A stretch of DNA of 63,780 bases from Acidobacteriota bacterium (GTDB lineage Bacteria > Acidobacteriota > Vicinamibacteria > Vicinamibacterales > JAKQTR01). The position numbers and the translations under genes were made by a program. Below, piece by piece: positions 1 through 63,780 of this stretch. The DNA lies in contig JAPKZO010000015.1 in the NCBI GenBank assembly GCA_026393755.1, positions 1 through 63,780 of the forward strand, in the 5' to 3' direction. Under the pieces are notes generated by a model. That model made no database searches. It was not told the DNA's origin and saw only the letters and a list, made by a program, of their open reading frames with translations. Positions within the stretch are counted from its first letter, which is position 1; every line of letters starts with the position of its first letter.

Positions 1-47
1 AACCAGCGCTCGACGTCGGTCACGGTCTCAGATGCGCGGGTAGCCAT
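1..47 (-). CDS. Start of an unidentified protein (truncated by window edge)
   Basis: Reading leftward from the ATG at 47 gives 15 codons (MATRASETVTDVERW) that stay open to the edge. A -10-like TATACT (complement of 49-54) ends only two bases before this ATG, so the transcript may be leaderless. The arrangement is divergent from the next gene. Nothing can be said about function from 15 residues. Confidence 0.35.
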   Translation of the reverse strand, partial: MATRASETVTDVERW

Positions 48-48
48 A

Positions 49-74
49 GTATATGTGTAATGTAACACACATAC
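49..74. promoter_or_regulatory. Palindromic operator between divergent genes
   Basis: TATGTGT (52-58) and its reverse complement ACACATA (67-73) are separated by 8 bases. The palindrome lies between the leftward start at 47 and the rightward frame beginning at 53, and overlaps -10-like sequence. This suits autoregulation by a small DNA-binding protein; inferred from symmetry only. Confidence 0.35.
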
Positions 75-715
75 CTCGCCGTTTCAACAGGCACGCTTCC
101 GTGTCATTTTTCAGTGATGCTCAAAACTGGGGGTGGGCAAGGCCCACCGGGGCGTTGACAACGGCGGATGTATTCCACCTTGCAGGTCCCAGCCTGGGGC
201 GAGACTCGCTGGCGGACGTTTCGCGCCCCGGAACGCCGGCGAAGTTCTGCCTCGACGATCGGGGCATGACGTTCTCAGAGGGTGCGCTCGTAAGGCTTAA
301 GGGAGAGGAGACCATCGCCCGTTGCACGAGTGGCAGATGGATCGAACAGGAGGACTCCACAGGGCGTCCATCGGTCTGGGTGAGCCTCAGATCCCCCCCC
401 CAAGAGGCCCCACGGGCAGCCGTGAAGGTCCAGGCGACCCAATACACTGGCCCGCCGTCGGCATCGGTTCCTGCCAAGGCTCTGGTGGAGGGAACGGAGG
501 CCGCCGCCACCAGGTTCATTATCCGGGCGTGGTGGGACGGTCCGGATGTAGTCGTTCTGCTCAACGCCGCCACGCCAGAAGGGCTGGAAAAGCATGTCAG
601 CACTTTCCAACTGGTCGTCGGCGAATCCCACGACGTGACCGAAACCGGGCGGTTCGGCGCAGCTCGCATCGTCGTCTCTGCTGAGGTCGAGACGTTACCG
701 GGGATCGTTCGCTGA
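53..715 (+). CDS. Hypothetical protein, start uncertain
   Basis: An open frame of up to 220 codons. The second half (about residues 130-215) has a protein-like mixture of hydrophobic strands and charged turns and looks coding. The first 70 residues are less convincing, and the ATG at 53 lies inside the palindromic operator, so the true start is probably downstream. A run of nine C at 392-400 is a possible frameshift site. No family is recognised. It is followed by a methyltransferase on the same strand. Confidence 0.35.
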   Translation: MCNVTHIPRRFNRHASVSFFSDAQNWGWARPTGALTTADVFHLAGPSLGRDSLADVSRPGTPAKFCLDDRGMTFSEGALVRLKGEETIARCTSGRWIEQEDSTGRPSVWVSLRSPPQEAPRAAVKVQATQYTGPPSASVPAKALVEGTEAAATRFIIRAWWDGPDVVVLLNAATPEGLEKHVSTFQLVVGESHDVTETGRFGAARIVVSAEVETLPGIVR

Positions 716-876
716 ACTCGCATGTGGGAGATCAAGAACCGAGGCGTGTTGATAGCGACGAGAAATGGCGGAGATGTTCACCGACGCCACTGCCGGCAGT
801 GCGCTATGATCGGCGTGGCGGGGGGCCATCGACCGCGGGAGCCATCCATGATCCGATCTGCAAGGCGACTGTTCCG

Positions 877-1497
877 ATGATCGACACGCGCCGTTTCGAT
901 CAAGTTGCCGCGACCTGGGATGACGACCCCAAGCGCGTCTCGCTCGCCAACGCTGTGGCCGACACCATCGTGCGTCAGGTCGGGTTGGCGGCGGCGATGG
1001 ACGTGCTGGATTTCGGGTGCGGGACGGGGCTGCTGACGCTGGCCCTCAGGCCGAACGTGCGCAGCGTCACGGGGGCGGATACCTCGACCGGCATGCTGAG
1101 CGTGCTGGAGCGAAAAGCACGGGAGCAGGCGCTGAAGTTGGTGACGACGTGGTTGCTGCGGCCGGACGACAGCTACGCGTTCCCTGGCGACTACGATCTC
1201 ATCGTCAGCAGCATGACCCTGCACCACGTGGCGAGCCTGGCGCCCCTATTCGCCCAATTCCGCGATCATCTGCGTCCGGGCGGTCGTGTTGCGCTCGCCG
1301 ACCTGGACCGCGAGGACGGCACGTTCCACAGACCGGACGTCACCGACGTGTTCCACCTCGGCTTCGACCGGGCCGATCTGAAGGCCCTCCTGGCGCAAGC
1401 CGGCTTCGACGACCTCGCGGACGCGACCGCGTTTGTCCACCATCGGAACGACCGTGACTATCCCGTGTTCCTCATCAGCGGGCGTGTGCGCGGGTAG
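877..1497 (+). CDS. Class I SAM-dependent methyltransferase
   Basis: A 206-residue methyltransferase of the UbiE/Methyltransf_11 type, predicted to transfer a methyl group from S-adenosylmethionine to an unknown small molecule or lipid. Motif I is VLDFGCGTG (about residues 46-54), followed by an acidic residue in TGADTS. Motif post-I/IV is YDLIVSSMTLHHV, and LRPGGRVALADL is the usual post-motif strand. The ATG at 877 was chosen because it starts the conserved N-terminal pattern (RFDQVAATWDDD) typical of this family; the frame stays open upstream to 724, but that stretch is not protein-like. It ends about 70 bp before a toxin-antitoxin pair with which it shares no obvious function. Confidence 0.8.
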   Translation: MIDTRRFDQVAATWDDDPKRVSLANAVADTIVRQVGLAAAMDVLDFGCGTGLLTLALRPNVRSVTGADTSTGMLSVLERKAREQALKLVTTWLLRPDDSYAFPGDYDLIVSSMTLHHVASLAPLFAQFRDHLRPGGRVALADLDREDGTFHRPDVTDVFHLGFDRADLKALLAQAGFDDLADATAFVHHRNDRDYPVFLISGRVRG

Positions 1498-1564
1498 GGC
1501 ACGGTGCACCCTTCTTGTGGACCTGCAACCGCGGGCGTGGCGCGATAAACGTGGAGGCTTGGCC

Positions 1565-1807
1565 ATGACCGTTCACCCGCGCGTCGAAATGCGCCCAGAC
1601 GTTATGCTCGGCGAGCCTGTGATACGCGGCACTCGGGTCACCGTTGAACTGGTGCTGCGGAAACTGGCCGAGGGAATGACGCAAGCGGACCTGCTCGACG
1701 CCTATCCCAGACTCACCACCGACGATATTCAAGCCGCCATCCGGTTTGCCGCCGACACGCTCGCCCACGAGGAAGTTGTCTTCCGTCCAACCGGGACGGA
1801 CAGCTGA
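1565..1807 (+). CDS. DUF433 family antitoxin
   Basis: An 80-residue DUF433 protein, a winged-helix/homeodomain-like fold that usually pairs with a DUF5615 PIN-like toxin. The diagnostic pattern is present: PDVMLGEPVIRGTRVTVELVL near the start, then EGMTQADLLDAYPRLT and IQAAIRFAAD. The ATG at 1565 is preceded by GGAGG (1553-1557). The next gene begins 12 bp downstream and is the expected toxin partner, so the two probably form one operon with the antitoxin first and acting as autorepressor. Confidence 0.85.
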   Translation: MTVHPRVEMRPDVMLGEPVIRGTRVTVELVLRKLAEGMTQADLLDAYPRLTTDDIQAAIRFAADTLAHEEVVFRPTGTDS

Positions 1808-1819
1808 CGAGCCACGCCA

Positions 1820-2345
1820 GTGCGGTTCCTCGCCGACGAAAGTTGGGATTTCGCGGTGGTCCGGGCGCGTCGTGCCGCCGGCCATGACGTCGTAGCGATT
1901 GCCGAATCGCGCCATGGAATCACCGACCGTGACGTGATGGAACTTGCTGAGATAGAACGGAGGGTCGTCATCACTGAAGACAAAGACTTCGGCCAGTTGG
2001 CATTTGCGGGGGAACGGCAGGGTGATCGGATGTGTGCTCCTGCGGTATCCCGCGAATGCTCGCCGTTCAATAGGATTGGACGTCGTGCGACTCGTGGAAC
2101 TCCTCGGTGATCGATTCTCCGGGTCTTTCGTGACCGCCGAGCCAGGAAAGATCCGACTGACCCGCCTGCCGGGACCAAACGAGGATCGGTCTGAAAACCC
2201 GTTCCGGCGGGCAAACAGAGGGCCGTCCTCGCGAGGTTCGGAAGTCCCGTCCGCCTTCGCAACGCTCCAGCCCGACACTCTCTTCGCGTTGCTTCGGCGG
2301 ACAACCTTCGCGTGTCAACTGGCTCGCCAGCCGAAGCTCACCTGA
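1820..2345 (+). pseudogene. DUF5615 PIN-like toxin, frameshifted
   Basis: The first frame (from ATG 1820) gives the DUF5615 N-terminus: MRFLADESWD, RAAGHDVVAIAE, and the conserved VITEDKDFGQLAF. After a run of five G (2008-2012) the family homology continues in the +1 frame (GCVLLRYPANARRS, then VTAEPGKIRLTRLP). Removing one G restores one continuous protein of the usual family length. The acidic residues expected in a PIN-like nuclease (LADES, TEDKDF) are intact in the first part. Either the toxin is inactivated in this strain or the homopolymer length is a sequencing error. The restored frame would run to a stop at 2345, longer than most relatives. Confidence 0.75.
2249..2302. repeat. Imperfect hairpin in the toxin 3' region
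   Basis: Arms GTCCGCC-TTCGC-AACGC (2249-2265) and GCGTT-GCTTC-GGCGGAC (2286-2302) pair except for an internal 5-base mismatch. It resembles dispersed intergenic palindromes of high-GC bacteria and lies just left of the first attachment site. Confidence 0.45.
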
Positions 2346-2377
2346 GGAAAGGTGCATGCCGGACGGTGAGCGAAGGC

Positions 2378-2435
2378 TGGTGCCGGAGGAGGGAATCGAA
2401 CCCACACTCTCATTGCTGAGAACGGGATTTTGAGT
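2378..2435 (-). other. Attachment-site remnant: 3' half of tRNA-Leu(CAA)
   Basis: It matches the intact tRNA at 22893 from the encoded CCA (TGG at 2378-2380) through acceptor, T arm, variable arm and into the anticodon loop (TTTTGAGT), then diverges. It carries TTCGATT in the T loop where the intact gene has TTCAATT. It has no 5' half, so it is not a functional tRNA. Confidence 0.85.
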
Positions 2436-2929
2436 TCGACCGCCCGGTCGAGATTAGGCCTGAAAACGCTGGTTTTCGTGCGTTCTATGAGAGTCGAGTT
2501 GGCTGGCGTTGGCTCAGGTTGGCTTGGGTTGGATGGTCGCGGGCACACGAAAAGGCACAGTCGAAGGAGGCGGCTGAAGCAGATGCTGGCGCAGTCGGGT
2601 TTGTCGGCGTGCTCGATTTCTGGCGTCAGGTGCTGCATAGCCGCGTCGGGTGTTCTGAGGGGCAGAGTTTCAAGATCGTTTGAAGTGCTGTGCCGCTCGC
2701 CGGCGGGCCGATCAGCGATTCACCCTTCGAGCGGTACAACATCGGAGACCACCGAAGTACGAAAGCCACGAGGGACCGACGGTTCTGAGAACCGTGTCAC
2801 CCATGTTCCCGAACTGATCTGTCACGTATCTTCCCGGCCGTTCAAAGTCAGGCAGCGCTATGGCGGACCCGATCTAGTAGCGTCGCCGACTGCTGTGCCC
2901 GTGAACTCGCTCGCTCGATCTGGTGCGAC
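2436..2929. other. Non-coding stretch with 10-bp phased repeats
   Basis: No convincing gene is seen. Directly after the attachment copy is a palindrome TCGACCG-CC-CGGTCGA (2436-2451). Four GTTGG motifs then follow at exact 10-bp spacing (2498, 2508, 2518, 2528), the first three extended to GTTGGCT. Helically phased repeats beside an att site suggest protein-binding arm sites. The remainder resembles decayed coding sequence but is not identifiable. Confidence 0.45.
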
Positions 2930-3220
2930 CTACGAATGCGGCGCGCTCTTGCCAATGCGCGCACCACTCAGCGGACCGCCCAGCAACGCGCTTATCAGAC
3001 ACAGGTCGAATACACCAGCCGCCAAGGGCACCAGGCCAACCGCCATGATGACGGCGCCTGTGGACGTCGCGCTGTGTGTGTAACCCCAGGCGATGAGGCC
3101 GAGACCAATCGCAATGCGAGTGATGCGACCGATCGGGCTGTTCACGAGCTGCGCGAACCCAGACTTGCCGAAAGATTCAGCTAGACCCAATGCAGCCTCC
3201 TTGAGTGGTAGTGGCCCCAT
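2930..3220 (-). CDS. DUF2892 inner-membrane protein
   Basis: A 96-residue YgaP-like protein with the DUF2892 signature: an N-terminal amphipathic region, then RITRIAIGLGLIAWGY as the first membrane helix and a second helix VIMAVGLVPLAAGVFDLC. The conserved Cys in FDLC followed by LLGGP fits the family, where it usually appears as CPLY-LLG. Such domains sit alone or attached to rhodanese domains in sulfur metabolism, but the function of stand-alone copies is unknown. It is about 240 bp downstream of the exported phosphodiesterase gene on the same strand. Confidence 0.75.
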   Translation of the reverse strand: MGPLPLKEAALGLAESFGKSGFAQLVNSPIGRITRIAIGLGLIAWGYTHSATSTGAVIMAVGLVPLAAGVFDLCLISALLGGPLSGARIGKSAPHS

Positions 3221-3462
3221 ATATTACGCCAAGGTGCAGGGACGAGAGAAAGCGCTGCCCAACGATCGCGCTCACCGGCGGCTAGTGGTGAGACTGCCGA
3301 ACCACGCGGGCACCCGCGTTGCCGTTCAGCGGCAGCGCCCCGCCTGCAACGCGGGATGCCCGGGATGTTTGAGCAGGGGTTTCACAACCTCGGAGGGCGC
3401 AGTTTCCCGCCCATGTGGCCAGGTTGTGAAACCACTTGCAGCCTCGGCCCAGAAGAACGGCG

Positions 3463-4536
3463 CTACTTCTCGATGAGCAGCGTCGCCACCACGCCGGCGT
3501 GATCGGATGGGTATGGCTTGCTGACACCGACCGCTTTGGCGTCGAGCACCTCCAGGCCCTTTGCGAAGATCAGGTCGATCCGCTCGACCGGCTCCCCATC
3601 CGGATAGACACCGGCGTAGATGTCCTCCCAGAACAGCGGCCAGGTGAGACCCTCCCACGTCTGATGCACCGCCGTCCAGCTGTCTGCGTAGCCAGCGGCC
3701 ACGATCGCCGATGCCGTCGGTGTCTGGTCGGGGCCGATGCCCAGGCCGCTCATGTCGGAGTTGAAATCACCGGCGAGCATGACGGGGAACGGCGAGCCGC
3801 TCAGAATCTCGACCAGTTCGGCCCCCTGCGCCTCCTGAACGGGGTCGCCTGGGAACAGCGGAGAGGCCAGGTGCGTGGCGAAGAAGCGCACGCTCTTGCC
3901 TCGAATCTTGGCATCCACGGACATCCACCCGTTGACCTGCCTGAACCCGGGGAGCGGTTCGCTGGTCGTCAGGAATTGCGCCTGCCGGGCGTTCGACAGA
4001 GCCAGCTCCGCCTGGCTGAGATCGGTGCGCGCGAGGATGACGTTCTGGTCTAGGTAGTGGAAGTTGACGTCGTCACCGAGCGGCAGCATGAGGTTCGTCA
4101 GCGGTTGCACCGCGACGATCTTGTAGTGCAGACCCCGTTCTTCCAAGGCGGCCATCAGGAGTTCCAGCTGATCAGCCAGGAGCTGGATCCTCGACCCGCC
4201 GTTGGTGACGTAATCCCAGACCGTGGCTTCCTGCAGGGACACGAGATACGGATCTTCGGCGGCGATCACGTCAGCCATCCGCGCCGCACGAATGTCGAAT
4301 CCGCTTTGCGCGAGCTCGTCCACCGTGGCGGCGTACGCTGCAGCGAGGTCGTTGGGGTACGCGAAGAAGAAGACGAAGTCAGTCCCCGCGTCCATGTTGT
4401 AGGTCATCACCTTGACGACCCGCTTGTCGCTGTCGGCGGAGGCCGGCGCCGCGGTGAGACCGAGAACGAACGCCGCCGCGACTAGCAGGACTCCCAGAGT
4501 GCCTCTACCGCTCCGATGTGTGAGCCACGAGAACAT
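3463..4536 (-). CDS. Exported endonuclease/exonuclease/phosphatase-fold enzyme
   Basis: A 357-residue protein with an N-terminal signal peptide (hydrophobic LGVLLVAAAFVLGLTAAPASA, cleavage near residue 35) and an EEP domain. Catalytic landmarks are VMTYNMDAG at the start of the fold, SLQEATVWD with the metal-binding Glu, ATHLASP, LAGDFNSDMSG with the DxN pair, RIDLIFAKG and the terminal SDHAGVVA with the catalytic Asp-His. The substrate could be nucleic acid, a phosphoinositide-like lipid or another phosphodiester; export suggests an extracellular or periplasmic target. It is the main cargo of E1. The start is supported by GGAGGAGGG upstream on the minus strand. Confidence 0.85.
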   Translation of the reverse strand: MFSWLTHRSGRGTLGVLLVAAAFVLGLTAAPASADSDKRVVKVMTYNMDAGTDFVFFFAYPNDLAAAYAATVDELAQSGFDIRAARMADVIAAEDPYLVSLQEATVWDYVTNGGSRIQLLADQLELLMAALEERGLHYKIVAVQPLTNLMLPLGDDVNFHYLDQNVILARTDLSQAELALSNARQAQFLTTSEPLPGFRQVNGWMSVDAKIRGKSVRFFATHLASPLFPGDPVQEAQGAELVEILSGSPFPVMLAGDFNSDMSGLGIGPDQTPTASAIVAAGYADSWTAVHQTWEGLTWPLFWEDIYAGVYPDGEPVERIDLIFAKGLEVLDAKAVGVSKPYPSDHAGVVATLLIEK

Positions 4537-4848
4537 GTGCCCTCCTCCTGGTATGACGCCGGGGGCATGTCGAACTTGCCGAAAGGAAGACTATATAACG
4601 TCGCAATAGCGGTACCAATCCGCACCTGGCCCCTGCGCGGGGGACCGGCGAGCGCGGCTCACAAAAGTCTTTGCTTGGGACGACGGAGTTCTTCGCCGCC
4701 CTGACAAGTCCGCCGCTGGAGCCCGGGTGTCGATCCATAAGGGGAGCTTACGCTCTGACAGATGCCGCCGGTGGGGGACAGTACCGGCGACGCTGGGTCG
4801 CTCTTTGCCAGCCGCGCCTTCTCGATGACGGAACCTGGGGTGACTATA
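4537..4848. other. Non-coding right end of E1
   Basis: About 310 bp upstream of the exported enzyme gene. AT-rich GACTATATAACG near 4590 could hold its promoter on either strand. No gene, repeat family or integrase remnant could be identified. Confidence 0.4.
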
Positions 4849-4906
4849 TGGTGCCGGAGGAGGGAATCGAACCCACACTCTCATTGCTGAGAACGGGATT
4901 TTGAGT
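4849..4906 (-). other. Attachment-site copy: 3' half of tRNA-Leu(CAA)
   Basis: Identical over 58 bp to the copy at 2378, including the encoded CCA (TGG, 4849-4851), then diverging right after TTTTGAGT in the anticodon loop. It marks the junction between E1 and E2. Confidence 0.85.
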
Positions 4907-4955
4907 AGTCGGAGCGTCTTCCCGACGATCCGCGAAATCAGGCGCAAACCCAACA

Positions 4956-4986
4956 GGGACCGGACGTTACCCGGTCCCTTTCTTTT
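4956..4986 (+). terminator. Rho-independent terminator at E2 left end
   Basis: Perfect stem GGGACCGG (4956-4963) and CCGGTCCC (4971-4978) with a 7-base loop, followed by TTTCTTTT. It would stop rightward transcripts entering E2 from the left. Confidence 0.7.
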
Positions 4987-5025
4987 ACGGCGAGTGAGCC
5001 AGAAAACGGCGAATGCGGACGCGGC

Positions 5026-5050
5026 AGGGACACCGAAAGGGACAGGGACA
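5026..5050 (+). repeat. AGGGACA repeats near E2 left att
   Basis: Three copies of AGGGACA at 5026, 5038 and 5044. Similar GGGACA motifs occur in the last 45 bp before the right att (17427-17468). Matching short repeats at both ends are what integrase arm-type sites look like. Confidence 0.45.
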
Positions 5051-5092
5051 CGAAACGGCGTAGAATCAGCGCGTCCCCCTTGGAGGTGCTTT

Positions 5093-5401
5093 GTGGACGT
5101 GAAGATGATTCTGCCGTTTCATGTCACCGGGACTGGGGGGAACCGCAAGTTTGAGGCAAAGAAGACTATTAGCCTTCCCGACATCGGGATGCGTTTCAGT
5201 GTGGTCGTGTATTTCGCGGATACCAAGTTCTCCGCGAATACCGCACCGCTCGTCTGGGATGAGCGAGACGGGCTACTCCTTCGTTTCGATGAGACGGTCG
5301 TGAAGTTTGAGGGGACATCGTTCGATCCATCGCCAGCGCGGATGCTGATTGAGGAGCTCCAGCATCCCGGCGACGGCTGGAGCGTGCATCCCCTCAACTA
5401 G
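5093..5401 (+). CDS. Hypothetical protein, 102 aa
   Basis: The GTG at 5093 is preceded by GGAGG (5082-5086) at good spacing. The frame remains open further upstream, but that stretch covers the terminator and att. The protein has alternating hydrophobic residues (MRFSVVVYFADTKF, DGLLLRFDETVVKF) suggesting a small beta-rich fold, and a charged C-terminus. No family is recognised. Its last bases overlap convergently by 8 bp with the leftward regulator gene, a compact arrangement that supports it being real. Confidence 0.55.
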   Translation: MDVKMILPFHVTGTGGNRKFEAKKTISLPDIGMRFSVVVYFADTKFSANTAPLVWDERDGLLLRFDETVVKFEGTSFDPSPARMLIEELQHPGDGWSVHPLN

Positions 5402-6209
5402 GCGGCCGTGTGGTGCGGCGCCTTCCGTTCGCGGCCACCTTTCGGAGGCGGGCCGTCCTGGCAGGGTCTAGCGCCGTCAGGCTGCCACCCGCTAGGCCGG
5501 GATCGACCGCCGGCGTGAGGAAACCGCGAACTCTCGCCCGGTGAACCCATTGACGAACAAGGTTCACTGACGCATTCGGATGACGCCTGGCTACATCGGC
5601 AACCGGCCTGACACTTCCGTCGTTGAACGCCGCAACGTACTCGCGGGCGATGGTTCGATAGAACGTGTCATCGCGGCCCACGGGACCGGGCTTACGGGTC
5701 GCCCGATGGATCGGATCTGCTGGAGCCTGAAACCCCGCGTGCCCCAATAGGCCGTCGTCGCTGAAAATCTGTTCGCCGCGTTCCGTGCCCACTTGGCGAA
5801 GGAACTTCTTCAGGAATCGCCGCCACTCGCCGATGCGAACGCGCCGGAGTACGCCAGCCGTCAAACCGCCTGGCGGGATGCCCTTCACGGAAACGCCGCG
5901 CGCCTCGCCGCTCCAGTGACCAAGCGGTTGATCTGTGTTCGCCGCGCTCATTGGCTCGGCTGGAAAGATGCGAAGTTCGCTCACTACCGGCTGACGATTC
6001 CGAAAGCCCAACCGAAGCGCTGCGACCCATGCCTCACCGATTGGGGCTTCGACCCACGCCTCAGAAACTGGCACCACAACGTCTCGCCTGAAGCGTCCCG
6101 ACTTGGGCTGAAACACCGGACTTGCGCCGCACTCATCGGCGGCGGCCCGGCTCAAAAGCACGTTGCGTTGTCCTAGCTGGAAATCCGCTTCCGTTCGTCG
6201 TGTGTTCAT
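5394..6209 (-). CDS. Putative DNA-binding regulator, 271 aa
   Basis: Divergent from the XRE gene. The C-terminal third contains RKPGPVGRDDTFYRTIA followed by VADVARRHPNASVNLVRQWV and RARVRGFLTPA, a helix-turn-helix arrangement common in proteins of mobile elements in high-GC bacteria. The N-terminal 150 residues have no recognised domain. The ATG at 6209 was chosen because it lies beyond the palindromic operator region; upstream codons run through operator sequence. A divergent regulator pair next to a replication module parallels the control switches of phage satellites. Target and sign of regulation are unknown. Confidence 0.65.
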   Translation of the reverse strand: MNTRRTEADFQLGQRNVLLSRAAADECGASPVFQPKSGRFRRDVVVPVSEAWVEAPIGEAWVAALRLGFRNRQPVVSELRIFPAEPMSAANTDQPLGHWSGEARGVSVKGIPPGGLTAGVLRRVRIGEWRRFLKKFLRQVGTERGEQIFSDDGLLGHAGFQAPADPIHRATRKPGPVGRDDTFYRTIAREYVAAFNDGSVRPVADVARRHPNASVNLVRQWVHRARVRGFLTPAVDPGLAGGSLTALDPARTARLRKVAANGRRRTTRPPS

Positions 6210-6231
6210 GTTCACGACTCTATCACAACCC

Positions 6232-6292
6232 GTAACGGCTGCATATGAGTATTCAGTAACGGTCAGTCCACCCGTTACAGATGCGGTATATT
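6232..6292. promoter_or_regulatory. Operator with three GTAACGG half-sites, divergent promoters
   Basis: GTAACGG occurs at 6232-6238 and 6256-6262 (direct, 24 bp apart), and its reverse complement CCGTTAC at 6272-6278, forming a palindrome with a 9-bp spacer. A -10-like TATATT for the rightward gene is at 6287-6292, so the palindrome covers the likely -35 region. This is typical of a repressor-controlled switch. Confidence 0.6.
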
Positions 6293-6320
6293 GGACATGC
6301 ACACGTTAGGAGCCAACGAT

Positions 6321-6575
6321 ATGACCAGACTTCAACAGGAGCGACGGCGCCGGGATTGGACGCAGCAAGACCTGGCGTTCTACGCCCGCGTCACTTGTGC
6401 CGATGTCTCCCGCTGGGAAAACGGCATGGCGAAGCCGTATCCCTCGCAGGCGGCCCGGCTCGCAAAGACGCTCGGGCTTGACCCGGCCGATCTTCTCTGC
6501 CCTGTCGAGGCAGTCACCGACGAATCGCGCGACGTGAACCAGGACGGCTCACTTCGAGACAGGCTGCGAGCCTGA
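6321..6575 (+). CDS. XRE-family helix-turn-helix regulator
   Basis: An 84-residue Cro/CI-type DNA-binding protein. The HTH spans roughly residues 3-60: RLQQERRRRDWTQQDLAFYA, then the recognition segment TCADVSRWENGMAKPYPSQA and LAKTLGLDPADLL. The ATG at 6321 is preceded by AGGAG (6308-6312). As the first gene after a palindromic operator and divergent from another regulator, it probably sets the on/off state of E2's replication and packaging genes. Confidence 0.85.
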   Translation: MTRLQQERRRRDWTQQDLAFYARVTCADVSRWENGMAKPYPSQAARLAKTLGLDPADLLCPVEAVTDESRDVNQDGSLRDRLRA

Positions 6576-6627
6576 CACACGAAGGGCCGCGACGCTGGCA
6601 GGCGTGCGGCCCGGGACGGGGAAAACG

Positions 6628-6858
6628 ATGTCACCAGTATACACCGAAACGCTTTCTCACCTTCGCGTGCTTGGCGAGTGCGTCACTGACGCGGCGGCCG
6701 ATCTTGACCAGGAACGGCGGGATGTGAACGCCGGCGTTGTCCGAATGCACGAGAAATCGGCGCGTCTCGTCGACTTCGAGAACCAACGCGAGCGAGCGTT
6801 GCGCGACGCAATCAAAGAAGTCGGAATCGAGGCTGTCGCCCGATCGGTGTACCTGTGA
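6628..6858 (+). CDS. Small charged protein, 76 aa
   Basis: It starts at ATG 6628 after a GGGGA ribosome site. The sequence is mostly helical and charged (ECVTDAAADLDQERRDVN, FENQRERALRDAIKEVG), suggesting a short coiled coil. Its stop overlaps the start region of the primase-helicase gene, implying translational coupling and a role in the same early operon. No family is recognised. Confidence 0.6.
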   Translation: MSPVYTETLSHLRVLGECVTDAAADLDQERRDVNAGVVRMHEKSARLVDFENQRERALRDAIKEVGIEAVARSVYL

Positions 6859-8903
6859 TGCTCGACACCCCGATCGCGCGCTTCCTCGCAGCCTTACCCA
6901 ACGGTGCCCAACAGAACGGGCACGGCTGGCAGGGACGGTGCCCGGCTCACGAAGACGATCGCGCGTCGCTCTCGATTTCTCAAGGTGACGACGGCCGCGT
7001 GCTGTTGAAGTGTCACGCCGGCTGCACGGCCGCGTCGATCGTGGCGGCGGTTGGGCTCCAGATGCGCGACTTGTTTTCTGCCCGGGAGCATCACGCGCCA
7101 GAGATGACCTTCGACTACCGCGACGAATCCGGCGTGCTTCTCTTCGAGGTGTGCCGTTTCCCGAACAAGCAATTCCGCCAGCGACGGCCGGACGGATCGG
7201 GCGGTTGGATCTGGTCACTCGGGGACGTGCGGCGCGTGATCTATCGGCTGCCGGAGCTCGCCGGCAAAGAGGCAGTCGCTACTGTGGAAGGCGAGAAAGA
7301 CGCGGACCGCCTCTGGTCGATCGGTGTACCGGCCACCACGAACGCGGGAGGGGCTGGCAAGTGGCGTGACGAGTACTCCGCTCAGTTGAAGGCGGCCGGC
7401 TGCAAACGCGTCGCCGTCCTGCCCGACAACGATCCGCCCGGCGAAGCTCATGCACGCGCGGTTGCCCGGTCCTGCCATGCGGCGGGCCTCAGTGTGAAGA
7501 TCGTCACGCTGCGGGACTTGCCCGCAAAGGGTGACGTGAGCGACTACCTGCAAACGCACGACAAAGCGGCGTTACTGGCGTGCATCCGCGACGCGGCGCC
7601 TTTCGATCCGCAACAGTCCGCCGCGGCGCCGATTGGCGGCACACCCTTCGAGTTGACCTCTCTTCGAGACTTGCTCGCCGAGCCCGACGATCAAGTCGAG
7701 TGGTTGGTTGATTGTCGCATTCCGACCGGCGCGGTCGTGCTGGTCGTTGGCGCGCCGAAGGCGGGCAAGAGCACGCTCGTCCGGGACTTGGAATTGTCGG
7801 TCGGGAGCGGCACGCCGTTCCTGGGTTGGCGTACGGCATACGCTCCGGTGTGGCACTGCGCGTTCGAGGAAAAGCGATCCGAAATTCGGAAACACTTTCG
7901 ATCGATGGGCGCGACCGGCCACGAACCGATCCGACTTTTCGTGTCGCAGGCTCCAACAGACATCCTCCCAAAGCTCCGCGAGTTGGCGGAACGCGAGCGA
8001 CCCGGGGTGATCGTGCTCGACCCGCTACAGCGGGCGCTCCGCGTGCGGGACTTGAACGATTACGCGCAGACGACGTTGGCGTTTGATCCGATCCTGAAGT
8101 TGGCTCGCGAGACGGGCGCGACACTCATCCTCGTGCACCACGCGAGCATGCACCACACCCGCCAAGGCATCGACGCCATTCTCGGCAGCACGGCCCTGGC
8201 CGGCAGCGTTGACCAGGTGTTCGTCCTGGCCCGCAATGGCCAACAGCGGGCGCTCTCCAGCACGCAACGGATCGGCGACGACCTGGAGCCCGTCATCATT
8301 GAACGCGACTCCACCACGGGCCGCCTTCGCATCGCTGGCACTAAACGCCAAGTGGACGACGACCAGATGGAACAGCGGATGCTCGACGCGCTGGGTAGCG
8401 TGAGCGAGCCCGTTCCCGAAACGTGGTTCGAGGCACACGTCGAGGGGCGCAACGCGGACCGCGTGAGATGCCTTCGCCGGTTGTGCGGCATGAACCGCGT
8501 TCAACGCTGTGGCGGCGGCGGCCGAAAAGACCCATACCGCTACAAGTTGAGTCTCGGGGATTCATGTTCCCGGGACTCGGGAAATTCACCGAATTCTGAA
8601 AAGTGCCGGGAACCTCAATCGAGTAGCAGTTTCATTGATCGAAACCTCGATTTCGGTGATGAGGTTCCGGGGTTCCCTATAAGGAACCTTGGGAACAAGA
8701 ACTACGAAAGCCCTGTACGTACTCTTCGAGGTTCTTCCTACCGCGACACTCAAAGCGTTCATGTTCCCGAGGTTCCGCAGGTTCCCGAGGTTCCGGGCTG
8801 TTCAGAGAATCGCGAGATAGACGGCTCGGAAACCGCAGAAACACCCGATAGAACCGAGTCCGATTCAGGTTCCCGAGACTTCGAGGAAGGCGCCGATGTC
8901 TGA
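6858..8903 (+). CDS. CHC2-Toprim primase fused to RepA-like hexameric helicase
   Basis: About 681 residues; ATG 6858 overlaps the previous stop, and a GTG lies at 6855. Domain order (numbering from 6855): a CHC2-like zinc finger (CPAH at about 29, CHAGC near 56), a Toprim domain with EGEKDA (Glu about 145) and LPDNDPPG, then a RecA/RepA AAA_25 domain with Walker A GAPKAGKS (about 299-306), Walker B VIVLDPLQRAL and LILVHHAS. This is the composition of self-contained replication proteins of satellites and small phages, which prime and unwind at a local origin. The last 110 residues are low in complexity, with VPEVPQVPEVPG, where the DNA carries iteron-like repeats. Confidence 0.85.
   Translation: MLDTPIARFLAALPNGAQQNGHGWQGRCPAHEDDRASLSISQGDDGRVLLKCHAGCTAASIVAAVGLQMRDLFSAREHHAPEMTFDYRDESGVLLFEVCRFPNKQFRQRRPDGSGGWIWSLGDVRRVIYRLPELAGKEAVATVEGEKDADRLWSIGVPATTNAGGAGKWRDEYSAQLKAAGCKRVAVLPDNDPPGEAHARAVARSCHAAGLSVKIVTLRDLPAKGDVSDYLQTHDKAALLACIRDAAPFDPQQSAAAPIGGTPFELTSLRDLLAEPDDQVEWLVDCRIPTGAVVLVVGAPKAGKSTLVRDLELSVGSGTPFLGWRTAYAPVWHCAFEEKRSEIRKHFRSMGATGHEPIRLFVSQAPTDILPKLRELAERERPGVIVLDPLQRALRVRDLNDYAQTTLAFDPILKLARETGATLILVHHASMHHTRQGIDAILGSTALAGSVDQVFVLARNGQQRALSSTQRIGDDLEPVIIERDSTTGRLRIAGTKRQVDDDQMEQRMLDALGSVSEPVPETWFEAHVEGRNADRVRCLRRLCGMNRVQRCGGGGRKDPYRYKLSLGDSCSRDSGNSPNSEKCREPQSSSSFIDRNLDFGDEVPGFPIRNLGNKNYESPVRTLRGSSYRDTQSVHVPEVPQVPEVPGCSENREIDGSETAETPDRTESDSGSRDFEEGADV
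8567..8890. repeat. GGTTCC/GGAACC iteron-like cluster, candidate replication origin
   Basis: Within the 3' end of the primase-helicase gene. It includes TTCCCG-5-CGGGAA (8567-8583), CGGGAACCTC (8607), GAGGTTCCGG (8661), GGTTCC (8671), GGAACC (8683), GGGAAC (8691), GAGGTTCTTCC (8728), GTTCCCGAGGTTCC (8763), GGTTCCCGAGGTTCC (8780), and GGTTCCCGAG (8869). Copies in both orientations argue against pure codon repetition. Origins inside the replication gene are known in lambdoid phages. Confidence 0.55.
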
Positions 8904-9177
8904 CGCGACGCACCAAACGGCGCAAGGCGGGGAAAACGGGGCCTCAGGAATGGGCCTCGAAGCACTCGCCGACAGCGCAGATCGAATCCTGACGCGCGGC
9001 CCGCGACTCCTGGACGCAAAGACGGCCGCCCGGGCACTCGGCTTGCCGTACACGAGCCTTCGAGACGCGACGTTTCGCGGGGAACTCGCCGTCGTGAAAG
9101 TCGGTCGACGCTGGTTCTTCGATCGGCGCGACCTGGAACGGTTCATCGAGTCGCACAAGGAAAGGTATTCGGCATGA
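8896..9177 (+). CDS. Excisionase-like HTH_17 DNA-binding protein
   Basis: 93 residues overlapping the primase gene by 8 bp. The C-terminal half is a winged-helix/MerR-like fold: LLDAKTAARALGLPYTSLRD, then VVKVGRRWFFDRRDLERFIE, the pattern shared by excisionases and plasmid RdfS-type factors. The first 30 residues are probably disordered. It is predicted to bind att arm sites to direct excision, or to act as a small regulator; position in the early operon supports the first. Integrase for the same element is at 16387. Confidence 0.75.
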   Translation: MSDATHQTAQGGENGASGMGLEALADSADRILTRGPRLLDAKTAARALGLPYTSLRDATFRGELAVVKVGRRWFFDRRDLERFIESHKERYSA

Positions 9178-9293
9178 GCCCACTTTCAGGGATAGTCCGG
9201 GGACAGTCGGCGCAAACAGGCCCGGATTCCCGGCCTGATTTTGACGGGCCTTGGATAGAGAATCCCGCGCGGATTCGGAGCGTCACCACATGA
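9174..9293 (+). CDS. 39-aa bridging open frame
   Basis: It begins with an ATGA overlap on the excisionase-like gene and ends four bases into the terminase small subunit start, so it fills the gap exactly. Such double overlaps suggest a translated coupling peptide. The sequence (MSPLSGIVRGQSAQTGPD at the start) has no recognised motif and may not have its own function. Confidence 0.4.
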   Translation: MSPLSGIVRGQSAQTGPDSRPDFDGPWIENPARIRSVTT

Positions 9294-9844
9294 GCGGCAA
9301 GCCTGGACGAAGCGGACCGCCCGCGAATGCGAACGCGCAACGCTCCGGACTGTACGCGCGGGCACAAACCGGCCTTCAGCGTCGGGACCGGCGCGTCCGG
9401 CGACTTGTCGCGAAAGTGCTCCGGGCCATGCCCGGGCTTCAGCCGTCCGACGTGCCGACGTTGCGGGCGTGGTGTGAACTCGAAGTGCTTGCCGCCTTCG
9501 CGTTCCTGGACTTGACCGACAAGGGCGCCGACGGCGGACCGCGATTGACGACTGAGACCGGCACGCCTCGCCGGATGTTGGACGCCTACCGCCAGCTTCG
9601 ACAAGCGCAGTTGCCGTACGCGCGGGAACTCGGGCTCACACCGGCGGCCCGGAAGTCGCTTGGACTGTCCGATCGTCGGGAAGTGACACTCGAAAGCTAC
9701 CTCGAAGCCCGCTACGCCTCGCAGGACGCGACGCCAGCGACCATCGACGCTCACGTTGACCACAGCGACGAACGCGCACCACGGGCCGATTCTGCCAGCG
9801 GGGCGGGCGATTCCGTCGAACCTGAGAACAGCGAGCAAGCATGA
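9290..9844 (+). CDS. Phage terminase small subunit-like protein
   Basis: 184 residues from ATG 9290, overlapping both neighbours. The N-terminus (KPGRSGPPANANAQRSGLYA) is a typical basic start of small terminases, followed by a helical region with LRAWCELEVLAAFAFLDL and YRQLRQAQLPYARELGLTPAARKSLGL, which resembles the P27-family C-terminal pattern. It would recognise a packaging site and deliver DNA to the large subunit encoded immediately downstream with a 4-bp overlap. In satellites, a private small terminase redirects helper packaging to satellite DNA. The call depends partly on context. Confidence 0.65.
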   Translation: MSGKPGRSGPPANANAQRSGLYARAQTGLQRRDRRVRRLVAKVLRAMPGLQPSDVPTLRAWCELEVLAAFAFLDLTDKGADGGPRLTTETGTPRRMLDAYRQLRQAQLPYARELGLTPAARKSLGLSDRREVTLESYLEARYASQDATPATIDAHVDHSDERAPRADSASGAGDSVEPENSEQA

Positions 9845-11523
9845 CGATACGCGCCACACTCCGAACGCTCACGTTTGCCGACGCGATCGCCGATCGTCAT
9901 CTCTTCGGCGCCCTGTCCCACTATCGCGACGTGTCGCCCTGGCATCGGTGGATCGTGTGGTCGAAGGCGCAAGACGGCGCGACACTCACGCCGGAGGAAG
10001 TCGAGATCTTCACTCGGCACACGGGCCGGGCCGCCTACATCCCGCCGGCTGGCGGATGGGCGCAAGCCGTCGTGATCACGGGCAGGCAAAGCGGCAAGAC
10101 GCAAACCGCCGGCACACTCGGGGCAATCGCGGCCGTGACCCGGGCGAAGCCGGGCGAGTACGTGATCCTGCTGGCGCAAGATCAACGGGCCGCCTTGCGA
10201 ACCCTGTTCCGGGCCGCGTGTGAACCCTTCGACAAGATCCCGCTCTTCCGGGCGCGAGTGCGGGCGCGTCGGGCCGATTCCCTCGAACTCGATAACGGCG
10301 TGATTCTCGCCGCGTATCCGTGCCGGCCGGCGAGCGTGCGTGGGCTGCGAGCAGCGCTTGTGGTCCTGGACGAAGCCGCGTTCTATCGCAACAGCGACAA
10401 CCTGCCAATCGATCGCGAGATGTTGACAGCCGTCAAGCCGTGCCTTGCGACCACGGGCGGGAAGTTGATCGTCTTGAGCAGCCCGTACGGTCAGAGCGGC
10501 GTGCTGTACGAGATGCACCGTCGCGCGTTTGGCACCGACGATCCGCATTCGCTCGTGTGGCAGGCGTCGGCGCCAGAGATGAACCCGACACTCCCGGCCG
10601 ACTACCTCGCCCGCATGGAGCAGGACGATCCGGACGCGTATCGGTCTGAAGTGCTCGGAGAGTTTCGACAAGGGCTGTCGACGTTGCTGGACCCGGACGC
10701 GATCGCGGCGTGCGTGGCGGACGGCGTATTCGAGCGACCCTTTGAACCGTCCGTGCGTTATCAGGCCGGCGGCGACGCGGCGAGCGGAACGGGCAAGGAT
10801 GCGTTCACGGTCGGGATTGCCGGAAAGGTCGACGACAAGTCCGTCCTGTTCGCGTTGCGCGCATGGAAACCGCCCTTCAACCCGTCGGGTGTCATCGCTG
10901 AAATCTCGGACTTGCTCAAGAGCTACGGTCTGCGCGAGATCACGATGGATCGGTACGCGGCCGGCTTTCCGATTGAACAGTTTCGATCGCATGGTGTGAC
11001 GGTGAAGCCGTCGACGCGGGACCGCTCCGTGATCTATCTCGACTTCCTGCCGCTCGTGAACGCGGGCCGCGTCGTGCTGTTGGATCAACCCGACCTGTTG
11101 CGGGAACTTCGAGGCTTGGAACGTCGACGCGGGCCAAGTGGACGCGATCGAGTGGATCACTTCGGGGCGGGATCTCACGACGATCGCGCCAACAGTGCAG
11201 CCCTGGCGCTCACGCTCATCGGTGTGCACGCGCCAACCGGAATGCAGCAATTCGACCCGCTGTCCGGCCGGATTATCAACGGCCTCTATGGCGACATCGA
11301 ATATCGGGACGGAAGGCCAGTCCCGCCAGCCGGGCCGGTTACGTTCTATGACCAGCCGACGAAACCCGGCGTCCGGGTTCCAACCGTGCGGGTTGTGCGG
11401 GGCGACGGCTACGTGACCATCAACGCGACGGACTTCGACGAATCACGGCACACGCTCTGGACTGGTGACGACGCCAGCCAACCACCGGCCGCAAGCGCGG
11501 TCATCGTCAAACTCGTTCGATAG
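9841..11523 (+). CDS. Phage terminase large subunit
   Basis: 560 residues, the DNA-packaging motor with ATPase and nuclease domains. Walker A is TGRQSGKT (residues 80-87), Walker B is ALVVLDEAAFY (Asp177, Glu178), followed by the coupling segment GKLIVLSSPYGQSG. The RNase-H-like nuclease starts at GGDAASGTGKDAF (Asp312), with a second acidic site in REITMDRYAAGFPIEQF and SHDDRANSAALAL at the end. All catalytic features look intact. No portal gene follows, which is the usual neighbour in a full prophage. Confidence 0.9.
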   Translation: MTIRATLRTLTFADAIADRHLFGALSHYRDVSPWHRWIVWSKAQDGATLTPEEVEIFTRHTGRAAYIPPAGGWAQAVVITGRQSGKTQTAGTLGAIAAVTRAKPGEYVILLAQDQRAALRTLFRAACEPFDKIPLFRARVRARRADSLELDNGVILAAYPCRPASVRGLRAALVVLDEAAFYRNSDNLPIDREMLTAVKPCLATTGGKLIVLSSPYGQSGVLYEMHRRAFGTDDPHSLVWQASAPEMNPTLPADYLARMEQDDPDAYRSEVLGEFRQGLSTLLDPDAIAACVADGVFERPFEPSVRYQAGGDAASGTGKDAFTVGIAGKVDDKSVLFALRAWKPPFNPSGVIAEISDLLKSYGLREITMDRYAAGFPIEQFRSHGVTVKPSTRDRSVIYLDFLPLVNAGRVVLLDQPDLLRELRGLERRRGPSGRDRVDHFGAGSHDDRANSAALALTLIGVHAPTGMQQFDPLSGRIINGLYGDIEYRDGRPVPPAGPVTFYDQPTKPGVRVPTVRVVRGDGYVTINATDFDESRHTLWTGDDASQPPAASAVIVKLVR

Positions 11524-11537
11524 ACAGGAGACAGCAG

Positions 11538-11837
11538 ATGAACATCAAGTATTTCCCGAATCCCCTTTCCGTCGGCGTATTCAGTCAGGCACGCCCCGCG
11601 CCCGATCCGGCCTCCGTCATCGCGTTGGCGACGGCGCGCAAGGCCACGGTCGATGCCCGGATCGTCTCGCTCACGGCGGAACTGGAGACGGCCTGTGCGG
11701 CGGCGATGACCGACGAAGTGCGTATCGGGTCCGGCGCATCGGCCGGCGCGGACATCGGCCGGTTGACGAACGAGTTGACCGAGGCGGAGGGGCAGTCGGA
11801 ATTCTACACAAGGGCTCTCACGGCTTTGAACGCGTAA
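11538..11837 (+). CDS. Small coiled-coil protein, 99 aa
   Basis: It lies 14 bp after the terminase with ACAGGAGA before the ATG at 11538. Residues 28-60 (ALATARKATVDARIVSLTAE) and the C-terminal third (GRLTNELTEAEGQSEFYTRA) form probable helices with heptad spacing. It occupies the place of head or packaging accessory genes in phages, but no family is recognised. Confidence 0.6.
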   Translation: MNIKYFPNPLSVGVFSQARPAPDPASVIALATARKATVDARIVSLTAELETACAAAMTDEVRIGSGASAGADIGRLTNELTEAEGQSEFYTRALTALNA

Positions 11838-11869
11838 CCACGGACACACGAACATAGGAGCACACGAAC

Positions 11870-12526
11870 ATGTTGAAAGTTCTACCCTTCGGCGATTCGG
11901 TCAACGCGCTGCTTCCCGGCTTGAAGCCGGAACACAAAGACGGCTTTCTCTCGAAGGCGAAGGACATCGGCTTGATCCTCGAAAACTTCCAACTGCGGCG
12001 CGAGCGCGTCAAGACGGCCTACGTGGCCAGCGAACAGAAGGGCAAGATCAGAGAGGCCGCCCTGCTCGCGCGGACCGCCCTGAGTGAGCGCAGAGCGAAG
12101 CACGTCGACCCCCTTCAGGCCAAGGCGACGACGGAGCGGGAGCGGTTGCGCGCCCTGTCGGCGTACGACGCGCCGAAGGTCGATCCGGTGCTGGCGTTTT
12201 TGCGTGGGTCCGAAATCCGGGCACGGCTGGTCGGGAAGAAAGATTTCGAGCTCACGGCCATGCTCGCGCAAGCGGTCAAGAACGGCGACAAGGAGTTTGT
12301 CCAGGCGTTGAAGGATGCGCCGCGGATGTTCCCGACCGTGCCCTTCGAGGAACTTCGCGCGATCGATGACGCGCGGATCGCCAGCATGAATCCCGAGCTT
12401 GCCGAGTTGGACCACCTGGCCGGCAACTACAAGTCGCTCATTGCGTGCGTCGAAGAGCACGTCAAAGAGGCGTTGCGCGAAGAGGGCATCGAGCCCCAGG
12501 GCACCGACGGGATCACGATTCTGTAA
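11870..12526 (+). CDS. Hypothetical helical protein, 218 aa
   Basis: It starts at ATG 11870 after ATAGGAG. It is rich in Lys, Glu, Arg and Ala with long helices (LSKAKDIGLILENFQLRRER, ALRDAPRM-type segments, ASMNPELAELDHLAGNYKSL). The C-terminus ends EEGIEPQGTDGITIL. It could be a structural or scaffold-like protein of E2, or a host-targeting factor. It does not look like a known capsid: no HK97 features are visible. Confidence 0.6.
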   Translation: MLKVLPFGDSVNALLPGLKPEHKDGFLSKAKDIGLILENFQLRRERVKTAYVASEQKGKIREAALLARTALSERRAKHVDPLQAKATTERERLRALSAYDAPKVDPVLAFLRGSEIRARLVGKKDFELTAMLAQAVKNGDKEFVQALKDAPRMFPTVPFEELRAIDDARIASMNPELAELDHLAGNYKSLIACVEEHVKEALREEGIEPQGTDGITIL

Positions 12527-12693
12527 TCGCTCGCCTGGGGCGGGCGTGGGCGCTCGCTGAGTGGGCGCCTGGCCTGGCTCGTGAACGTTCTCCCCAATCA
12601 CGGGCCGGGCTTCGTTTCAACCTGAGGGCGCGCGGCGGTATCGGCCGGCGCCCACGGTGACGCGGTAGAGCGGGATCTGATTCGAGGATGAAC

Positions 12694-12888
12694 ATGGACA
12701 ACAACGAGACGACTTTCGAGGATATGCCGCTTTCGTGCTGCGACTGCGGCCAGTCCTTTGTCTGGACGGCGGGGCAGCGGCGGTTCTATGCCGAGCGGGA
12801 ACTGAGTCAACCGAAGCGGTGTTCGACCTGCCGGCAGATCAAGCGCACTGAGTGGGCCACGCGCGACGCGGAGCGGGTCGAGCGATGA
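12694..12888 (+). CDS. Zinc-ribbon protein (zf_Tbcl type)
   Basis: 64 residues; ATG 12694 has GAGG at ideal spacing, better than the ATG at 12688. The fold signature is clear: CCDCGQSFVWTAGQRRFYAE followed by PKRCSTCRQIKR, i.e. two CxxC knuckles separated by about 30 residues, as in the probable zinc-ribbon domain found in many bacterial small proteins. Function in general is unknown. It overlaps the nuclease gene downstream by ATGA. Confidence 0.75.
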   Translation: MDNNETTFEDMPLSCCDCGQSFVWTAGQRRFYAERELSQPKRCSTCRQIKRTEWATRDAERVER

Positions 12889-13172
12889 ACACGGCACACA
12901 AGGGCCGAAGGGCTGAGCATCGGGCGCGTCACCTGCTCGAGGCGAGCGGCTACACGGTGACGCGGGCGGCGGGCTCGAAGGGGCTGGCGGATCTCATCGC
13001 ATGGGACGCGATCGGCTTCCGGCTTATCAGCGTCAAGAGCGGCACGGCGTACGCGTCCGCGCTCGAGCGGGAAGCCCTGGCGAGCTGCCTGGCGCCAGCG
13101 AACACGACGAAGGAAATCTGGCGGTTTCCGGATCGGTGTCGCGTGCCGGCGATTGAAAGGATCGAGCCATGA
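12885..13172 (+). CDS. PD-(D/E)XK nuclease, Holliday-resolvase or VRR-NUC-like
   Basis: 95 residues from ATG 12885. KGRRAEHRARHLLEASGYTV supplies the helix with the family Glu, GSKGLADLIAWD supplies the catalytic Asp, and RLISVKSG gives the xxK motif. This matches archaeal Hjc and VRR-NUC-type minimal nucleases. In phages and satellites such enzymes resolve branched replication intermediates before packaging, a sensible role next to a primase-helicase and terminase. The position normally Glu/Gln before K is Ser (SVK), which is seen in some relatives. Confidence 0.7.
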   Translation: MNTAHKGRRAEHRARHLLEASGYTVTRAAGSKGLADLIAWDAIGFRLISVKSGTAYASALEREALASCLAPANTTKEIWRFPDRCRVPAIERIEP

Positions 13173-13969
13173 AACGACCGTGCTTCGTGCTGTGCCTCGT
13201 TGCGGCGCTCGCGGTGTCTGCGCTCGCGCCGTGCCTGTCGGCGACCGCGATTGTCGTGTTCCGTCAACCGACGCACATCATTCTCGCCGGTGATTCCGTC
13301 CTAGCCGGCCGCGATGACGGCCAGACCGAGACGCGCTTCCTCCGGAGCTGCAAGGTCCGTCCGGCTGGCAAATGGTGGTTCGTCATCGGCGGGTTTTCGC
13401 GGCGAGTCGGGACCCACGCGATCGACGTGTACGAGGTGGTGGAGCAGGCCATCGCGCCGACGGCCACCATGTTAGACGCCCTGGAGGCGATTCGCCGGAA
13501 CGCCGGGCCCGTGTACGCCAGCCTCAAAGCCTCTCAGTCAGCCAAACCGGCAGCGTCGGGCCTGCCTCTCTTGACCATCGTGATCGGCGGTCTCGATCGC
13601 GGGGTCTTGACCGTCGGAGCCTTCAGCTTCGAGCTGCAGCGGGCCGATCCTTTCGAGGCGACGGCAACCTTGGGCACGTGTCCGGGCCCTGGGTGTGACG
13701 CCGACGGCGCGGTGTTCTATGCCGCCAGCGTGGGAGCGGACATGCCCGCCGTGAAACTGATGAATCAGCGACCGCGCCCGCCGTGGTTGCAGGCCGGGAC
13801 CGCCGCCGCGGCTCGCCGGCTGATCTTGCTGCAGGCGGCGGCGACGCCGACGCGGGTCGGCGGCCCTGTCGATGTGTTGGAAATTCGCGCCGATGGTGGC
13901 GCACGGTGGATGTGGCGCGATGCGGCCTCGACCTGTCCAGCGATTCCGATCAGGCCGAAAGGACGGTAA
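13169..13969 (+). CDS. Exported Ntn-hydrolase-like (proteasome-fold) protein
   Basis: 266 residues with a signal peptide (VLCLVAALAVSALAPCLS). After the predicted cleavage comes ATAIVVFRQPTHIILAGDS, which resembles the N-terminal strand of proteasome-type Ntn hydrolases, where a Thr after processing is the nucleophile and a following strand carries AADS-like residues. CKVRPAGKWWFVIGGFSRR fits the next strands. Similar exported proteins are common in Acidobacteriota. Cleavage that leaves Thr26 as N-terminus is inferred. In E2 it sits within an operon with other exported proteins, and may be satellite cargo that alters the host surface or targets a competitor. Confidence 0.55.
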   Translation: MKRPCFVLCLVAALAVSALAPCLSATAIVVFRQPTHIILAGDSVLAGRDDGQTETRFLRSCKVRPAGKWWFVIGGFSRRVGTHAIDVYEVVEQAIAPTATMLDALEAIRRNAGPVYASLKASQSAKPAASGLPLLTIVIGGLDRGVLTVGAFSFELQRADPFEATATLGTCPGPGCDADGAVFYAASVGADMPAVKLMNQRPRPPWLQAGTAAAARRLILLQAAATPTRVGGPVDVLEIRADGGARWMWRDAASTCPAIPIRPKGR

Positions 13970-13971
13970 TC

Positions 13972-14706
13972 ATGACAACGAGAATGCGCGCGTGTGTGGC
14001 TCTCTCTCTGGTGTGTGTCGTCGTCGGCGGCGCCACGCTGAGCGCGGAAATCACCGCGACGTCCGGAAGCATCACGGGAGGGATGGCGATCGGGACCGCG
14101 GGAAATATCCACTCCGGCGCATCGGCCTACGGCACCGGGACCGGCTGGTGGATGGACTACAACACCGGCACGCCACGGCTGCGCGTGGGCGATCCGGCGG
14201 GGAACCGACTGCAATGGGACGGGACGAACCTGACGCTCATCTCCAGCGAAGTCACGATCGACGCCGACGGGATCAAGATCAACAAGGGCACCGGCACGGC
14301 CAACCAATTGAAGTGGGTCGATGGCGCCCTATCGGCCGGGATGTATTACTTCAACTCTGGCACCCCGTCGCTTGAGATCTTTTCGCCGTCTGGCGGGGTG
14401 ATGGACTTGACTGTCGGATCGAACAGTCTCAGCCTCAGCGGCGTCTCGCTGCTCTCGAATGGCATCACCACGATCGGCAATTCGTTCGTGCCGTTCGCGG
14501 CGATCTATGCGACGACGTACTATGGCGGCGCCGCCGTGGCTGGCGTGACGGACAATTTCGTGTGCGGCGCGAACAAGGTAGAGAGCATCTACGTCGCGGG
14601 GGGGATTGTGACGGCGGTCGATTGTGGGACCGACACGACGTCGGCCCGGATCGCCTCATTGGAACGGCGGATCGCGGAACTCGAAGCGATGCTGGCGCGT
14701 CGATGA
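13972..14706 (+). CDS. Exported tail-fibre-like beta-rich protein
   Basis: 244 residues from ATG 13972. It has a signal-like N-terminus (VALSLVCVVVGGATLSAE), then a Gly/Thr/Ser/Asn-rich body with repeated short strands (GTGWWMDYNTGTPRLRVGD, LQWDGTNLTLISSEVTIDAD, LTVGSNSLSLSGVSLLSNG) and a C-terminal heptad segment (RIASLERRIAELEAMLARR). The layout, including a trimerising end, resembles phage tail-fibre or appendage proteins, but a signal peptide is unusual for those, so it may instead form a surface fibre of the host. No enzymatic motif. Confidence 0.55.
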   Translation: MTTRMRACVALSLVCVVVGGATLSAEITATSGSITGGMAIGTAGNIHSGASAYGTGTGWWMDYNTGTPRLRVGDPAGNRLQWDGTNLTLISSEVTIDADGIKINKGTGTANQLKWVDGALSAGMYYFNSGTPSLEIFSPSGGVMDLTVGSNSLSLSGVSLLSNGITTIGNSFVPFAAIYATTYYGGAAVAGVTDNFVCGANKVESIYVAGGIVTAVDCGTDTTSARIASLERRIAELEAMLARR

Positions 14707-15065
14707 GAGCGGCGATCGCGGCCCTGCTCGTGCTGCTGGTGGTGGCTCCGGCGTCCGCGCAATCGCTGCGCCGGGCCACGGCTACATACGCGCACGGGGT
14801 GGCGCTGGACTATGCGACGACGTATCAGGCGTTGGGGCGGGGCGCCAGAGAGACGAATCCAGTCGTGAACTGGATACCCAACCGAAGCGCGATGCTGGCG
14901 GTTGGCGCGGCTGGAGATGCGGCGGGCGCCTATCTCTGGGTCAAGGTGGTCGGCAAGAAGCACCGCAGACTCGCAGCCATCGGCCTCTACGTCGCGGCCG
15001 GGGTCCGCGTCTGGCTGGCGGTCCACAATGACCGGGTGTGCCGGCCCGGGCTGGCGCGTCGATGA
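14703..15065 (+). CDS. Membrane protein, 120 aa
   Basis: It overlaps the previous gene by ATGA. N-terminal signal or anchor (IAALLVLLVVAPASAQS), then HGVALDYATTYQALGRGARETNPVVNW, which resembles the DxxTT...ExNP pattern of small DUF5658-like membrane proteins, and a second hydrophobic segment (MLAVGAAGDAAGAYLWVKVV) and third (LAAIGLYVAAGVRVWLAV). The role is unknown; position suggests the same exported-protein module. Confidence 0.6.
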   Translation: MRAAIAALLVLLVVAPASAQSLRRATATYAHGVALDYATTYQALGRGARETNPVVNWIPNRSAMLAVGAAGDAAGAYLWVKVVGKKHRRLAAIGLYVAAGVRVWLAVHNDRVCRPGLARR

Positions 15066-15256
15066 GACGCCGGCCGGTTCGGCGTGTCCTGGCGGTTCCA
15101 CCGGCGGCGACGTGGCGACGGTGCGCGGGCTGCGCTGGCCTGTTCGTGCCGGTCCGGCCGCGGCAGACGCACTGCCGGCCGAGTTGCGCCCGGGTCACGG
15201 GTGACGGGAAGGACCGCGCGCCGGATCTATTTGCGGAGCTGGACGGCCAGCCATAG
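15062..15256 (+). CDS. Small Cys-rich zinc-finger protein, 64 aa
   Basis: It starts by ATGA overlap. It is basic at the N-terminus (MRRRPVRRVL) with CAGCAGLFVPVRPRQTHC and PSC forming a CxxC...CxxxC pattern like the next zinc-finger gene (CVQCGLTFPPGRADKRFC). Both may derive from the same family of phage zinc-finger proteins that bind nucleic acid. Confidence 0.55.
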   Translation: MRRRPVRRVLAVPPAATWRRCAGCAGLFVPVRPRQTHCRPSCARVTGDGKDRAPDLFAELDGQP

Positions 15257-15279
15257 CAGCTAGGGAACAGGAGCGGGTC

Positions 15280-15513
15280 ATGAGCCAGGCACAGCCCGAA
15301 GTCTCACCACAAGCCGAACGTGCGGCATTGGCGGGCTATCTCCGCTGCGTCCAGTGTGGCCTCACGTTTCCACCGGGGCGGGCCGACAAGCGATTCTGTA
15401 CCGACCGCTGTCGGGCAGCCGCCAACCGGGAAGCCCGGGCCGCCAAGGTCCGGCGCATGGAAGGCTTGATTGCGGAATTGTCCCGGCTGACGGGATCGTC
15501 TGATTCCGCTTGA
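15280..15513 (+). CDS. Zinc-finger protein, 77 aa
   Basis: GGAGCG precedes ATG 15280. The central motif LRCVQCGLTFPPGRADKRFC and TDRC has the CxxC-x(14)-CxxxC layout of treble-clef fingers seen in HNH-associated or DUF2116-type proteins. It is followed by a basic helix (AAANREARAAKVRRMEGLI). Probably nucleic-acid binding. Second of two similar fingers in a row. Confidence 0.65.
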   Translation: MSQAQPEVSPQAERAALAGYLRCVQCGLTFPPGRADKRFCTDRCRAAANREARAAKVRRMEGLIAELSRLTGSSDSA

Positions 15514-15537
15514 CACTATGTAGACTCTGTATAGAAT
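15510..15537 (+). promoter_or_regulatory. Sigma-70-like promoter for the ribbon-helix-helix gene
   Basis: TTGACA (15510-15515), 16-bp spacer, TAGAAT (15532-15537). Transcription would start near 15544, only a few bases before ATG 15548, so the message is nearly leaderless. It gives the regulator-integrase end of E2 its own promoter. Confidence 0.55.
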
Positions 15538-15547
15538 GGTGGCAGGT

Positions 15548-15736
15548 ATGACGCCGAAGAAGTACTACACCTTCATGATCGATCTGGAACTGGCCGACGC
15601 GCTCAAGCGCGCGAAGGAACGCGATCCGGAAAGTTCTGAAGCATCAATCATCCGACGCGCGTTGCGCGAGTGGTTGGAGCGTGAAGGCGTCATCAAGGCG
15701 GACCGCAAGCGGGTACCAGCCCGCAAGCGGCCCTAA
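15548..15736 (+). CDS. Ribbon-helix-helix DNA-binding protein
   Basis: 62 residues. YYTFMIDLELADALKRAKER provides the beta strand and first helix, SEASIIRRALREWLEREGV the second helix, a CopG/Arc-like fold. The ATG at 15536 lies within the -10 box of a good promoter, so 15548 is preferred. As the first gene of a separately promoted unit leading to the integrase, it may repress integrase expression or bind att arms. A basic tail (KADRKRVPARKR) suits DNA contact. Confidence 0.7.
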   Translation: MTPKKYYTFMIDLELADALKRAKERDPESSEASIIRRALREWLEREGVIKADRKRVPARKRP

Positions 15737-15817
15737 ACCGTCACCCTGCGTAACCAGGCTGGCCGGTCTCCTGCTATTCTAGCAGCGGACCCGCCGGCCT
15801 CCAGTCCGGAGGTCACG

Positions 15818-16087
15818 ATGAAGACGAAGACACCCACACGTACCACGCCGGCCGCGGAGCCGATCGAATTCGACGCCGACGATGCTCGACACTGCCTGAC
15901 CGTGGCGATCGGGCTCTGCGAAATGGCCTCGGAAATCGTCGAGCCGGTCGGCCCCGGGGACAGGAACCACGCGCTGAGTTCGGATCTGTTCCAAGCGATG
16001 ACCTGCCTCCTCATGAAGGCGCAAGACGCCTTCGATAACGACGTCGCGCCGAGCGCCACGGACGCGGCGGCTGGAGGTGCCCGATGA
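15818..16087 (+). CDS. Hypothetical protein, paralog A of tandem pair
   Basis: 89 residues after GGAGG (15805-15809). The core FDADDARHCLTVAIGLCEMA and LFQAMTCLLMKAQDAF aligns with the next gene (DDARHTLLVLGELCSLA and LFESMACLTNKSLEFY), so the two are diverged duplicates. Mostly helical, with Cys residues at matching positions. No family recognised. ATGA overlap with its paralog suggests a heteromeric pair made in equal amounts. Confidence 0.6.
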   Translation: MKTKTPTRTTPAAEPIEFDADDARHCLTVAIGLCEMASEIVEPVGPGDRNHALSSDLFQAMTCLLMKAQDAFDNDVAPSATDAAAGGAR

Positions 16088-16383
16088 ACACGACCAAGGA
16101 ATTCACGATCGACGACGCTCGGCACACCTTGCTCGTCCTAGGCGAGCTCTGCAGCTTGGCCGGGCAGTCCGTGAAGGCGAATCGCTGCGGTTGCCTTGAC
16201 GAGATCGACCCCGACCTATTCGAGTCGATGGCGTGCCTGACCAACAAGTCGCTGGAGTTCTACGAACAGCACTGGCAAGAGATGTGGCAGGAACTGCGGG
16301 CCTTCCGGGAGCAGCGCGATCGGGCCGCGGGCCAGGCGGCGCCGGTGGCGACGCCGAAGCGGACCACGGCGAAGGGACGGTGA
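16084..16383 (+). CDS. Hypothetical protein, paralog B of tandem pair
   Basis: 99 residues, paralogous to the preceding gene, with an extra acidic-to-basic C-terminal tail (EMWQELRAFREQRDRAAGQA then KRTTAKGR). Its stop is 3 bp before the integrase start. The position immediately upstream of the integrase, and co-transcription, suggest a role in integration, excision or its control, but this is inference from order only. Confidence 0.6.
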   Translation: MNTTKEFTIDDARHTLLVLGELCSLAGQSVKANRCGCLDEIDPDLFESMACLTNKSLEFYEQHWQEMWQELRAFREQRDRAAGQAAPVATPKRTTAKGR

Positions 16384-16386
16384 CGC

Positions 16387-17469
16387 ATGGGCCAGATCCG
16401 ACAACGTGGCGCCGTCTATTGGATTCGCTACTACCGCGACGGCAAGCGGTACGAGGAAAGCACGCACAGCAAGAAGGAAGGCGCCGCGAAGCGGTTGCTT
16501 CGGCTGCGGGAAGGTGCCATCGAACAAGGCGTCCCGGTCACACCGAAGATTGGGCGACTGAAGTTCGACGACGCGGCGAAGGACTTGATCACCGACTACC
16601 GCGTCAACGGCAAGAAGTCCCTTGAGCATGTGACCCGGCGCGTCGACCAGCACTTGAAGCCCACGTTTGGCGGGCGGCGGATGACCGGGATCACGACGAC
16701 GGACGTTCGGGCCTACGTCGACAAGCGACAGAAGGAAGCGGCGGCGAACGCCAGCATCAACCGGGAACTGGCGGCGCTCAAGCGCATGTTCTCGCTGGCG
16801 ATCCAGGCCGGGAAGTTGCTTCACCGGCCCTATATCCCGATGCTGCGCGAAGACAACGCGCGGCAAGGGTTCTTCGAGCGACCGGCCTTCGAGTCCATGC
16901 GGGCGAAGTTGCCGGCCGACGTGCAACCGATCGCGACGTTCGCCTACCTCACCGGCTGGCGCGTTCAGAGTGAAGTCTTGCCGCTCACCTGGGGACAGGT
17001 GGACCGGCACGCCGGGATCGTCCGTCTGGAGTCCGGCACGACGAAGAACGGCGACGGCCGGGTATTCGACTACTCGGGACTGCCGGATCTGGTCGACCTG
17101 TTCAACGACTTGTGGACGGCTCACGAGGCGTTCGCGAAGTCGGAACACAAGATCGTGCCGTGGGTGTTCAATCGGGCCGGCAAGCAGATCCGCGACTTCC
17201 GGCACGCGTGGGAAACCGCGACGACGGCGGCGGGATGCCCGGGACGCATCCCGCACGACCTGAGGCGGACAGCCGTTCGCAATCTCGTACGCGCGGGCGT
17301 GCCGGAACGCGTCGCCATGAAAGTCACGGGGCACAAGACGCGATCGGTGTTCGATCGCTACGACATCACGAGCCCGGGTGATCTGCGCGACGCTGGAGCC
17401 AAGTTATACGAGGCCCGGAACGCGACAGGGACAATCACGGGGACAGCGACGAAAACGGGGACGGCGTGA
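16387..17469 (+). CDS. Tyrosine recombinase, integrase of E2
   Basis: 360 residues. An N-terminal AP2-like arm-binding segment (RQRGAVYWIRYYRDGKRYEE), a SAM-like core-binding domain (residues 75-150), then the catalytic domain with Arg192 in TGWRVQSEVLPLTW, His290 and Arg293 in PHDLRRTAVRNL, His316 in TGHKTRS and nucleophile Tyr325 in FDRYDI. All catalytic positions are intact. The stop is 38 bp from the att copy at 17507, the usual place of an integrase. The last 40 bp of the gene contain GGGACA repeats also found at the left end of E2. Confidence 0.92.
   Translation: MGQIRQRGAVYWIRYYRDGKRYEESTHSKKEGAAKRLLRLREGAIEQGVPVTPKIGRLKFDDAAKDLITDYRVNGKKSLEHVTRRVDQHLKPTFGGRRMTGITTTDVRAYVDKRQKEAAANASINRELAALKRMFSLAIQAGKLLHRPYIPMLREDNARQGFFERPAFESMRAKLPADVQPIATFAYLTGWRVQSEVLPLTWGQVDRHAGIVRLESGTTKNGDGRVFDYSGLPDLVDLFNDLWTAHEAFAKSEHKIVPWVFNRAGKQIRDFRHAWETATTAAGCPGRIPHDLRRTAVRNLVRAGVPERVAMKVTGHKTRSVFDRYDITSPGDLRDAGAKLYEARNATGTITGTATKTGTA
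17427..17468 (+). repeat. GGGACA repeats at E2 right end
   Basis: AGGGACA (17427), GGGGACA (17439) and GGGGACG (17457), inside the 3' end of the integrase gene. They match the triplet at 5026-5050 and are candidate arm-type sites. Confidence 0.45.
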
Positions 17470-17506
17470 CCGTCCCGAGCGTGGCTGTAAGTGCTTGAGT
17501 AGTAAG

Positions 17507-17563
17507 TGCCGGAGGAGGGAATCGAACCCACACGGGGGGTGAACCCCACGGGATTTTGAGTCC
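17507..17563 (-). other. Attachment-site copy with a different variable arm
   Basis: It matches the tRNA-Leu acceptor, T arm and anticodon loop (to TTTTGAGTCC), but the variable arm is replaced by a GGGGGGTGAACCCC-type hairpin (17534-17547), and the encoded CCA is missing (AAG in place of TGG). GTAAGTGC occurs at 17487, 17502 and 17577 around it. It is the junction of E2 and E3. Confidence 0.8.
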
Positions 17564-17610
17564 GACGAGTGTTCTAGTAAGTGCTGTATATACAATATGT
17601 TACAGTAAAT

Positions 17611-17685
17611 ACTACAAAATACGCGGCAGACATATACAAAACCGTTTCCCTCCCTGTATCATCTCTCCGTCTGCTGCTGACGGAG
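17611..17685. promoter_or_regulatory. E3 left-end arm repeats and upstream hairpin
   Basis: AT-rich DNA with ACTACAAAA (17611-17619) and TATACAAAA (17633-17641), shared with the right end of E3. CTCCGTC (17665-17671) and GACGGAG (17679-17685) form a hairpin whose right arm includes the GGAG ribosome site of the recombinase, so translation could be modulated by folding. Confidence 0.45.
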
Positions 17686-17695
17686 AACGCATCCC

Positions 17696-18889
17696 GTGCC
17701 GAAAACGAAGATTATTGAACAACACCTTCATCCGAAGTTCCCTCGTCTTGTTGTGGACCTTCGGACGAATTCACGCTTCTACCAGGCACGAACGTTTCTG
17801 GACGGCAAACTTGTTCAGAAGTCCACCAAGACAACGAATCTCCCAACAGCGTTCAAACTCGCAGAGGATTGGTACCGACGGATACTCCGCTCGTCGGTGT
17901 CGTTCGGGATGGCACATCCGATTGCGAGATTGACCGCAGACCCAACCGTGGCGGAGGTGTTCTCGACCTATCGCACGGGACTGTCCCCAAAGAAGCAGGA
18001 ATACGCAAAGCAGAAGTGGGGACCGATTGCGGACTACTGGAAGGCGCTTCTCGTGCGGGAGGCTTCTACACAGACGTTCCGTGACTTCTACGTGTGGCGG
18101 CGGCGCAAGAACGTCTCCAATCACACGCTCCACAAGGATGTGGTGCTTGTCCGTCAGATTCTCAAACGGGCGTTGGAGGACGGACAACTTCCAACACTCC
18201 CGATCATTCCGAAGGTTGGCGAGATTGCGAAGAATCCCCGTCCCTGGCTGACTCCGATAGAGTGGCGGTTGCTCTTGCGGACGTCCGACAAGCGGATACG
18301 TGCGGCGAAACGCAATCCCCGACTGCGGCAGCAGCGGCAGGACACTCACGACGTGATGGTGTTTCTCGTTCACTCTATGTGTCGGGTAGGGGAAGTGCTG
18401 TCGCTTCGCTTCCGTGACTGTCGGATTGAGAAGAACAAGGACGATGACAACATCCTGCTCTGTGAGGTCAGCGGAAAGCGAGGCACAAGAACGGTCGTTG
18501 CTCTTGTTGGGGCAGCGTCGGTCTATCAGCGTCGTCTGAAAAGGGCGAAGGACACAGACGCACTCATCTTCCCCGAACATCACAGGGACGCGTTCCGTGA
18601 GTTGCTGGAAGCGGCGAAATTGCGACAGGACCAGAAGTCGGGGTTTGAACGCAACTTCAAGTCACTCCGTGCGACGGCGATTAGTTTTCGGATACTCAAC
18701 AGTCCCGATCTCAATCTCCAGGTGATTGCTCGGAACGCTGGCACGTCGGTTGTGATGATTGACGAGTTCTACGCAAAGCGGCTGACGGCAGAGATGAACA
18801 AGGACGCACTCTCGGCGATACCGAAGCGACAACCACGGAAGTCCCGCACAGGAGCGGGTGGCGCTGGTGTAAAATCCAACGCACGATAA
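17696..18889 (+). CDS. Tyrosine recombinase of E3
   Basis: 397 residues from GTG 17696. The catalytic domain has Arg230 in SMCRVGEVLSLRFRD, Arg325 in FKSLRATAISF and nucleophile Tyr359 in MIDEFYAKR. The His of the HxxR box is Lys (KSLR), and the second His box reads NAGTSVV, so this is a divergent subfamily rather than a standard integrase. The N-terminal 190 residues are basic and helical and include an arm-binding part (KFPRLVVDLRTNSRFYQA). It ends 10 bp before the methyltransferase gene, so both are probably co-transcribed. Confidence 0.85.
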   Translation: MPKTKIIEQHLHPKFPRLVVDLRTNSRFYQARTFLDGKLVQKSTKTTNLPTAFKLAEDWYRRILRSSVSFGMAHPIARLTADPTVAEVFSTYRTGLSPKKQEYAKQKWGPIADYWKALLVREASTQTFRDFYVWRRRKNVSNHTLHKDVVLVRQILKRALEDGQLPTLPIIPKVGEIAKNPRPWLTPIEWRLLLRTSDKRIRAAKRNPRLRQQRQDTHDVMVFLVHSMCRVGEVLSLRFRDCRIEKNKDDDNILLCEVSGKRGTRTVVALVGAASVYQRRLKRAKDTDALIFPEHHRDAFRELLEAAKLRQDQKSGFERNFKSLRATAISFRILNSPDLNLQVIARNAGTSVVMIDEFYAKRLTAEMNKDALSAIPKRQPRKSRTGAGGAGVKSNAR

Positions 18890-18899
18890 GGCGATCCTG

Positions 18900-20579
18900 A
18901 TGAAAAACCAGTTGTTCTACGGCGATAACCTGGACGTTCTCCGACGCTACATCGCAGATGAGAGCGTCGATCTCGTCTATCTCGATCCCCCGTTCAACAG
19001 TCAGCAGAACTACAACGTTCTGTTCAAGGAGCGATCAGGCAAGCAGGCGTCCGCTCAACTTCACGCTTTTGAGGATACGTGGCATTGGGACGAACAAGCG
19101 GCGGCACTTTATCAAGCGACGGTGGAGACGGGCGGCAGAGTCAGCGACGTGTTGCGGGCGTTCCGCACGTTCCTCGACGAGAACGACTTGATGGCGTATC
19201 TCGTAATGATGGCTCCCCGTCTGGTAGAACTTCGGCGGGTGTTGAAGCAGACGGGATCGCTGTATCTCCACTGCGATCCGACGGCAAGTCACTACTTGAA
19301 GGTGCTGTTGGATGCTGTGTTCGGTGCGGTGAACTTCAAGAACGAGATCATCTGGAAGCGGACAAGTTCCCAAAACAGTGCGAAGCGTTTTGGTCCCGTC
19401 CACGACACGCTATTGTTCTACTCTCGCTCTGATGACTACTGCTGGAACTCGTTGTCGCTCCCTCACAGTAACGAATACGCTGCTCGTTTCCGACGACTGG
19501 ACGAGAAAGGACGAGCGTATAGCGACGACAACTTGACGGCTCCAGGCGTGCGGCACGGCGACTCGGGCGCGGTGTGGCGTGGCTACGATCCAACAGCGAG
19601 AGGGGTTCACTGGAAGGCGAACTCGGCGACAGTGGCGGCGCTTGTTGGGCAGGAACAGGCGCAGAGGATGACGACGACGGAGAAACTCGATCTGATGGAT
19701 GAACACGGTTCTATCCTCTGGTCAAAGAAGGCGGCAGAGGACGGAGGTGGTTTCCCTCGGTTCAAGAGGTTCCTGTCGGGAGGTGCTCCCGTCCAAGACG
19801 TCATCACGGACATCTTCCCGATCAACTCGCAAGCACAGGAACGGCTCGGCTATCCGACGCAAAAACCCGAGGCACTCCTTGAACGCATCCTCAATGCGAG
19901 CAGCAACGAGGGTGACGTGGTGCTCGATCCGTTCTGCGGCTGCGGCACGACGGTGGCAGTCGCTCAACAGTTGAAGCGTCGGTGGATCGGAATAGACATT
20001 ACGCATCTCGCTATCGGGCTCATCAAGTTTCGGTTGGCACACTCATACGGCGACGAGGTCGCAAGCACGTATGAGGTCATTGGTGAACCGACGACGCTGG
20101 ACGACGCACGACAACTGGCGGAAGAAGACAAGTTCCAGTTTCAGAACTGGGCGCTTGGACTCGTTGGCGCTCGTCCTGCTGGCGGCGTGAAGAAGGGTGC
20201 GGATCGGGGAGTGGACGGCAAGAGCATCTTTCACGACGGGCTTGGCAACACACAGGAGATCATCTACTCCGTCAAGGGCGGGAACTTGAAAGCGACGGAC
20301 GTGCGGGACTTGAAGGGCGTGGTTCAACGGGAAAAGGCGGTCATCGGGGTGCTCATCTCATTTGAAGTCCCGAGCAAGGAAATGCGGAAGGAAGCGGCGA
20401 CGGGCGAGTTCTACATCTGCGAGTGGGGCACGTATCCGATGTGGCAGTTGTTGACGATAGAGGACTTGCTGAACGGGAAGACGGTGAAGCGTCCCCCAGT
20501 GCGACAGGTTGACGCGACGTTCAAGAAGGCTCCGAAAGCGAAGTCGGCTGCTGGAAAGCAGGGCACGCTATTGGAGTAG
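18900..20579 (+). CDS. DNA methyltransferase with C-terminal Mrr-like nuclease domain
   Basis: 559 residues. The N-terminal part is an N6-adenine or N4-cytosine methyltransferase of the Mod/beta type: DPPF at residues 29-32 ([16 protein letters not shown]) precedes the SAM-binding motif DPFCGCGTT at 343-351. After residue 400 comes a PD-(D/E)XK candidate: [22 protein letters not shown] (Asp439) and IIYSVKGG (Lys459), then a conserved block [19 protein letters not shown]. This may make one polypeptide that both methylates and cuts, or a methyltransferase with a DNA-sensing tail. No separate restriction or specificity subunit is nearby. It is probable protective cargo of E3. Confidence 0.8.
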
Positions 20580-20597
20580 GACTTGCTATCGCTTCGA

Positions 20598-20759
20598 CTA
20601 CTCCCCTTGCGATATCAAGATCGTCAGGCGCTTCTTGCTCATCGCTCTGGCGGTTTTCAGGGCTTTGGCGACATCTTCCAGCAGCAAGCGGAAGATCGGC
20701 TCGGTGGCGTTCTTCGGGATTTCGATTTCGGTAAGTTGCTTGTTCATCGTTGCTCTCAT
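20598..20759 (-). CDS. Small protein, 53 aa, coupled to the ribbon-helix-helix gene
   Basis: Read on the minus strand from ATG 20759 (ATGA overlap with the upstream stop) to TAG at 20598. It begins MRATMNKQLTEIEIPKNATE and continues with a helical basic segment FRLLLEDVAKALKTARAMSK. It is short, but the stop-start overlap and sensible composition support translation. No family is recognised. It is convergent with the methyltransferase gene, 18 bp apart. Confidence 0.5.
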   Translation of the reverse strand: MRATMNKQLTEIEIPKNATEPIFRLLLEDVAKALKTARAMSKKRLTILISQGE

Positions 20760-20890
20760 CTTTCCTGTTCCAGGTGACTGCGTAAGTGCTTGCGGACGTA
20801 GTTGCTGACGGTGCGTTCTTCGCGGGCGGCAAGTTGTTCGAGTGCGACACGTTCAAGGTGAGTGAGGCGGAGGGAAACGGTTTCCGTCAT
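20756..20890 (-). CDS. Ribbon-helix-helix protein
   Basis: 44 residues from ATG 20890 (an in-frame ATG at 20938 would give 60 and overlap the upstream gene by 4 bp). TETVSLRLTHLERVALEQLA and REERTVSNYVRKHLRSHLEQ give the strand-helix-helix of MetJ/Arc proteins, as in mobilisation auxiliary or copy-control proteins (MobC/CopG). The position directly after a replication- or relaxase-like gene suits copy control. Confidence 0.6.
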   Translation of the reverse strand: MTETVSLRLTHLERVALEQLAAREERTVSNYVRKHLRSHLEQER

Positions 20891-20934
20891 TAGCGGTGCT
20901 TCGATCTGTTTCCCATTTGGCTGCGGGTTCACGA

Positions 20935-21549
20935 TCATTGTTGTGGTTCTCCGTTCTTGGGATGCGGTTGCTCGGCTTGGGTGTGGATGTAGAGAATGGC
21001 GTTCTGTGTGAGCGTCTTGAAGTCGTTGGCGTTGTAGCGAATGGACGCAGCGAGGTTCTGGACGTATTCAAGTCGGGCAGTGCGGTAGATGAATGGCTCG
21101 CTGTGACAAGCGTGGGTGAGTGCGACTTGAAACGTCGGAAGCGTCACGTCTGGTGGCAAAGCGAGCAGAATGTGAAGATGTCGTCTCGTTCCCTTGTCGT
21201 GATGGCAGGCAAGTGCGGTCAGACGAATCGGAGCGTGCTTCCTGCGTGCTGCGGTTCCAAACAGTTCCTTGTTCAAGCGATTCATCACACGGATAGCGAT
21301 GCGTCTGGTTTCGTCTTCGGTGAGGTAGTAGTAGGGAGCGAATAGCGGTGCGTCTCGGAGTGCGATGCGTCGTTCTGGGACTCGGACGCTTACGTCTTCC
21401 GCTCTCGGACGCTCGGTCACGAGGTCACTGTTCCGTCGTTGTTTCAACGTCAATTCAAGTCGGACGTTCAACGACTGCTCAATACTCGGGTGGGACAGAA
21501 AATTCTTCCATTCCTGCGTCAGTAGTTCTCTGCGTTCTCTGTTCCTCAT
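20935..21549 (-). CDS. HUH-type replication initiator-like protein
   Basis: 204 residues. The segment LTALACHHDKGTRRHLHILLALPPD contains an H-x-H motif (HLHILLAL) preceded by a basic patch, the metal-binding signature of rolling-circle initiators and relaxases. Downstream NAILYIHTQ offers a candidate nucleophile Tyr (about residue 190). The order HUH then Tyr fits Rep proteins. The first 80 residues are basic with RERRELLTQEWKNFL. Expected length for a minimal Rep. If active, it would nick one strand of excised E3 for rolling-circle copying or transfer. It overlaps the flanking genes by 4 bp on both sides if the longer downstream start is used. Confidence 0.55.
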   Translation of the reverse strand: MRNRERRELLTQEWKNFLSHPSIEQSLNVRLELTLKQRRNSDLVTERPRAEDVSVRVPERRIALRDAPLFAPYYYLTEDETRRIAIRVMNRLNKELFGTAARRKHAPIRLTALACHHDKGTRRHLHILLALPPDVTLPTFQVALTHACHSEPFIYRTARLEYVQNLAASIRYNANDFKTLTQNAILYIHTQAEQPHPKNGEPQQ

Positions 21550-21782
21550 CGTCGCTTCCTTCGTCGTGTTCGTCGTTCGCTGGACACACTCCTAACGTCA
21601 AGGACATCCAACGCAAGCACATCAGGGTCACATTCGGCTAACTCCTGACGCAGCGGACAAGCACACGTTTGCTTTGTCCACAAAGGTATGTAGGAGTCGT
21701 CTATGAGAAAACGGCTCGGAACGAAAAAGAAACTATAAGTCCTTTGTTTTCTGTGGTTTCCAACCGCACGCTTAGCGAGCAA
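21546..21782 (-). CDS. Short protein upstream of the HUH gene, start uncertain
   Basis: Its stop overlaps the HUH gene start (ATGA). The credible part is the C-terminal 45-50 residues, from about TTG 21683 onward: WTKQTCACPLRQELAECDPD followed by VLALDVLDVR and a basic end RRTRRRKRR. The upstream part looks like non-coding, AT-richer DNA, so a non-ATG start is likely. Cys-x-Cys and acidic blocks hint at metal binding. No family recognised. Confidence 0.35.
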   Translation of the reverse strand: MLAKRAVGNHRKQRTYSFFFVPSRFLIDDSYIPLWTKQTCACPLRQELAECDPDVLALDVLDVRSVSSERRTRRRKRR

Positions 21783-21838
21783 CCGTAAGTCCTGTATTTA
21801 CAACGACTTACTGCTCCCCGTCCTTCCCCGCTCTCCCC

Positions 21839-22021
21839 CTACTTCCCCGCAAGGGGGTCCCACTCCGTCATCCAGCGGGATCGTCGTTCCTGACGCTTCC
21901 TGGCGGTCTTGGCGGGGGTCTGACAGCAGTTCTGTGGCGTTTCTGGCAGGAAAAGCGTGGGGTTTGGGGGAATAAATGTCTGCTTGCGTTCGCAAGCGTT
22001 CATAGTGTATGCTTGTGGCAT
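21839..22021 (-). CDS. Possible 60-aa protein, first gene of leftward operon
   Basis: From ATG 22021 (or 22003) the minus frame begins MPQAYTMNACERKQTFIPPN and ends KRQERRSRWMTEWDPLAGK. It is divergent from the serine recombinase, with the palindromes at 21982-22045 in its start region. Composition is plausible but no family is recognised; it may be the leader of the operon running to 20598. Confidence 0.3.
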   Translation of the reverse strand: MPQAYTMNACERKQTFIPPNPTLFLPETPQNCCQTPAKTARKRQERRSRWMTEWDPLAGK

Positions 22022-22045
22022 AACAAGCGGACATTTAGTCCGCTT
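21982..22045. promoter_or_regulatory. Two palindromes upstream of the serine recombinase
   Basis: GCTTGCG-TT-CGCAAGC (21982-21997) and AAGCGGAC-ATTTA-GTCCGCTT (22025-22045), both perfect. They lie 18 bp or more before the recombinase start and could be operators or a resolution (res-like) site bound by the recombinase dimer. Confidence 0.5.
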
Positions 22046-22062
22046 CGGAAAGCGAGGCGGAC

Positions 22063-22806
22063 GTGAACATTTACCTTTACACGAGAGTTTCAACGGTTCA
22101 GCAGAACGACGGACTGGACGCACAGGAGGCGACGTGTCGTTCATTTCTCGGCAACTTGTTGGGGCAGGAAGCGTGGAGAAAGCGGTTCCAGTCCGTCACG
22201 ACGGCTTCGGGGCAGTTGACGGTGAACGTCGTGCGGGAACAAGTCAGCGGCAGCGTGGCATTCCCAAAGCGTCCACAGGGGGCGGCTCTCCTTGCGAAGT
22301 TGAGGAAGGGCGATCATCTCTGCTTTGCGAAGTTGGATCGGGCATTCCGCTCGGCTCGGGACTGTCACAACACTCTGGCGGAGTTGAAGACGCTGGGTGT
22401 GTCAACGTCCATCTGCGATCTTCCTGACGGCGCGGACGTGACAGGCAACGGGATTGCGGCACTCCTGATCGGCATTATGGCGTCCGTGGCGGAGTGGGAG
22501 AGGGAACGCATCGGAGAACGCACAAGAGATACCAAGAGAGTGGCGAAGGATCAGGGGCGCTATCTCGGGGGAAAGATTCCGTGGGACAAGACGGTTGTTG
22601 ACGGCAAACTCGTTGACGACGACTCAAAGCGGATAGTGGTGCGGAAGTTGAGGGAGTGGCGGAGCGAAGCGGTCCCGCTTCGTGAATGCCAGGCACGAAT
22701 CAAGAAGAACTACAAAACGTCCCTTTCGCTTGATGCGATTAGGCGAATGACGGACGGACAGGCGACGGAAGCGGCGAGGAAGCGTGGGCGGCGGAAGCGA
22801 CAGTGA
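22063..22806 (+). CDS. Serine recombinase (resolvase/invertase family)
   Basis: 247 residues. The resolvase domain has the nucleophile Ser10 in YLYTRVSTVQQ, and later conserved basic residues in FAKLDRAFRSARDC, DLPDGADVTGNGIAALLIG and EWERERIGERTRD. A helix-turn-helix-like tail follows (VPLRECQARIKKNYKTSLSL). It is too short for a large serine integrase and closer to resolvase/invertase or IS607-like length. The stop is 87 bp from the tRNA 3' end. It probably resolves dimers or inverts DNA rather than integrating at the tRNA. Confidence 0.88.
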   Translation: MNIYLYTRVSTVQQNDGLDAQEATCRSFLGNLLGQEAWRKRFQSVTTASGQLTVNVVREQVSGSVAFPKRPQGAALLAKLRKGDHLCFAKLDRAFRSARDCHNTLAELKTLGVSTSICDLPDGADVTGNGIAALLIGIMASVAEWERERIGERTRDTKRVAKDQGRYLGGKIPWDKTVVDGKLVDDDSKRIVVRKLREWRSEAVPLRECQARIKKNYKTSLSLDAIRRMTDGQATEAARKRGRRKRQ

Positions 22807-22807
22807 T

Positions 22808-22859
22808 ACTACAAAAGACAACTACAAAACTCTGTACAAACACAGAACGAGTAGTTGTC
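22808..22859. repeat. E3 right-end repeats
   Basis: ACTACAAAA at 22808-22816 and 22821-22829, plus TGTACAAAC at 22833. GACAACTAC (22817-22825) and GTAGTTGTC (22851-22859) are perfect inverted 9-mers. The ACTACAAAA unit is shared with the left end at 17611, as expected for integrase arm sites. Confidence 0.5.
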
Positions 22860-22892
22860 GTCTCTGTAAGATATTGATAATAAAGGAGTTGG

Positions 22893-22978
22893 TGCCGGAG
22901 GAGGGAATTGAACCCACACTCTCATTGCTGAGAACGGGATTTTGAGTCCCGCGCGTCTGCCAGTTTCGCCACTCCGGC
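22893..22978 (-). tRNA. tRNA-Leu (anticodon CAA)
   Basis: 86 nt on the minus strand. Acceptor GCCGGAG pairs with CTCCGGC, discriminator A, and CCA is encoded (22892-22890). The anticodon arm is CGGGA-CTCAAAA-TCCCG with anticodon CAA, followed by a long variable arm (class II tRNA) and T arm with TTCAATT. It is the only copy in the window with a 5' half. Its 3' half is the attachment site for the array to the left. Confidence 0.93.
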
Positions 22979-23051
22979 ACGTCAGGGATGGAGTCGCAGA
23001 CGAAGACAAAAAGTATAGCACGCAGGTCCCGGCCCACGATGCGGCGTCCAA

Positions 23052-24251
23052 CTACGAACAGGCAAACCAGGGCCGCACGACGTGACCATCGCGGAGATGG
23101 GGCTCTTCGCCACCGCCGTAGACGAGAACGCCGCGCTTCCGGCTGCTGCGCGACAGATCCAACCAATACCCCAATCCGGCGAAGAAGTCGCGCGCAATCG
23201 TCGTGCCCGACTTGATCTCCACCGGAATCAGGCGGCCACCAAGGTCGATCACCAGATCGACCTCGTGCCCGGTCTGGTCGCGCCAGAAGAACAGCGGCGG
23301 CTCCCGTCCGATGGCGGCAAACACCTTGACGAGTTCCGAGACGACAAACGTTTCGAAGATGGCTCCGCGAAGCGGATGCGTCGCCACATCAGCGTCGCGT
23401 GTGATCCGAAGCAGGTAACACAGGAATCCTGAATCCAGGAAATACAGCTTCGGACTCTTGATCAGGCGCTTCGAGAAATTGGCATGGTGTGGTTGCAGCA
23501 GATGCACAAGGCCGCTTGCGACAAGCACCGACAACCATCGGCGCGCCGTCGGTTGGGCGACACCGGCGTCCGATCCGAGAGACGAGAGATTCAGCAGTTG
23601 CCCGGACCGGCCGGCGCAAAGCCGGACGAATCGGCCGAACAGCTCGATGTCGCCAACGGCCAGCAATTCACGCACATCGCGTTCCACATAGGTGCGATAG
23701 TACGACGCCATCCAATCGACGGCGTCACTTCCCGTCTCGTGCACCGCCGGGTAGAGACCCTGACGCAGAATCCAGTCCAGGTTGAACCGCGGCGTTGTGC
23801 GATTAGGCTTCACCTGATCGAAGTGGATTGCGTTCAACTGAGACACTTCGCGCAGTTCCGCCAGGCTGAAGGGCGGAAGTGTGACGATGGCAATCCGGCC
23901 GGCCAATGTCTGGCTGACGCTGCGCATCAGCAGGAACTGCTGTGATCCGGTCAGGATGAACCGACCGGGCCTTCGGTTCTCGTCGATGATGCCCTGCAAG
24001 TACGAGAAGAGCGTCGGCGCCCGCTGGACCTCATCGAGCACGGCGCCGGCTGGGAATCGCGCCAGGAACCCCCGAGGATCGGTCCTCGCGAACTCGCGCT
24101 CGTCAGGATCTTCGAGCGAGACGTACGCGTGGGAGGGAAACGCCGCTCGTGCGAGGGTGGTCTTGCCGGACTGACGTGGCCCGCCGACATAGACCGCGGG
24201 GAATGAAGATGCCAGGATGCGCAATTTCGGGGTGAGAGCCCTGCGCTTCAT
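23052..24251 (-). CDS. DUF4143 AAA+ ATPase
   Basis: 399 residues. Walker A VGGPRQSGKTTLAR (residues 22-35), Walker B AGAVLDEVQRAPTLF, sensor-1 FILTGSQQFLL, then a DUF4143 C-terminal half with FIETFVVSEL-like IFETFVVSELVKVF and FFWRDQTGHEVDLVID and PVEIKSG, which is a PD-(D/E)XK-like core. This large family is widespread in accessory DNA of bacteria and its role is not established. It begins the right flank, 74 bp from the tRNA. Confidence 0.88.
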   Translation of the reverse strand: MKRRALTPKLRILASSFPAVYVGGPRQSGKTTLARAAFPSHAYVSLEDPDEREFARTDPRGFLARFPAGAVLDEVQRAPTLFSYLQGIIDENRRPGRFILTGSQQFLLMRSVSQTLAGRIAIVTLPPFSLAELREVSQLNAIHFDQVKPNRTTPRFNLDWILRQGLYPAVHETGSDAVDWMASYYRTYVERDVRELLAVGDIELFGRFVRLCAGRSGQLLNLSSLGSDAGVAQPTARRWLSVLVASGLVHLLQPHHANFSKRLIKSPKLYFLDSGFLCYLLRITRDADVATHPLRGAIFETFVVSELVKVFAAIGREPPLFFWRDQTGHEVDLVIDLGGRLIPVEIKSGTTIARDFFAGLGYWLDLSRSSRKRGVLVYGGGEEPHLRDGHVVRPWFACS

Positions 24252-24332
24252 GGGGAAAGTCTATGCGGCAGATGCGGCCCTGTCAAATTAAACATTGAAT
24301 ATTCAATTGGTCAAACCGCCAGGGAGGCCCGC

Positions 24333-24950
24333 TCAGGTAGTGCGCCCAGCCGACTCGACCGTCGTTGCCGGCTCCGTCTCCGCCCACAGCGACGCCAGCT
24401 CGAGCTCGACTTCGATGAAGGGCTCAGCGCGAACCACGGCGTCACCGACGTGTGTGGCCAGCATCGTCCAGCGGCCGCCGCTCAGTTGCAGCACTTCGAG
24501 CGTCCTCGCGATCGGATCGACTAGCCATGCGTGGCCGACGCCCTCACGACCGTAAATGCGAAGCTTCTTCTCTCGATCGAGCGATGCGGTAGACGGCGAC
24601 AGCACCTCGCACACCCAGTCGGGAGCGAGCGGGAAGTACGCAGTCGCCGGTACCGCGGGCATCCGGCTTCGCCGCCACCCCGCCCAGTCTGGCACCAAGA
24701 CGTCGGAGCGAAGGTGCAATTCAGGTTCCATGAGGATCAACCAACCGCCCGGGCCGCCACGCCCGCGGTGGTAAGGCAGCCTCAGCGTATCGCCAATGGC
24801 AGTCTCCGCAAGCGCATGAACCGGCGCCGGCCTCGGCGACGCGTGGAGCTCGCCGTCCACAATCTCGCCCACCTGAATGTCAGGCAGGTTGACCAGATCC
24901 TCATACGTCGCAGGTCGGTCGAACGGTGGAACCCTCGGCATGGGTCGCAT
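24333..24950 (-). CDS. Uma2 family (DUF820) endonuclease-like protein
   Basis: 205 residues; an internal ATG at residue 4 (MPRVPPFDRPATYEDLVNLP) may be the real start. The PD-(D/E)XK pattern of Uma2 is present: EIVDGELHASPRP (Glu), VLVPDWAGWR (Asp), PDWVCEVLSPST (Glu) and DREKKLRIYGREGVGHAWLVDP. The family is abundant in cyanobacteria and myxobacteria with unknown function. Same strand as the DUF4143 gene but separated by about 80 bp. Confidence 0.85.
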   Translation of the reverse strand: MRPMPRVPPFDRPATYEDLVNLPDIQVGEIVDGELHASPRPAPVHALAETAIGDTLRLPYHRGRGGPGGWLILMEPELHLRSDVLVPDWAGWRRSRMPAVPATAYFPLAPDWVCEVLSPSTASLDREKKLRIYGREGVGHAWLVDPIARTLEVLQLSGGRWTMLATHVGDAVVRAEPFIEVELELASLWAETEPATTVESAGRTT

Positions 24951-25397
24951 TGTACATCGTCGCCTGCTGCATACCGGATGCCGTTCCAGTCAGCGCAGCG
25001 ACCTCGCAAGTCACGACAACAGCAGGAGTACCGGGGCTCGTGAAGAGAGAGCGATTCGCCGGAGGCAGAAAGTGCCATGAGGGAGGGACAGCGTGAACGC
25101 AATTCCTGCCCTCACGCGGCTGCCGCGGGCCAGTCCGACGACAGATCGTTCCCGGTGAATCGACTGTCCAGAAATTGGGCAGTGGTTGAGCGGTCTGCCC
25201 AGAACTGGACTTCTCGCACGTTCGAAGAGCCGGCGCCTGACGCCATTCCAACAAAGTGGATAACACCTGTATTGTCAATTGATTGCCTCGATCCAGCCCA
25301 GGGCGAGCCGGCAATCCCGCCGCGATGAATTGCCTCCGCCAGACTCCTGCAATGGCGAACACAAGGCGAAACATCGACGGATTTGCCCTGTTTTTGG
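24951..25397. other. Intergenic, no gene seen
   Basis: About 450 bp between the Uma2 start and the carD promoter. Open frames here are short and not protein-like. No tRNA, clear hairpin or repeat was found. Confidence 0.5.
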
Positions 25398-25426
25398 TTG
25401 TCTGCGCGCGAAAACCGGCGTATAAT
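25398..25426 (+). promoter_or_regulatory. Sigma-70 promoter of the CarD gene
   Basis: TTGTCT (25398-25403), 17-bp spacer, consensus TATAAT (25421-25426). The leader to the start codon is about 60 nt. Confidence 0.75.
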
Positions 25427-25494
25427 GGCTCTGTTGCGGGTATCTCAGAACCCCCGGCACCTCCCCAGTAACTCCTAAGAAGTGAGGGAACTCA

Positions 25495-26061
25495 GTGACA
25501 TTCCAGATCGGCGATAAGGTCATCTACCCGAATCACGGCCTTGGTATTGTCGAACGGATCGAAGAGAAGACCATCCTGGGCACAACCTGCGGTTTCTACC
25601 ATCTCCGGATTGCCGCCAACGCCACGACGGTGCTCGTCCCGCTGACAAACGTGGACGGCGTCGGGCTGCGTCGCGCAATCGACGATGGTGAAGTCGACCG
25701 GTTGTTCAAGCTGCTCGGCGATGGAAAGATCGACGCCCAGCAGAACTGGAAAGGCCGCTTCAAGGACAACTCCGAGAAGATGCGCACGGGGTCCATCTAC
25801 GATGTGGCCGACGTGCTCAAGAGTCTTTCGTTGCTCAGCAAGTCGAAGAGCCTCTCGTTCCGCGAAAAGCGCATGCTCGATCGCGCCCGATTCCTGATCA
25901 TCACGGAAGTCTCAGAGGTCATGCAGGAAGGGCAACCCGTGATCGAGAGCCGTCTCGACTCCGCCCTCAACAAGTGCATCGCGGCCCGCGCCCGGGGTAT
26001 CGAGAAGGCGAAAGCGGTCAAGGCGTCTGCCAAGCCGGCGGCTCGCGCCAGGGTGTCGTAA
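25495..26061 (+). CDS. carD: CarD family transcriptional regulator
   Basis: 188 residues from GTG 25495 with GAGGGA upstream. The N-terminal RNA-polymerase-interaction domain (Tudor-like) reads FQIGDKVIYPNHGLGIVERI and FYHLRIAANATTVLVPLTNV, followed by the helical DNA-binding domain with WKGRFKDNSEKMRTGSIYDV, SLSFREKRMLDRARFLIITE. CarD binds the beta subunit and stabilises open promoter complexes, often at rRNA promoters. The tail is Lys/Ala rich. Own promoter and a terminator make this a single-gene unit. Confidence 0.92.
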   Translation: MTFQIGDKVIYPNHGLGIVERIEEKTILGTTCGFYHLRIAANATTVLVPLTNVDGVGLRRAIDDGEVDRLFKLLGDGKIDAQQNWKGRFKDNSEKMRTGSIYDVADVLKSLSLLSKSKSLSFREKRMLDRARFLIITEVSEVMQEGQPVIESRLDSALNKCIAARARGIEKAKAVKASAKPAARARVS

Positions 26062-26091
26062 AGTCCTCTCGCCGTCGCCTTTGATCTCCCA

Positions 26092-26128
26092 GGCCCGATC
26101 CGGCATCCCCGGGTCGGGCCTTTTCTCT
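26092..26128 (+). terminator. Rho-independent terminator after carD
   Basis: GGCCCGA (26092-26098) pairs with TCGGGCC (26114-26120), followed by TTTTCTCTT. Confidence 0.8.
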
Positions 26129-26163
26129 TATGATGCTGATAGCGCCCTGCTTCGGAGTGCGTT

Positions 26164-28443
26164 ATGACCATTGATCGCTCGTCGCGGCTTCGGCTACTCG
26201 GCGGCGTCACGCGGTTGTCGGTTGCCGTGGCCGTCATCGGCCTCGGCGCCGGACTGGCCGTCGCATCGCGGGCTGGCGAGCGCGCAATCAGCCAGCCAGA
26301 TCAGCAAGGCGCGCGCCAGTCGGTGGGGTCGCCCGCAGACCAGCAACGGCCCGAAACGCAACCGCCCCCCAAGAGTCAGCCGCCACCCGAGGCCCAGGCG
26401 CCCCAACGCCCCGTGTTTCGCACCGGCGCGAACGCCGTGCGCGTGGACGTGTTCGCGACCCGGAACGGTGTGCCGGTCGAGGACCTGACCGCCGACGACT
26501 TCGAGGTGCTCGAGGACAACACGCCGCAGAAGGTGGAGGCGTTTGAGCACATCAAGATCCAGAACAGCGGCGTGCCGGCGACGCGAGTCGAGCCGCGGAA
26601 TGTCCGAGAGGCGAACCAGATGGCAGCCGACCCCCGCGCCCGGGTGTTCGTGCTGTTCCTCGACACCTACCACGTCCACATGACCGCCTCCCACAATGTG
26701 ACGCGGCCGCTCATGAACCTGCTGAATCGCGTCGTTGGCGACCAGGACCTGATTGCCGTGATGTCGCCCGAAATGGCGGCCTCCGACATCATGTTTACGC
26801 GGCGGACGGACCAGATCGCCCAGGCGCTCGCCAGCTTCCGCTGGTGGGGCCAGCGGGGGCAGGAGGGGTTCACCAACGACCAGACCGAACAGCAGTACAT
26901 GAACTGCTACCCGCCGCAGGCGGGGGAGGGGGCCACGTCCTCGGTGGCGCAGGAGATGATCGAGCGGCGCCGCGAAAAGAACACGCTGGATGCGCTGGTG
27001 GATCTGGTCCGGCATCTTCACGGGATCCGGGAGGAGCGCAAGGCGATTCTGCTGGTCAGCGAGGGATGGCAGCTGTTTCGTCCGGACCCGAGCATGATGG
27101 CGGCCGGCACCCGCCCGCCAACGATGGGCGTCGGCCCGGACGGGCGCCTTGGCATGATCGATCGCGGCAGTTCCGTCGGCGCGGTCCGGACGCTCTGCGA
27201 CCAGGACCGCGTGATGCTCTCCGGCCTTGATGATGAACGGCGCTTTCGCGACGTCATGGACGAGGCCAATCGTGCGAACGCGAGTTTCTACCCGATCGAG
27301 CCGCGCGGCCTGCCGGTGTTCGACAGCGACATGGGTCCCAATCCTCCGCCCTCGATTATCGACGACTTCATGATGCTCCGGAATCGGCACGACACGCTGT
27401 TGACGGTCGCCGAAAACACCGACGGCGTGGCGGTGATCAACTCCAACGACATCGAAGGCGGGCTCAAACGAGTCGTCTCCGACCTGTCGTCCTACTATCT
27501 CCTGGGCTATTCATCGACCAACTCGAAGGCCGACGGCAAGTACCGCGCGATCAAGGTGCGCGTCAAGCGGCCCGGCGTCGAAGTGCGCGCCAGACGGGGA
27601 TACAAAGCGCCAACCGCAGAAGAAGCCACGGCACGGACCACCTCAGCCGCCGCACCGGCGGTCGACGAAGCCACCGCAGCCATCAGGAAGACGATCGCGA
27701 CGCTCGAAGGCTCGGCCCGCGACGTGCCGCTGCGCGTAACGGTGAGCCCGGGTTGGTGGACTCCAGCCGGCGATCCCTCGAAGGCCAAGCCCGCGGGTGC
27801 CGAACCCGCACTGTGGATCATGGGAGAGATCGACACTCGCGCAAACACCGGCGACAACTGGAGCCAGGGCGGCGACGCGGACGTGGCCATCACGGCCAAG
27901 GACGGCTCGACGGTGATCCGCTACACGGTGCCGATTCCCGCCGGGTCGGGCCGATTCCTCACGCGCTTCCCCCGGACCCTCGAAGACGTGTGGCTCGACC
28001 CCGGCAGCTACGCGGTGCGGGTGCGCGTGACGCCGGCGACGGGAGGCCTGCCGATGACGGAGACGGCCCGATTCGACGTGGCATCGCCAGCCCGATCGGA
28101 TGCGCTGATGCTCGGACAGCCGATCTACTTCCGGCGGGGCACCGCTGCGATCGCGCCGGAGAACGCCACGACAGACCGGCGTTTCCGGCGAACCGAGCGC
28201 ATCATCATCCAGCTGTCCGCGTCGCTGGCGCCCAACAAGGTGAGCGGCGAACTGGTCGATCGCAACGGCAAGACGATGGCGCTGCCCGTCGGCGCCACGG
28301 TCGTCGAGAAGGACGGCGTACGCTGGGTGCGCGCTGAATTGACCCTGGCGCCGCTCGCGGTCGGCGATTACGTGATCCGGATCACGACGGAGCAGGGCAC
28401 ACAGACACTCCACATGCTCGCGCCGTTTCGGATTGTGCCCTGA
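26164..28443 (+). CDS. Exported VWFA-related protein, Acidobacteriota type
   Basis: 759 residues. An N-terminal membrane segment (LSVAVAVIGLGAGLAVAS) is followed by a Gln/Pro-rich linker, then the signature VRVDVFATRNGVPVEDLTAD with FEVLEDNTPQKVEAF. The VWA-like domain starts at RVFVLFLDTYHVHM; the metal-site motif DxSxS is replaced by DTYHV. Middle segments include AILLVSEGWQLF and YYLLGYSSTNSKADGKYR, typical of the family. The last 250 residues form beta-rich domains. Such proteins are multiplied in Acidobacteriota genomes; function unknown, probably protein-protein contact at the envelope. Confidence 0.88.
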   Translation: MTIDRSSRLRLLGGVTRLSVAVAVIGLGAGLAVASRAGERAISQPDQQGARQSVGSPADQQRPETQPPPKSQPPPEAQAPQRPVFRTGANAVRVDVFATRNGVPVEDLTADDFEVLEDNTPQKVEAFEHIKIQNSGVPATRVEPRNVREANQMAADPRARVFVLFLDTYHVHMTASHNVTRPLMNLLNRVVGDQDLIAVMSPEMAASDIMFTRRTDQIAQALASFRWWGQRGQEGFTNDQTEQQYMNCYPPQAGEGATSSVAQEMIERRREKNTLDALVDLVRHLHGIREERKAILLVSEGWQLFRPDPSMMAAGTRPPTMGVGPDGRLGMIDRGSSVGAVRTLCDQDRVMLSGLDDERRFRDVMDEANRANASFYPIEPRGLPVFDSDMGPNPPPSIIDDFMMLRNRHDTLLTVAENTDGVAVINSNDIEGGLKRVVSDLSSYYLLGYSSTNSKADGKYRAIKVRVKRPGVEVRARRGYKAPTAEEATARTTSAAAPAVDEATAAIRKTIATLEGSARDVPLRVTVSPGWWTPAGDPSKAKPAGAEPALWIMGEIDTRANTGDNWSQGGDADVAITAKDGSTVIRYTVPIPAGSGRFLTRFPRTLEDVWLDPGSYAVRVRVTPATGGLPMTETARFDVASPARSDALMLGQPIYFRRGTAAIAPENATTDRRFRRTERIIIQLSASLAPNKVSGELVDRNGKTMALPVGATVVEKDGVRWVRAELTLAPLAVGDYVIRITTEQGTQTLHMLAPFRIVP

Positions 28444-28654
28444 CTCGGGATTCGGAGAGGGGGATTAGCCGGGAGCGTGGTTCCCGAAGCGGCCCCTCGA
28501 ACCGAGCCGACAGCGTCAGGCACGCAAAATGCGCCGATAGGGCCAAGGACAGGCTGCGCGAATAGCGCAAACGTCAGACCGGTCACGAGCCCCGGTAGGC
28601 GTGTTTTGCCGGCGAGCGTGAGCGGGGACGCGGAGGGAACCCCGCTCCTGGCGC

Positions 28655-28699
28655 ACACAAAACGAGGGACGCCGCGCACGGCATGCGCAACGTCCCTCG
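28655..28699 (-). terminator. Terminator downstream of the OPT transporter
   Basis: On the minus strand CGAGGGACG and CGTCCCTCG (28691-28699 and 28663-28671) form a perfect 9-bp stem, followed by TTTTGTGTG. Confidence 0.65.
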
Positions 28700-28729
28700 G
28701 CAGATCGGGTGACGAATCGACTGGGCCGG

Positions 28730-30817
28730 TTACATCACCGCAGTCGGCGGTGCGGGCTCGTCTGGGGTGCCGGCCTTCCGCAGCGGAACAAAGATCATGT
28801 AGACCGCCAGCACGGCGAAGACCGGGATGGCCAGCAGCCCCGCAACGCTGTCGAGGCCCGGAATACCCGGAAACTCCTTGTTCGTGCTGAAGAACACGAC
28901 CGCGGCGATGATGAGCCCCATAATCGCTTCACCCGCGATCAACCCCGACGCCGTCAGCACCCCGGCATTCTCGACGCGCGCCTTCTGCGCCGCGTTGTAG
29001 TCGCGTCTGGCGGCCATCTTGTCGACGATGCCGCGAATCATGCCGCCGACAAAGATCGCGAACGTCGTGCCGAGCGGCAGGTACATCCCGACCGAGAACA
29101 GCATCGGGCTGCGCACCTTGATCAGGATGAGCGAGATGCCCATGGCGATGCCGACGATCACCAGCGGCCACGGCATGTCGCCGCCGACGATCCCCTGTGA
29201 GAGCGCGGCCATCAGGCCCGCCTGCGGCGCCGCCAGCACGCGGCCGCCGAGACCGCCACTCGCGACCTCGGAGTTGTGCAGGACGTAGATCGGGAAGAAC
29301 ATCACAAGGCCGGCTACCGCGACGCCAATCATGTCTCCAATCTGCATCTTCCAGGGCGTGCCGCCCAGGATGTGCCCGACCTTGAGATCCTGCAGCATCT
29401 CGCCTGCCACAGCCGACGACACGCACACCACCGCGGCCACCGCCAGCACGGCCGCGACGCCCGCCTCGCCCTTCACGCCCACAATCACCATCGTCAGCGC
29501 CGCCACGATGGTGGTGGCGAGCGTCAGACCCGAGATCGGGTTGTTCGACGAGCCGATCATGCCGACCAGATTGCCCGACACAGCCGCGAAGAAGAACCCC
29601 GTGATGAGCATGACGATGGCCGCAAACAGCGCACCAGACAGCATGTTCGTGAAGTAGAAGTAGACCGCCGTCATCAGCGCGAACACGAGCGCGATGCCGA
29701 AGAGCACGACTTTGAACGAGAGGTCCTGCTGGGTGCGTTTAGTGGCGGCTGCGGCCACCGCCGATTTCTTGACATCCGCCACGCCGCGCTTGATGCCGAG
29801 GATGAGGTTCTTCCGCATCTTGAACAGCGTGTAGCAGGCGCCGACCAGCATGCCGCCGACCGCGATCGGGCGGACGATGAAGCGGTAGAGGTGGCCGACC
29901 AGCCCGCCCCAGTTCTGGACGCCGTCGGGCGACGTGTACTTGTCAATCAGGCTCGGCCCGAGGAAGAAGACGAGCAGTGGCACGAACAAGCCCCAGGCCA
30001 GCAGGCCTCCGGCGAAGTTCAGCGCGCCCAGTTCAGGCCCGATGATGTAGCCGACGCCCATGTACGCCGGGGTTACGGCGGGCGCTGCGATGGTGGTGAC
30101 GCCGCCGGCAGCGATTTCGGTGGGTGATTTCCCCAGGCCCAGCTTGACGACGCTTTCCTTGAGTTTGCCAACCGCCAGCTCGAACGTGTTACCCGAGAAG
30201 AAGATGCCCAGACCGTCCTTCGTATCGATGTCCGTGCGCGAGAGCAACCGGATGATCGCGCCGACGCCCATCGCCTGGAAGAGCTGCATGGCGGCGTCCG
30301 CCCCGCGCTGACCAGCCTTGTGAATCTCGGCGGCGGCCACCGACTCGGGGAACGGCAGGCCCTTGTCCTCGACCATCACGCGCCGGAGGATGGTAACAAA
30401 GAGGATGCCCAGCATGCCGCCCAGCACCATCAGAGTCGAGGCCGCTAGGTACTCCGTGTATATGTTGGCTGCGTCGAAGTGCCACAGCCCGAGGATGACA
30501 AACGCCGGCATCGTGAAAATGGCGCCCGCTGCCACCGACTCACCGATTGAGCCGACGGTCCTGGCGAAGTTCTCTTCGAGGAGGCTGCCCTTCATGATGC
30601 GGAGGACGGCCATTCCGATGACGGCTGCCGGGTAGGTGGCCGCAATCGTCATCCCGGCCCTCAGGCCGAGATACGCATTGGCCGCTCCGAGGATGACGCA
30701 CATGAGCAGGCCAAGAAGCAGGGCGCGTACCGTGAACTCCCGTTGATCGGAGTTGTCGGGCACGAACGGCTTGAAGCCGTCATCAGGGGCTGTTGGGCTA
30801 GTCGGTTTCACACTCAT
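28730..30817 (-). CDS. OPT family oligopeptide transporter
   Basis: About 695 residues, an integral membrane protein with some 15 hydrophobic segments. Family landmarks: EFTVRALLLGLLMCVILGAAN at the start, YLGLRAGMTIAATYPAAVIG, then GSSNNPISGLTLATTIVAAL and VAGEMLQDLKVGHILGGTPW in the second half. OPT proteins import small peptides or metal chelates by proton symport; bacterial members of this length are close to the TIGR00733 type. The ATG at 30817 was chosen because the hydrophilic head (KPTSPTAPDDGFKPFVPD) follows directly; 30826 is an alternative, and sequence further upstream is not protein-like. It diverges from the S9 peptidase, consistent with peptide use. Confidence 0.9.
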   Translation of the reverse strand: MSVKPTSPTAPDDGFKPFVPDNSDQREFTVRALLLGLLMCVILGAANAYLGLRAGMTIAATYPAAVIGMAVLRIMKGSLLEENFARTVGSIGESVAAGAIFTMPAFVILGLWHFDAANIYTEYLAASTLMVLGGMLGILFVTILRRVMVEDKGLPFPESVAAAEIHKAGQRGADAAMQLFQAMGVGAIIRLLSRTDIDTKDGLGIFFSGNTFELAVGKLKESVVKLGLGKSPTEIAAGGVTTIAAPAVTPAYMGVGYIIGPELGALNFAGGLLAWGLFVPLLVFFLGPSLIDKYTSPDGVQNWGGLVGHLYRFIVRPIAVGGMLVGACYTLFKMRKNLILGIKRGVADVKKSAVAAAATKRTQQDLSFKVVLFGIALVFALMTAVYFYFTNMLSGALFAAIVMLITGFFFAAVSGNLVGMIGSSNNPISGLTLATTIVAALTMVIVGVKGEAGVAAVLAVAAVVCVSSAVAGEMLQDLKVGHILGGTPWKMQIGDMIGVAVAGLVMFFPIYVLHNSEVASGGLGGRVLAAPQAGLMAALSQGIVGGDMPWPLVIVGIAMGISLILIKVRSPMLFSVGMYLPLGTTFAIFVGGMIRGIVDKMAARRDYNAAQKARVENAGVLTASGLIAGEAIMGLIIAAVVFFSTNKEFPGIPGLDSVAGLLAIPVFAVLAVYMIFVPLRKAGTPDEPAPPTAVM

Positions 30818-31054
30818 GCGGCGCATCTTAGCATGACAGTCAGGCAGACAGGGACACGACTGGATTCCGGCATTCCGCCTTCGCCCCTGCGTCTTCCCCG
30901 GGCTACGGCGGGACAGGTCGCCGGAATGACGACCCAGAAGGGTCCCTCTCGACGCCGATCGACGCGGGCGGGTCGCGCAGGCAGGAACGAGACGGTGTAC
31001 AGTATGCCGGCAGACGTGGCCGGCGGGGTGCACGGAGGCTTTCTGGAGGCGAAC

Positions 31055-33874
31055 GTGAGACGAACAACGCGGATACAGCTTGCGGCTCTTGTCATTCTCT
31101 CTCTCGCGCCTGGATCGGCTCGGGTCTTGACCCAGTCGCCATCGACGCCGACCTTGGCGCCTGTGAAGGCTGCTGACTACGGCAAGTGGGAAACGCTCGG
31201 CGTCTCGGTCCTCGCGGATAACGCCAAGTGGGTCGGGGTGCCGATTACGCGCGTGGATGGAACAAGCGAATTGCAGGTCTATCCGGTGCCGGCGGCGACT
31301 GGCTCAACGCCCGGCAAGCCATGGCACAAGGCCGCCGAAGGGAGTGCACCCGCGTTTTCGGCCGACGGACAGTGGCTGGCGTACCGGATCGGTTACTCCG
31401 AGGCCGAGCGCGAGAAGATGCAGGACGACAAGAAGCCGGTTCGCGACAGGCTGGGCCTCGTTCGTCTGGATGCGGCTGCCGCTCCAGCCGCTCCGATCGT
31501 CGTTGCCGATATCACCCGATTCGCCTTTGCGCCCGCCGGGCCGTATCTCGCGATGCTGCGGTATCTGCCTGACGGCGTGAAGCGGAAGGGCGCGGACCTG
31601 CTGGTGAGAAATCTCACCACCGGCGCCGTCATGACGTTCGGCAATGTGTCGGAATTTGCCTGGGCTGATGAAGGCCGACTGCTCGCGCTCGCAATTGACG
31701 CCGAGGGAAAGGCCGGTAACGGGGTCCACGTGTACGACCCGCAGACGGGCGCGTTACGGCTGCTCGATTCGGGCGACGCTACCTACATCGGCCTCACGTG
31801 GCGCGCGAAGAGCGACGATCTGGCCGTCTTCAAGTCGCGCACTGATGACACTCGCGACGAAGACACCAATACCGTGCTGGCGTGGCGCGGTCTGCAGACC
31901 CCAGGCGAGACACCAGCGCGGCGGTACGATCACGCGGCCGACAACGGGTTTCCCGAGGACATGCGGGTCGTGACCTTCCGACGGCTGCAGTGGTCGAAGG
32001 ACGGCAAGACGCTCTACTTCGGGATCCAGGAATGGGATCGCAAAGCGGCCAAGGATGGCGCGGACAAGGCCGGCGACAAGGCGCCAAAGCCGAAGCCCGC
32101 CGGCGTGGACGTGTGGCACAGCAAAGACGAGCGCATCATCCCGATGCAGCGCGTCGATAAGAGCCGCGACGTCGAACGCAACTACCTGTCGCTGTGGAAC
32201 GTCGACAGCGGAAAGTGGCTGCGTATCGGGACTGACAAGGACGAGCGGGTGAGCGTCGTCGCAGGCGATCGGTTTGCGACCGAGACCGATCGCAAGCCGT
32301 ACATGTTCGATAACATGTTCGACCGGACCAGGCAGGACGTCTACCTGGTCGATCTGACGACGGGCGCGCGCAGAAAGGCCATCGAGGGAGTCTGGTACTT
32401 TCAGGGCAACAGCCCCGCCGGAAACTACCTGCTGTATTTCAAGGGCGACCAGTACTGGACCTGCGACATCCGCTCGGGCAAGGCGACCAACATCACCGCG
32501 ACGATCAAGGCCGTCTGGATCGATCCCGACTACGACACTCCGGTTCGCGTGCAGAGGCCGCCGTCGGGCGTCGCGGGCTGGTTGAAGGATGACGCGGCGG
32601 TCCTGTTGTACGACCAGCACGACATCTGGCGCGTGGCGCCGGAGGGGGCCGGCGGCGTCCGCTTGACGCGGGGCGCCGAGGAGTCCGTCGTGCACCGGTA
32701 CGCGCGGACCAACCGCGACGAGGAGTTCATCGACCCGGCATCCCCGATCTACACGAGCCTCTACGGCCGCTGGTCGAAGAAGTTCGGGTATGCGCGTGTG
32801 CCGACCGCACCGCCGGCGGCTGGCGCCGTACCGGCCGTCGAACGTCTCGTGTGGCTCGACAAGAACGTCGCTCGGCTGGCGAAGGCCAGGAAGGCCGACG
32901 CGTTCGCGTACGTGGTTCAGGATTTCGACGACTCGCCCGACCTCCTTGTGGGAGGGGCAGCGCTCGCCGACGCCACGCAACTGACCGCCACGAACACGTT
33001 CCAGAAGAGCTACACGTGGGGCCGATCGTCGCTGGTTGACTACAAGAACGCGAAGGGGGAACGGCTGCAGGGAGCCCTGTACTACCCGGCCGGCTACGAG
33101 CCCGGGAAGAAGTACCCGATGATCGTGTACGTCTACGAACGGCTGTCGCAAGGCGTTCATGGATACGTGGCTCCGTCGGAGCGCTCGCCCTACAACGCGG
33201 CGGTGTTCACGGCCAACGGCTACTTCGTGCTGCAGCCGGACATCGTGTTCCGGCCGCGCGATCCCGGTCTCGCGGCGGTCGACTGCGTCACCGCAGCCGT
33301 CAAAGCGGTGCTGGCCGCGGGTGCGGTCGATCCGAAGCGGGTCGGCCTGGTCGGGCATTCGTGGGGCGGATACGAGGCCAGCTTCATCCCGACGCAGACC
33401 AACATCTTTGCGGCGTCCATCGCGGGCGCGCCGATTACCAACCTCCTGAGTTTCTACGGCGCGATTCACTGGAATCAGGGTCTGCCGGAACCCGCGCATT
33501 TCGAAACAGGGCAGGCCCGGATGGACGTGCCGTACTGGGAGGATCTGCAGGCCTACATCCGCAACTCGTCCACGCTGTTCGTCAACAAGCTCGAGACGCC
33601 GATGATGATCTTTTTCGGCGACAAGGACGGGACGGTTGACTTCCGGCAGGGCGTCGAGATGTACAACTACGCGCGGCGCGCCGGCAAGCAACTGGTGATG
33701 CTGGTGTATGCCGGCGAGAATCACAGCGCGCGCGAGAAGCCGAACCAGATCGACTACCACCGGCGCATCCTCCAGTGGTTCGATCACTACTTGAAGGGCG
33801 CGGCCGCGCCCGACTGGATCACCAAGGGTACGACCGTGATCGACGCCGAGAAGGCACAGAAGACAGGGCGCTGA
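31055..33874 (+). CDS. Exported S9 family prolyl-oligopeptidase-type peptidase
   Basis: 939 residues from GTG 31055 (GGAGG at 31045). A signal peptide (IQLAALVILSLAPGSARV) is followed by a beta-propeller of about 650 residues, then the alpha/beta-hydrolase domain: YYPAGYEPGKKYPMIVYVYE, nucleophile in GLVGHSWGGYEASF, Asp in FFGDKDGTVDF and His in YAGENHSAREK. It is predicted to clip short peptides in the periplasm. A homologous gene lies at 37380. It shares a rightward run with moaC and a dehydrogenase, but the functions look unrelated. Confidence 0.9.
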   Translation: MRRTTRIQLAALVILSLAPGSARVLTQSPSTPTLAPVKAADYGKWETLGVSVLADNAKWVGVPITRVDGTSELQVYPVPAATGSTPGKPWHKAAEGSAPAFSADGQWLAYRIGYSEAEREKMQDDKKPVRDRLGLVRLDAAAAPAAPIVVADITRFAFAPAGPYLAMLRYLPDGVKRKGADLLVRNLTTGAVMTFGNVSEFAWADEGRLLALAIDAEGKAGNGVHVYDPQTGALRLLDSGDATYIGLTWRAKSDDLAVFKSRTDDTRDEDTNTVLAWRGLQTPGETPARRYDHAADNGFPEDMRVVTFRRLQWSKDGKTLYFGIQEWDRKAAKDGADKAGDKAPKPKPAGVDVWHSKDERIIPMQRVDKSRDVERNYLSLWNVDSGKWLRIGTDKDERVSVVAGDRFATETDRKPYMFDNMFDRTRQDVYLVDLTTGARRKAIEGVWYFQGNSPAGNYLLYFKGDQYWTCDIRSGKATNITATIKAVWIDPDYDTPVRVQRPPSGVAGWLKDDAAVLLYDQHDIWRVAPEGAGGVRLTRGAEESVVHRYARTNRDEEFIDPASPIYTSLYGRWSKKFGYARVPTAPPAAGAVPAVERLVWLDKNVARLAKARKADAFAYVVQDFDDSPDLLVGGAALADATQLTATNTFQKSYTWGRSSLVDYKNAKGERLQGALYYPAGYEPGKKYPMIVYVYERLSQGVHGYVAPSERSPYNAAVFTANGYFVLQPDIVFRPRDPGLAAVDCVTAAVKAVLAAGAVDPKRVGLVGHSWGGYEASFIPTQTNIFAASIAGAPITNLLSFYGAIHWNQGLPEPAHFETGQARMDVPYWEDLQAYIRNSSTLFVNKLETPMMIFFGDKDGTVDFRQGVEMYNYARRAGKQLVMLVYAGENHSAREKPNQIDYHRRILQWFDHYLKGAAAPDWITKGTTVIDAEKAQKTGR

Positions 33875-33875
33875 G

Positions 33876-34391
33876 ATGGCGAGCAGGAAGATCACGCCCT
33901 CGTTGAGGAGAAAATCCGCCGGGCAGCTCTCGCACGTGGACGCTCGGGGGCGCGTCCGCATGGTGGATGTGAGCCAGAAGCCCGCCACGGTTCGCGAGGC
34001 GGTGGCGCGCGGCTTCGTGCGGATGGCACCGGCGACGCTCAGGCTGATCGGCTCTGGCCAGATCGCCAAGGGTGACCCGCTGCAGGCCTCGCGGCTGGCC
34101 GGCATCATGGCGGCCAAGAAGACGTCCGAGATCATCCCGTTGTGCCACCCGCTCGCGATCAGCCACTGCGAGGTGAACTTCCGCCGGCGGCGCGAAGGAT
34201 ACGAGATCGAGGCCCGCGTCCGGACGGTTGGCCCGACCGGCGTGGAAATGGAGGCGTTGACCGCGGTCGCGGCGGCGGCGCTGACGATCTACGACATGGT
34301 GAAAGCCGTGGATCGCGCCGTCGTGATCGATGACATCCTTCTGCTGGAGAAGCGCGGCGGCCGATCGGGCGTCTGGAAGCGCGGGGCATAG
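33876..34391 (+). CDS. moaC: Cyclic pyranopterin monophosphate synthase
   Basis: 171 residues, catalysing the second half of the first step of molybdenum cofactor synthesis (8,9-dihydro-GTP derivative to cPMP, with MoaA). Conserved segments: LSHVDARGRVRMVDVSQKP, AKGDPLQASRLAGIMAAKKT, EIIPLCHPLAISH with the catalytic-site His, and GVEMEALTAVAAAALTIYDM with Asp. There are about 15 extra residues at the N-terminus. It starts 1 bp after the peptidase stop. No other moa gene is in the window. Confidence 0.93.
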   Translation: MASRKITPSLRRKSAGQLSHVDARGRVRMVDVSQKPATVREAVARGFVRMAPATLRLIGSGQIAKGDPLQASRLAGIMAAKKTSEIIPLCHPLAISHCEVNFRRRREGYEIEARVRTVGPTGVEMEALTAVAAAALTIYDMVKAVDRAVVIDDILLLEKRGGRSGVWKRGA

Positions 34392-34393
34392 CG

Positions 34394-35368
34394 ATGCAGG
34401 TACTCGTCGCGATTTACAGCCCGAGTGAGGCGTGGACGATCCCGCCATCCTTCGTCGATGTGTTGCGGCGGAGGTTTCCAGGCGTGGTGTTCTCGCACGC
34501 CGAAGATCACGCCGACCTGATTCGGCTGCTCCCCGAGGCCGACGTCGCCTTCACGTCGGTGCTCACGCCGCGGGCCCTTGAGCTGGCGCCACGCCTCAAG
34601 TGGGTTCACAGTTCGGCCGTCGGCGTCGGCAGCATGCTGTTTCCCGCGATGGTGGCCAGCCCGGTCGTGCTGACCAATTCGCGCGGCATGAGCGCGGCAT
34701 CCGTCGCCGAGCACGCGATCGCGCTGATGCTGGCAGCATTGCGCAGGCTGCCAGAGACGATCCGCGCGCAGGACGGGCGGCAGTGGATTCAGCCTCAGCT
34801 GTCCGGCCTGCCCATGCTCGACGGACGGACGCTGGGCATCGTCGGCCTGGGTGCGATCGGCTGCCGGGTTGCCCGAATCGGATCGGCGATCGGGATGACG
34901 GTCGTCGGCACGCGCCGCGAAACCGACTGGCCCGTACCGGAGGGTGTCGCCGAGGCGCTCGGGCCTTCGGACCTTCCGAGACTGCTGGAAGCATCCGACG
35001 TCGTCGTCCTGTCAGCCCCGCTCACGGCGGAGACGCGTGGGATGATCGGCCGGTCCGAGTTCGCCCGGATGAAGCGTACGGCGTGGCTGATTAACGTCGC
35101 GCGCGGGAAACTGGTGCAGGAAGACGCGCTGGTCGACGCCCTGCGCTCCGGCACGATTGCCGGCGCGGCGCTCGACGTGTTCGAGCACGAGCCGCTGGAT
35201 CAGGCCAGCCCCTTGTGGGCGATGCCGAATGTGATCGTGACGCCGCACGTGGCCGGTTTTCGCGCGGACTACTGGGAGGCCGCCGTCGATTTGTTCAGCG
35301 ATAACCTGCGGAGATATCTGGCGGGCGAAGCGCTCCTGAATGTGGTGGACAAACGCGCCGGGTATTGA
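34394..35368 (+). CDS. D-2-hydroxyacid dehydrogenase
   Basis: 324 residues of the NAD-dependent formate/glycerate dehydrogenase family. The NAD-binding loop is GIVGLGAIGCRVARIG (about residues 148-163), the substrate Arg is in INVARGKLVQEDALVDAL, the Glu in ALDVFEHEPLD and the catalytic His in VIVTPHVAGF. The N-terminal part (KWVHSSAVGVGSMLFPAM) fits the phosphoglycerate/hydroxypyruvate-like group that acts on small 2-keto acids. The exact substrate cannot be set. It begins 2 bp after moaC. Confidence 0.88.
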   Translation: MQVLVAIYSPSEAWTIPPSFVDVLRRRFPGVVFSHAEDHADLIRLLPEADVAFTSVLTPRALELAPRLKWVHSSAVGVGSMLFPAMVASPVVLTNSRGMSAASVAEHAIALMLAALRRLPETIRAQDGRQWIQPQLSGLPMLDGRTLGIVGLGAIGCRVARIGSAIGMTVVGTRRETDWPVPEGVAEALGPSDLPRLLEASDVVVLSAPLTAETRGMIGRSEFARMKRTAWLINVARGKLVQEDALVDALRSGTIAGAALDVFEHEPLDQASPLWAMPNVIVTPHVAGFRADYWEAAVDLFSDNLRRYLAGEALLNVVDKRAGY

Positions 35369-35421
35369 CCGGTGTGCGGTACTGGTCTACGGTAAACACA
35401 CACGGGCCAGATCGTTTCCGA

Positions 35422-37278
35422 ATGACCGCGCCATCAAGCGCCCACGACGACGTTCGCACCATTGCCGCACTGCCGTTTCACGTGGCGGCGCGGCACGACA
35501 GGGCTGCGCTCATACGCCGCTGCGAGGGCGACCGGTTCGTGGGGTTCTCGGGCCGCGAGTTTCTGGAACACATCCGGGCGTTCAGCCTCGGCCTGCAGGC
35601 GCTCGGTGTCCGCGCCGGCGATCGCGTCGGCATCGTGTGCGAGAGCCGGCCCGAATGGAGCGTAGCCGATCTGGCCATCCTCACGGCGCGGGCGATCACG
35701 GTTCCGGTGTATCCGACGCTGTCGGCCACCCAGACGCACTTCATCCTGGACGATGCGGGCGCCAGCGTGGTGATCGTCTCCGACGCGATCCAGCTGGCGA
35801 AACTCCAGGAGGCCGCCCCGAGCCTGCCCCGGCTTCACACGGTGATCGTCGTTGTGGCGCCGACACCGGCGCCCGAATTCTCTGGCGGCGGGCCGGCGAT
35901 TCTGACGATGGCTGACGTGGTCGCGGACGGGCGCCGGCAATTGCTGCAGGATCCCGGACTCGAGGCGCGCTACGAGACGGAGGCCCGCCGCGTCGCGCCT
36001 TCCGACATTGCGACCATCATCTATACGTCGGGAACCACCGGAGCGCCCAAAGGCGTGGTGCTCACGCACGACAACATCATGTCGAACGTCGTCGCCACCA
36101 ATGCGGTGCTCAAAGTGACGGCCTCGGATGTGGCGTTGTCGCTTCTGCCGCTGAGCCACGTGTTCGAGCGCACGGTGATGTATCTCTACCTGTTTGCGGG
36201 CGCGTCGATCGTGTTTGCCGAGTCGCTGGCGACGGTCGCACGGGATCTTGGCCGTGCCGCCCCGACGATCATGACCGGCGCGCCGCGTGTGTTCGAGAAG
36301 TTTCACCACGCCGCGCTCGACAGTGTGGCCACGGCTCCGCCGTTCAAGCGGCGGCTGTTCGCCTGGGCGGTAGGCGTCGGGAGATTGAGCAGTCAGGCGA
36401 GGATCGAGCACCGGAGGCCCTCGTGGTTTACGACGATTCAGGCGCCGCTGGCGGACGCACTGGTGTTGCGCAAGCTCCGAAGCAGGACTGGGGGCCGCAT
36501 CCGGGCGATGGTGTCTGGCAGCGCGCCGCTGGCGCGCACGACGGCGGAGTTCTTTCACGCCGTCGGTCTGCCGATCCTCGAGGGCTACGGTCTGACCGAG
36601 AGCGCGCCGGTCATTACGGTCAATCCACCGCACGCTCCACGACTGGGGACCGTGGGCCCAGCCGTCCCCGGGGTCGAGATGCGGATCGCCGCCGACGGGG
36701 AGATTCTCGCGCGCGGCCCGAACATCATGCAGGGGTACTACAACCGGCCGAACGAGACCGCCGCCGCGCTGGTTGACGGCTGGCTGCACACCGGGGACAT
36801 CGGCCGGATCGACGCGGACGGGTACCTCTCGATTACCGACCGCAAGAAGGATCTGATCATCACGTCTGGCGGCAAGAACATCGCACCACAGCCCATCCAG
36901 CTGCGGCTGAAGGCGAGTCCGCTTGTGTCAGACGCGATCATCATCGGCGATCGGCGCAGGTTTCCTGCGGCGCTGATTGTGCCGGATTTCGTCGCGGTCG
37001 AAGCCTCGCTGCGGGAACAAGGCGCGCCGTCTGGCACGCGCGAACAACTGGTCACGCGCCCCGACGTGCACGCACTGTTCCAGCGGCTGCTCGATCAGAT
37101 CAACATGGAACTCGCGCAGTTCGAGAGGATCAAGCGATTTGCGCTGTTGCCGGCCGAGATGACGATCGAAGGCGGCGAACTGACGCCCACGCTGAAGCTG
37201 CGCCGATCCGTGGTTGAAGAGCGATGCGCAGCCGTCATCGAGCAACTCTACGCCACGCGCGAGCCCGCGGTCAGCTGA
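35422..37278 (+). CDS. Long-chain acyl-CoA synthetase (AMP-forming)
   Basis: 618 residues of the FadD15/FAA1-like group, activating fatty acids to acyl-CoA through acyl-AMP. Motifs: IIYTSGTTGAPKGVVLTHDN (P-loop-like), LPLSHVFERTVMYLYLFAG, EGYGLTESAPVI, GWLHTGDIGRIDADGYL and ITSGGKNIAPQPIQ. The ATG at 35422 is preferred over an upstream TTG/GTG, since relatives begin shortly before the HVAARHDRAALI segment. Likely soluble or membrane-associated. Confidence 0.88.
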   Translation: MTAPSSAHDDVRTIAALPFHVAARHDRAALIRRCEGDRFVGFSGREFLEHIRAFSLGLQALGVRAGDRVGIVCESRPEWSVADLAILTARAITVPVYPTLSATQTHFILDDAGASVVIVSDAIQLAKLQEAAPSLPRLHTVIVVVAPTPAPEFSGGGPAILTMADVVADGRRQLLQDPGLEARYETEARRVAPSDIATIIYTSGTTGAPKGVVLTHDNIMSNVVATNAVLKVTASDVALSLLPLSHVFERTVMYLYLFAGASIVFAESLATVARDLGRAAPTIMTGAPRVFEKFHHAALDSVATAPPFKRRLFAWAVGVGRLSSQARIEHRRPSWFTTIQAPLADALVLRKLRSRTGGRIRAMVSGSAPLARTTAEFFHAVGLPILEGYGLTESAPVITVNPPHAPRLGTVGPAVPGVEMRIAADGEILARGPNIMQGYYNRPNETAAALVDGWLHTGDIGRIDADGYLSITDRKKDLIITSGGKNIAPQPIQLRLKASPLVSDAIIIGDRRRFPAALIVPDFVAVEASLREQGAPSGTREQLVTRPDVHALFQRLLDQINMELAQFERIKRFALLPAEMTIEGGELTPTLKLRRSVVEERCAAVIEQLYATREPAVS

Positions 37279-37379
37279 GCGCCGCAATCTGATGATATCC
37301 TTCGCCGGTTCGCCCGAAACCGGGACTCGAAAGTCCACTGCTTGGTCGAACCTCGATTTGAGCCATCTGGAGCACACGG

Positions 37380-40286
37380 ATGATTGCTTCCCGTCGCCCT
37401 CGCCGTCTCGTCTTCCTCGTTGTTTTCGGTCTCGCGTTGGTGCCGCTGCTGATGCGCGCGCAGCCGGCCGCGCCGAAGCCCATTGCGCTCGAGGACTACG
37501 CGAAGATTAAGCGCATCGCCGGCGCCGCGATATCGACAGACGGCAAGTGGATGCTCTACACGGTGACGCCGAATGACGGCGATGGCACGCTCTACGTGAA
37601 GGCGCTCGACAGCGACAAGGTCTACGAGGTGCCGCGGGGGACCGGCGCGTCGTTCTCTGATAACGCACAGTGGATCGGCTATTTCATCGCACCGCCCGCA
37701 ACGACCGGCCGCGGCGGTCGGGGCTCGGGCGGGCGCGGCGGCCGGCAGCCGGCTCAGGGCGCGACCGCCGACGCCGAGACGGCCCCCGCGCGGATCTTCG
37801 AAGTGCTCGAACTCGCGACCGGCACCAGGAAGACGTACCCGTCGGTGGGCAGCTTCGCCTTCTCGCCTGATGGCGAATGGCTGCTGATGCGCCCGCAAGC
37901 CGCCGGGGCGGCGCCTGCCGCCGGAACGGCTGGAGGCCGTGGTGGCCGCGGCGGCACGGGTGCTGGCGGGGACACCGCCGACAGCAACGCGCCAGGCACA
38001 GACCTGTTGATGCGGCACCTGGCGTCCGGCAACCAGCGCTACGTCGGCAACGTGGGCACGTACACCTTCGATGACGCCGGCAAGCAGTTGGCCTATACGG
38101 TGCGCGGCCAACAGCGCCTGGGCAACGGTGTATACGTCATGACGCTCGCCAGCGGCGAGCAGCGGATGCTCGACGCGGCTGACGCAGACTACGACCAGCT
38201 TGTCTGGAGCGCCCAGGGGGCGAACCTCGCCGTACTGCGCGGGGACAAGCCGAAGGGCAAGATGCAACGCGACAATGCGCTGCTCTCGTGGAACAACGTC
38301 GGCACGCCGCAGATGAAGGCCGCAACGTTCGATCCCGCCAAGGGGTCGTCGTTGCCCTCGGGCATGGTGATCAGTGAATTCACCGCGCCCAAATGGAGCA
38401 CCGACGGAGCCCGAGTGCTGGTCGGTCTGAAGGCGCAGGATGACGAGAAGACGCCATCGACCGAACCGCAGGCCAACGTGGACGTGTGGCACTGGAGAGA
38501 CGACGACCCGCAGTCGGTGCAGATCGTCCAGCTGAATCAGGAACGACGATCGACGAAGGCGGCCATCCTCGACGTGGTGTCGGGCTCCATCCGCCAGATC
38601 GCCGATGACGACATGAAGACGATCACGCCAGCCGACGATCTGCAGTGGGCGATTGGCCGCGTCGACACCCCGTACAGGGGACAGGTCGAGTGGGGCGCGA
38701 GCAAGAGCGATATCTACCGCGTGAGCCTCTTGAATGGCGTTCGCACGCTCGTCGAGCCCGGGTTGTCCCGGACGATGGGCTTTTCCCCGGACGGGAAGTG
38801 GTTTCTGTATCTGAAGAGCGGCCACGTCTATTCGTACGAGATGGCGACTGGGAAGAAGACAGTCATCGACGGCGGTCGCAGCTTCGTGAACGCCGAAGAC
38901 GACCACGACTACGAGAAGCCCGTGTACGGCGTCGCCGGATTCACGGCGGATGGGGCGTCAGCGCTGCTGTACGACCGCTACGACGTGTGGGCGCTGCCGC
39001 TCGCGGGAGGATCGATCTCCAACCTGACGAAGGGCGAGGGCGCAAAGCAGGAGGTGCGATACCGTGTGACCCAGCTCGGCCGTGCGGGTGGCGGCGGGCG
39101 AGGCGGCGGCGGCCGTGGCGGCGGTGCTGCGGCGGAGCCGATCGATCTCAGCAAGGCCGTGCTGTTGTCGGCCTTCGGCGAGTACACGAAGAAATCGGGC
39201 TACTCGGAGATTGGGCCGGGCCAGTCGCCTTCGCCGCTTATCTGGGCCGACAAGGCCGTCGGCGCGCCGATTGCGGCGAAGAACGCCGACAGAATCCTGT
39301 TCACCGAGCAGACGTTCAACCAGTACCCGAACTACTGGGTCGCAGACAAGCGGTTTACGGCACCCCGGCAGGTCACCGACGCCGAGCCGGACCTCTTCAA
39401 GCAGTTCACCTGGGGAACCAAGAAGCTCGTTGACTACAAGAACAGCAAGGGACAGCGCCTGCAGGCCACGCTGACGCTGCCGGCCGGGTACGAACCCGGC
39501 AAGAAGTACCCGATGCTCGTGTATTTCTACGAGCTGATGTCCGACACGCACCACACCTTCTCGTTTCCGGTCTATGACGATCGGCCGCACATGTCGACCT
39601 ACGCGAGCAACGGCTATCTCGTGCTCCAGCCGGACGTCAGGTACGAGATTGGCAAGCCGGGATCGTCGGCGCTCGACTGCGTCACGAGCGCCGTGAAGAA
39701 GGTGATCGAGCTGGGCTACGCCGATCCGGCGCACATCGGCCTGCAGGGCCACAGCTGGGGCGGCTACGAGTCATCGTTCATCCTCACGCAGACCGACATC
39801 TTCGCGGCCGTCGTCACAGGGGCGCCGCCGACCGATCTCACGAGCTTCTACGGCACGCTGTACCGGTCGACCGGTACCATTCAGCAGGGCATCACCGAGG
39901 TCGGGCAGGTGCGAATGGGCGCGGGCGCCACCCCGTGGTCGGCGCGCGAGCTGTTCGAAAGCCAGTCGCCCGTGCACAACGCGCCGAAAATCAAGACACC
40001 GTTCATGATTCTTCACGGCACAGCCGATGGTTCTGTGGATGCCGGGCAGGGCTTGGAATTCTACGCGGCCGCCCGGCGCCTAGGCAAGCAGGTGATTCTG
40101 CTCTCGTATCCCGACGAGTCGCATCACCTGGCGAAGAAGGAGAATCAGAAGGACTTCCAGGTCCGGATGCGGCAGTTCTTCGACCACTACCTCAAAGGCA
40201 CTCCGGCGCCGCTGTGGATGACTGACGGTGTGCCGCAGGTGAAGAAGGGACTCGACCCGACGATTATCGCGCCGCCTAAGAAATGA
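37380..40286 (+). CDS. Exported S9 family peptidase, second copy
   Basis: 968 residues with a signal peptide (LVFLVVFGLALVPLLMRAQP). The propeller region contains two glycine-arginine-rich inserts (GRGGRGSGGRGGRQ near 107 and RAGGGGRGGGGRGGG near 567) not seen in the first copy. The hydrolase domain has QGHSWGGYESSFILTQTDIF (Ser nucleophile), LHGTADGSVDAGQG (Asp) and YPDESHHL (His). It is a homologue of the gene at 31055, sharing VDYKNSKGQRLQ and PAGYEPGKKYPM-type segments. Probably periplasmic peptide degradation. Confidence 0.9.
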   Translation: MIASRRPRRLVFLVVFGLALVPLLMRAQPAAPKPIALEDYAKIKRIAGAAISTDGKWMLYTVTPNDGDGTLYVKALDSDKVYEVPRGTGASFSDNAQWIGYFIAPPATTGRGGRGSGGRGGRQPAQGATADAETAPARIFEVLELATGTRKTYPSVGSFAFSPDGEWLLMRPQAAGAAPAAGTAGGRGGRGGTGAGGDTADSNAPGTDLLMRHLASGNQRYVGNVGTYTFDDAGKQLAYTVRGQQRLGNGVYVMTLASGEQRMLDAADADYDQLVWSAQGANLAVLRGDKPKGKMQRDNALLSWNNVGTPQMKAATFDPAKGSSLPSGMVISEFTAPKWSTDGARVLVGLKAQDDEKTPSTEPQANVDVWHWRDDDPQSVQIVQLNQERRSTKAAILDVVSGSIRQIADDDMKTITPADDLQWAIGRVDTPYRGQVEWGASKSDIYRVSLLNGVRTLVEPGLSRTMGFSPDGKWFLYLKSGHVYSYEMATGKKTVIDGGRSFVNAEDDHDYEKPVYGVAGFTADGASALLYDRYDVWALPLAGGSISNLTKGEGAKQEVRYRVTQLGRAGGGGRGGGGRGGGAAAEPIDLSKAVLLSAFGEYTKKSGYSEIGPGQSPSPLIWADKAVGAPIAAKNADRILFTEQTFNQYPNYWVADKRFTAPRQVTDAEPDLFKQFTWGTKKLVDYKNSKGQRLQATLTLPAGYEPGKKYPMLVYFYELMSDTHHTFSFPVYDDRPHMSTYASNGYLVLQPDVRYEIGKPGSSALDCVTSAVKKVIELGYADPAHIGLQGHSWGGYESSFILTQTDIFAAVVTGAPPTDLTSFYGTLYRSTGTIQQGITEVGQVRMGAGATPWSARELFESQSPVHNAPKIKTPFMILHGTADGSVDAGQGLEFYAAARRLGKQVILLSYPDESHHLAKKENQKDFQVRMRQFFDHYLKGTPAPLWMTDGVPQVKKGLDPTIIAPPKK

Positions 40287-40301
40287 CGCGCCGTACGGGT
40301 T

Positions 40302-41027
40302 CTAGAACACTCGCGCCGCAGGCACGGGCCACCAGCGCACCTGCACCTTGCCGATGATGTACTTCTTCGGCACCAGACCCCAGTGGCGGCTGTCGGAACT
40401 GTTGTTCCGATGGTCGCCCATCACGAAGTAGTACCCCTCGGCAATCACCTGCGGTCCCCAATCGTCGTGGCTGCGGTACTCCGAGGGGACGTAACTGTCG
40501 TCGAGCCGCACGTCATTGACGTACACGCGGCCGTCGCTGATGCGGACGGTGTCGCCTTCCTCTGCAATCACGCGCTTGACGAACGACTTGTCCGGGTTGA
40601 TCGGGTAGTACAGCATGACGATGTCGCCCTTCCTGGGCGCGCTCATGCGGTAGATGAACTTGTTGACGATCAAGCGGTCCTGGTCGGCGAGCGTCGGCGC
40701 CATGCTCTGGCCCTCCACTCGGGCGACCTGGAATCCGAAGGTCACGATCAGCGTGGCGTACACGGCCGCCGAAGCGAGCGTCCTGACCCACGCGAACAAC
40801 TCTTCGCGAAACATCGCCAGCTTGCCGGGCCGGGCGGGCCCGGCGCCGGCCGGGGGCGTCTGAGGCCAGACCGGTGCCGAGAACGCAGGCGGGTCTATCG
40901 GATGCGGGTCACTGTAGAGATCGACAGTTCCAGGTGCGCCCGGAGCCGTCTGGTCGAAGACCGGCTCACTGGATTCGCCGCCCGCCCGGCGTCTCTCATC
41001 CTCAGTTGGAAATTCCGGCTGAACCAA
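40302..41027 (-). CDS. lepB: Signal peptidase I
   Basis: 241 residues. A proline-rich cytoplasmic head of about 70 residues, one membrane helix (LASAAVYATLIVTFGFQV), then the catalytic serine Ser108 in VEGQSMAPTL, Lys151 in FVKRVIAEEGDTV, and the GDHRNNSSDSRHWG box near residue 210. It cleaves signal peptides of the many exported enzymes in this region. It has its own promoter. Its stop is 15 bp from the convergent peptidase stop. Confidence 0.93.
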   Translation of the reverse strand: MVQPEFPTEDERRRAGGESSEPVFDQTAPGAPGTVDLYSDPHPIDPPAFSAPVWPQTPPAGAGPARPGKLAMFREELFAWVRTLASAAVYATLIVTFGFQVARVEGQSMAPTLADQDRLIVNKFIYRMSAPRKGDIVMLYYPINPDKSFVKRVIAEEGDTVRISDGRVYVNDVRLDDSYVPSEYRSHDDWGPQVIAEGYYFVMGDHRNNSSDSRHWGLVPKKYIIGKVQVRWWPVPAARVF

Positions 41028-41112
41028 GCGACGCTCTCCTTGATCCCGTTGATCTCGTTGACGTTGACCAGCTTCGACTAGCGGTCTCGCTGTATCGGAT
41101 GCCTACAACACG

Positions 41113-41142
41113 ACTATACCGGCCGCTCTCGCGGGCTGTCAA
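41113..41142 (-). promoter_or_regulatory. Promoter of signal peptidase gene
   Basis: On the minus strand TTGACA (41142-41137), 18-bp spacer, TATAGT (41118-41113). It is about 85 bp before the start codon. Confidence 0.7.
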
Positions 41143-41240
41143 ACCGCTGCGGATGAACGTGTTATGATCATTCGGCCCGTGGTCCAAGGCCGCTGTGGAG
41201 TCCTCTTTGGCGCGCCCGGGCGGGCGCGGAGGCAGATCGC

Positions 41241-41669
41241 ATGATTCGTCCGCTGATTGTCGGTTTCGCGACGACGCTGAAACACATCTTCAAGAAACCA
41301 ATCACGGTGAACTATCCGGACCAGAAGGTCCCGATGTTTCCGAAATATCGCGGCAAGCAGGTGCTGATGCGCGACGAGAACGGTCTCGAGAAATGTGTCG
41401 CATGCGGCCTGTGCGCCGTCGCCTGTCCGTCGGACGCCATCTACCTCGAGGCGGCCGAAAACGACGGGAGCGTGGCCGCGGGCCCGAGATTCGCCAGCAC
41501 GTACCAGATCCATAAGACCCGATGCATCTTCTGCGGCTACTGCGAAGAAGCGTGCCCGGTGTCGGCGATCTTCATGGGCAAAGACTACGAACTGGCGGTC
41601 TACACCAAGAACGACTTCATCTGGGACAAGCAGGACCTGCTCGTGCCTGCCCGGGCGGCTGCTCGCTAG
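41241..41669 (+). CDS. nuoI: NADH-quinone oxidoreductase subunit I (orphan)
   Basis: 142 residues with two [4Fe-4S] motifs: CVACGLCAVACPSDAI (residues 52-67) and CIFCGYCEEACPVSAI (95-110). The N-terminal KHIFKKPITVNYPDQKVPMF and PKYRGKQVLMRDENGLEKC match NuoI, which carries clusters N6a/N6b passing electrons in complex I. No other nuo gene is nearby. It could be the genome's only NuoI encoded apart from the operon, or a second copy. It precedes a metallophosphoesterase gene by 13 bp. Confidence 0.9.
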   Translation: MIRPLIVGFATTLKHIFKKPITVNYPDQKVPMFPKYRGKQVLMRDENGLEKCVACGLCAVACPSDAIYLEAAENDGSVAAGPRFASTYQIHKTRCIFCGYCEEACPVSAIFMGKDYELAVYTKNDFIWDKQDLLVPARAAAR

Positions 41670-41682
41670 CGACCGATCTGCC

Positions 41683-42381
41683 ATGAAATTCGGCGCGTTG
41701 GGCGACGTGCACGGCGATTTTCTGTCGGTCCGGACGATCATGCTCCGCCACCCGGACATCGGCTGGTGGGTGTCGGTCGGCGATCTCGCCGACGCCAACG
41801 GCGCATACGAGTCTCCGCCCTCGCCCCTGTACTGGATCAAGGGCAACAACGACAATCTCGAGTTCGTGGCCGGATTGGCCACCGCCACGCGCGCGCCGCT
41901 GCTCAATCTCCACCACATCCCCAACGGCGTCGCCGTTCACGTCGGTCCCATCGTTGTCGCGGGACTTGGCGGCACGATGGCACCCACGTGGTACGATAGA
42001 ACGCCCTCCGACATTCCGCGGCCGAGGCTGGCGCCGTCGAAAGGTGACTTCCCCGTGATGGCCCGGGACGACAAGCGCCGGCACTTTCTTCGCGCGGAAG
42101 TGGAAGCCCTGCGGGCCCTCGACCGCATTGATCTGTTCGTGTCGCACGAAGCGGCGAGGCCGTTTCTTCTGGATGTGCGCGGGCGCAAGCAGGATGTCGG
42201 CAAGACGCCGATCAACGAAGTGTTGGCCTCGGTGCGGCCGCGGCTGCACCTGTTTGGCCATCACCACGTCTATCACGACGACGTGCGGCAGGGCGTGCGG
42301 TCGATCGGGCTCGGTCCGGTGGGTGAGTCGTACCTGCTCATCGATTCCGACACCTGGAAGTACGAACGGTGTGAAACCTGA
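41683..42381 (+). CDS. Metallophosphoesterase
   Basis: 232 residues with the calcineurin-like metal-binding blocks: GALGDVHGDFLSV, WVSVGDLADANG, YWIKGNNDNLEF, FVSHEAARPF and LFGHHHVYHDDV. It is predicted to hydrolyse phosphomonoesters or diesters in the cytoplasm; substrate unknown. Co-oriented with nuoI and the methyltransferase at short spacing. Confidence 0.85.
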   Translation: MKFGALGDVHGDFLSVRTIMLRHPDIGWWVSVGDLADANGAYESPPSPLYWIKGNNDNLEFVAGLATATRAPLLNLHHIPNGVAVHVGPIVVAGLGGTMAPTWYDRTPSDIPRPRLAPSKGDFPVMARDDKRRHFLRAEVEALRALDRIDLFVSHEAARPFLLDVRGRKQDVGKTPINEVLASVRPRLHLFGHHHVYHDDVRQGVRSIGLGPVGESYLLIDSDTWKYERCET

Positions 42382-42411
42382 CGGAGTCGTGTCAGCGGAA
42401 GAACCCCACAG

Positions 42412-42987
42412 ATGGAGAAATTTCACGTTCTGGGCGAGTTCGTGCGAAAGCCGACGTCGGTTGGGGCTGTCGCCGAGAGCTCCTGGCGCCTGGCCGAGCT
42501 CATCACCGATGCCGCCGGGCTCGAGCGGGCCAAGGTCGTAGTGGAGTTTGGCCCGGGAACCGGGGCCTTCACCGAGGTGATCCTGCGTAAGCTCGACCCC
42601 GGCGCGATGTTCTTCGCGATTGAGGCGAATGCATCGTTTGCGGCTGCCACGCGCAAGCGCTGCCCCGGTGTCCGGGTGTTTCACGCCTCCGCGGTCTCCG
42701 TGCGCGAGCGCCTCCACGAGTGCGGCCAGACCTCGTGCGACTGCATCATCTCGGGGCTGCCGTTCTCGTCGTTCTCTCCTGCGCAGCAGGACGAGATGCT
42801 GGCGGCCGTCCATGATTCGCTCAGTCCTGGCGGGCGGTTCGTCACGTTCGCCTACCTCGGCGGTCTGGCCTGGCCGTTGGGGCGGCGCTTCCGGAGCCGC
42901 TTGCGCGCGCAATTCTCCGAGGTGTCATCCACCCGGACGATCTGGCGCAACATCCCGCCTGCCTTCGTCTACCGCACCGTCAAGTAG
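42412..42987 (+). CDS. SAM-dependent methyltransferase, phospholipid N-methyltransferase-like
   Basis: 191 residues. Motif I VVVEFGPGTGAFTEVIL (about 42-58) is close to rRNA adenine dimethylase/PmtA-type enzymes, acidic loop FFAIEANASF, motif IV ISGLPFSSFSPAQQ, and a final strand SPGGRFVTFAYLGG. The C-terminal part (TRTIWRNIPPAFVYR) is characteristic of the phosphatidylethanolamine N-methyltransferase-like group. Lipid methylation is therefore likely but not proven. Confidence 0.8.
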   Translation: MEKFHVLGEFVRKPTSVGAVAESSWRLAELITDAAGLERAKVVVEFGPGTGAFTEVILRKLDPGAMFFAIEANASFAAATRKRCPGVRVFHASAVSVRERLHECGQTSCDCIISGLPFSSFSPAQQDEMLAAVHDSLSPGGRFVTFAYLGGLAWPLGRRFRSRLRAQFSEVSSTRTIWRNIPPAFVYRTVK

Positions 42988-43016
42988 CCGCCCGGGCGCG
43001 ATGGATGGCGCGTTGC

Positions 43017-43040
43017 AGGGGCACGGCATGCCGTGCCCCT
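43017..43040. repeat. 24-bp perfect palindrome overlapping the chaN-like stop
   Basis: AGGGGCACGGCA followed by its exact reverse complement, ending two bases into the leftward gene's stop codon. A second copy (20-bp core) is at 44321, just upstream of the same gene, so the gene is bracketed. Could act as a bidirectional terminator or be a REP-like element. Confidence 0.7.
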
Positions 43041-44277
43041 ACTTGACTGCCGCGGGCAGCGTCCGTCGAAAGACCGCCGTCAACGTGATGGTCTCGCTGC
43101 CCCGCACCACCGTGAACACCGCGGCGTCCGCCCACCGCTTCTCCGCCATCAGCGTGTTCATGAGCTCCCGGCTCTTGAGCGGCGTGCCGTCGATCGCCTG
43201 CAGCACGTCGCCCACCTTGAATCCGGCGAGGCCCGCAACGGAGTCCTTTGGCACGTCGATCACTTCGAGCGGCGCCTCGCCCTTGTTGTCGCGCGTCGAC
43301 AGGCCGAGCGACGGATACACCGGGTCGTCCTCCTGCGGCAACCCCCACAGGTAGTCCGCGTAGGAGGCCTGAATTCTGCCCATCGGCCGGTCCCGGCCAT
43401 CGGTGACCGCCACGGGAATAATCGACGCCATCTTGCCGTCGAACCAGAGCGCGGCCTGACGCTGGATGCCCAGCCCGTAGGCGACGTGGCCCGAACCAAT
43501 CAGCACGACCATCACGCTTCTGGGTCCCCCGAATGTCTTCAGCGCCTGCACGGCGTTGTACCCCATGGAGGCATCCCACGTGCACTGCGCGGCGAACATG
43601 CCGTCGAACATCGCGCCGCTCATCGTGTGCATCAGGGTGTCGTCGCCCGCGAAGAAGGCACGGAACAGCTGCTTGTGTTCCTCGCTCGACGTATCGACCT
43701 TCGACGGGATGCGCGCCGCCTCTTCGGGGGTCAGATTCTGGAATCCCTTCTTCCGAACAGCCGTCACCACCTCGCGGGGCGTATTCACGGCGAACATCTT
43801 CATCCCCTTGTCGCGCGCAAACAGGAAGATGTCGCGGTAGTAGTGCCAGTGATAACCCCAGTTCTTGTACCACTTCGACGCGGCGACGAAGTCCTTCTCA
43901 CTCTGCTTGCCCTGATTCCAGACATCGAGCGACGCCTGCTCGGTATAGGGGTACATCTCGAGGCCGACCAGAACATCGCGTCCGCGCTTCTGCAGTTCCT
44001 CGATGACCTGCAGCTGCACGCGGTGGAAGGCGATGTCGGTGTGGCTTTCGCCGATGAACACGACCTTCACATCATCGAGCTTCGCGGCCAGTTCGCTGGC
44101 CGTCAGCGTCTTGCCGGCCGCCGTGTCGATGATGCCGTCGAGGACCAGGGCGACGTCACGGTCCTTTCGCGCCGGGTCGCCAATCTTCAAGCGCCACGAG
44201 GAGTCCTGAGCGGCCGCGATGGCCGGCACGCCGAGCATCAGCACAAGAATCAGAGCGACAATCGATCGCGTTGACAT
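43039..44277 (-). CDS. ChaN-type exported protein with C-terminal PDZ domain
   Basis: 412 residues from ATG 44277 (GGGAG upstream). A signal peptide (SIVALILVLMLGVPAIAAAQ), then the ChaN/DUF399 domain with VVFIGESHTDIAFHRVQLQV, LVGLEMYPYTEQASL and a late VMVVLIGSGHVAYGLG, the GExH...GxxH haem/iron-binding pattern. The last 90 residues form a PDZ domain (DSVAGLAGFKVGDVLQAIDG). ChaN of Campylobacter binds haem; here a role in iron handling or a peptidase-like function is possible. The PDZ addition is typical of Acidobacteriota and delta-proteobacterial relatives. Confidence 0.85.
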   Translation of the reverse strand: MSTRSIVALILVLMLGVPAIAAAQDSSWRLKIGDPARKDRDVALVLDGIIDTAAGKTLTASELAAKLDDVKVVFIGESHTDIAFHRVQLQVIEELQKRGRDVLVGLEMYPYTEQASLDVWNQGKQSEKDFVAASKWYKNWGYHWHYYRDIFLFARDKGMKMFAVNTPREVVTAVRKKGFQNLTPEEAARIPSKVDTSSEEHKQLFRAFFAGDDTLMHTMSGAMFDGMFAAQCTWDASMGYNAVQALKTFGGPRSVMVVLIGSGHVAYGLGIQRQAALWFDGKMASIIPVAVTDGRDRPMGRIQASYADYLWGLPQEDDPVYPSLGLSTRDNKGEAPLEVIDVPKDSVAGLAGFKVGDVLQAIDGTPLKSRELMNTLMAEKRWADAAVFTVVRGSETITLTAVFRRTLPAAVK

Positions 44278-44320
44278 GGATGCTCCCTCGCCTGGAATCA
44301 CGCTTGCCCGACTGACGCAA

Positions 44321-44340
44321 GGGCACGGCATGCCGTGCCC
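44321..44340. repeat. Second copy of GGGCACGGCA palindrome
   Basis: 20-bp perfect palindrome continuing with CT as in the copy at 43017; it lies between two leftward genes. Confidence 0.65.
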
Positions 44341-44357
44341 CTACACCGAAGCCTGTG

Positions 44358-47300
44358 TTACCGCTCCACCAGCGTCACCGCCACCGTCTGCTGGTTGCCC
44401 CCGCGGCTGATCACCACCTGTACCGTCTGACCTGGTGCGAGCGCCCGAAGCAGATCCGAAAATCCCTGCAGATTGGCCACCGGCTTCCCATCGATCGTCA
44501 ACAACGTGTCGCCCTCTTTGATGCCCGCCTTCGCGGCGGGGGAGTCGGGCACCAGTCCGCTGACCCTGACGCCGGGGCCCTCGAACGCGAAGTCAGGCAC
44601 GGTGCCGAAGCTGACGCGCCGAGCAGTTGCCGGCTGGCCCCCGGCTGCCGGTTGAGCGGGCGCGGGCGCCGCCGGACGTATCGTGTTGGTCAGAGGTTCG
44701 GGGCGTTCCGCCAGATAGCCGATGCCTTCCTTGACGAAGGTCGCGACCTTGACGAGACCGGCCACGTCGATCTTGTCCGGCGTATCGGTGGTCCGGTGGT
44801 AATCGGCATGGGCCGCCGTGAAGATCTGCACCGCCGGCACGCCCTTCTCGATGAAGCTCGTCTGATCGGAGGATTCGATCGATTCCGGCACGCTTCGGCT
44901 TTCGACGCCCGTGACAAACGAGGCGCCGCGGAAGATGTGCTGCCATTCCGTCGCGGTGCCCGTACCGAGTGCCGTCAGCGCCTGCGCGCCGAGCCTCCCG
45001 ACCGTGTCGAGGTTGATCACGCCTTCCATCGCGCTGAGCGGGAACAACGGATGCTCCGCATAGTACTTCGAGCCGAGGCGGCCGGCTTCTTCGCCCGTGA
45101 AGGCCGCGAAGACAATGGTGCGCGGCGGTTTCTCGCCCGAGCCGAGCGCTCGCGCCATCTCGAGCAGTACAGCCACACCGCTCGCGTTGTCGTCTGCGCC
45201 GGGATGTATCTTGCCCTCGTCTCCCTTGCGGACGTCGGGCCAGCCGAGGCCCAGATGATCGAGGTGCGCGCAGAGCATCGCACTCTGGTTCTTCCAGTCG
45301 CCGCGCGCTCCAGGGAGCACGCCGATGACATTGGCCACCTCGTGCGGCTGCCCGTCTTCGCCCCGCGGAGACGTGAAGGTCTGGAAGTACGTGCCGCCAT
45401 CACCGCCCGGCACGAGACCGTACGCCTTGAACTGCTCCGCGACGTACCGGGCCGCGGCCTCGAGGCCGGCGGTGCCGAGCCCGCGTCCCTGCAAGGCCGG
45501 TGACGCGAGATACGCGACGTGATCGCGGAGCGCCTGCGGCGAAAACACCGGCGGCAGTTCGGCCAGCGCCTTGCGCACGTCCGGCGCGAGTGCCGTGAGG
45601 GCAGTGGTCGACTGACCCGCCGGCCGCAGATCGACCCGAAGCGGAGAATCCGACTGCTGCCACTGTCCTTTGATCGTATTGACGGGTTCGTCGCCCTCGA
45701 ACCCGAGATACGAGTACTTGCCGTAGTGGGGCAGTTTGCGGCCGAGTCCGGGCATGGCCGCCACCGGGTCGGCCACAATCCAGCCCACCGCCTTTTCGAG
45801 CGTGGCTGGATGGCGCGTGATGACGACCAGCGTGTGGCCGGCGAGCGCCATCGTCTCGCGCTCGAGTTCGATCGCGTCAGGCGTCGACTTGAATCCGTGC
45901 TGGCGGCCGAACACCGCGCCGGCGAACCGATTCGTTCGACCGAGCAGCCAGACGGCCTTCGTCGCCGGCAGCGCCGAGATCGCGGTGTCGCTGGTGATTT
46001 CGATGGCGTGGTTCTCGGATTGCCATCCCTTGAGCAGCGCACGATAGCCGTCGAGTTCGGCCGCGCCGGCCTTCGACGGGAGGACCGCGAGGATGGACGA
46101 TTCGCCGAAGATCTGGCCGATCGACGGCGGCGTTTCGCGCGCGTCGAGACGGCGGAAGATGTCGAACCGGGGGTCCACGTGCAACGCCAGCGGTCTCGAG
46201 TCGGTGGTCACAGAGAAGGTCTGCGCCGCCTTGTCCATGCGCACGAGTGAGGGTGTCGTTCCCCGCTCGGTCTGGACCACGAGAGGCACGTCAATGACAA
46301 ACGGGGCACCGGTCTGTGTCTGGCGCAGCGTTCCCGAGACGACGAACCTCCCGCCCTGCTGGCTCACCGCGACCACTGATCCGGCGCCAACCGGCCCGGC
46401 CACCTGCAGTGTCGGCGCACCCGTGCGCGTGATGAGATCGTCGAACAGCCACGCGAGCGGCTTGCCGCTCACCGATTCGGCCGTCCGCTGCAAGTCGCGG
46501 AATGTCGCCCGCTTGCCCTTGAAGGCGCGGTAGAACCGTGCGACCGTGGTCCGGAACGCGTCATCACCGATGTTGCGCCGCAGGGCGTGGAATCCCATCA
46601 GCGCCTTGCCATAGCCCACCGCTTCGGTGGCCGCGCTGAAGCGATTGCGGAACTCGGACAGCGGGAAGTCGCGCCCGGTCTTGACGTAATCCCGGTACTT
46701 CTGCAGCGTCGACCGCCGGTATTCGTCGGCCGTGCCTCGCTGCTCCTGGATGAGGTGGTCGGCCATGTACGCGGTGAGGCCCTCGCACCAGTTGCCGTCG
46801 GCCGTGTCGACAAACACCGAGTTGCCCCACCAGTTGTGAAGGATCTCGTGCGGGTACGACGAGTTGATAATAAACGGGAACCTGATGATCTGCGGGCCGA
46901 GCAGCGTGAAGGTCGGCATGCCGTAGCCGGTCTCCCAGAAGTTCTCGACCAGCGCGAACTTGCCGTAAGGATAGGGGCCGATGAGCGTCCGGTACATCTC
47001 GATGTACTGTGCCGTCGCCGTCAGGTACTTGCTGGCGATCGAGGCGTCCGGCTCGTGCAGATAGACGAGCGTCTCGACCGCGCCGGCCGAGTCTTTGAAC
47101 ATATTGAGCGGTCCGCCGACCAGGTAGATCTCGTCCATCGACCCGCCCGAATCCCACCGCGCCAGGCCATCAACCCCCCGAGACGTGCCGTTGCCCTGGC
47201 TGATCACGTGCCATCGGTTGGGTGCCGCGGCCTGCAGCCGGAACGTGACGAAGTCCTCGTTGAAGCGCGGATACCAGACCGAGCTTCCAGCGAGGTAGAC

Positions 47301-47804
47301 GCCCTCGGGACCGATCAACCCTGATGTGTCGCGGAACCCGCGGGTGTATTCCTCCTTCGGATCCGACAACGGCCGGTCGATGATGCCCTCGTAGGTGAGC
47401 GTCAGCCCCGGCGAGCCCGGCGTCGGCGTCACCCGATAGCGCTTCACCGGAACGGGGCTGCCCTGATCGATGCCGACAGGACGCGCGGCCGCAGGCGCAG
47501 TCACTTCCTCTACCTTGGGGCTCGACGCGGTGATGTGCAATGCGCTGTTCAGCACGAAGGACAACGGGGAGGCCTTGCCGTCGTTCGGCCAGGCGATCTG
47601 ATCAGTGATCGTGACGGCGTGCCGGGGCGGATCGAGCCTCACGTCGAGGTTGTGATCGACGGGCGCGATCGCAGGCGCTTTCGGCGCGGCCGTCGTCGGC
47701 ACCGCCGCTGGATTCGTCTGGTGGCCGTCCAGGGCCGACGTCAGGCAGACGACGGTCACGAGGCTGGCGAACGAAGCAGCTGCTCTCATGAGAAGTCCGG
47801 TCAC
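44358..47804 (-). CDS. Exported M1-M28-PDZ fusion peptidase
   Basis: 1148 residues from GTG 47804 (GGAAGG six bases before). Signal peptide (FASLVTVVCLTSALDG). Residues about 45-560 are an M1-type aminopeptidase with HEILHNWWGN and the distal Glu in NWCEGLTAYMADHL. Residues about 760-1020 are an M28 zinc aminopeptidase: CAHLDHLGLG, GADDNASGVAVLLEMARAL, FAAFTGEEAGRLGS and TDTPDKID. The last 90 residues are PDZ (GLVPDSPAAKAGIKEGDTLL). Two metallopeptidase units in one chain probably hydrolyse peptides processively in the periplasm. Either half alone is a common family; the fusion is uncommon in my knowledge. Confidence 0.88.
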   Translation of the reverse strand: MTGLLMRAAASFASLVTVVCLTSALDGHQTNPAAVPTTAAPKAPAIAPVDHNLDVRLDPPRHAVTITDQIAWPNDGKASPLSFVLNSALHITASSPKVEEVTAPAAARPVGIDQGSPVPVKRYRVTPTPGSPGLTLTYEGIIDRPLSDPKEEYTRGFRDTSGLIGPEGVYLAGSSVWYPRFNEDFVTFRLQAAAPNRWHVISQGNGTSRGVDGLARWDSGGSMDEIYLVGGPLNMFKDSAGAVETLVYLHEPDASIASKYLTATAQYIEMYRTLIGPYPYGKFALVENFWETGYGMPTFTLLGPQIIRFPFIINSSYPHEILHNWWGNSVFVDTADGNWCEGLTAYMADHLIQEQRGTADEYRRSTLQKYRDYVKTGRDFPLSEFRNRFSAATEAVGYGKALMGFHALRRNIGDDAFRTTVARFYRAFKGKRATFRDLQRTAESVSGKPLAWLFDDLITRTGAPTLQVAGPVGAGSVVAVSQQGGRFVVSGTLRQTQTGAPFVIDVPLVVQTERGTTPSLVRMDKAAQTFSVTTDSRPLALHVDPRFDIFRRLDARETPPSIGQIFGESSILAVLPSKAGAAELDGYRALLKGWQSENHAIEITSDTAISALPATKAVWLLGRTNRFAGAVFGRQHGFKSTPDAIELERETMALAGHTLVVITRHPATLEKAVGWIVADPVAAMPGLGRKLPHYGKYSYLGFEGDEPVNTIKGQWQQSDSPLRVDLRPAGQSTTALTALAPDVRKALAELPPVFSPQALRDHVAYLASPALQGRGLGTAGLEAAARYVAEQFKAYGLVPGGDGGTYFQTFTSPRGEDGQPHEVANVIGVLPGARGDWKNQSAMLCAHLDHLGLGWPDVRKGDEGKIHPGADDNASGVAVLLEMARALGSGEKPPRTIVFAAFTGEEAGRLGSKYYAEHPLFPLSAMEGVINLDTVGRLGAQALTALGTGTATEWQHIFRGASFVTGVESRSVPESIESSDQTSFIEKGVPAVQIFTAAHADYHRTTDTPDKIDVAGLVKVATFVKEGIGYLAERPEPLTNTIRPAAPAPAQPAAGGQPATARRVSFGTVPDFAFEGPGVRVSGLVPDSPAAKAGIKEGDTLLTIDGKPVANLQGFSDLLRALAPGQTVQVVISRGGNQQTVAVTLVER

Positions 47805-47855
47805 GTGTGGCCTTCCATCCTACCCGATGTCAGGAACCGACACCCCGGCCTCGAG

Positions 47856-48530
47856 TCAAGGGCTCCACCATTCAACCCGCATCCGCTCGGGGCGTTTGAG
47901 CAGGAACGCGGCGGCGGCCCCTGACAGGAGTCCGGCGGCCACCTGCAGAAGCGCCAGTCTGGGCGACCACGGCCCGAGAAACATCCCACGGCCTACAGAG
48001 GTCGCCAGCTGCGCAACCACCCAGAAGCCGGCCGGCAGCACGGCGGGTACGACATCGACATCCAGGCCCCGCGCCACCGGAATCAGAACCAGCACGCGCG
48101 CCTTCGGGTAGAGCGCGATGTGCGCGCCGATGACGCCGCCGATCGCACCGGGCAGCAACACAACCGCAGTGGGCGGCAGGCCGCCGGCTGCGGCGGCCGC
48201 CACTGCAGCCGCGGCCGCACATCCGGCGTACAGGACAAGGAACCGGCCGTGTCCCACTCGATCTTCTACCGTTGGCCCGAAGATCCAGAGGGCGAAGGCG
48301 CAGACGGCGCCCTGAAACCAACTTGATGGTCGGATCAGCGAGAGCACCGCCCAGAGTGCCGCGGCGGGGCCATGCGCACCGCCGGTCCCGAGATCGGCCG
48401 ATCCGGGGGCTCCAGGCTGTCCCGTCTCCAGCACGCTGAACAGGAGCATGACGGCGGCGCCCGCCGCGACGAGCGACTGCGTCACGATCGGGCGCGTCGG
48501 CGACGGAACGGCGTCCCGGATCGGGATCAT
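47856..48530 (-). CDS. Rhomboid-like membrane protein lacking catalytic serine
   Basis: 224 residues, six hydrophobic segments. MIPIRDAVPSPTRPIVTQSL, ALWIFGPTVEDRVGHGRFLVLY and IALYPKARVLVLIPV match the rhomboid pattern. The GxSG nucleophile position reads LLPGAIGGVIGAH, with no Ser, and the usual His/Asn in the second helix is missing (SLIRPSSWFQGAVCAFALW). It is therefore probably a proteolytically inactive rhomboid (iRhom/derlin-like in principle). The start at ATG 48530 coincides with the conserved MIP-RD opening. Confidence 0.75.
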   Translation of the reverse strand: MIPIRDAVPSPTRPIVTQSLVAAGAAVMLLFSVLETGQPGAPGSADLGTGGAHGPAAALWAVLSLIRPSSWFQGAVCAFALWIFGPTVEDRVGHGRFLVLYAGCAAAAAVAAAAAGGLPPTAVVLLPGAIGGVIGAHIALYPKARVLVLIPVARGLDVDVVPAVLPAGFWVVAQLATSVGRGMFLGPWSPRLALLQVAAGLLSGAAAAFLLKRPERMRVEWWSP

Positions 48531-48590
48531 CGCAGCAGTATACCGAAGGCCCGATGCCACGCCCGCCGAATGCCGGAGAATCGGGTCCTG

Positions 48591-48648
48591 CCGGCGGCTG
48601 GCGTGTCCGGCCGGCGGCTGGCGTGTCCGGCAGGCAGACACGTATAAT
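48591..48648 (+). promoter_or_regulatory. 20-bp tandem repeat and TATAAT upstream of signalling operon
   Basis: CCGGCGGCTGGCGTGTCCGG occurs twice head to tail (48591-48610, 48611-48630), followed by a consensus TATAAT (48643-48648), 20 bp before the next start. No good -35 is seen, so an activator bound to the repeats is possible. Confidence 0.5.
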
Positions 48649-48668
48649 CCGCTGCGAGGATTCACCAC

Positions 48669-48950
48669 GTGACGTGCACATATTGCGGGACAGAAGTCGC
48701 CGACAAGGCATTGATCTGCTACCGGTGCGGGCGCTCCACCGCCGGACTGCCGGAGCCGGCATCAGTGACGAAGCGGGCGACGCGGAAGCCGCTGTGGCCG
48801 GCGGCGATTGGCCTGCTGGTGCTGGTGGCCGCCGGATTGTTCATGGCAACGGCGGCAGCGGGCCGGATCCCGGAATGGCTGCGCTGGACGATCACCGCGG
48901 GCGCGGCCATCGTGCTGGCGTCCAGGCTGGTCCTGAGGAGGAGGCGATGA
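48669..48950 (+). CDS. Zinc-ribbon membrane protein, 93 aa
   Basis: TCTYCGTEVADKALICYRCG gives two CxxC knuckles of a rubredoxin-like ribbon at residues 3-21, followed by a linker and two membrane helices (PLWPAAIGLLVLVAAGLFMA and ITAGAAIVLASRLVL). It overlaps the FHA-SpoIIE gene by ATGA, so both are made together; it may anchor or localise that signalling protein. Confidence 0.75.
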   Translation: MTCTYCGTEVADKALICYRCGRSTAGLPEPASVTKRATRKPLWPAAIGLLVLVAAGLFMATAAAGRIPEWLRWTITAGAAIVLASRLVLRRRR

Positions 48951-50554
48951 CGGCACGACTGGAAATCATCGACCCCACCGGCCGCCGTGTCGTCGGCATC
49001 GAGGATGCGGTGACCACGCTCGGGCGGCGGACCGAATGCCATGTTCGCTTGTCCGGCGCCGACGTCTCGCGCGATCACGCGGAAATCGTCCGCGACGGTG
49101 AACGGTACCTGCTTCGCGACCGGGGCTCCCGCTTCGGCACGTTCGTCAATGGCGAACCGGTGGCCGGCGATCGCGAACTGAAGCACGGAGACACTGTCCG
49201 ACTAGGACAGGACAACGAGAGTCAGGTGATCTTCCAGCTCGACTCAGGCAGCACCGCCTCGGTCGAGCGGGCGGCCTCGGCGGTGGGTGACCTGCGGCAG
49301 GTGGCCACTCTGCTCGAAGGTCTCCGGGCGCTCGGGAGCGGTCGCGTCCTCGACGAGGTGCTCGCGATGGTCATCGATTCGGCCATCGATGTCGCCAGTG
49401 CCGAGCGCGGGTTCATCATGCTGGCCGGATCCAACAACCGCCTCGAGTTCAAGATGGGGCGCGCCCGCGGCCGCGTGACGCTGCCGGGCAAGTCGTTCGA
49501 AACCAGCCGCAAGATTCCCGAGGAGGTGTTCGAGACCGGCGAAGCCCGCATGGTCGCCGACCTGCTGGACGGCAATCTGGCTGGCGCCCATCTGGGCACC
49601 GTCGCGCTCGGCATCCGGCACGTGCTCTGCGTGCCTCTCGTGCTGGTCCGTTACGTGGAGCAGGCAGAAGCCGACCTGGGCCAGCAGCGCATCGGGGTGT
49701 TGTATCTCGACAGCCGGGAGCGCGGATCAATCCTGTCGCCGGTGACGCGCGGCGCGCTCGAGACACTGGCGACCGAGGCGGCCGTGGCCATCGAGAACGC
49801 AAGGCTGTACCGGGAGGCGGCGGAGAAGACCAGACTCGAACAGGAGTTGAAGATCGCGGCTGAGATTCAACAGGCGCTGATGCCGGAAGGCGAGCGCCGA
49901 GGCGGGTTCTTCGAGGCGACGGGCACCTCGGTGCCGTGCCGCGCGATTGGCGGCGACTTCTTCGAATACCTCGACCTGCCCGACGGCCGATTGGGTTTTG
50001 CCCTGGGCGACGTGTCGGGCAAGGGCGCTCCCGCGGCCCTGCTCACGGCGATGGTGCAGGGGATGTTCACCGTGCAGGCGGCGGCCAGTTCCGGGCCGGC
50101 CGAGGCGCTGGCCGAGATCAATCAGGCCCTGAAGCGCCGGTCGGTCGAGTCGCGCTTCGTCACGATGTTCTATGGCATTGTCGGTCCTGACGGGAGGCTC
50201 AGCTACTGCAACGCGGGGCACAATCCGCCGGTACTGGTGAGGCAGGATCGCGTCGAGCGGCTCGAGACGGGCGGCATGATTCTCGGACTGTTCGATTTCG
50301 CGGCCTACGACCAGGAGACCATCCAACTCGATCGCGGCGATACACTCGTCCTCTTCAGCGACGGCATTTCCGAGGCGCAGGACCTGGCGGGCGAGGAATA
50401 CGGCGACGAACGGCTCATCGGGTGCCTGACGGCCAACCGCGGCGCGACGCCGGCCGGCATGCGCGAGGCGCTGCTCACCTCAGTGCGCACGTTTACGGCG
50501 GGCGCCAGCCAGAGCGACGACATGACGGTGCTCATCGTTCGCCATGGTCACTAA
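48947..50554 (+). CDS. FHA-GAF-SpoIIE phosphatase signalling protein
   Basis: 535 residues. FHA domain (1-90: TTLGRRTECHVRLSGADVSR and RDRGSRFGTFVNG) binds phospho-Thr. A GAF domain (about 120-290) contains ASAERGFIMLAGSNN and GVLYLDSRERGS. The PP2C-type SpoIIE domain (about 300-535) has EIQQALMPEGERR, AIGGDFFEYLDLPDG and LALGDVSGKGAPAALL-like metal-binding residues, and LVLFSDGISEAQD. It likely links a Ser/Thr kinase signal to dephosphorylation of a partner-switch protein. No kinase is encoded nearby. Confidence 0.9.
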   Translation: MTARLEIIDPTGRRVVGIEDAVTTLGRRTECHVRLSGADVSRDHAEIVRDGERYLLRDRGSRFGTFVNGEPVAGDRELKHGDTVRLGQDNESQVIFQLDSGSTASVERAASAVGDLRQVATLLEGLRALGSGRVLDEVLAMVIDSAIDVASAERGFIMLAGSNNRLEFKMGRARGRVTLPGKSFETSRKIPEEVFETGEARMVADLLDGNLAGAHLGTVALGIRHVLCVPLVLVRYVEQAEADLGQQRIGVLYLDSRERGSILSPVTRGALETLATEAAVAIENARLYREAAEKTRLEQELKIAAEIQQALMPEGERRGGFFEATGTSVPCRAIGGDFFEYLDLPDGRLGFALGDVSGKGAPAALLTAMVQGMFTVQAAASSGPAEALAEINQALKRRSVESRFVTMFYGIVGPDGRLSYCNAGHNPPVLVRQDRVERLETGGMILGLFDFAAYDQETIQLDRGDTLVLFSDGISEAQDLAGEEYGDERLIGCLTANRGATPAGMREALLTSVRTFTAGASQSDDMTVLIVRHGH

Positions 50555-50879
50555 CGGGGAGGCCGACTCGCCGACCCGGCGTTGGATCCTCTCTCGCAGG
50601 GCGGCCGTTGTGCTGTGGCTGGTCCTCGGCGGCGTCCTGTGGAATGTGGTCTTCGACACGATTGTCGTGCAGGGCGGGCGCGATTACCTCGTCCGGCAGC
50701 AGCGTCACCAACGGGGCATCGGGCCGGCCGTGACCATCCACGGGGTGATGGACGAGGCCGTGGCGCGCGGCGCACGGACGGCGACCGCGATTGGCGGGGG
50801 CGTCGCGGCCGTCGGCCTCACGCTCGTCTGGCTGGCGGGCCGCCGGCGGGTCAGAACGCTAGCGCGCGGGAGCGAGTAG
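50544..50879 (+). CDS. Small membrane protein, 111 aa
   Basis: Overlaps the phosphatase gene by 11 bp. Two hydrophobic helices (VVLWLVLGGVLWNVVFDTIV and AIGGGVAAVGLTLVWLAG) flank a polar loop. No recognised domain. Translational coupling suggests it works with the FHA-GAF-SpoIIE protein. Its 3' end overlaps convergently with the M28-type gene by 21 bp. Confidence 0.65.
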   Translation: MVTNGEADSPTRRWILSRRAAVVLWLVLGGVLWNVVFDTIVVQGGRDYLVRQQRHQRGIGPAVTIHGVMDEAVARGARTATAIGGGVAAVGLTLVWLAGRRRVRTLARGSE

Positions 50880-51776
50880 CCTCGCTTCGATCTTCGGCAG
50901 CGCCGCCACCAGCGTCCGTCCCACGGCTTCGATGCTGCGGGCACTCACTTTGTCCAGCGTGTCTTCGGGCGTGTGCCAGTAGGTCGAGTAGTCCAGGTCG
51001 ATGATGTCGACGGCAGGCAACCCGGCCTGCAGAAACGCCATGTGGTCGTCTTCGACGGCCATGGTGTCGTTGGGGAAGCTGTCGCCATATCCGTTGGCGC
51101 GCGCCTCGGACCAGATGATGTCGGTCATCCACGGGGTCGAATACGACTCGCGGCGGATGTTCAGATTGCGATCCCCGATCATATCCACCAGAATCATCGC
51201 CTTGATGCGTGCGAGGTCGTTGGTCCGCTTGGCGGTCTCGACGTAGTGGCGGCTTCCGTAGGTGTGGTCGTTGCCGGTCCAGTCAGGCAGGGTGGCTTCC
51301 TCACCGTCGAAGAACACCAGCTCAACGGTCAGCGGGTTCTTGCGCGCCTTCAGCACACGCGCGAGTTCGATCAGGAACGCCGCGCTCGAGCCGGCATCGT
51401 TGGCGCCCACGAACCGGAACTGGCGGTAGAACTTCGTGTCGTAGTGGCCGCCGATGATCAGACGTTCGGGCCGCGTCCCCGGGATCGTCGTCCGGAGATT
51501 CACCATGTGAATCCGGCCGATCGGCGTGTCGGCGTCGAAGGCCTGATCCTCGGTCTTGAACCCAAGTGCCGTCATCTGGGCCCGAATGTACTTGCGCGTT
51601 TCTTCGAGCGCGGGCGAGCCCGCCGGCCGCGGGCCGAGGGCCACCATCGCCCGCACGTGCTCGTAGGCTTTTCCGCCGTCGAACGCTGGTGTGCCGGGTG
51701 GCTGGACGGCCATCAACGAGCAGGTGGTCACGACGAGCAGGCAGGGGATCAGAACGAGCCGAAGCGCGTTGGTCAT
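50859..51776 (-). CDS. Exported M28-family glutaminyl cyclase-like enzyme
   Basis: 305 residues with signal peptide (LVLIPCLLVVTTCSLMAVQ). Zinc-site blocks are LIIGGHYDTKFY, VGANDAGSSAAFLIELARVL, VFFDGEEATLPDW with DHTYGSRHY, and the closing STYWHTPEDTLD. The FFDGEEA-...-YGSRH arrangement is closer to glutaminyl-peptide cyclotransferases than to aminopeptidases, so it may form N-terminal pyroglutamate on exported proteins. Aminopeptidase activity is the alternative. Confidence 0.8.
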   Translation of the reverse strand: MTNALRLVLIPCLLVVTTCSLMAVQPPGTPAFDGGKAYEHVRAMVALGPRPAGSPALEETRKYIRAQMTALGFKTEDQAFDADTPIGRIHMVNLRTTIPGTRPERLIIGGHYDTKFYRQFRFVGANDAGSSAAFLIELARVLKARKNPLTVELVFFDGEEATLPDWTGNDHTYGSRHYVETAKRTNDLARIKAMILVDMIGDRNLNIRRESYSTPWMTDIIWSEARANGYGDSFPNDTMAVEDDHMAFLQAGLPAVDIIDLDYSTYWHTPEDTLDKVSARSIEAVGRTLVAALPKIEARLLAPAR

Positions 51777-51810
51777 GAACGGTAGTATACGCCCGGGTCT
51801 TGAGGCCCGG

Positions 51811-51966
51811 CGATCCCAGAGGGGTGTCACGCCGACCGGACCGCAGGCCGGGCTGTCCGCCTCCGCGCGTAGCGCTACGGCGAGACCTCGACCGTAGCTC
51901 AACGAGCGAAGTCGGGGAGCCCGTCCTGCGGCGCTGCTCAGGACGCCCCGAGCAAGGTCGAGGGGC
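51811..51966. repeat. Dispersed intergenic repeat cluster
   Basis: CGATCCCAGAGGGGTGTCAC and the following bases to 51855 match the left arm of the hairpin repeat at 59189. CTACGG and CCGTAG (51874-51897) form a second small inverted repeat. The cluster lies between the QC-like gene and the broken Ppx gene and extends into the latter's 3' end. Confidence 0.55.
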
Positions 51967-53403
51967 GGCGAATCCCGCGGCGGCGGCCTCGCGCGCCCTC
52001 GACACGCACGGGCGCACCCAGTTCCTCGGCCAGGGGCCCGCTGTTGCGCTGGGCGGCCCACACCTCAAGCTCGAGGTCCGCGCGCCCGGCGACGCGCATC
52101 CGCCAGCCGTCGTCGTGTTCCGTGAGCGTGATCCGTTCGACCAGTTGCGCCCGGCTTCGGTCGAGGCTTTCGGCGATCCGCAGCATCGCCGAGAGCCAGC
52201 GGACCGCCCGGCGCATCGTTCGCGGCAGGCGCGCGAAGGTCGGGTGGCTCTTCTTCGGCGTCCCGCGCCGATGGTAGCGCGTGAGCAGCGCGATCACTTC
52301 GACCTCGTCCGGCTCGAACCCGCGCAGATTGCCGTTCTTCACCATGTAATACGAGTGGCGGTGGTGGTCTTCGTAACTGATGTGCTCGCCGACGTCGTGG
52401 ACCGCCGAGGCGAGTTCCAGCCACTCCCGCGCGCGCTGGTCCAGGCGATGTTGGCGCCGTGTCTGATCGAAGATTGACAGCGCCATGCGCGAAACCTGCT
52501 GGGCGTGTTCCGCGGAGGGCGTGCCGCGCTGCGCCAGTTCCATCACGCTGCGCCGGCGGATGTCCGGATACCGCTCGATCCGCTCGATCGCGACCCGATT
52601 CCGACGCACGTAATCGAGCACCGCGCCTTCCCGCAACGAGAGCCCGCAGAGCGTCAGCTGCGTCACGCCCAGCTGGCGCAGGATGATGTCGAGCAGCACG
52701 GCGCCCGCGACCGCGAGATCCGCGCGCTTCGGATCGAGCCCAGGCAGCGCCAGTCGTTCCTCGAGCGACAGGACCGTCAACTGGTCCCTCACGCGCCGGA
52801 TGGCGCGTGCCGGCACTCGCCTATGGTGAATTGGGTGTTCCGCCGCCGCGCGCGGGGTGCCGAGCGCCAGCGCCCCGAGGCTCAGCACCGTGCCCGACGT
52901 GCCAATCACGCGGGCGAAACCCGCCTTGGCCAGTGACTTGAGGTAGCCACCGAGCTCGCCGCGAATGTGCCTCACCATCCGCCGCTCGTCGGACCGACTG
53001 AGCGGGTCGCTGATCCCGAATCGCTCGGTCAGGCGGATGACGCCAAGCCTGAAGCTGCGCGCCTGCTGGGCGCCGGCGGCCGTGCCGTACGTGATCTCGG
53101 TACTCCCGCCCCCGATATCGATGACGACGGCCGTGCCGGCGCCGACGTCGACACCGTGAACGGCCGCCCGGTGAATCAGGCGCGCCTCCTCGATGCCCGT
53201 GATGACGCGGGCTTCGATGCCGGTGTGCCGGCGGACGCCGCCGCCATGGCCGCATCGCCAAGCGGGCGGCCTTCCAGGCCGCCCGCGCCCAGGCGCACCA
53301 TGTCCTTCTCGCGGCCCACGACGGTGAACGACCCGTCCGGAGCGACCCGGACGAGGATCATGTGGAGCGAGTTGGTACCAATGTCGATGGCGGCTAACTG
53401 CAT
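51938..53403 (-). pseudogene. ppx: Ppx/GppA exopolyphosphatase, internal deletion and frameshift
   Basis: The start frame (ATG 53403) gives [18 protein letters not shown] and [20 protein letters not shown], the ATP-fold phosphate-1 motif. After AMAAA (about 53235) the family sequence resumes in another frame at [36 protein letters not shown]-like segments and a C-terminal HD-type region ASAVHDVGEHISYEDHHRHS. Around 40-45 residues expected between those points are absent, so this is a deletion that is not a multiple of three in a GC-rich stretch of GGCGGC repeats. The remaining 480 codons are otherwise intact and under apparent constraint. Recent loss or assembly error are both possible. Confidence 0.75.
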
Positions 53404-53472
53404 CGCGGCAACACTTCTCGGCACGGCTGGGCGGCAGCCGCACTATCCAGGGGCAGTCACTATAATAGGCCC

Positions 53473-54366
53473 ATGGCGGTGCTGACACGACCAGGGTTCC
53501 TGCTGCGACGTCGCGTGAACGAGCTCGAGCGGCAGATGCCGCGTGCGACGACCGGCGAGATCGAGGGCATCCACCAGGCCCGGGTCGCCAGTCGGCGATT
53601 GCGGGAGATCCTGCCGCTGGTGGCTGCCGTGGAGGGCGAGCACGCCACGCGTGTGTTCCAGCGGGACACTCGGGCCATCACGCGGCGGCTCGGTCCGCTG
53701 CGCGAGATCGACGTGGCGCTGGCGACGCTGGCCGATCTGGAAGGCAGCGCTCCCGAGCACCGGGCGGCCATCGCGCGCGTCCGAACGCGGACGGCGCTCG
53801 AGCGCGAGAGGATATGGCGGCAGGCCGAGCGCGCACTCTCGAGAATTCACGTCAGCCACATTGTGCGGGGCGTTCGCGACCTGGCGGCCAGTCTGGGTTC
53901 GCCAGAACAGAATGTCGGCTGCGCGGCCTGGTCGGCGGCCCGCCTCGATGGGCGAATCGCCCGGCTCGACGAGGCGGTCCGGGCCGTCGGCGCCCTCTAT
54001 GCGTCAGGGCCATTGCACGAAGTGCGGATCGCGCTGAAGAAGTTTCGCTACGCCTTCGAGATTGCGGCGGATCTCGCGGGATGCCGGTTGGACGGATCAC
54101 TGAGGCGGCTGAAGTCCCTGCAGGATCTGCTGGGTTCTCTCCACGACCTTCAGGTGCTGGCGAACCGGGTCCGCGATTGTGAGGCAGCGACTCGCGCGGC
54201 CGGCGCCCGCCGCGAATTGCGCGCGCTGGCGGACGAGCTCGACCAGCGCGTGCGCCAATTCCACAGCCGCTATCTCGACGAGCGCGAGACCCTCGTTCCC
54301 GTGATCATTCGGGCGCGCCACACGGCCGAGGGGCTCGGAGCGCTGGGCAAGTCACTCCCGGAGTGA
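53473..54366 (+). CDS. CHAD domain protein
   Basis: 297 residues; the domain is built from alpha-helices with conserved His/Arg/Lys: IEGIHQARVASRRLREIL, RLGPLREIDVALATL, LHEVRIALKKFRYAFEIA and LQDLLGSLHDLQVLANRV. CHAD domains bind polyphosphate. The gene is divergent from the Ppx gene, about 70 bp apart, and followed by SixA, so it belongs to a phosphate/polyphosphate neighbourhood. Confidence 0.9.
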   Translation: MAVLTRPGFLLRRRVNELERQMPRATTGEIEGIHQARVASRRLREILPLVAAVEGEHATRVFQRDTRAITRRLGPLREIDVALATLADLEGSAPEHRAAIARVRTRTALERERIWRQAERALSRIHVSHIVRGVRDLAASLGSPEQNVGCAAWSAARLDGRIARLDEAVRAVGALYASGPLHEVRIALKKFRYAFEIAADLAGCRLDGSLRRLKSLQDLLGSLHDLQVLANRVRDCEAATRAAGARRELRALADELDQRVRQFHSRYLDERETLVPVIIRARHTAEGLGALGKSLPE

Positions 54367-54436
54367 TTGTGCCGGAACGAAAACGGTGCCGGCACGAGAA
54401 TTGTGCCGGCACAGTCACTCCGGGGGTGTTTGTCTC

Positions 54437-54943
54437 ATGTCGTCACCATGCGCGCTGTATTTCGTCCGCCACGGCATCGCTGCCGAGCCGAGCTCGGCGT
54501 TTCCCGATGACGCGGCCAGACCGCTGACCGACGAGGGCACCGCCCGGTTGCGCGAACAGTTCAAGGCGTTGAGCCGGCTTGACGTGGAGATCGAGCGCGT
54601 CCTCACCAGTCCGCTTGTCCGGGCGATGCAGACGGCGGCGCTGCTGCGGGAATCGCTCACGCCCACGCCGGCTGTCGTCGTAGTGGACGCTCTGAGGCCA
54701 GGCGACCGGTTCGACGCGTTGATGGCGGAACTGGCGAAACTCCCCCGCGTGAGAGGCGTGGCGCTGGTGGGGCATGAGCCGTCGATTGGGATGGCCGCGG
54801 CCCGCCTCATGGGGGCGCGAGGCGCGATCCGGTTCAAGAAGGGCGCCGTATGCCGCATCGACGTGGCCACGCTGCCGCCAACCGAGTCGGGCCAGCTCCA
54901 GTGGTTCCTGCCGCCCCGCGTGTTGCGCGGCCTGGCCGGTTGA
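54437..54943 (+). CDS. sixA: Phosphohistidine phosphatase SixA-like
   Basis: 168 residues with the histidine phosphatase signature YFVRHGIAAEP (His as nucleophile), RVLTSPLVRAMQTA, and second His in VALVGHEPSIG. The ATG at 54437 begins MSSPCALYFVRHG; the frame is open upstream but not protein-like. SixA enzymes dephosphorylate histidine-phosphotransfer proteins. The association with CHAD is recurrent in bacterial genomes. Confidence 0.88.
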   Translation: MSSPCALYFVRHGIAAEPSSAFPDDAARPLTDEGTARLREQFKALSRLDVEIERVLTSPLVRAMQTAALLRESLTPTPAVVVVDALRPGDRFDALMAELAKLPRVRGVALVGHEPSIGMAAARLMGARGAIRFKKGAVCRIDVATLPPTESGQLQWFLPPRVLRGLAG

Positions 54944-55045
54944 ACCCTGAGCTCATCAGCGTTGAGAAACGCAATTCGGGGATGACCGCGTGTTTCACTG
55001 CCTCGGAGACGATCGCGTCGTGGTCAACTCAACTGAGTCGAAGGG

Positions 55046-56314
55046 TCAGACCACGGTGCCGTCCTTGATCACGGCGCCTTTTGGAACGACGATGATGCCG
55101 TTGCGGATGGAGTAGTTCTCGCCATCCACGTGCTCGACGTGGGCCGCGTTCACCAGCCGCACGCCGCGCCCGATCCGGGCGTTCTTGTCCACGATCACCC
55201 TGTCGAGGATGGAATCCTGGCCGACGCCGAGCGGCACTGATCGATCGCCCGCTGCATCCTCGTCGGCTTCGTAGTAGTCGGCGCCGAGCAGCACCGATCG
55301 GAGAATGCGCGCGCGCTCGTCGATGCGGGCCCGGATCCCGACAATCGAGGTTTCCACCGTGCAGCGGTTGACGTAGCACCCCTCTGCGACCAGCGCGTGC
55401 TCGACGTGCGCGTCGATGAAGCGCGACGGCGCCAGGAATCGCGCCCGCGTGAAGATCGGCTTTTTTGGATCATAGAACCGGAACGGCGGGTGATCCCGCG
55501 TCAGCGTCATGTTCGCTTCGTAGAACGACTCGATGGTTCCGACATCGGCCCAGTACCCGTTGTACAGAAACGCATTGACCCGGTGCGTGGACAGTGACGC
55601 CGGAATGACCTCCCGCCCGAAATCCGTCGCCGCGTACTCCCCGAGGATTTCCAGCAGCACGTCCCGCGAGAAGACGTAGATGCCCATCGACGCGATAAAG
55701 GGCTTGTCGGGCTGGTGCCCGCCGAAACTGGACCCGGTCGGGATGCTGCGTTCCATCCGGGCGAGCCGCTCGGCCGACGGCTTCTCCTCGAAATCGACGA
55801 TCCGGCCGGCCCGATCGAACAGGAAGATGCCCATCTCACCGGCGATGTCGGCGCCGACCGGTTGCGCGGCGATCGTGATATCCGCGTTGCGATCGACATG
55901 CGAATCGATCAGCCTGGCGTAGTCCATCCGGTACAGGTGGTCGCCGGCCAGGATGAGATAGTAGTCGGCCGTGTAGGCGACGAAGTGCCGCGCCGCCTGC
56001 CGAACGGCATCGGCGGTGCCCTGGAACCAGTTGGGATTGTCGGGCGTCTGCTCGGCGGCGATGATGTCGACGAAGCCCCCCGAGAACAGATCCATTCGGT
56101 ACGTCTGCGAGATGTGCCGGTTGAGCGATGCTGAGTTGAACTGGGTCAGGATGAACATCCGCCGCAGCCCGGCATGGAGGCAATTGCTGATCGGAATGTC
56201 GATCAACCGGTACTTCCCGCCGATCGGAACCGCGGGCTTGGAGCGCATCAGCGTGAGCGGAGACAAGCGATTTCCCCGGCCGCCGCCGAGGATGATGGCC
56301 AGCACGTCCTGCAT
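55046..56314 (-). CDS. glgC: Glucose-1-phosphate adenylyltransferase
   Basis: 422 residues making ADP-glucose for glycogen synthesis. The nucleotidyltransferase motif is AIILGGGRGNRLSPLTLMRS (residues 6-25) with KPAVPIGGKYRLIDIPISN, ILAGDHLYRMDY, IVDFEEKPSAERL, and the C-terminal left-handed beta-helix from about 300 (DAHVEHALVAEGCYVN). All substrate residues look present. The start at ATG 56314 begins the family N-terminus. Confidence 0.93.
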   Translation of the reverse strand: MQDVLAIILGGGRGNRLSPLTLMRSKPAVPIGGKYRLIDIPISNCLHAGLRRMFILTQFNSASLNRHISQTYRMDLFSGGFVDIIAAEQTPDNPNWFQGTADAVRQAARHFVAYTADYYLILAGDHLYRMDYARLIDSHVDRNADITIAAQPVGADIAGEMGIFLFDRAGRIVDFEEKPSAERLARMERSIPTGSSFGGHQPDKPFIASMGIYVFSRDVLLEILGEYAATDFGREVIPASLSTHRVNAFLYNGYWADVGTIESFYEANMTLTRDHPPFRFYDPKKPIFTRARFLAPSRFIDAHVEHALVAEGCYVNRCTVETSIVGIRARIDERARILRSVLLGADYYEADEDAAGDRSVPLGVGQDSILDRVIVDKNARIGRGVRLVNAAHVEHVDGENYSIRNGIIVVPKGAVIKDGTVV

Positions 56315-56411
56315 GGCGACTAGCGTAGGCGATGGCGCGGACCGGGGCAAGCAAAAGCCGCGCAGAAGCTGCTACAATCGACATTCGGGACTGCCGAAGG
56401 GAGCATCTGCT

Positions 56412-57029
56412 GTGCGATTCCGTTTGATCCCGCGCGAAGAGAAGTTCTACGAGGATTTTCTGGCCGCCGCCGACAACCTGGTGGCCGCGGCCAGGCTCCT
56501 CGATGAGATGCTGTCGTCGGACCCGCCATCGGTCGGCAAGGCGGCCGAAATCAAGGAACTGGAGCACCGGTGCGATTACCTGACGCACGAGATCTTCCAG
56601 CGCCTGCACAAGACGTTCGTCACGCCGATCGACCGTGAAGACATCCACGCGCTGGCCAGTTCGCTCGACGACGTGATGGACGCGATCGACGCGGCGGCCC
56701 ACCTGTTCGAACAGTACCGGATCACGCATGTGCGCGACGGCGTCCGGCAGTTCTCCCGCATCATCGTCACCGCCACCGAGCAGATCCGGCTGGCGCTCGA
56801 ACACATGAAGCAGCACGAAGCCGTCACTCCGAGCGTCGTGGAAATCAACCGGCTCGAAAACGAAGCCGACCGCATCCATCAGGAAGTGATCGGCGCGCTC
56901 TTCATCGACGAGAAGGACCCGATCACGCTGATCAAGTGGAAAGAGATTTTCGACTACCTCGAGGGTGCAGTCGACTCGATCGAAGATGTCTCCGACGTCA
57001 TTCAGGGCGTCGTCCTGAAGCACGCATAA
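56412..57029 (+). CDS. DUF47 PhoU-like regulator of phosphate transport
   Basis: 205 residues from GTG 56412 (AAGGGAG upstream). Helical PhoU-like fold with KFYEDFLAAADNLVAAARLL, IKELEHRCDYLTHEIFQRL, FVTPIDREDIHALASSLDDV and INRLENEADRIHQEVIGALF (the metal-binding E-xx-D pattern). It is 7 bp from the PiT gene, the standard partner, and probably controls that transporter. Confidence 0.9.
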   Translation: MRFRLIPREEKFYEDFLAAADNLVAAARLLDEMLSSDPPSVGKAAEIKELEHRCDYLTHEIFQRLHKTFVTPIDREDIHALASSLDDVMDAIDAAAHLFEQYRITHVRDGVRQFSRIIVTATEQIRLALEHMKQHEAVTPSVVEINRLENEADRIHQEVIGALFIDEKDPITLIKWKEIFDYLEGAVDSIEDVSDVIQGVVLKHA

Positions 57030-57036
57030 TCCCGCC

Positions 57037-58056
57037 ATGGAACTTGCTATTGTCCTCGCCTTGATCGCGACAGCCCTGATCTTCGACTACATCAACGGCT
57101 TTCACGACGCTGCCAACTCGATTGCCACCGTCGTCTCGACGCGGGTGTTGTCGCCCGGGAAGGCGGTGCTCTGGGCGGCCTTCTTCAATTTCGTCGCGGC
57201 CTTCGGATTTGGCACGGCGGTCGCCAAGACGATCGGAACCGGGATGATCGACATCCATGCGGTCACCCTGGCCGTGATCTTCTCCGGTCTGTTCGGGGCG
57301 ATCGTCTGGGATCTTTTCACGTGGTACGTGGGCCTGCCGACCAGCTCTTCACACGCACTGATCGGCGGGTACGCCGGCGCGGCGATCGCCAAGGCCGGGT
57401 GGTCGGTGATCATCGCGGGGGGCTGGACCAAGACGATCGTCTTTATTGTGCTGTCGCCACTGATCGGTATGGTTGCCGGGTACGGCTTGATGGTGGGAAT
57501 CTACTGGATCTTCCACACGACGTCGCCCGGGCGCGTCGATCAGTGGTTCCGCAAGCTTCAACTGCTGTCGGCAGCGCTGTTCAGCCTGAATCACGGAGCG
57601 AACGACGCCCAGAAGACGATGGGCATCATCGCAGGGGTATTGTTCACGGTTCCGGTCTACCGATCGCTCGTGACGGACGAGGCCGGCCAAATGATGATCC
57701 CGTTCTGGATCATCCTGATGGCGCACGCGGCGATCGGGATGGGGACTCTGTCAGGCGGCTGGCGCATCATCCACACGATGGGCTCGCGAATCACCAAACT
57801 GGAACCGGTGCACGGTTTCGCAGCCGAAACCGGCGCCGCTGGCGCCATCTTCATCGCTACGGCGTTTGGCATTCCCGTCAGTACCACGCACGCCATCACC
57901 GGCTCGATCGTCGGCGTGGGATCGACGCGGCGCCTGTCGGCGGTCAGGTGGGGCGTCGCCCGGCGGATCGTGTGGGCCTGGGTCCTGACCATCCCCGCGG
58001 CCGGAGCCCTGGGCGCCGGGATGGGACTTCTCCTCCGCGCCTTCGGCATCCACTAA
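57037..58056 (+). CDS. pit: PiT family inorganic phosphate transporter
   Basis: 339 residues, about ten membrane helices. The duplicated family signature is seen in FDYINGFHDAANSIATVVST and again in SLNHGANDAQKTMGIIAGVL, with GLPTSSSHALIGGYAGAAIA and GIPVSTTHAITGSIVGVGS. It imports metal-phosphate by cation symport. It forms a two-gene operon with the DUF47 gene. Confidence 0.93.
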   Translation: MELAIVLALIATALIFDYINGFHDAANSIATVVSTRVLSPGKAVLWAAFFNFVAAFGFGTAVAKTIGTGMIDIHAVTLAVIFSGLFGAIVWDLFTWYVGLPTSSSHALIGGYAGAAIAKAGWSVIIAGGWTKTIVFIVLSPLIGMVAGYGLMVGIYWIFHTTSPGRVDQWFRKLQLLSAALFSLNHGANDAQKTMGIIAGVLFTVPVYRSLVTDEAGQMMIPFWIILMAHAAIGMGTLSGGWRIIHTMGSRITKLEPVHGFAAETGAAGAIFIATAFGIPVSTTHAITGSIVGVGSTRRLSAVRWGVARRIVWAWVLTIPAAGALGAGMGLLLRAFGIH

Positions 58057-58064
58057 TTCCACTG

Positions 58065-59153
58065 CTAGCGCTTTGGGCGCCATTCGGGTCCGGCGACGCG
58101 CTCGGCGACGAAGCCCACTGGCTCGCCCTCATTGATTGGCGGCGTGGCGACTACGTAGAGCACTTCGCCGGCGTACGGGGAGCGGATCTCCTGCAGCAAC
58201 TTGCCGTGGAAGTCGGTGACGCGCGCGATGAGCGCGCCCTCCGCGACGGTCTGTCCGGGCTCGACCACCGGATAGAGCAGCCCGGTGAACTTGCTCCGCA
58301 ATACTTCGTTGGGCCCGAGCCACACAGCCTGCGTCAGAGGTTCGGGGCCTTCGGCGCGCATTTTCAGGTGCCGCAGCACCCCGGCGACGCCGCGCTCAAT
58401 CCTCGTGATCGACGCTTCGTCGGTCTGCGCCCAGCCGCCCGATTCCACGGTGAGCCCCGACTTGCCGCGCGTCTCAGCGGTGTTGGCGAGATACACGGAT
58501 TCGCCCGGGCTCGTCGGCCGCTCGGTGTCGATCAGGATGTGGTCCAGCCCGAAGGCGAGCGCCATCTGTCTGCTGGCTTCGACGACGGCCGGCGCGCTGG
58601 TCACCACCCAGTAACTGTACGGGCGCAACCACTCGTTGCCATCCCCGCAGTGAATGTCGACGACGTGGGTCGCGCGCTCGATGATCTCGCGGGTGATCAC
58701 CTCCGCGATCCGATCCGAGAGCGTGCCGTCCTTCTTGCCCGGAAACACGCGATTCAGGTTCTTACCGTCGGTTGGCCCGTAGTAGATCGTGCGCTTCAGG
58801 AACGACGGCATGTTCGCGACGTGCACCATGAGCACGGTGCCGCTGAGCGTCTTCGGATCGATGGCGTTGCGCAGCCGCTGCAACGCGAGGATCGGCGGAT
58901 ACTCGGCGCCGTGGGTGCCAGCTACCAGCGCAAGCATCGGTCCGGGTTTCGTGCCGTTGATGATCGAAAACGGAATCGTGGTCCCATCATCGCCGGGCCG
59001 CGGTGCGACCTTGAACTCGCCCGAGACAACGGAGCCAGGCGCGGCCGTCACTCCGCCCATTGTCACCGGCGACTGTGCAGCGGCGTTCATCGCCGTCGTC
59101 AGCAGAAACACCAGCGTAAACAATCCGGGTACCAATATTGTGCGGTCATGCAT
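58065..59153 (-). CDS. Exported succinylglutamate desuccinylase/aspartoacylase-like (M14) enzyme
   Basis: 362 residues with signal peptide (LVPGLFTLVFLLTTAMNAAA). Zinc ligands: VAGTHGAEYPPIL (His, Glu) and VVDIHCGDGNEWL (His). GKNLNRVFPGKKDGT supplies substrate-binding Asn-Arg. The C-terminal part (VAEGALIARVTDFHGKLLQE) is a lipoyl-like beta-barrel common in this subfamily. Predicted to release acyl groups or cleave amide bonds on small amino-acid conjugates. Confidence 0.85.
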   Translation of the reverse strand: MHDRTILVPGLFTLVFLLTTAMNAAAQSPVTMGGVTAAPGSVVSGEFKVAPRPGDDGTTIPFSIINGTKPGPMLALVAGTHGAEYPPILALQRLRNAIDPKTLSGTVLMVHVANMPSFLKRTIYYGPTDGKNLNRVFPGKKDGTLSDRIAEVITREIIERATHVVDIHCGDGNEWLRPYSYWVVTSAPAVVEASRQMALAFGLDHILIDTERPTSPGESVYLANTAETRGKSGLTVESGGWAQTDEASITRIERGVAGVLRHLKMRAEGPEPLTQAVWLGPNEVLRSKFTGLLYPVVEPGQTVAEGALIARVTDFHGKLLQEIRSPYAGEVLYVVATPPINEGEPVGFVAERVAGPEWRPKR

Positions 59154-59188
59154 GTGATTCTCCCATGTGTGTCTCTTTGCCGATTCGT

Positions 59189-59275
59189 GCGATCCCAGGG
59201 GTGTCACGCCGACAGGACTCGGGCCGGGCTCCAGCCCGGCAGGCGGTCCTGGCGGCGTGACACGCCTGGGATCGC
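59189..59275. repeat. Long hairpin repeat
   Basis: Arms 59189-59211 and 59253-59275 match at 22 of 23 positions (GCGATCCCAGG ... CCTGGGATCGC), enclosing a second inverted repeat GCCGGGCT-CC-AGCCCGGC (59223-59240). A half copy is at 51811. It lies between two leftward genes and could terminate or stabilise mRNA. Confidence 0.65.
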
Positions 59276-59298
59276 CACGCTCCTGCGTGGCCTTGCCC

Positions 59299-60519
59299 CT
59301 AGAATTCCCTCACTGTCCGTCCGCGCATCATAAACAATGCGGCGACCACACTCAGCAACAATCCGGCGGCGGTGAGCGTCGCCGGGGCCGACGTGACATA
59401 AGCGGCGTACCCAGCCGCCAGGCTGCCGAGCGGCATGCCGCCGCGGAACGCCATCATGTAGATGCTGACAACCCGCCCGCGCATCGCGTCCGGGGCGGCC
59501 AGCTGCAGCAGCGACATCAGCAGCGAGAAGCTCATCATCAGGCCGATACTGCCGACGAAGAGCAACGCGTAGCTTAGCGGCAGACTCCGAGACGAGGCGA
59601 AGGCCGCGAGGACCAGGCCCAGCGCAATTTGCACGCCGAGCACCGTCGATCCCATCCGGTTGAACCGGCCCAACCACGCCACGGCGAGGGCACCGACGAC
59701 CGCGCCGGCGCCAGAGAACGCCATCAGCCGGCTGTAGCCTGCCGCGTCCATCGCGAACACGTCCCGCGCCATCACCGGCAGGAGCGTGAGCACGGGCGAG
59801 GCCAGCATCGTCGTGCAGAGTGCGAGAAACGTCAGCGTCAGGATCAGGGGGCTCCGGCGAACGTAGAGCAGCCCGCTCCGCATTTCGCCGACCATCGACT
59901 GCGTGCGCGCGGGCAGGGTCTGGATCGTCCGCAAGGCCAGCAGCGAGCCAATCACGACCAGGAACGACAGGCCGTTCAGCGCGAAGCAGGCCGCCGATCC
60001 CCAGACGGCGAGCGCCACGCCGGCCAGCAGTGGTCCGATGATTCGCGCGATGTTGAACTGCATCGAGTTGAGCGCGATGGCATTCGGCATGTCCTGCTTG
60101 TCGACCAGCAAAGGTAACAGCGACTGATAGGCCGGCCCGCCAAACGCCTGCGCCGTGCCGGTGATGAACGACAGCGCAAGCACGTGCCAGACCTGCACGA
60201 CCTGCCAGTGCACCAGCGCGGCGAGCGCGAAGGCGGTGGAAAGCTGGACGCACTGTGAGATCAGCAGGATCGCGCGGCGGTTGTGGCGATCGGCGACGAC
60301 CCCGCCGACCAGCGTGAAGAGGAGGATGGGCAGTTCGCCGAGGAACGCGTCGAGGCCGAGGTAGAAGGGTGAGCCCGTGATCGTCAGCACCAGCCAGCTT
60401 TGCGCGACCTTCTGCATCCACGTGCCGATGCTCGACACACAGGCGCCGCTCCACATCACGCGGAAGTCTCGGTAGTGCAGCGCGGCGGCAATGCGCCGGA
60501 TGGACGGGGAACTGGCCAC
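59299..60519 (-). CDS. MFS exporter, DHA3 (EntS-like) type
   Basis: 406 residues, 12 membrane helices. ALHYRDFRVMWSGACVSSIG and GTWMQKVAQSWLVLTITGSP are the family N-terminus; VADRHNRRAILLISQ is the cytoplasmic loop 2-3 motif. QFNIARIIGPLLAGVAL is helix 5. It probably exports a siderophore or drug-like compound. Divergent from the TonB receptor gene. Confidence 0.88.
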   Translation of the reverse strand: MASSPSIRRIAAALHYRDFRVMWSGACVSSIGTWMQKVAQSWLVLTITGSPFYLGLDAFLGELPILLFTLVGGVVADRHNRRAILLISQCVQLSTAFALAALVHWQVVQVWHVLALSFITGTAQAFGGPAYQSLLPLLVDKQDMPNAIALNSMQFNIARIIGPLLAGVALAVWGSAACFALNGLSFLVVIGSLLALRTIQTLPARTQSMVGEMRSGLLYVRRSPLILTLTFLALCTTMLASPVLTLLPVMARDVFAMDAAGYSRLMAFSGAGAVVGALAVAWLGRFNRMGSTVLGVQIALGLVLAAFASSRSLPLSYALLFVGSIGLMMSFSLLMSLLQLAAPDAMRGRVVSIYMMAFRGGMPLGSLAAGYAAYVTSAPATLTAAGLLLSVVAALFMMRGRTVREF

Positions 60520-60705
60520 GGCTGGCCATGTTAGCAGGATCGCCCGGACGGGCGACGTCGTGTCCCGGATTCGTGGCCGTCAGGGCTTACGTCCACGCGA
60601 CCCGGGCAGGGGAGACGCCGAAGAGTATTCCGTCCATTTGGACGTGGTTCTTCCCGTATACTGTCGCTGCCCCAAAGGACTTTTGACTTGATTGGGAGAG
60701 ATTGA

Positions 60706-63639
60706 ATGCGCAACAGAACATTACTGGTACTGCTCATCGCGCTGGCCGTGGCCGCGAGCGCATGGGCGCAGGGCAATCCCACCGGCGTCATCAGAGGCAC
60801 GGTCACCGATCCCGACGGGCTGGCGATGCCCGGCGTGACGGTGACGGCCTCGTCACCCGCGCTGCAGGGCGTGCGCAGCGTTGTGACGTCAACCAACGGC
60901 GACTTCATGATTCCATTCCTGCCGCCGGGCGAGTACGTCGTGAGTTTTGAACTGCAGGGTTTCGCGCCGAAGAAGGAAACGGTTGGCGTGGCGATGGCCG
61001 AAACGCGGGCGCTCCAGATCAAATTGGTGGTGGCCAGCCTAACAGAGACCGTCACCGTGACGGGATCGACGTCGACCGAGGTGCTCAAGACGGGCACGAT
61101 CGCGCAGACGTACACCGCGGCGAAGATGGAGAATCTGCCGGTAGGCCGCACGCTGGAGTCCGCGGTGCTGCTGGCGCCCGGCGTGAGCGGCAACGGGCCG
61201 AGCGGCAACATCGTGCTCGCCGGCGCCCTGTCGTACGAGGGTCTCTATCTGATCAACGGCGTGAATGTGAACGAGAACCTCCGCGGCCAGCCCCGCACGC
61301 TGTATATCGAGGACGCCATCCAGGAGACGAAGATCTCGACCGGCAATATCTCGGCGGAGTACGGCCGCTTCAACGGCGGCGTCGTCAACATGATTACCAA
61401 GTCTGGCGGCAACCGCTTCAGCGGGTCGTTCCGCGACTCGTTCACGAATGACAAGTGGCGTGCGCTGCGGCCGATGGGAGACACGACGACGGATCAGATT
61501 GTCCCTGCGTACGAGGTCACCTTCGGGGGCCCGATCCTGAAGGACCGAGTCTGGTTCTTTGCCGACGGGCGGTATCAGAACAACAAGCAACAGCGGGTGC
61601 TTCCGTACACCGGCCTTTCCTATCCCTACGCGCAGAGCGACAAGCGTTACGAGGGGAAGGGTACCTACGCGATCAATTCCCGCAATACCGTCAAGGCGTC
61701 ATACACGAGGAAGTGGATCTGGACGACGAACAACACGTCCAATGGCCCGATCGATCTTGACAGCCTGTACAGCAACGGCACCACGGACACGCTGACGGCC
61801 TTCAACTACACCAGCATCTTGTCGTCGAAGCTGTTTCTCGAAGCCCAGTTCTCGAGGAAGACCATGGTCACCGAGAACACCGGAGCGCAGTTCACCGATC
61901 TGGTGAAGGGCACACTGATGTTCGATCGGTCGCGCGGAAGCGCGCGCTTCAACTCGCCGACCTTCTGCGCGGTCTGTGGCAGCGGCTGGCACGAGGAACG
62001 CAACAACTGGGACTGGTTCGTCAAGTTCGGCTATTTCCTGTCGACCGACAAGACGGGGTCGCATTCGCTGGTGGCCGGGTTCGACAACTTCAAGGAATCG
62101 CGCAAGGTCGATAACTATCAGTCCGGGAGCGGCTACCGCGTCTACGCCACCAAGACGTACATCGCGGACACGCCTGACAAGACGATCTACCCCGTGATCG
62201 ACGGGAGCAGTTATCTCAACTACACGCCGCTCGTCGCGCCGAGCGTTGGCAGCGACATTCGCACGTACTCGTTGTTCGCAAACGACCAGTGGCGTCTCAG
62301 CCACAGGCTCACGCTCAACATTGGGGCCCGCTACGACCAGAACCGCTCGAAGGATCAAGGAGGCGTGCCGGTATTGAGAGACTGGCAGTGGAGCCCGCGC
62401 CTGGGCCTGAGTTGGGACGTCAGGGGCGACGGAGCGTGGATCGTCAACGGCGGCTACGCCCGTTATGTCATGGGCGTCAACGGGGCGGTAGTCGATGCCG
62501 GATCGGCTGGCGGCCGCACGGCGTCGTTCGCGTGGACGTACACGGGGCCAAAGCTCAACTCCACCTGCTCAGGGGCGGATTGCCAGAAGATTGCCGACAT
62601 ACTCCCGCAGGTGTTCGCGTGGTTCAACAGCATCGGCGGCACCAACAACACGACCTACCGGAGCGCGCCGTCGATTCCCGGCGTTACGGCCCATGTCAGC
62701 AACAACACGAGTGCGCCGAGCGCGAACGAGATCACGATCGGCATCGCGAGGGAGCTTGGCAAGAGCCACGGGACCCTTCGAGTGGACTACGTGTACCGCA
62801 AGTACAAGGACATGTACGGGAGCTACACCGACATGACCACCGGCAGGGTTACCGATCCCACCGGCCGAACGTACGATGCCGAACTCGAGAAGAACACACC
62901 TGACGCCAAACGCTGGTACCACGCGGTGACGGTGGCGGCGGACTACCGTTTCAACACCATGACGCTTGGCGGCAACTACACGCTGTCGTACTCCAAGGGC
63001 AACAACGACGGCGAGAACGTGGGCAGCGGGCCGATCATGGCCAGCATCAACACGTTCCCCGAGTACCGGCAGGAGGCATGGAACTGGCCGACCGGCTACA
63101 TGGGGAACGACCAGCGGCACAAGGCGCGTGGCTACGTGTCGTATCCGTTGCCGGTTCCAGGGACTTTCGGCGTGTTCACGCTCGGCCTCGTCCAGCGCTT
63201 CGATTCGGGCACGCCCTACGACATCGCCTTCTCGCTGAATCCAACGACGTACGTCGCGAATCCCGGTTATGTCACTCCTCCCACCAGCGTCACGTACTAC
63301 ATCAACGGTCGTGGTGCGCGCCGGAACCAGAACGTCTTCAACACCGACCTGTCGCTCTCGTGGTCCCGGAAAGTCCGTGGCTCGGCGGAAGTGTTCTTCC
63401 GCGGCCTGATCTCCAACGCCCTTAACAACCTGGCCGTGACGAGCGTCGATACGACGGTGTCTTCGAACGCATCGCCGGGCACGTACACCGCCGCCAGCCT
63501 GCCGGTGTTCAACCCGTTTACGGCGGAACCTGTCGCCGACGTCAACTACCGGTTCGGCCCGCTGTTCGGTCAGCCGACCGGCGTGGGCAGTTACCAGTAC
63601 CCGCGCACACTGAGCTTTTCGGTAGGCGTCCGGTTCTAG
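60706..63639 (+). CDS. TonB-dependent receptor with carboxypeptidase-regulatory-like domain
   Basis: 977 residues. Signal peptide (LLVLLIALAVAASAWAQ), a CarboxypepD_reg domain (25-105: GVIRGTVTDPDGLAMPGVTV and GDFMIPFLPPGEYVVSF), a plug domain (LTETVTVTGSTSTEVLKTG, IQETKISTGNISAEYGRFNG, VNMITKSGGNRFSG), then a large beta-barrel with alternating aromatic strands, ending SFSVGVRF with the terminal Phe used for barrel insertion. It is the Oar/SusC-like type abundant in Acidobacteriota. Substrate unknown. A TATACT box is at 60657-60662. Confidence 0.93.
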   Translation: MRNRTLLVLLIALAVAASAWAQGNPTGVIRGTVTDPDGLAMPGVTVTASSPALQGVRSVVTSTNGDFMIPFLPPGEYVVSFELQGFAPKKETVGVAMAETRALQIKLVVASLTETVTVTGSTSTEVLKTGTIAQTYTAAKMENLPVGRTLESAVLLAPGVSGNGPSGNIVLAGALSYEGLYLINGVNVNENLRGQPRTLYIEDAIQETKISTGNISAEYGRFNGGVVNMITKSGGNRFSGSFRDSFTNDKWRALRPMGDTTTDQIVPAYEVTFGGPILKDRVWFFADGRYQNNKQQRVLPYTGLSYPYAQSDKRYEGKGTYAINSRNTVKASYTRKWIWTTNNTSNGPIDLDSLYSNGTTDTLTAFNYTSILSSKLFLEAQFSRKTMVTENTGAQFTDLVKGTLMFDRSRGSARFNSPTFCAVCGSGWHEERNNWDWFVKFGYFLSTDKTGSHSLVAGFDNFKESRKVDNYQSGSGYRVYATKTYIADTPDKTIYPVIDGSSYLNYTPLVAPSVGSDIRTYSLFANDQWRLSHRLTLNIGARYDQNRSKDQGGVPVLRDWQWSPRLGLSWDVRGDGAWIVNGGYARYVMGVNGAVVDAGSAGGRTASFAWTYTGPKLNSTCSGADCQKIADILPQVFAWFNSIGGTNNTTYRSAPSIPGVTAHVSNNTSAPSANEITIGIARELGKSHGTLRVDYVYRKYKDMYGSYTDMTTGRVTDPTGRTYDAELEKNTPDAKRWYHAVTVAADYRFNTMTLGGNYTLSYSKGNNDGENVGSGPIMASINTFPEYRQEAWNWPTGYMGNDQRHKARGYVSYPLPVPGTFGVFTLGLVQRFDSGTPYDIAFSLNPTTYVANPGYVTPPTSVTYYINGRGARRNQNVFNTDLSLSWSRKVRGSAEVFFRGLISNALNNLAVTSVDTTVSSNASPGTYTAASLPVFNPFTAEPVADVNYRFGPLFGQPTGVGSYQYPRTLSFSVGVRF

Positions 63640-63744
63640 ACTGAAGTTCCGCGCTGTCGACAGTAACTGATTGCATACTTTCTGGCCGAAACCTGTATCT
63701 TTCCGTAGGTTTTGTGGGCGCATAATGTAGTCACTAAATATGGC

Positions 63745-63773
63745 TTGACAGATCGGGTTGGTAGCCCTATATT
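63745..63773 (+). promoter_or_regulatory. Strong sigma-70 promoter at right edge
   Basis: Consensus TTGACA (63745-63750), 17-bp spacer, TATATT (63768-63773). It drives a gene beyond the window. Confidence 0.75.
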
Positions 63774-63780
63774 GTGCGTA

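Follow-up and report, generated by a model that had tools for sequence, protein, structure and literature searches.

Phage-inducible chromosomal islands (PICIs) are att-bounded elements of about 10 kb, which typically combine an integrase, divergent regulators, primase-type replication and, in some cases, a terminase small subunit (TerS), but carry no capsid genes. Some SaPIs carry TerS, and in the descriptions consulted no large subunit (TerL) is attributed to PICIs (PMC10690885). The capsid-forming PICIs (cf-PICIs), averaging 14 kb, have both terminase subunits (PMC10803314), but they also encode capsid, protease, portal and connectors, and depend on the helper for tails (PMC10690885). Other small integrated elements, namely VEIMEs, tycheposons and PICMI, have been proposed or shown to be phage satellites (PMC11389934, PMC10803314); PICMI lacks identifiable packaging genes. 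The 16.8-kb satellite AH14b of Pseudomonas sp. ANT_H14, found in the capsids of helper prophage AH14a, has an integrase and a primase, but its authors found no terminase gene (PMC4936722). Finally, a partial 16.7-kb metagenome record annotated as a virus, Rctr16k (KX853514), has an integrase, a replication protein and a terminase-like gene with small genes before it and 197- and 302-aa genes after it, and no annotated capsid in the 13.3 kb examined. Its TerL, however, is distant (27% to that of the element analyzed here).

The analyzed window is a 63,780-nt stretch of an Acidobacteriota genome (GCA_026393755.1, contig JAPKZO010000015.1). In agreement with the preliminary description, which had proposed a 12.7-kb phage satellite with replication and terminase genes, we found a discrete element, E2, integrated at tRNA-Leu(CAA) (positions 4849-17561). 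It lies between a 58-nt repeat of the tRNA 3' end (left att, 4849-4906) and a copy with a diverged variable arm (right att, 17504-17561), which is 76% identical as a whole but has an identical 28-nt core. The repeat is also present at 2378 and in the intact tRNA at 22890-22978. Notably, positions 17506-17563 are identical to the tRNA-Leu of a congener (genome G090).

Profile searches with Pfam and PHROG families supported the predicted gene content; all genes are on the forward strand unless noted. The left part of E2 encodes a 102-aa protein without family (5093-5401), an XRE-type regulator (6291-6575; HTH_3, 1.5e-8) and, divergent from it, a 302-aa protein on the reverse strand (5394-6302; start uncertain). 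The latter matches no family, but resembles a 238-aa protein beside the integrase in L022, one of the TerL loci collected below (29% over 212 columns), and might be a regulator. They are followed by an 84-aa protein (6604-6858; DUF6124, 4e-4, under cut-off), a primase-helicase (6855-8903; AAA_25, 1.3e-30; phrog_239, 9.9e-40), an excisionase (Xis)-like protein (8896-9177; HTH_17, 4.2e-9; phrog_66, 3.3e-7), TerS (9251-9844; Terminase_4, 1.5e-6, over cut-off, and an alignment) and an intact-looking TerL with ATPase and nuclease residues present (9841-11523; phrog_2, 6.2e-28; Terminase_6N, 5.9e-5, just over cut-off). Downstream of TerL are the 99-aa g09 (11538-11837) and the 218-aa g10 (11870-12526), a zf_Tbcl zinc-ribbon protein (12688-12888; 2.9e-14), a weakly supported Hjc-like nuclease (12852-13172; Hjc, 0.0012, under cut-off; phrog_5018, 2e-5), the 266-aa g13 (13169-13969), the 244-aa g14 (13972-14706), a DUF5658 protein (14703-15065; 4.2e-6, over cut-off), a small, weakly matched treble-clef-like protein (15280-15513), a weakly matched ribbon-helix-helix-like protein (15536-15736; RHH_1, 0.0014, under cut-off), two paralogous proteins of 89 aa (15818-16087) and 99 aa (16084-16383), and a tyrosine integrase beside the right repeat (16387-17469; Phage_integrase, 1.8e-13; phrog_1, 4.8e-41). 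All 20 genes score as coding, the one at 15280-15513 barely. Some antisense ORFs also score positive, but they overlap TerL, g10, the primase or the integrase and are read as shadows.

No E2 protein reached a significant match to a portal, capsid, protease or lysis family. One weak match was that of the C-terminal coiled coil of g14 to phrog_1857, head-tail connector (E = 0.0095). However, g14 is 42% identical over 133 aa to a fibre-like protein of a 43-kb IMG/VR contig. Thus, the element is not wholly without virion-type genes, contrary to the preliminary description, which had recognized no tail gene. The predicted structure of g10 is all-helical and gave no informative match: there was no BFVD match at E ≤ 0.001, and comparison with the PDB listed helical bundles up to Z = 10.2, within the range common for helical models, although a new fold is not excluded. 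For g13, a low-confidence model has a proteasome/Anbu-like fold, and its N-terminus looks by eye like a signal peptide; it is probably cargo. No g13 match was found in viral contigs, and sequence matches of g13, g14 and the g10 profile to solved structures were not convincing.

To find out whether E2 is a lone remnant, we searched for relatives of its TerL. Single-sequence pattern searches found none in genome or viral contigs, and an alignment was needed. TerL relatives were then detected in 15 of 193 genomes of the class (E ≤ 1e-20) and in 26 of 396 genomes of the phylum (E ≤ 1e-30), own genome counted in both. They recur in small repeat-bounded elements in Acidobacteriota, Alphaproteobacteria and others: 46 of 177 scanned loci have an integrase beside flanking direct repeats, 35 of the 46 at tRNA genes, with a median size of 12.3 kb, although thirteen of the 46 repeats are only 16-25 nt long. 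E2 itself is not among the 46, because the best-scoring repeat pair joined 4849 to the intact tRNA. Eleven of 20 further loci of the own phylum are organized likewise. Some relatives are very compact, with TerL and integrase under 0.4 kb apart (L023, L029). In 59 TerLs, E178, D312, D370 and D448 are present in 59 and K86 in 57. Of 80 loci from genome contigs, 50 were chosen for longer flanks and 49 searched. None of the 43 portals of family PF04860, the only portal family searched in relatives, lies in a TerL locus in these 49 genomes, whereas 2 of the 49 loci (L078 and L064) hold a PF05065 capsid. L078 is nearer to the cf-PICI plan, but no PF04860 portal lies in its locus. By contrast, in reference phages S-CBS4, Riverbug and HGTV-1 a portal is found near TerL, and in MMP17 a Mu gp29-like protein.

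Relatives often carry a tape-measure gene. Among 47 bounded elements (45 of the 46, without L110, plus L027 and E2), at least 18 carry tape-measure, fibre, protease or capsid-like genes, as judged by similarity to a few representatives, and one more (L093) has a tail-protein match. Of the 193 proteins of these elements, 89, mostly from the TerL-downstream side, were compared with Pfam and PHROG families. Phrog_617 (major head) was hit by two of the 89, one being the capsid of L078 and the other unidentified, possibly the L078 protease. Cluster c9, which holds the capsid of L152, has 12 members over all loci. It should be noted that genes of all loci were predicted with our own gene finder, which can miss genes.

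Interestingly, the same genome contains a second element, of 12.84 kb, in tRNA-Arg(CCT), which shares with E2 only one tract of 82% DNA identity covering the TerL end, g09 (87% identical) and g10, as if a helper-adapting cassette were swapped. The dN/dS of g10 is 0.38, while that of g09 is 0.71, so g09 gives little sign of selection. The g10 family is found beside TerL in other elements, and g10 is linked by profile to proteins beside TerL in Alphaproteobacteria (88.7 and 86.2%). However, no homology was detected between g10 and the c18 and c32 proteins (two further clusters) that follow TerL in Bradyrhizobium-type and sphingomonad elements.

We also constructed a TerL tree by a quick method, using 82 of 168 rows (163 TerLs of at least 400 aa from the loci, four phage references and Rctr16k), with L092, L040 and L042 dropped as copies. 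Satellites did not form one clade (20 label changes), and TerLs of large IMG/VR contigs lie among them, so the lineage is shared with what are probably phages. Some branches are long, and L020, L022 and L023 were labelled satellite although the scan gave them no repeat under those identifiers.

Taken together, these results make it likely, though without induction, excision or virion data, that E2 is an integrated phage satellite that supplies its own packaging motor. In this scenario, a helper phage relieves repression, the integrase and Xis excise the element, it replicates with its own primase, its TerS chooses a satellite packaging site, its TerL docks on the helper's portal and fills helper heads, and helper tails and lysis release it. 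The TerL end, g09 and g10 would be a swappable cassette fitting the satellite to a given helper head, with g10 possibly acting as an adaptor, a scaffold-like factor or an interference factor, whereas g14 may add or replace a tail fibre. E2 shares with PICIs the integrase, divergent regulators (one of the two divergent genes has no family), primase and TerS, but keeps TerL as well, followed by g09 and g10. None of the head genes of cf-PICIs was recognized in E2. Overlap with VEIMEs and tycheposons is not excluded, and the novelty of this arrangement is provisional. No resident helper could be identified, as the own genome has no PF04860 or PF05065 match.

Alternatively, E2 might be a decaying prophage that lost head, tail and lysis genes and retained the terminase pair. 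The scattered tape-measure, fibre, protease and, in L078, capsid genes of relatives are what half-lost prophages would show, the mixing of satellite TerLs with those of large viral contigs points the same way, and descent from prophages by loss is not excluded. Nevertheless, we consider this unlikely, because the same core without a PF04860 portal recurs in many loci in different tRNA genes, the TerL residues are kept in nearly all of the 59 sequences, integrase, primase and TerS are intact in E2, and some relatives are very compact. Relatives appear mostly to be small att-bounded elements with integrase, TerS and TerL rather than complete prophages. No capsid or portal fold, which would have contradicted the preliminary description, appeared in the 218- and 244-aa proteins, the 99-aa protein not having been modelled. 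Still less likely, E2 could encode its own unrecognized head proteins and borrow only tails, like a cf-PICI with divergent genes. Several E2 proteins do lack a family, and L078 and L064 carry a PF05065 capsid, but apart from primase, TerL and integrase the largest E2 proteins have only 302, 266, 244 and 218 aa, which is probably small for a portal, and the predicted folds or similarities of g10, g14 and g13 are helical, fibre-like and proteasome-like, respectively. Equally doubtful is the possibility that the terminase pair acts on phages, in interference or defence, and that E2 moves by other means. Although several relatives carry defence-type cargo (XamI, AbiJ, DNA methylase and others among the 89 proteins), TerS and TerL are kept together with ATPase and nuclease residues, and element sizes fall in a satellite-like range.

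More tentatively, and with less support than the reading of E2 itself, there might be a broad, undescribed class of capsid-less, terminase-bearing satellites in Acidobacteriota and Alphaproteobacteria, with finds in other groups, which mirrors the cf-PICIs: it would bring the motor, and often tail parts such as a tape measure or fibre, steal heads, and re-target helpers by swapping the TerL-end/g09/g10 cassette. In the descriptions consulted here, satellites redirect the helper's terminase, ride in its heads without packaging genes, or build their own heads. A class that brings a full terminase but no head must make its own motor dock on a foreign portal, which would make motor-portal matching and its evolution directly testable. 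It would also place satellites in Acidobacteriota and in rhizobial and sphingomonad lineages.

The contig belongs to a 4.43-Mb genome assembled in 42 contigs. A tRNA-Leu(CAA) gene lies at 22890-22978 on the minus strand and its 3′ end is repeated at 17504, 4849 and 2378, so three segments stand in a row at this tRNA, the element designated E2 being the middle one. The integrase of E2 ends about 35 bp before the right repeat. Family searches identified in E2 an XRE regulator, a primase-helicase, an Xis-like protein, TerS, TerL and a tyrosine integrase. The only virion-type hint among the results of these searches is a weak match to phrog_1857 (E-value = 0.0095) on the coiled coil of g14, a 244-aa protein. 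Of the two neighboring segments, the one at 17504-22890 encodes a 397-aa recombinase-like protein (17696-18889), which was matched by our integrase profile but by no Pfam family, an N6/N4 methylase with an Mrr-like C-terminus (18900-20579) and a resolvase (22063-22806). The 2.5-kb segment at 2378-4849 lies between two identical att copies and encodes an Exo_endo_phos protein (3463-4536) but no integrase; possibly, it is an element remnant.

The repeat copy at 17504 differs from the others in the variable arm. Intriguingly, positions 17506-17563 are identical over 58 nt to the tRNA-Leu of the congener G090, whose flank matches the window in three blocks (82.9-90.3%) up to this tRNA and which carries a different 3.2-kb insert in the same tRNA-Leu (locus L246, 7368-10643). 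If the crossover lies upstream of the variable arm, as we infer, E2 brought in a tRNA end of the type now seen in the sister species, which hints at transfer but does not prove it. The congener also has its own TerL element (locus L282, contig C45 of G090) with TerS, a 963-aa tape-measure-like protein and an integrase, although no repeat pair was found there.

To assess how widespread such elements are, we searched for homologs of the E2 TerL. It matches 15 of 193 genomes of its class at E ≤ 1e−20, whereas the TerL profile (A1) matches 26 of 396 genomes of its phylum at E ≤ 1e−30, the genome of E2 itself being counted in both cases. Around many of these TerLs the order integrase, Xis-like protein, AAA primase, TerS, TerL, small gene and 220-280-aa gene recurs. 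A scan of 177 loci for direct repeats gave 46 with the repeat beside an integrase, ranging from 6.4 to 18.3 kb (median 12.3 kb), 35 of them at a tRNA gene. Of the 46 repeats, 33 are 34 nt or longer, whereas 13 are 16-25 nt and weak. Of 20 further loci from the same phylum, 17 have an integrase and 11 are repeat-bounded (9 at tRNA genes; 8.7-16.4 kb). Among these 20 loci, two show an S78 protease and two a tape measure, whereas none shows a capsid as judged by the one representative used. In locus L034 (3584-15098), TerL and TerS lie beside genes which, by eye, appear to be type I restriction genes and an ATPase.

The loci examined for head genes reach about 10 kb on either side of TerL, less at contig ends, and portal families other than PF04860 were not searched. 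In annotated phages with related TerL, a portal lies nearby in S-CBS4, Riverbug and HGTV-1, and a Mu gp29-like protein in MMP17. Among 47 bounded elements, similarity to representatives revealed a tape measure in 15, a fibre in 3, a DUF2213-type protease in 3, and an S78 protease, a phrog_530-type protease and a capsid in 1 each, whereas 29 show none of these; it should be noted that this test misses g14 of E2 and a tail protein in locus L093. L120, a locus from the E2 clade of the TerL tree, has a Mu-like protease. Thus, the family is not strictly free of virion genes, tail genes being the commonest. This is against the plainest form of the claim made in the preliminary description, namely, a satellite with replication and terminase genes but without virion genes, and leaves open an origin by loss from prophages. 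In the phylogenetic tree of TerL, satellite and IMG/VR TerLs are interleaved, with 20 label changes compared to a mean of 25.4 in shuffled labels (as low in 2 of 500 shuffles). E2, L022, L023 and L120 form a clade (SH-aLRT 100). Among INPHARED phages, 85 records match the E2 TerL, none at 60% identity or more and none covering 80%. The partial 16.7-kb record named Virus Rctr16k (KX853514) has integrase, replication and terminase-like genes and no annotated capsid in the part seen, and may be a satellite.

In 59 TerLs (48 from the first set and 11 from the second), E178, D312, D370 and D448 are present in 59, G81 and D447 in 58, and K86 in 57. The profile matches T4 gp17 and phage TerL nuclease domains in the PDB.

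Interestingly, the same genome has a second terminase-bearing element (locus L247, 505-13395, on contig C22), which is 12.84 kb long, bounded by tRNA-Arg(CCT) and a 53-column repeat (96%), and has its own primase and integrase. Its primase is of another type (NrS-1 polymerase HBD and DUF3987), the E2 integrase does not match it at E ≤ 1e−3, and TerL is 40% identical (54% over residues 460-560). Yet one DNA tract, positions 11419-12662, is 82% identical and covers the end of TerL, the 99-aa protein g09 (87% protein identity, dS 0.09, dN/dS 0.71) and the 218-aa protein g10 (74%, dS 0.55, dN/dS 0.38). The uneven dS suggests exchange. We infer that this cassette matches the satellites to a helper.

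Profile comparison links g10 to protein clusters c12 (88.7%) and c15 (86.2%), and these to each other (98.4%), whereas no link to clusters c18 or c32 was seen. The structural model of g10 is all-helical (pLDDT 83, pTM 0.69). g10 itself matches no PHROG at E ≤ 0.01, and two unnamed families are each hit by one of 23 members. In 396 genomes of the phylum, six places have E < 1e−7, two of them in the genome of E2. Of the other four loci, L266 (8050-13803) is an element with an integrase, an Xis-like protein, a primase and a g10-like protein but no terminase; L268 has a g10-like protein and a 769-aa protein in the place of a tape measure, with no TerL seen; L269 has the g10-like protein near a serine recombinase; and L267 is cut by a contig end. 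Thus, g10 marks a wider group than TerL does.

As for the remaining genes, g14 resembles a protein of a 43-kb IMG/VR contig (L250), which we read as a tail fibre from its place after a tail-type gene; this contig represents a candidate kind of helper. The protein g13 (13169-13969) has a signal-like start, weak relatives in 7 other genomes of the class and a predicted proteasome/Anbu-like fold, albeit in a low-confidence model (pLDDT 60), and is probably cargo. Notably, phage AH14a of Pseudomonas also lists a proteasome subunit beta shortly before its terminase (PMC4936722). The genome of E2 has no PF04860 or PF05065 match, so a resident helper of those types is not seen.

In a literature survey (including PMC10690885, PMC11389934, PMC10803314 and PMC4936722) that was not exhaustive and did not cover the cf-PICI, VEIME, tycheposon and SatelliteFinder papers, we found no description of satellites with TerS and TerL but no capsid. 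Although everything beyond gene content and comparison is inference, E2 is a real element and is most likely a satellite that brings its own terminase.
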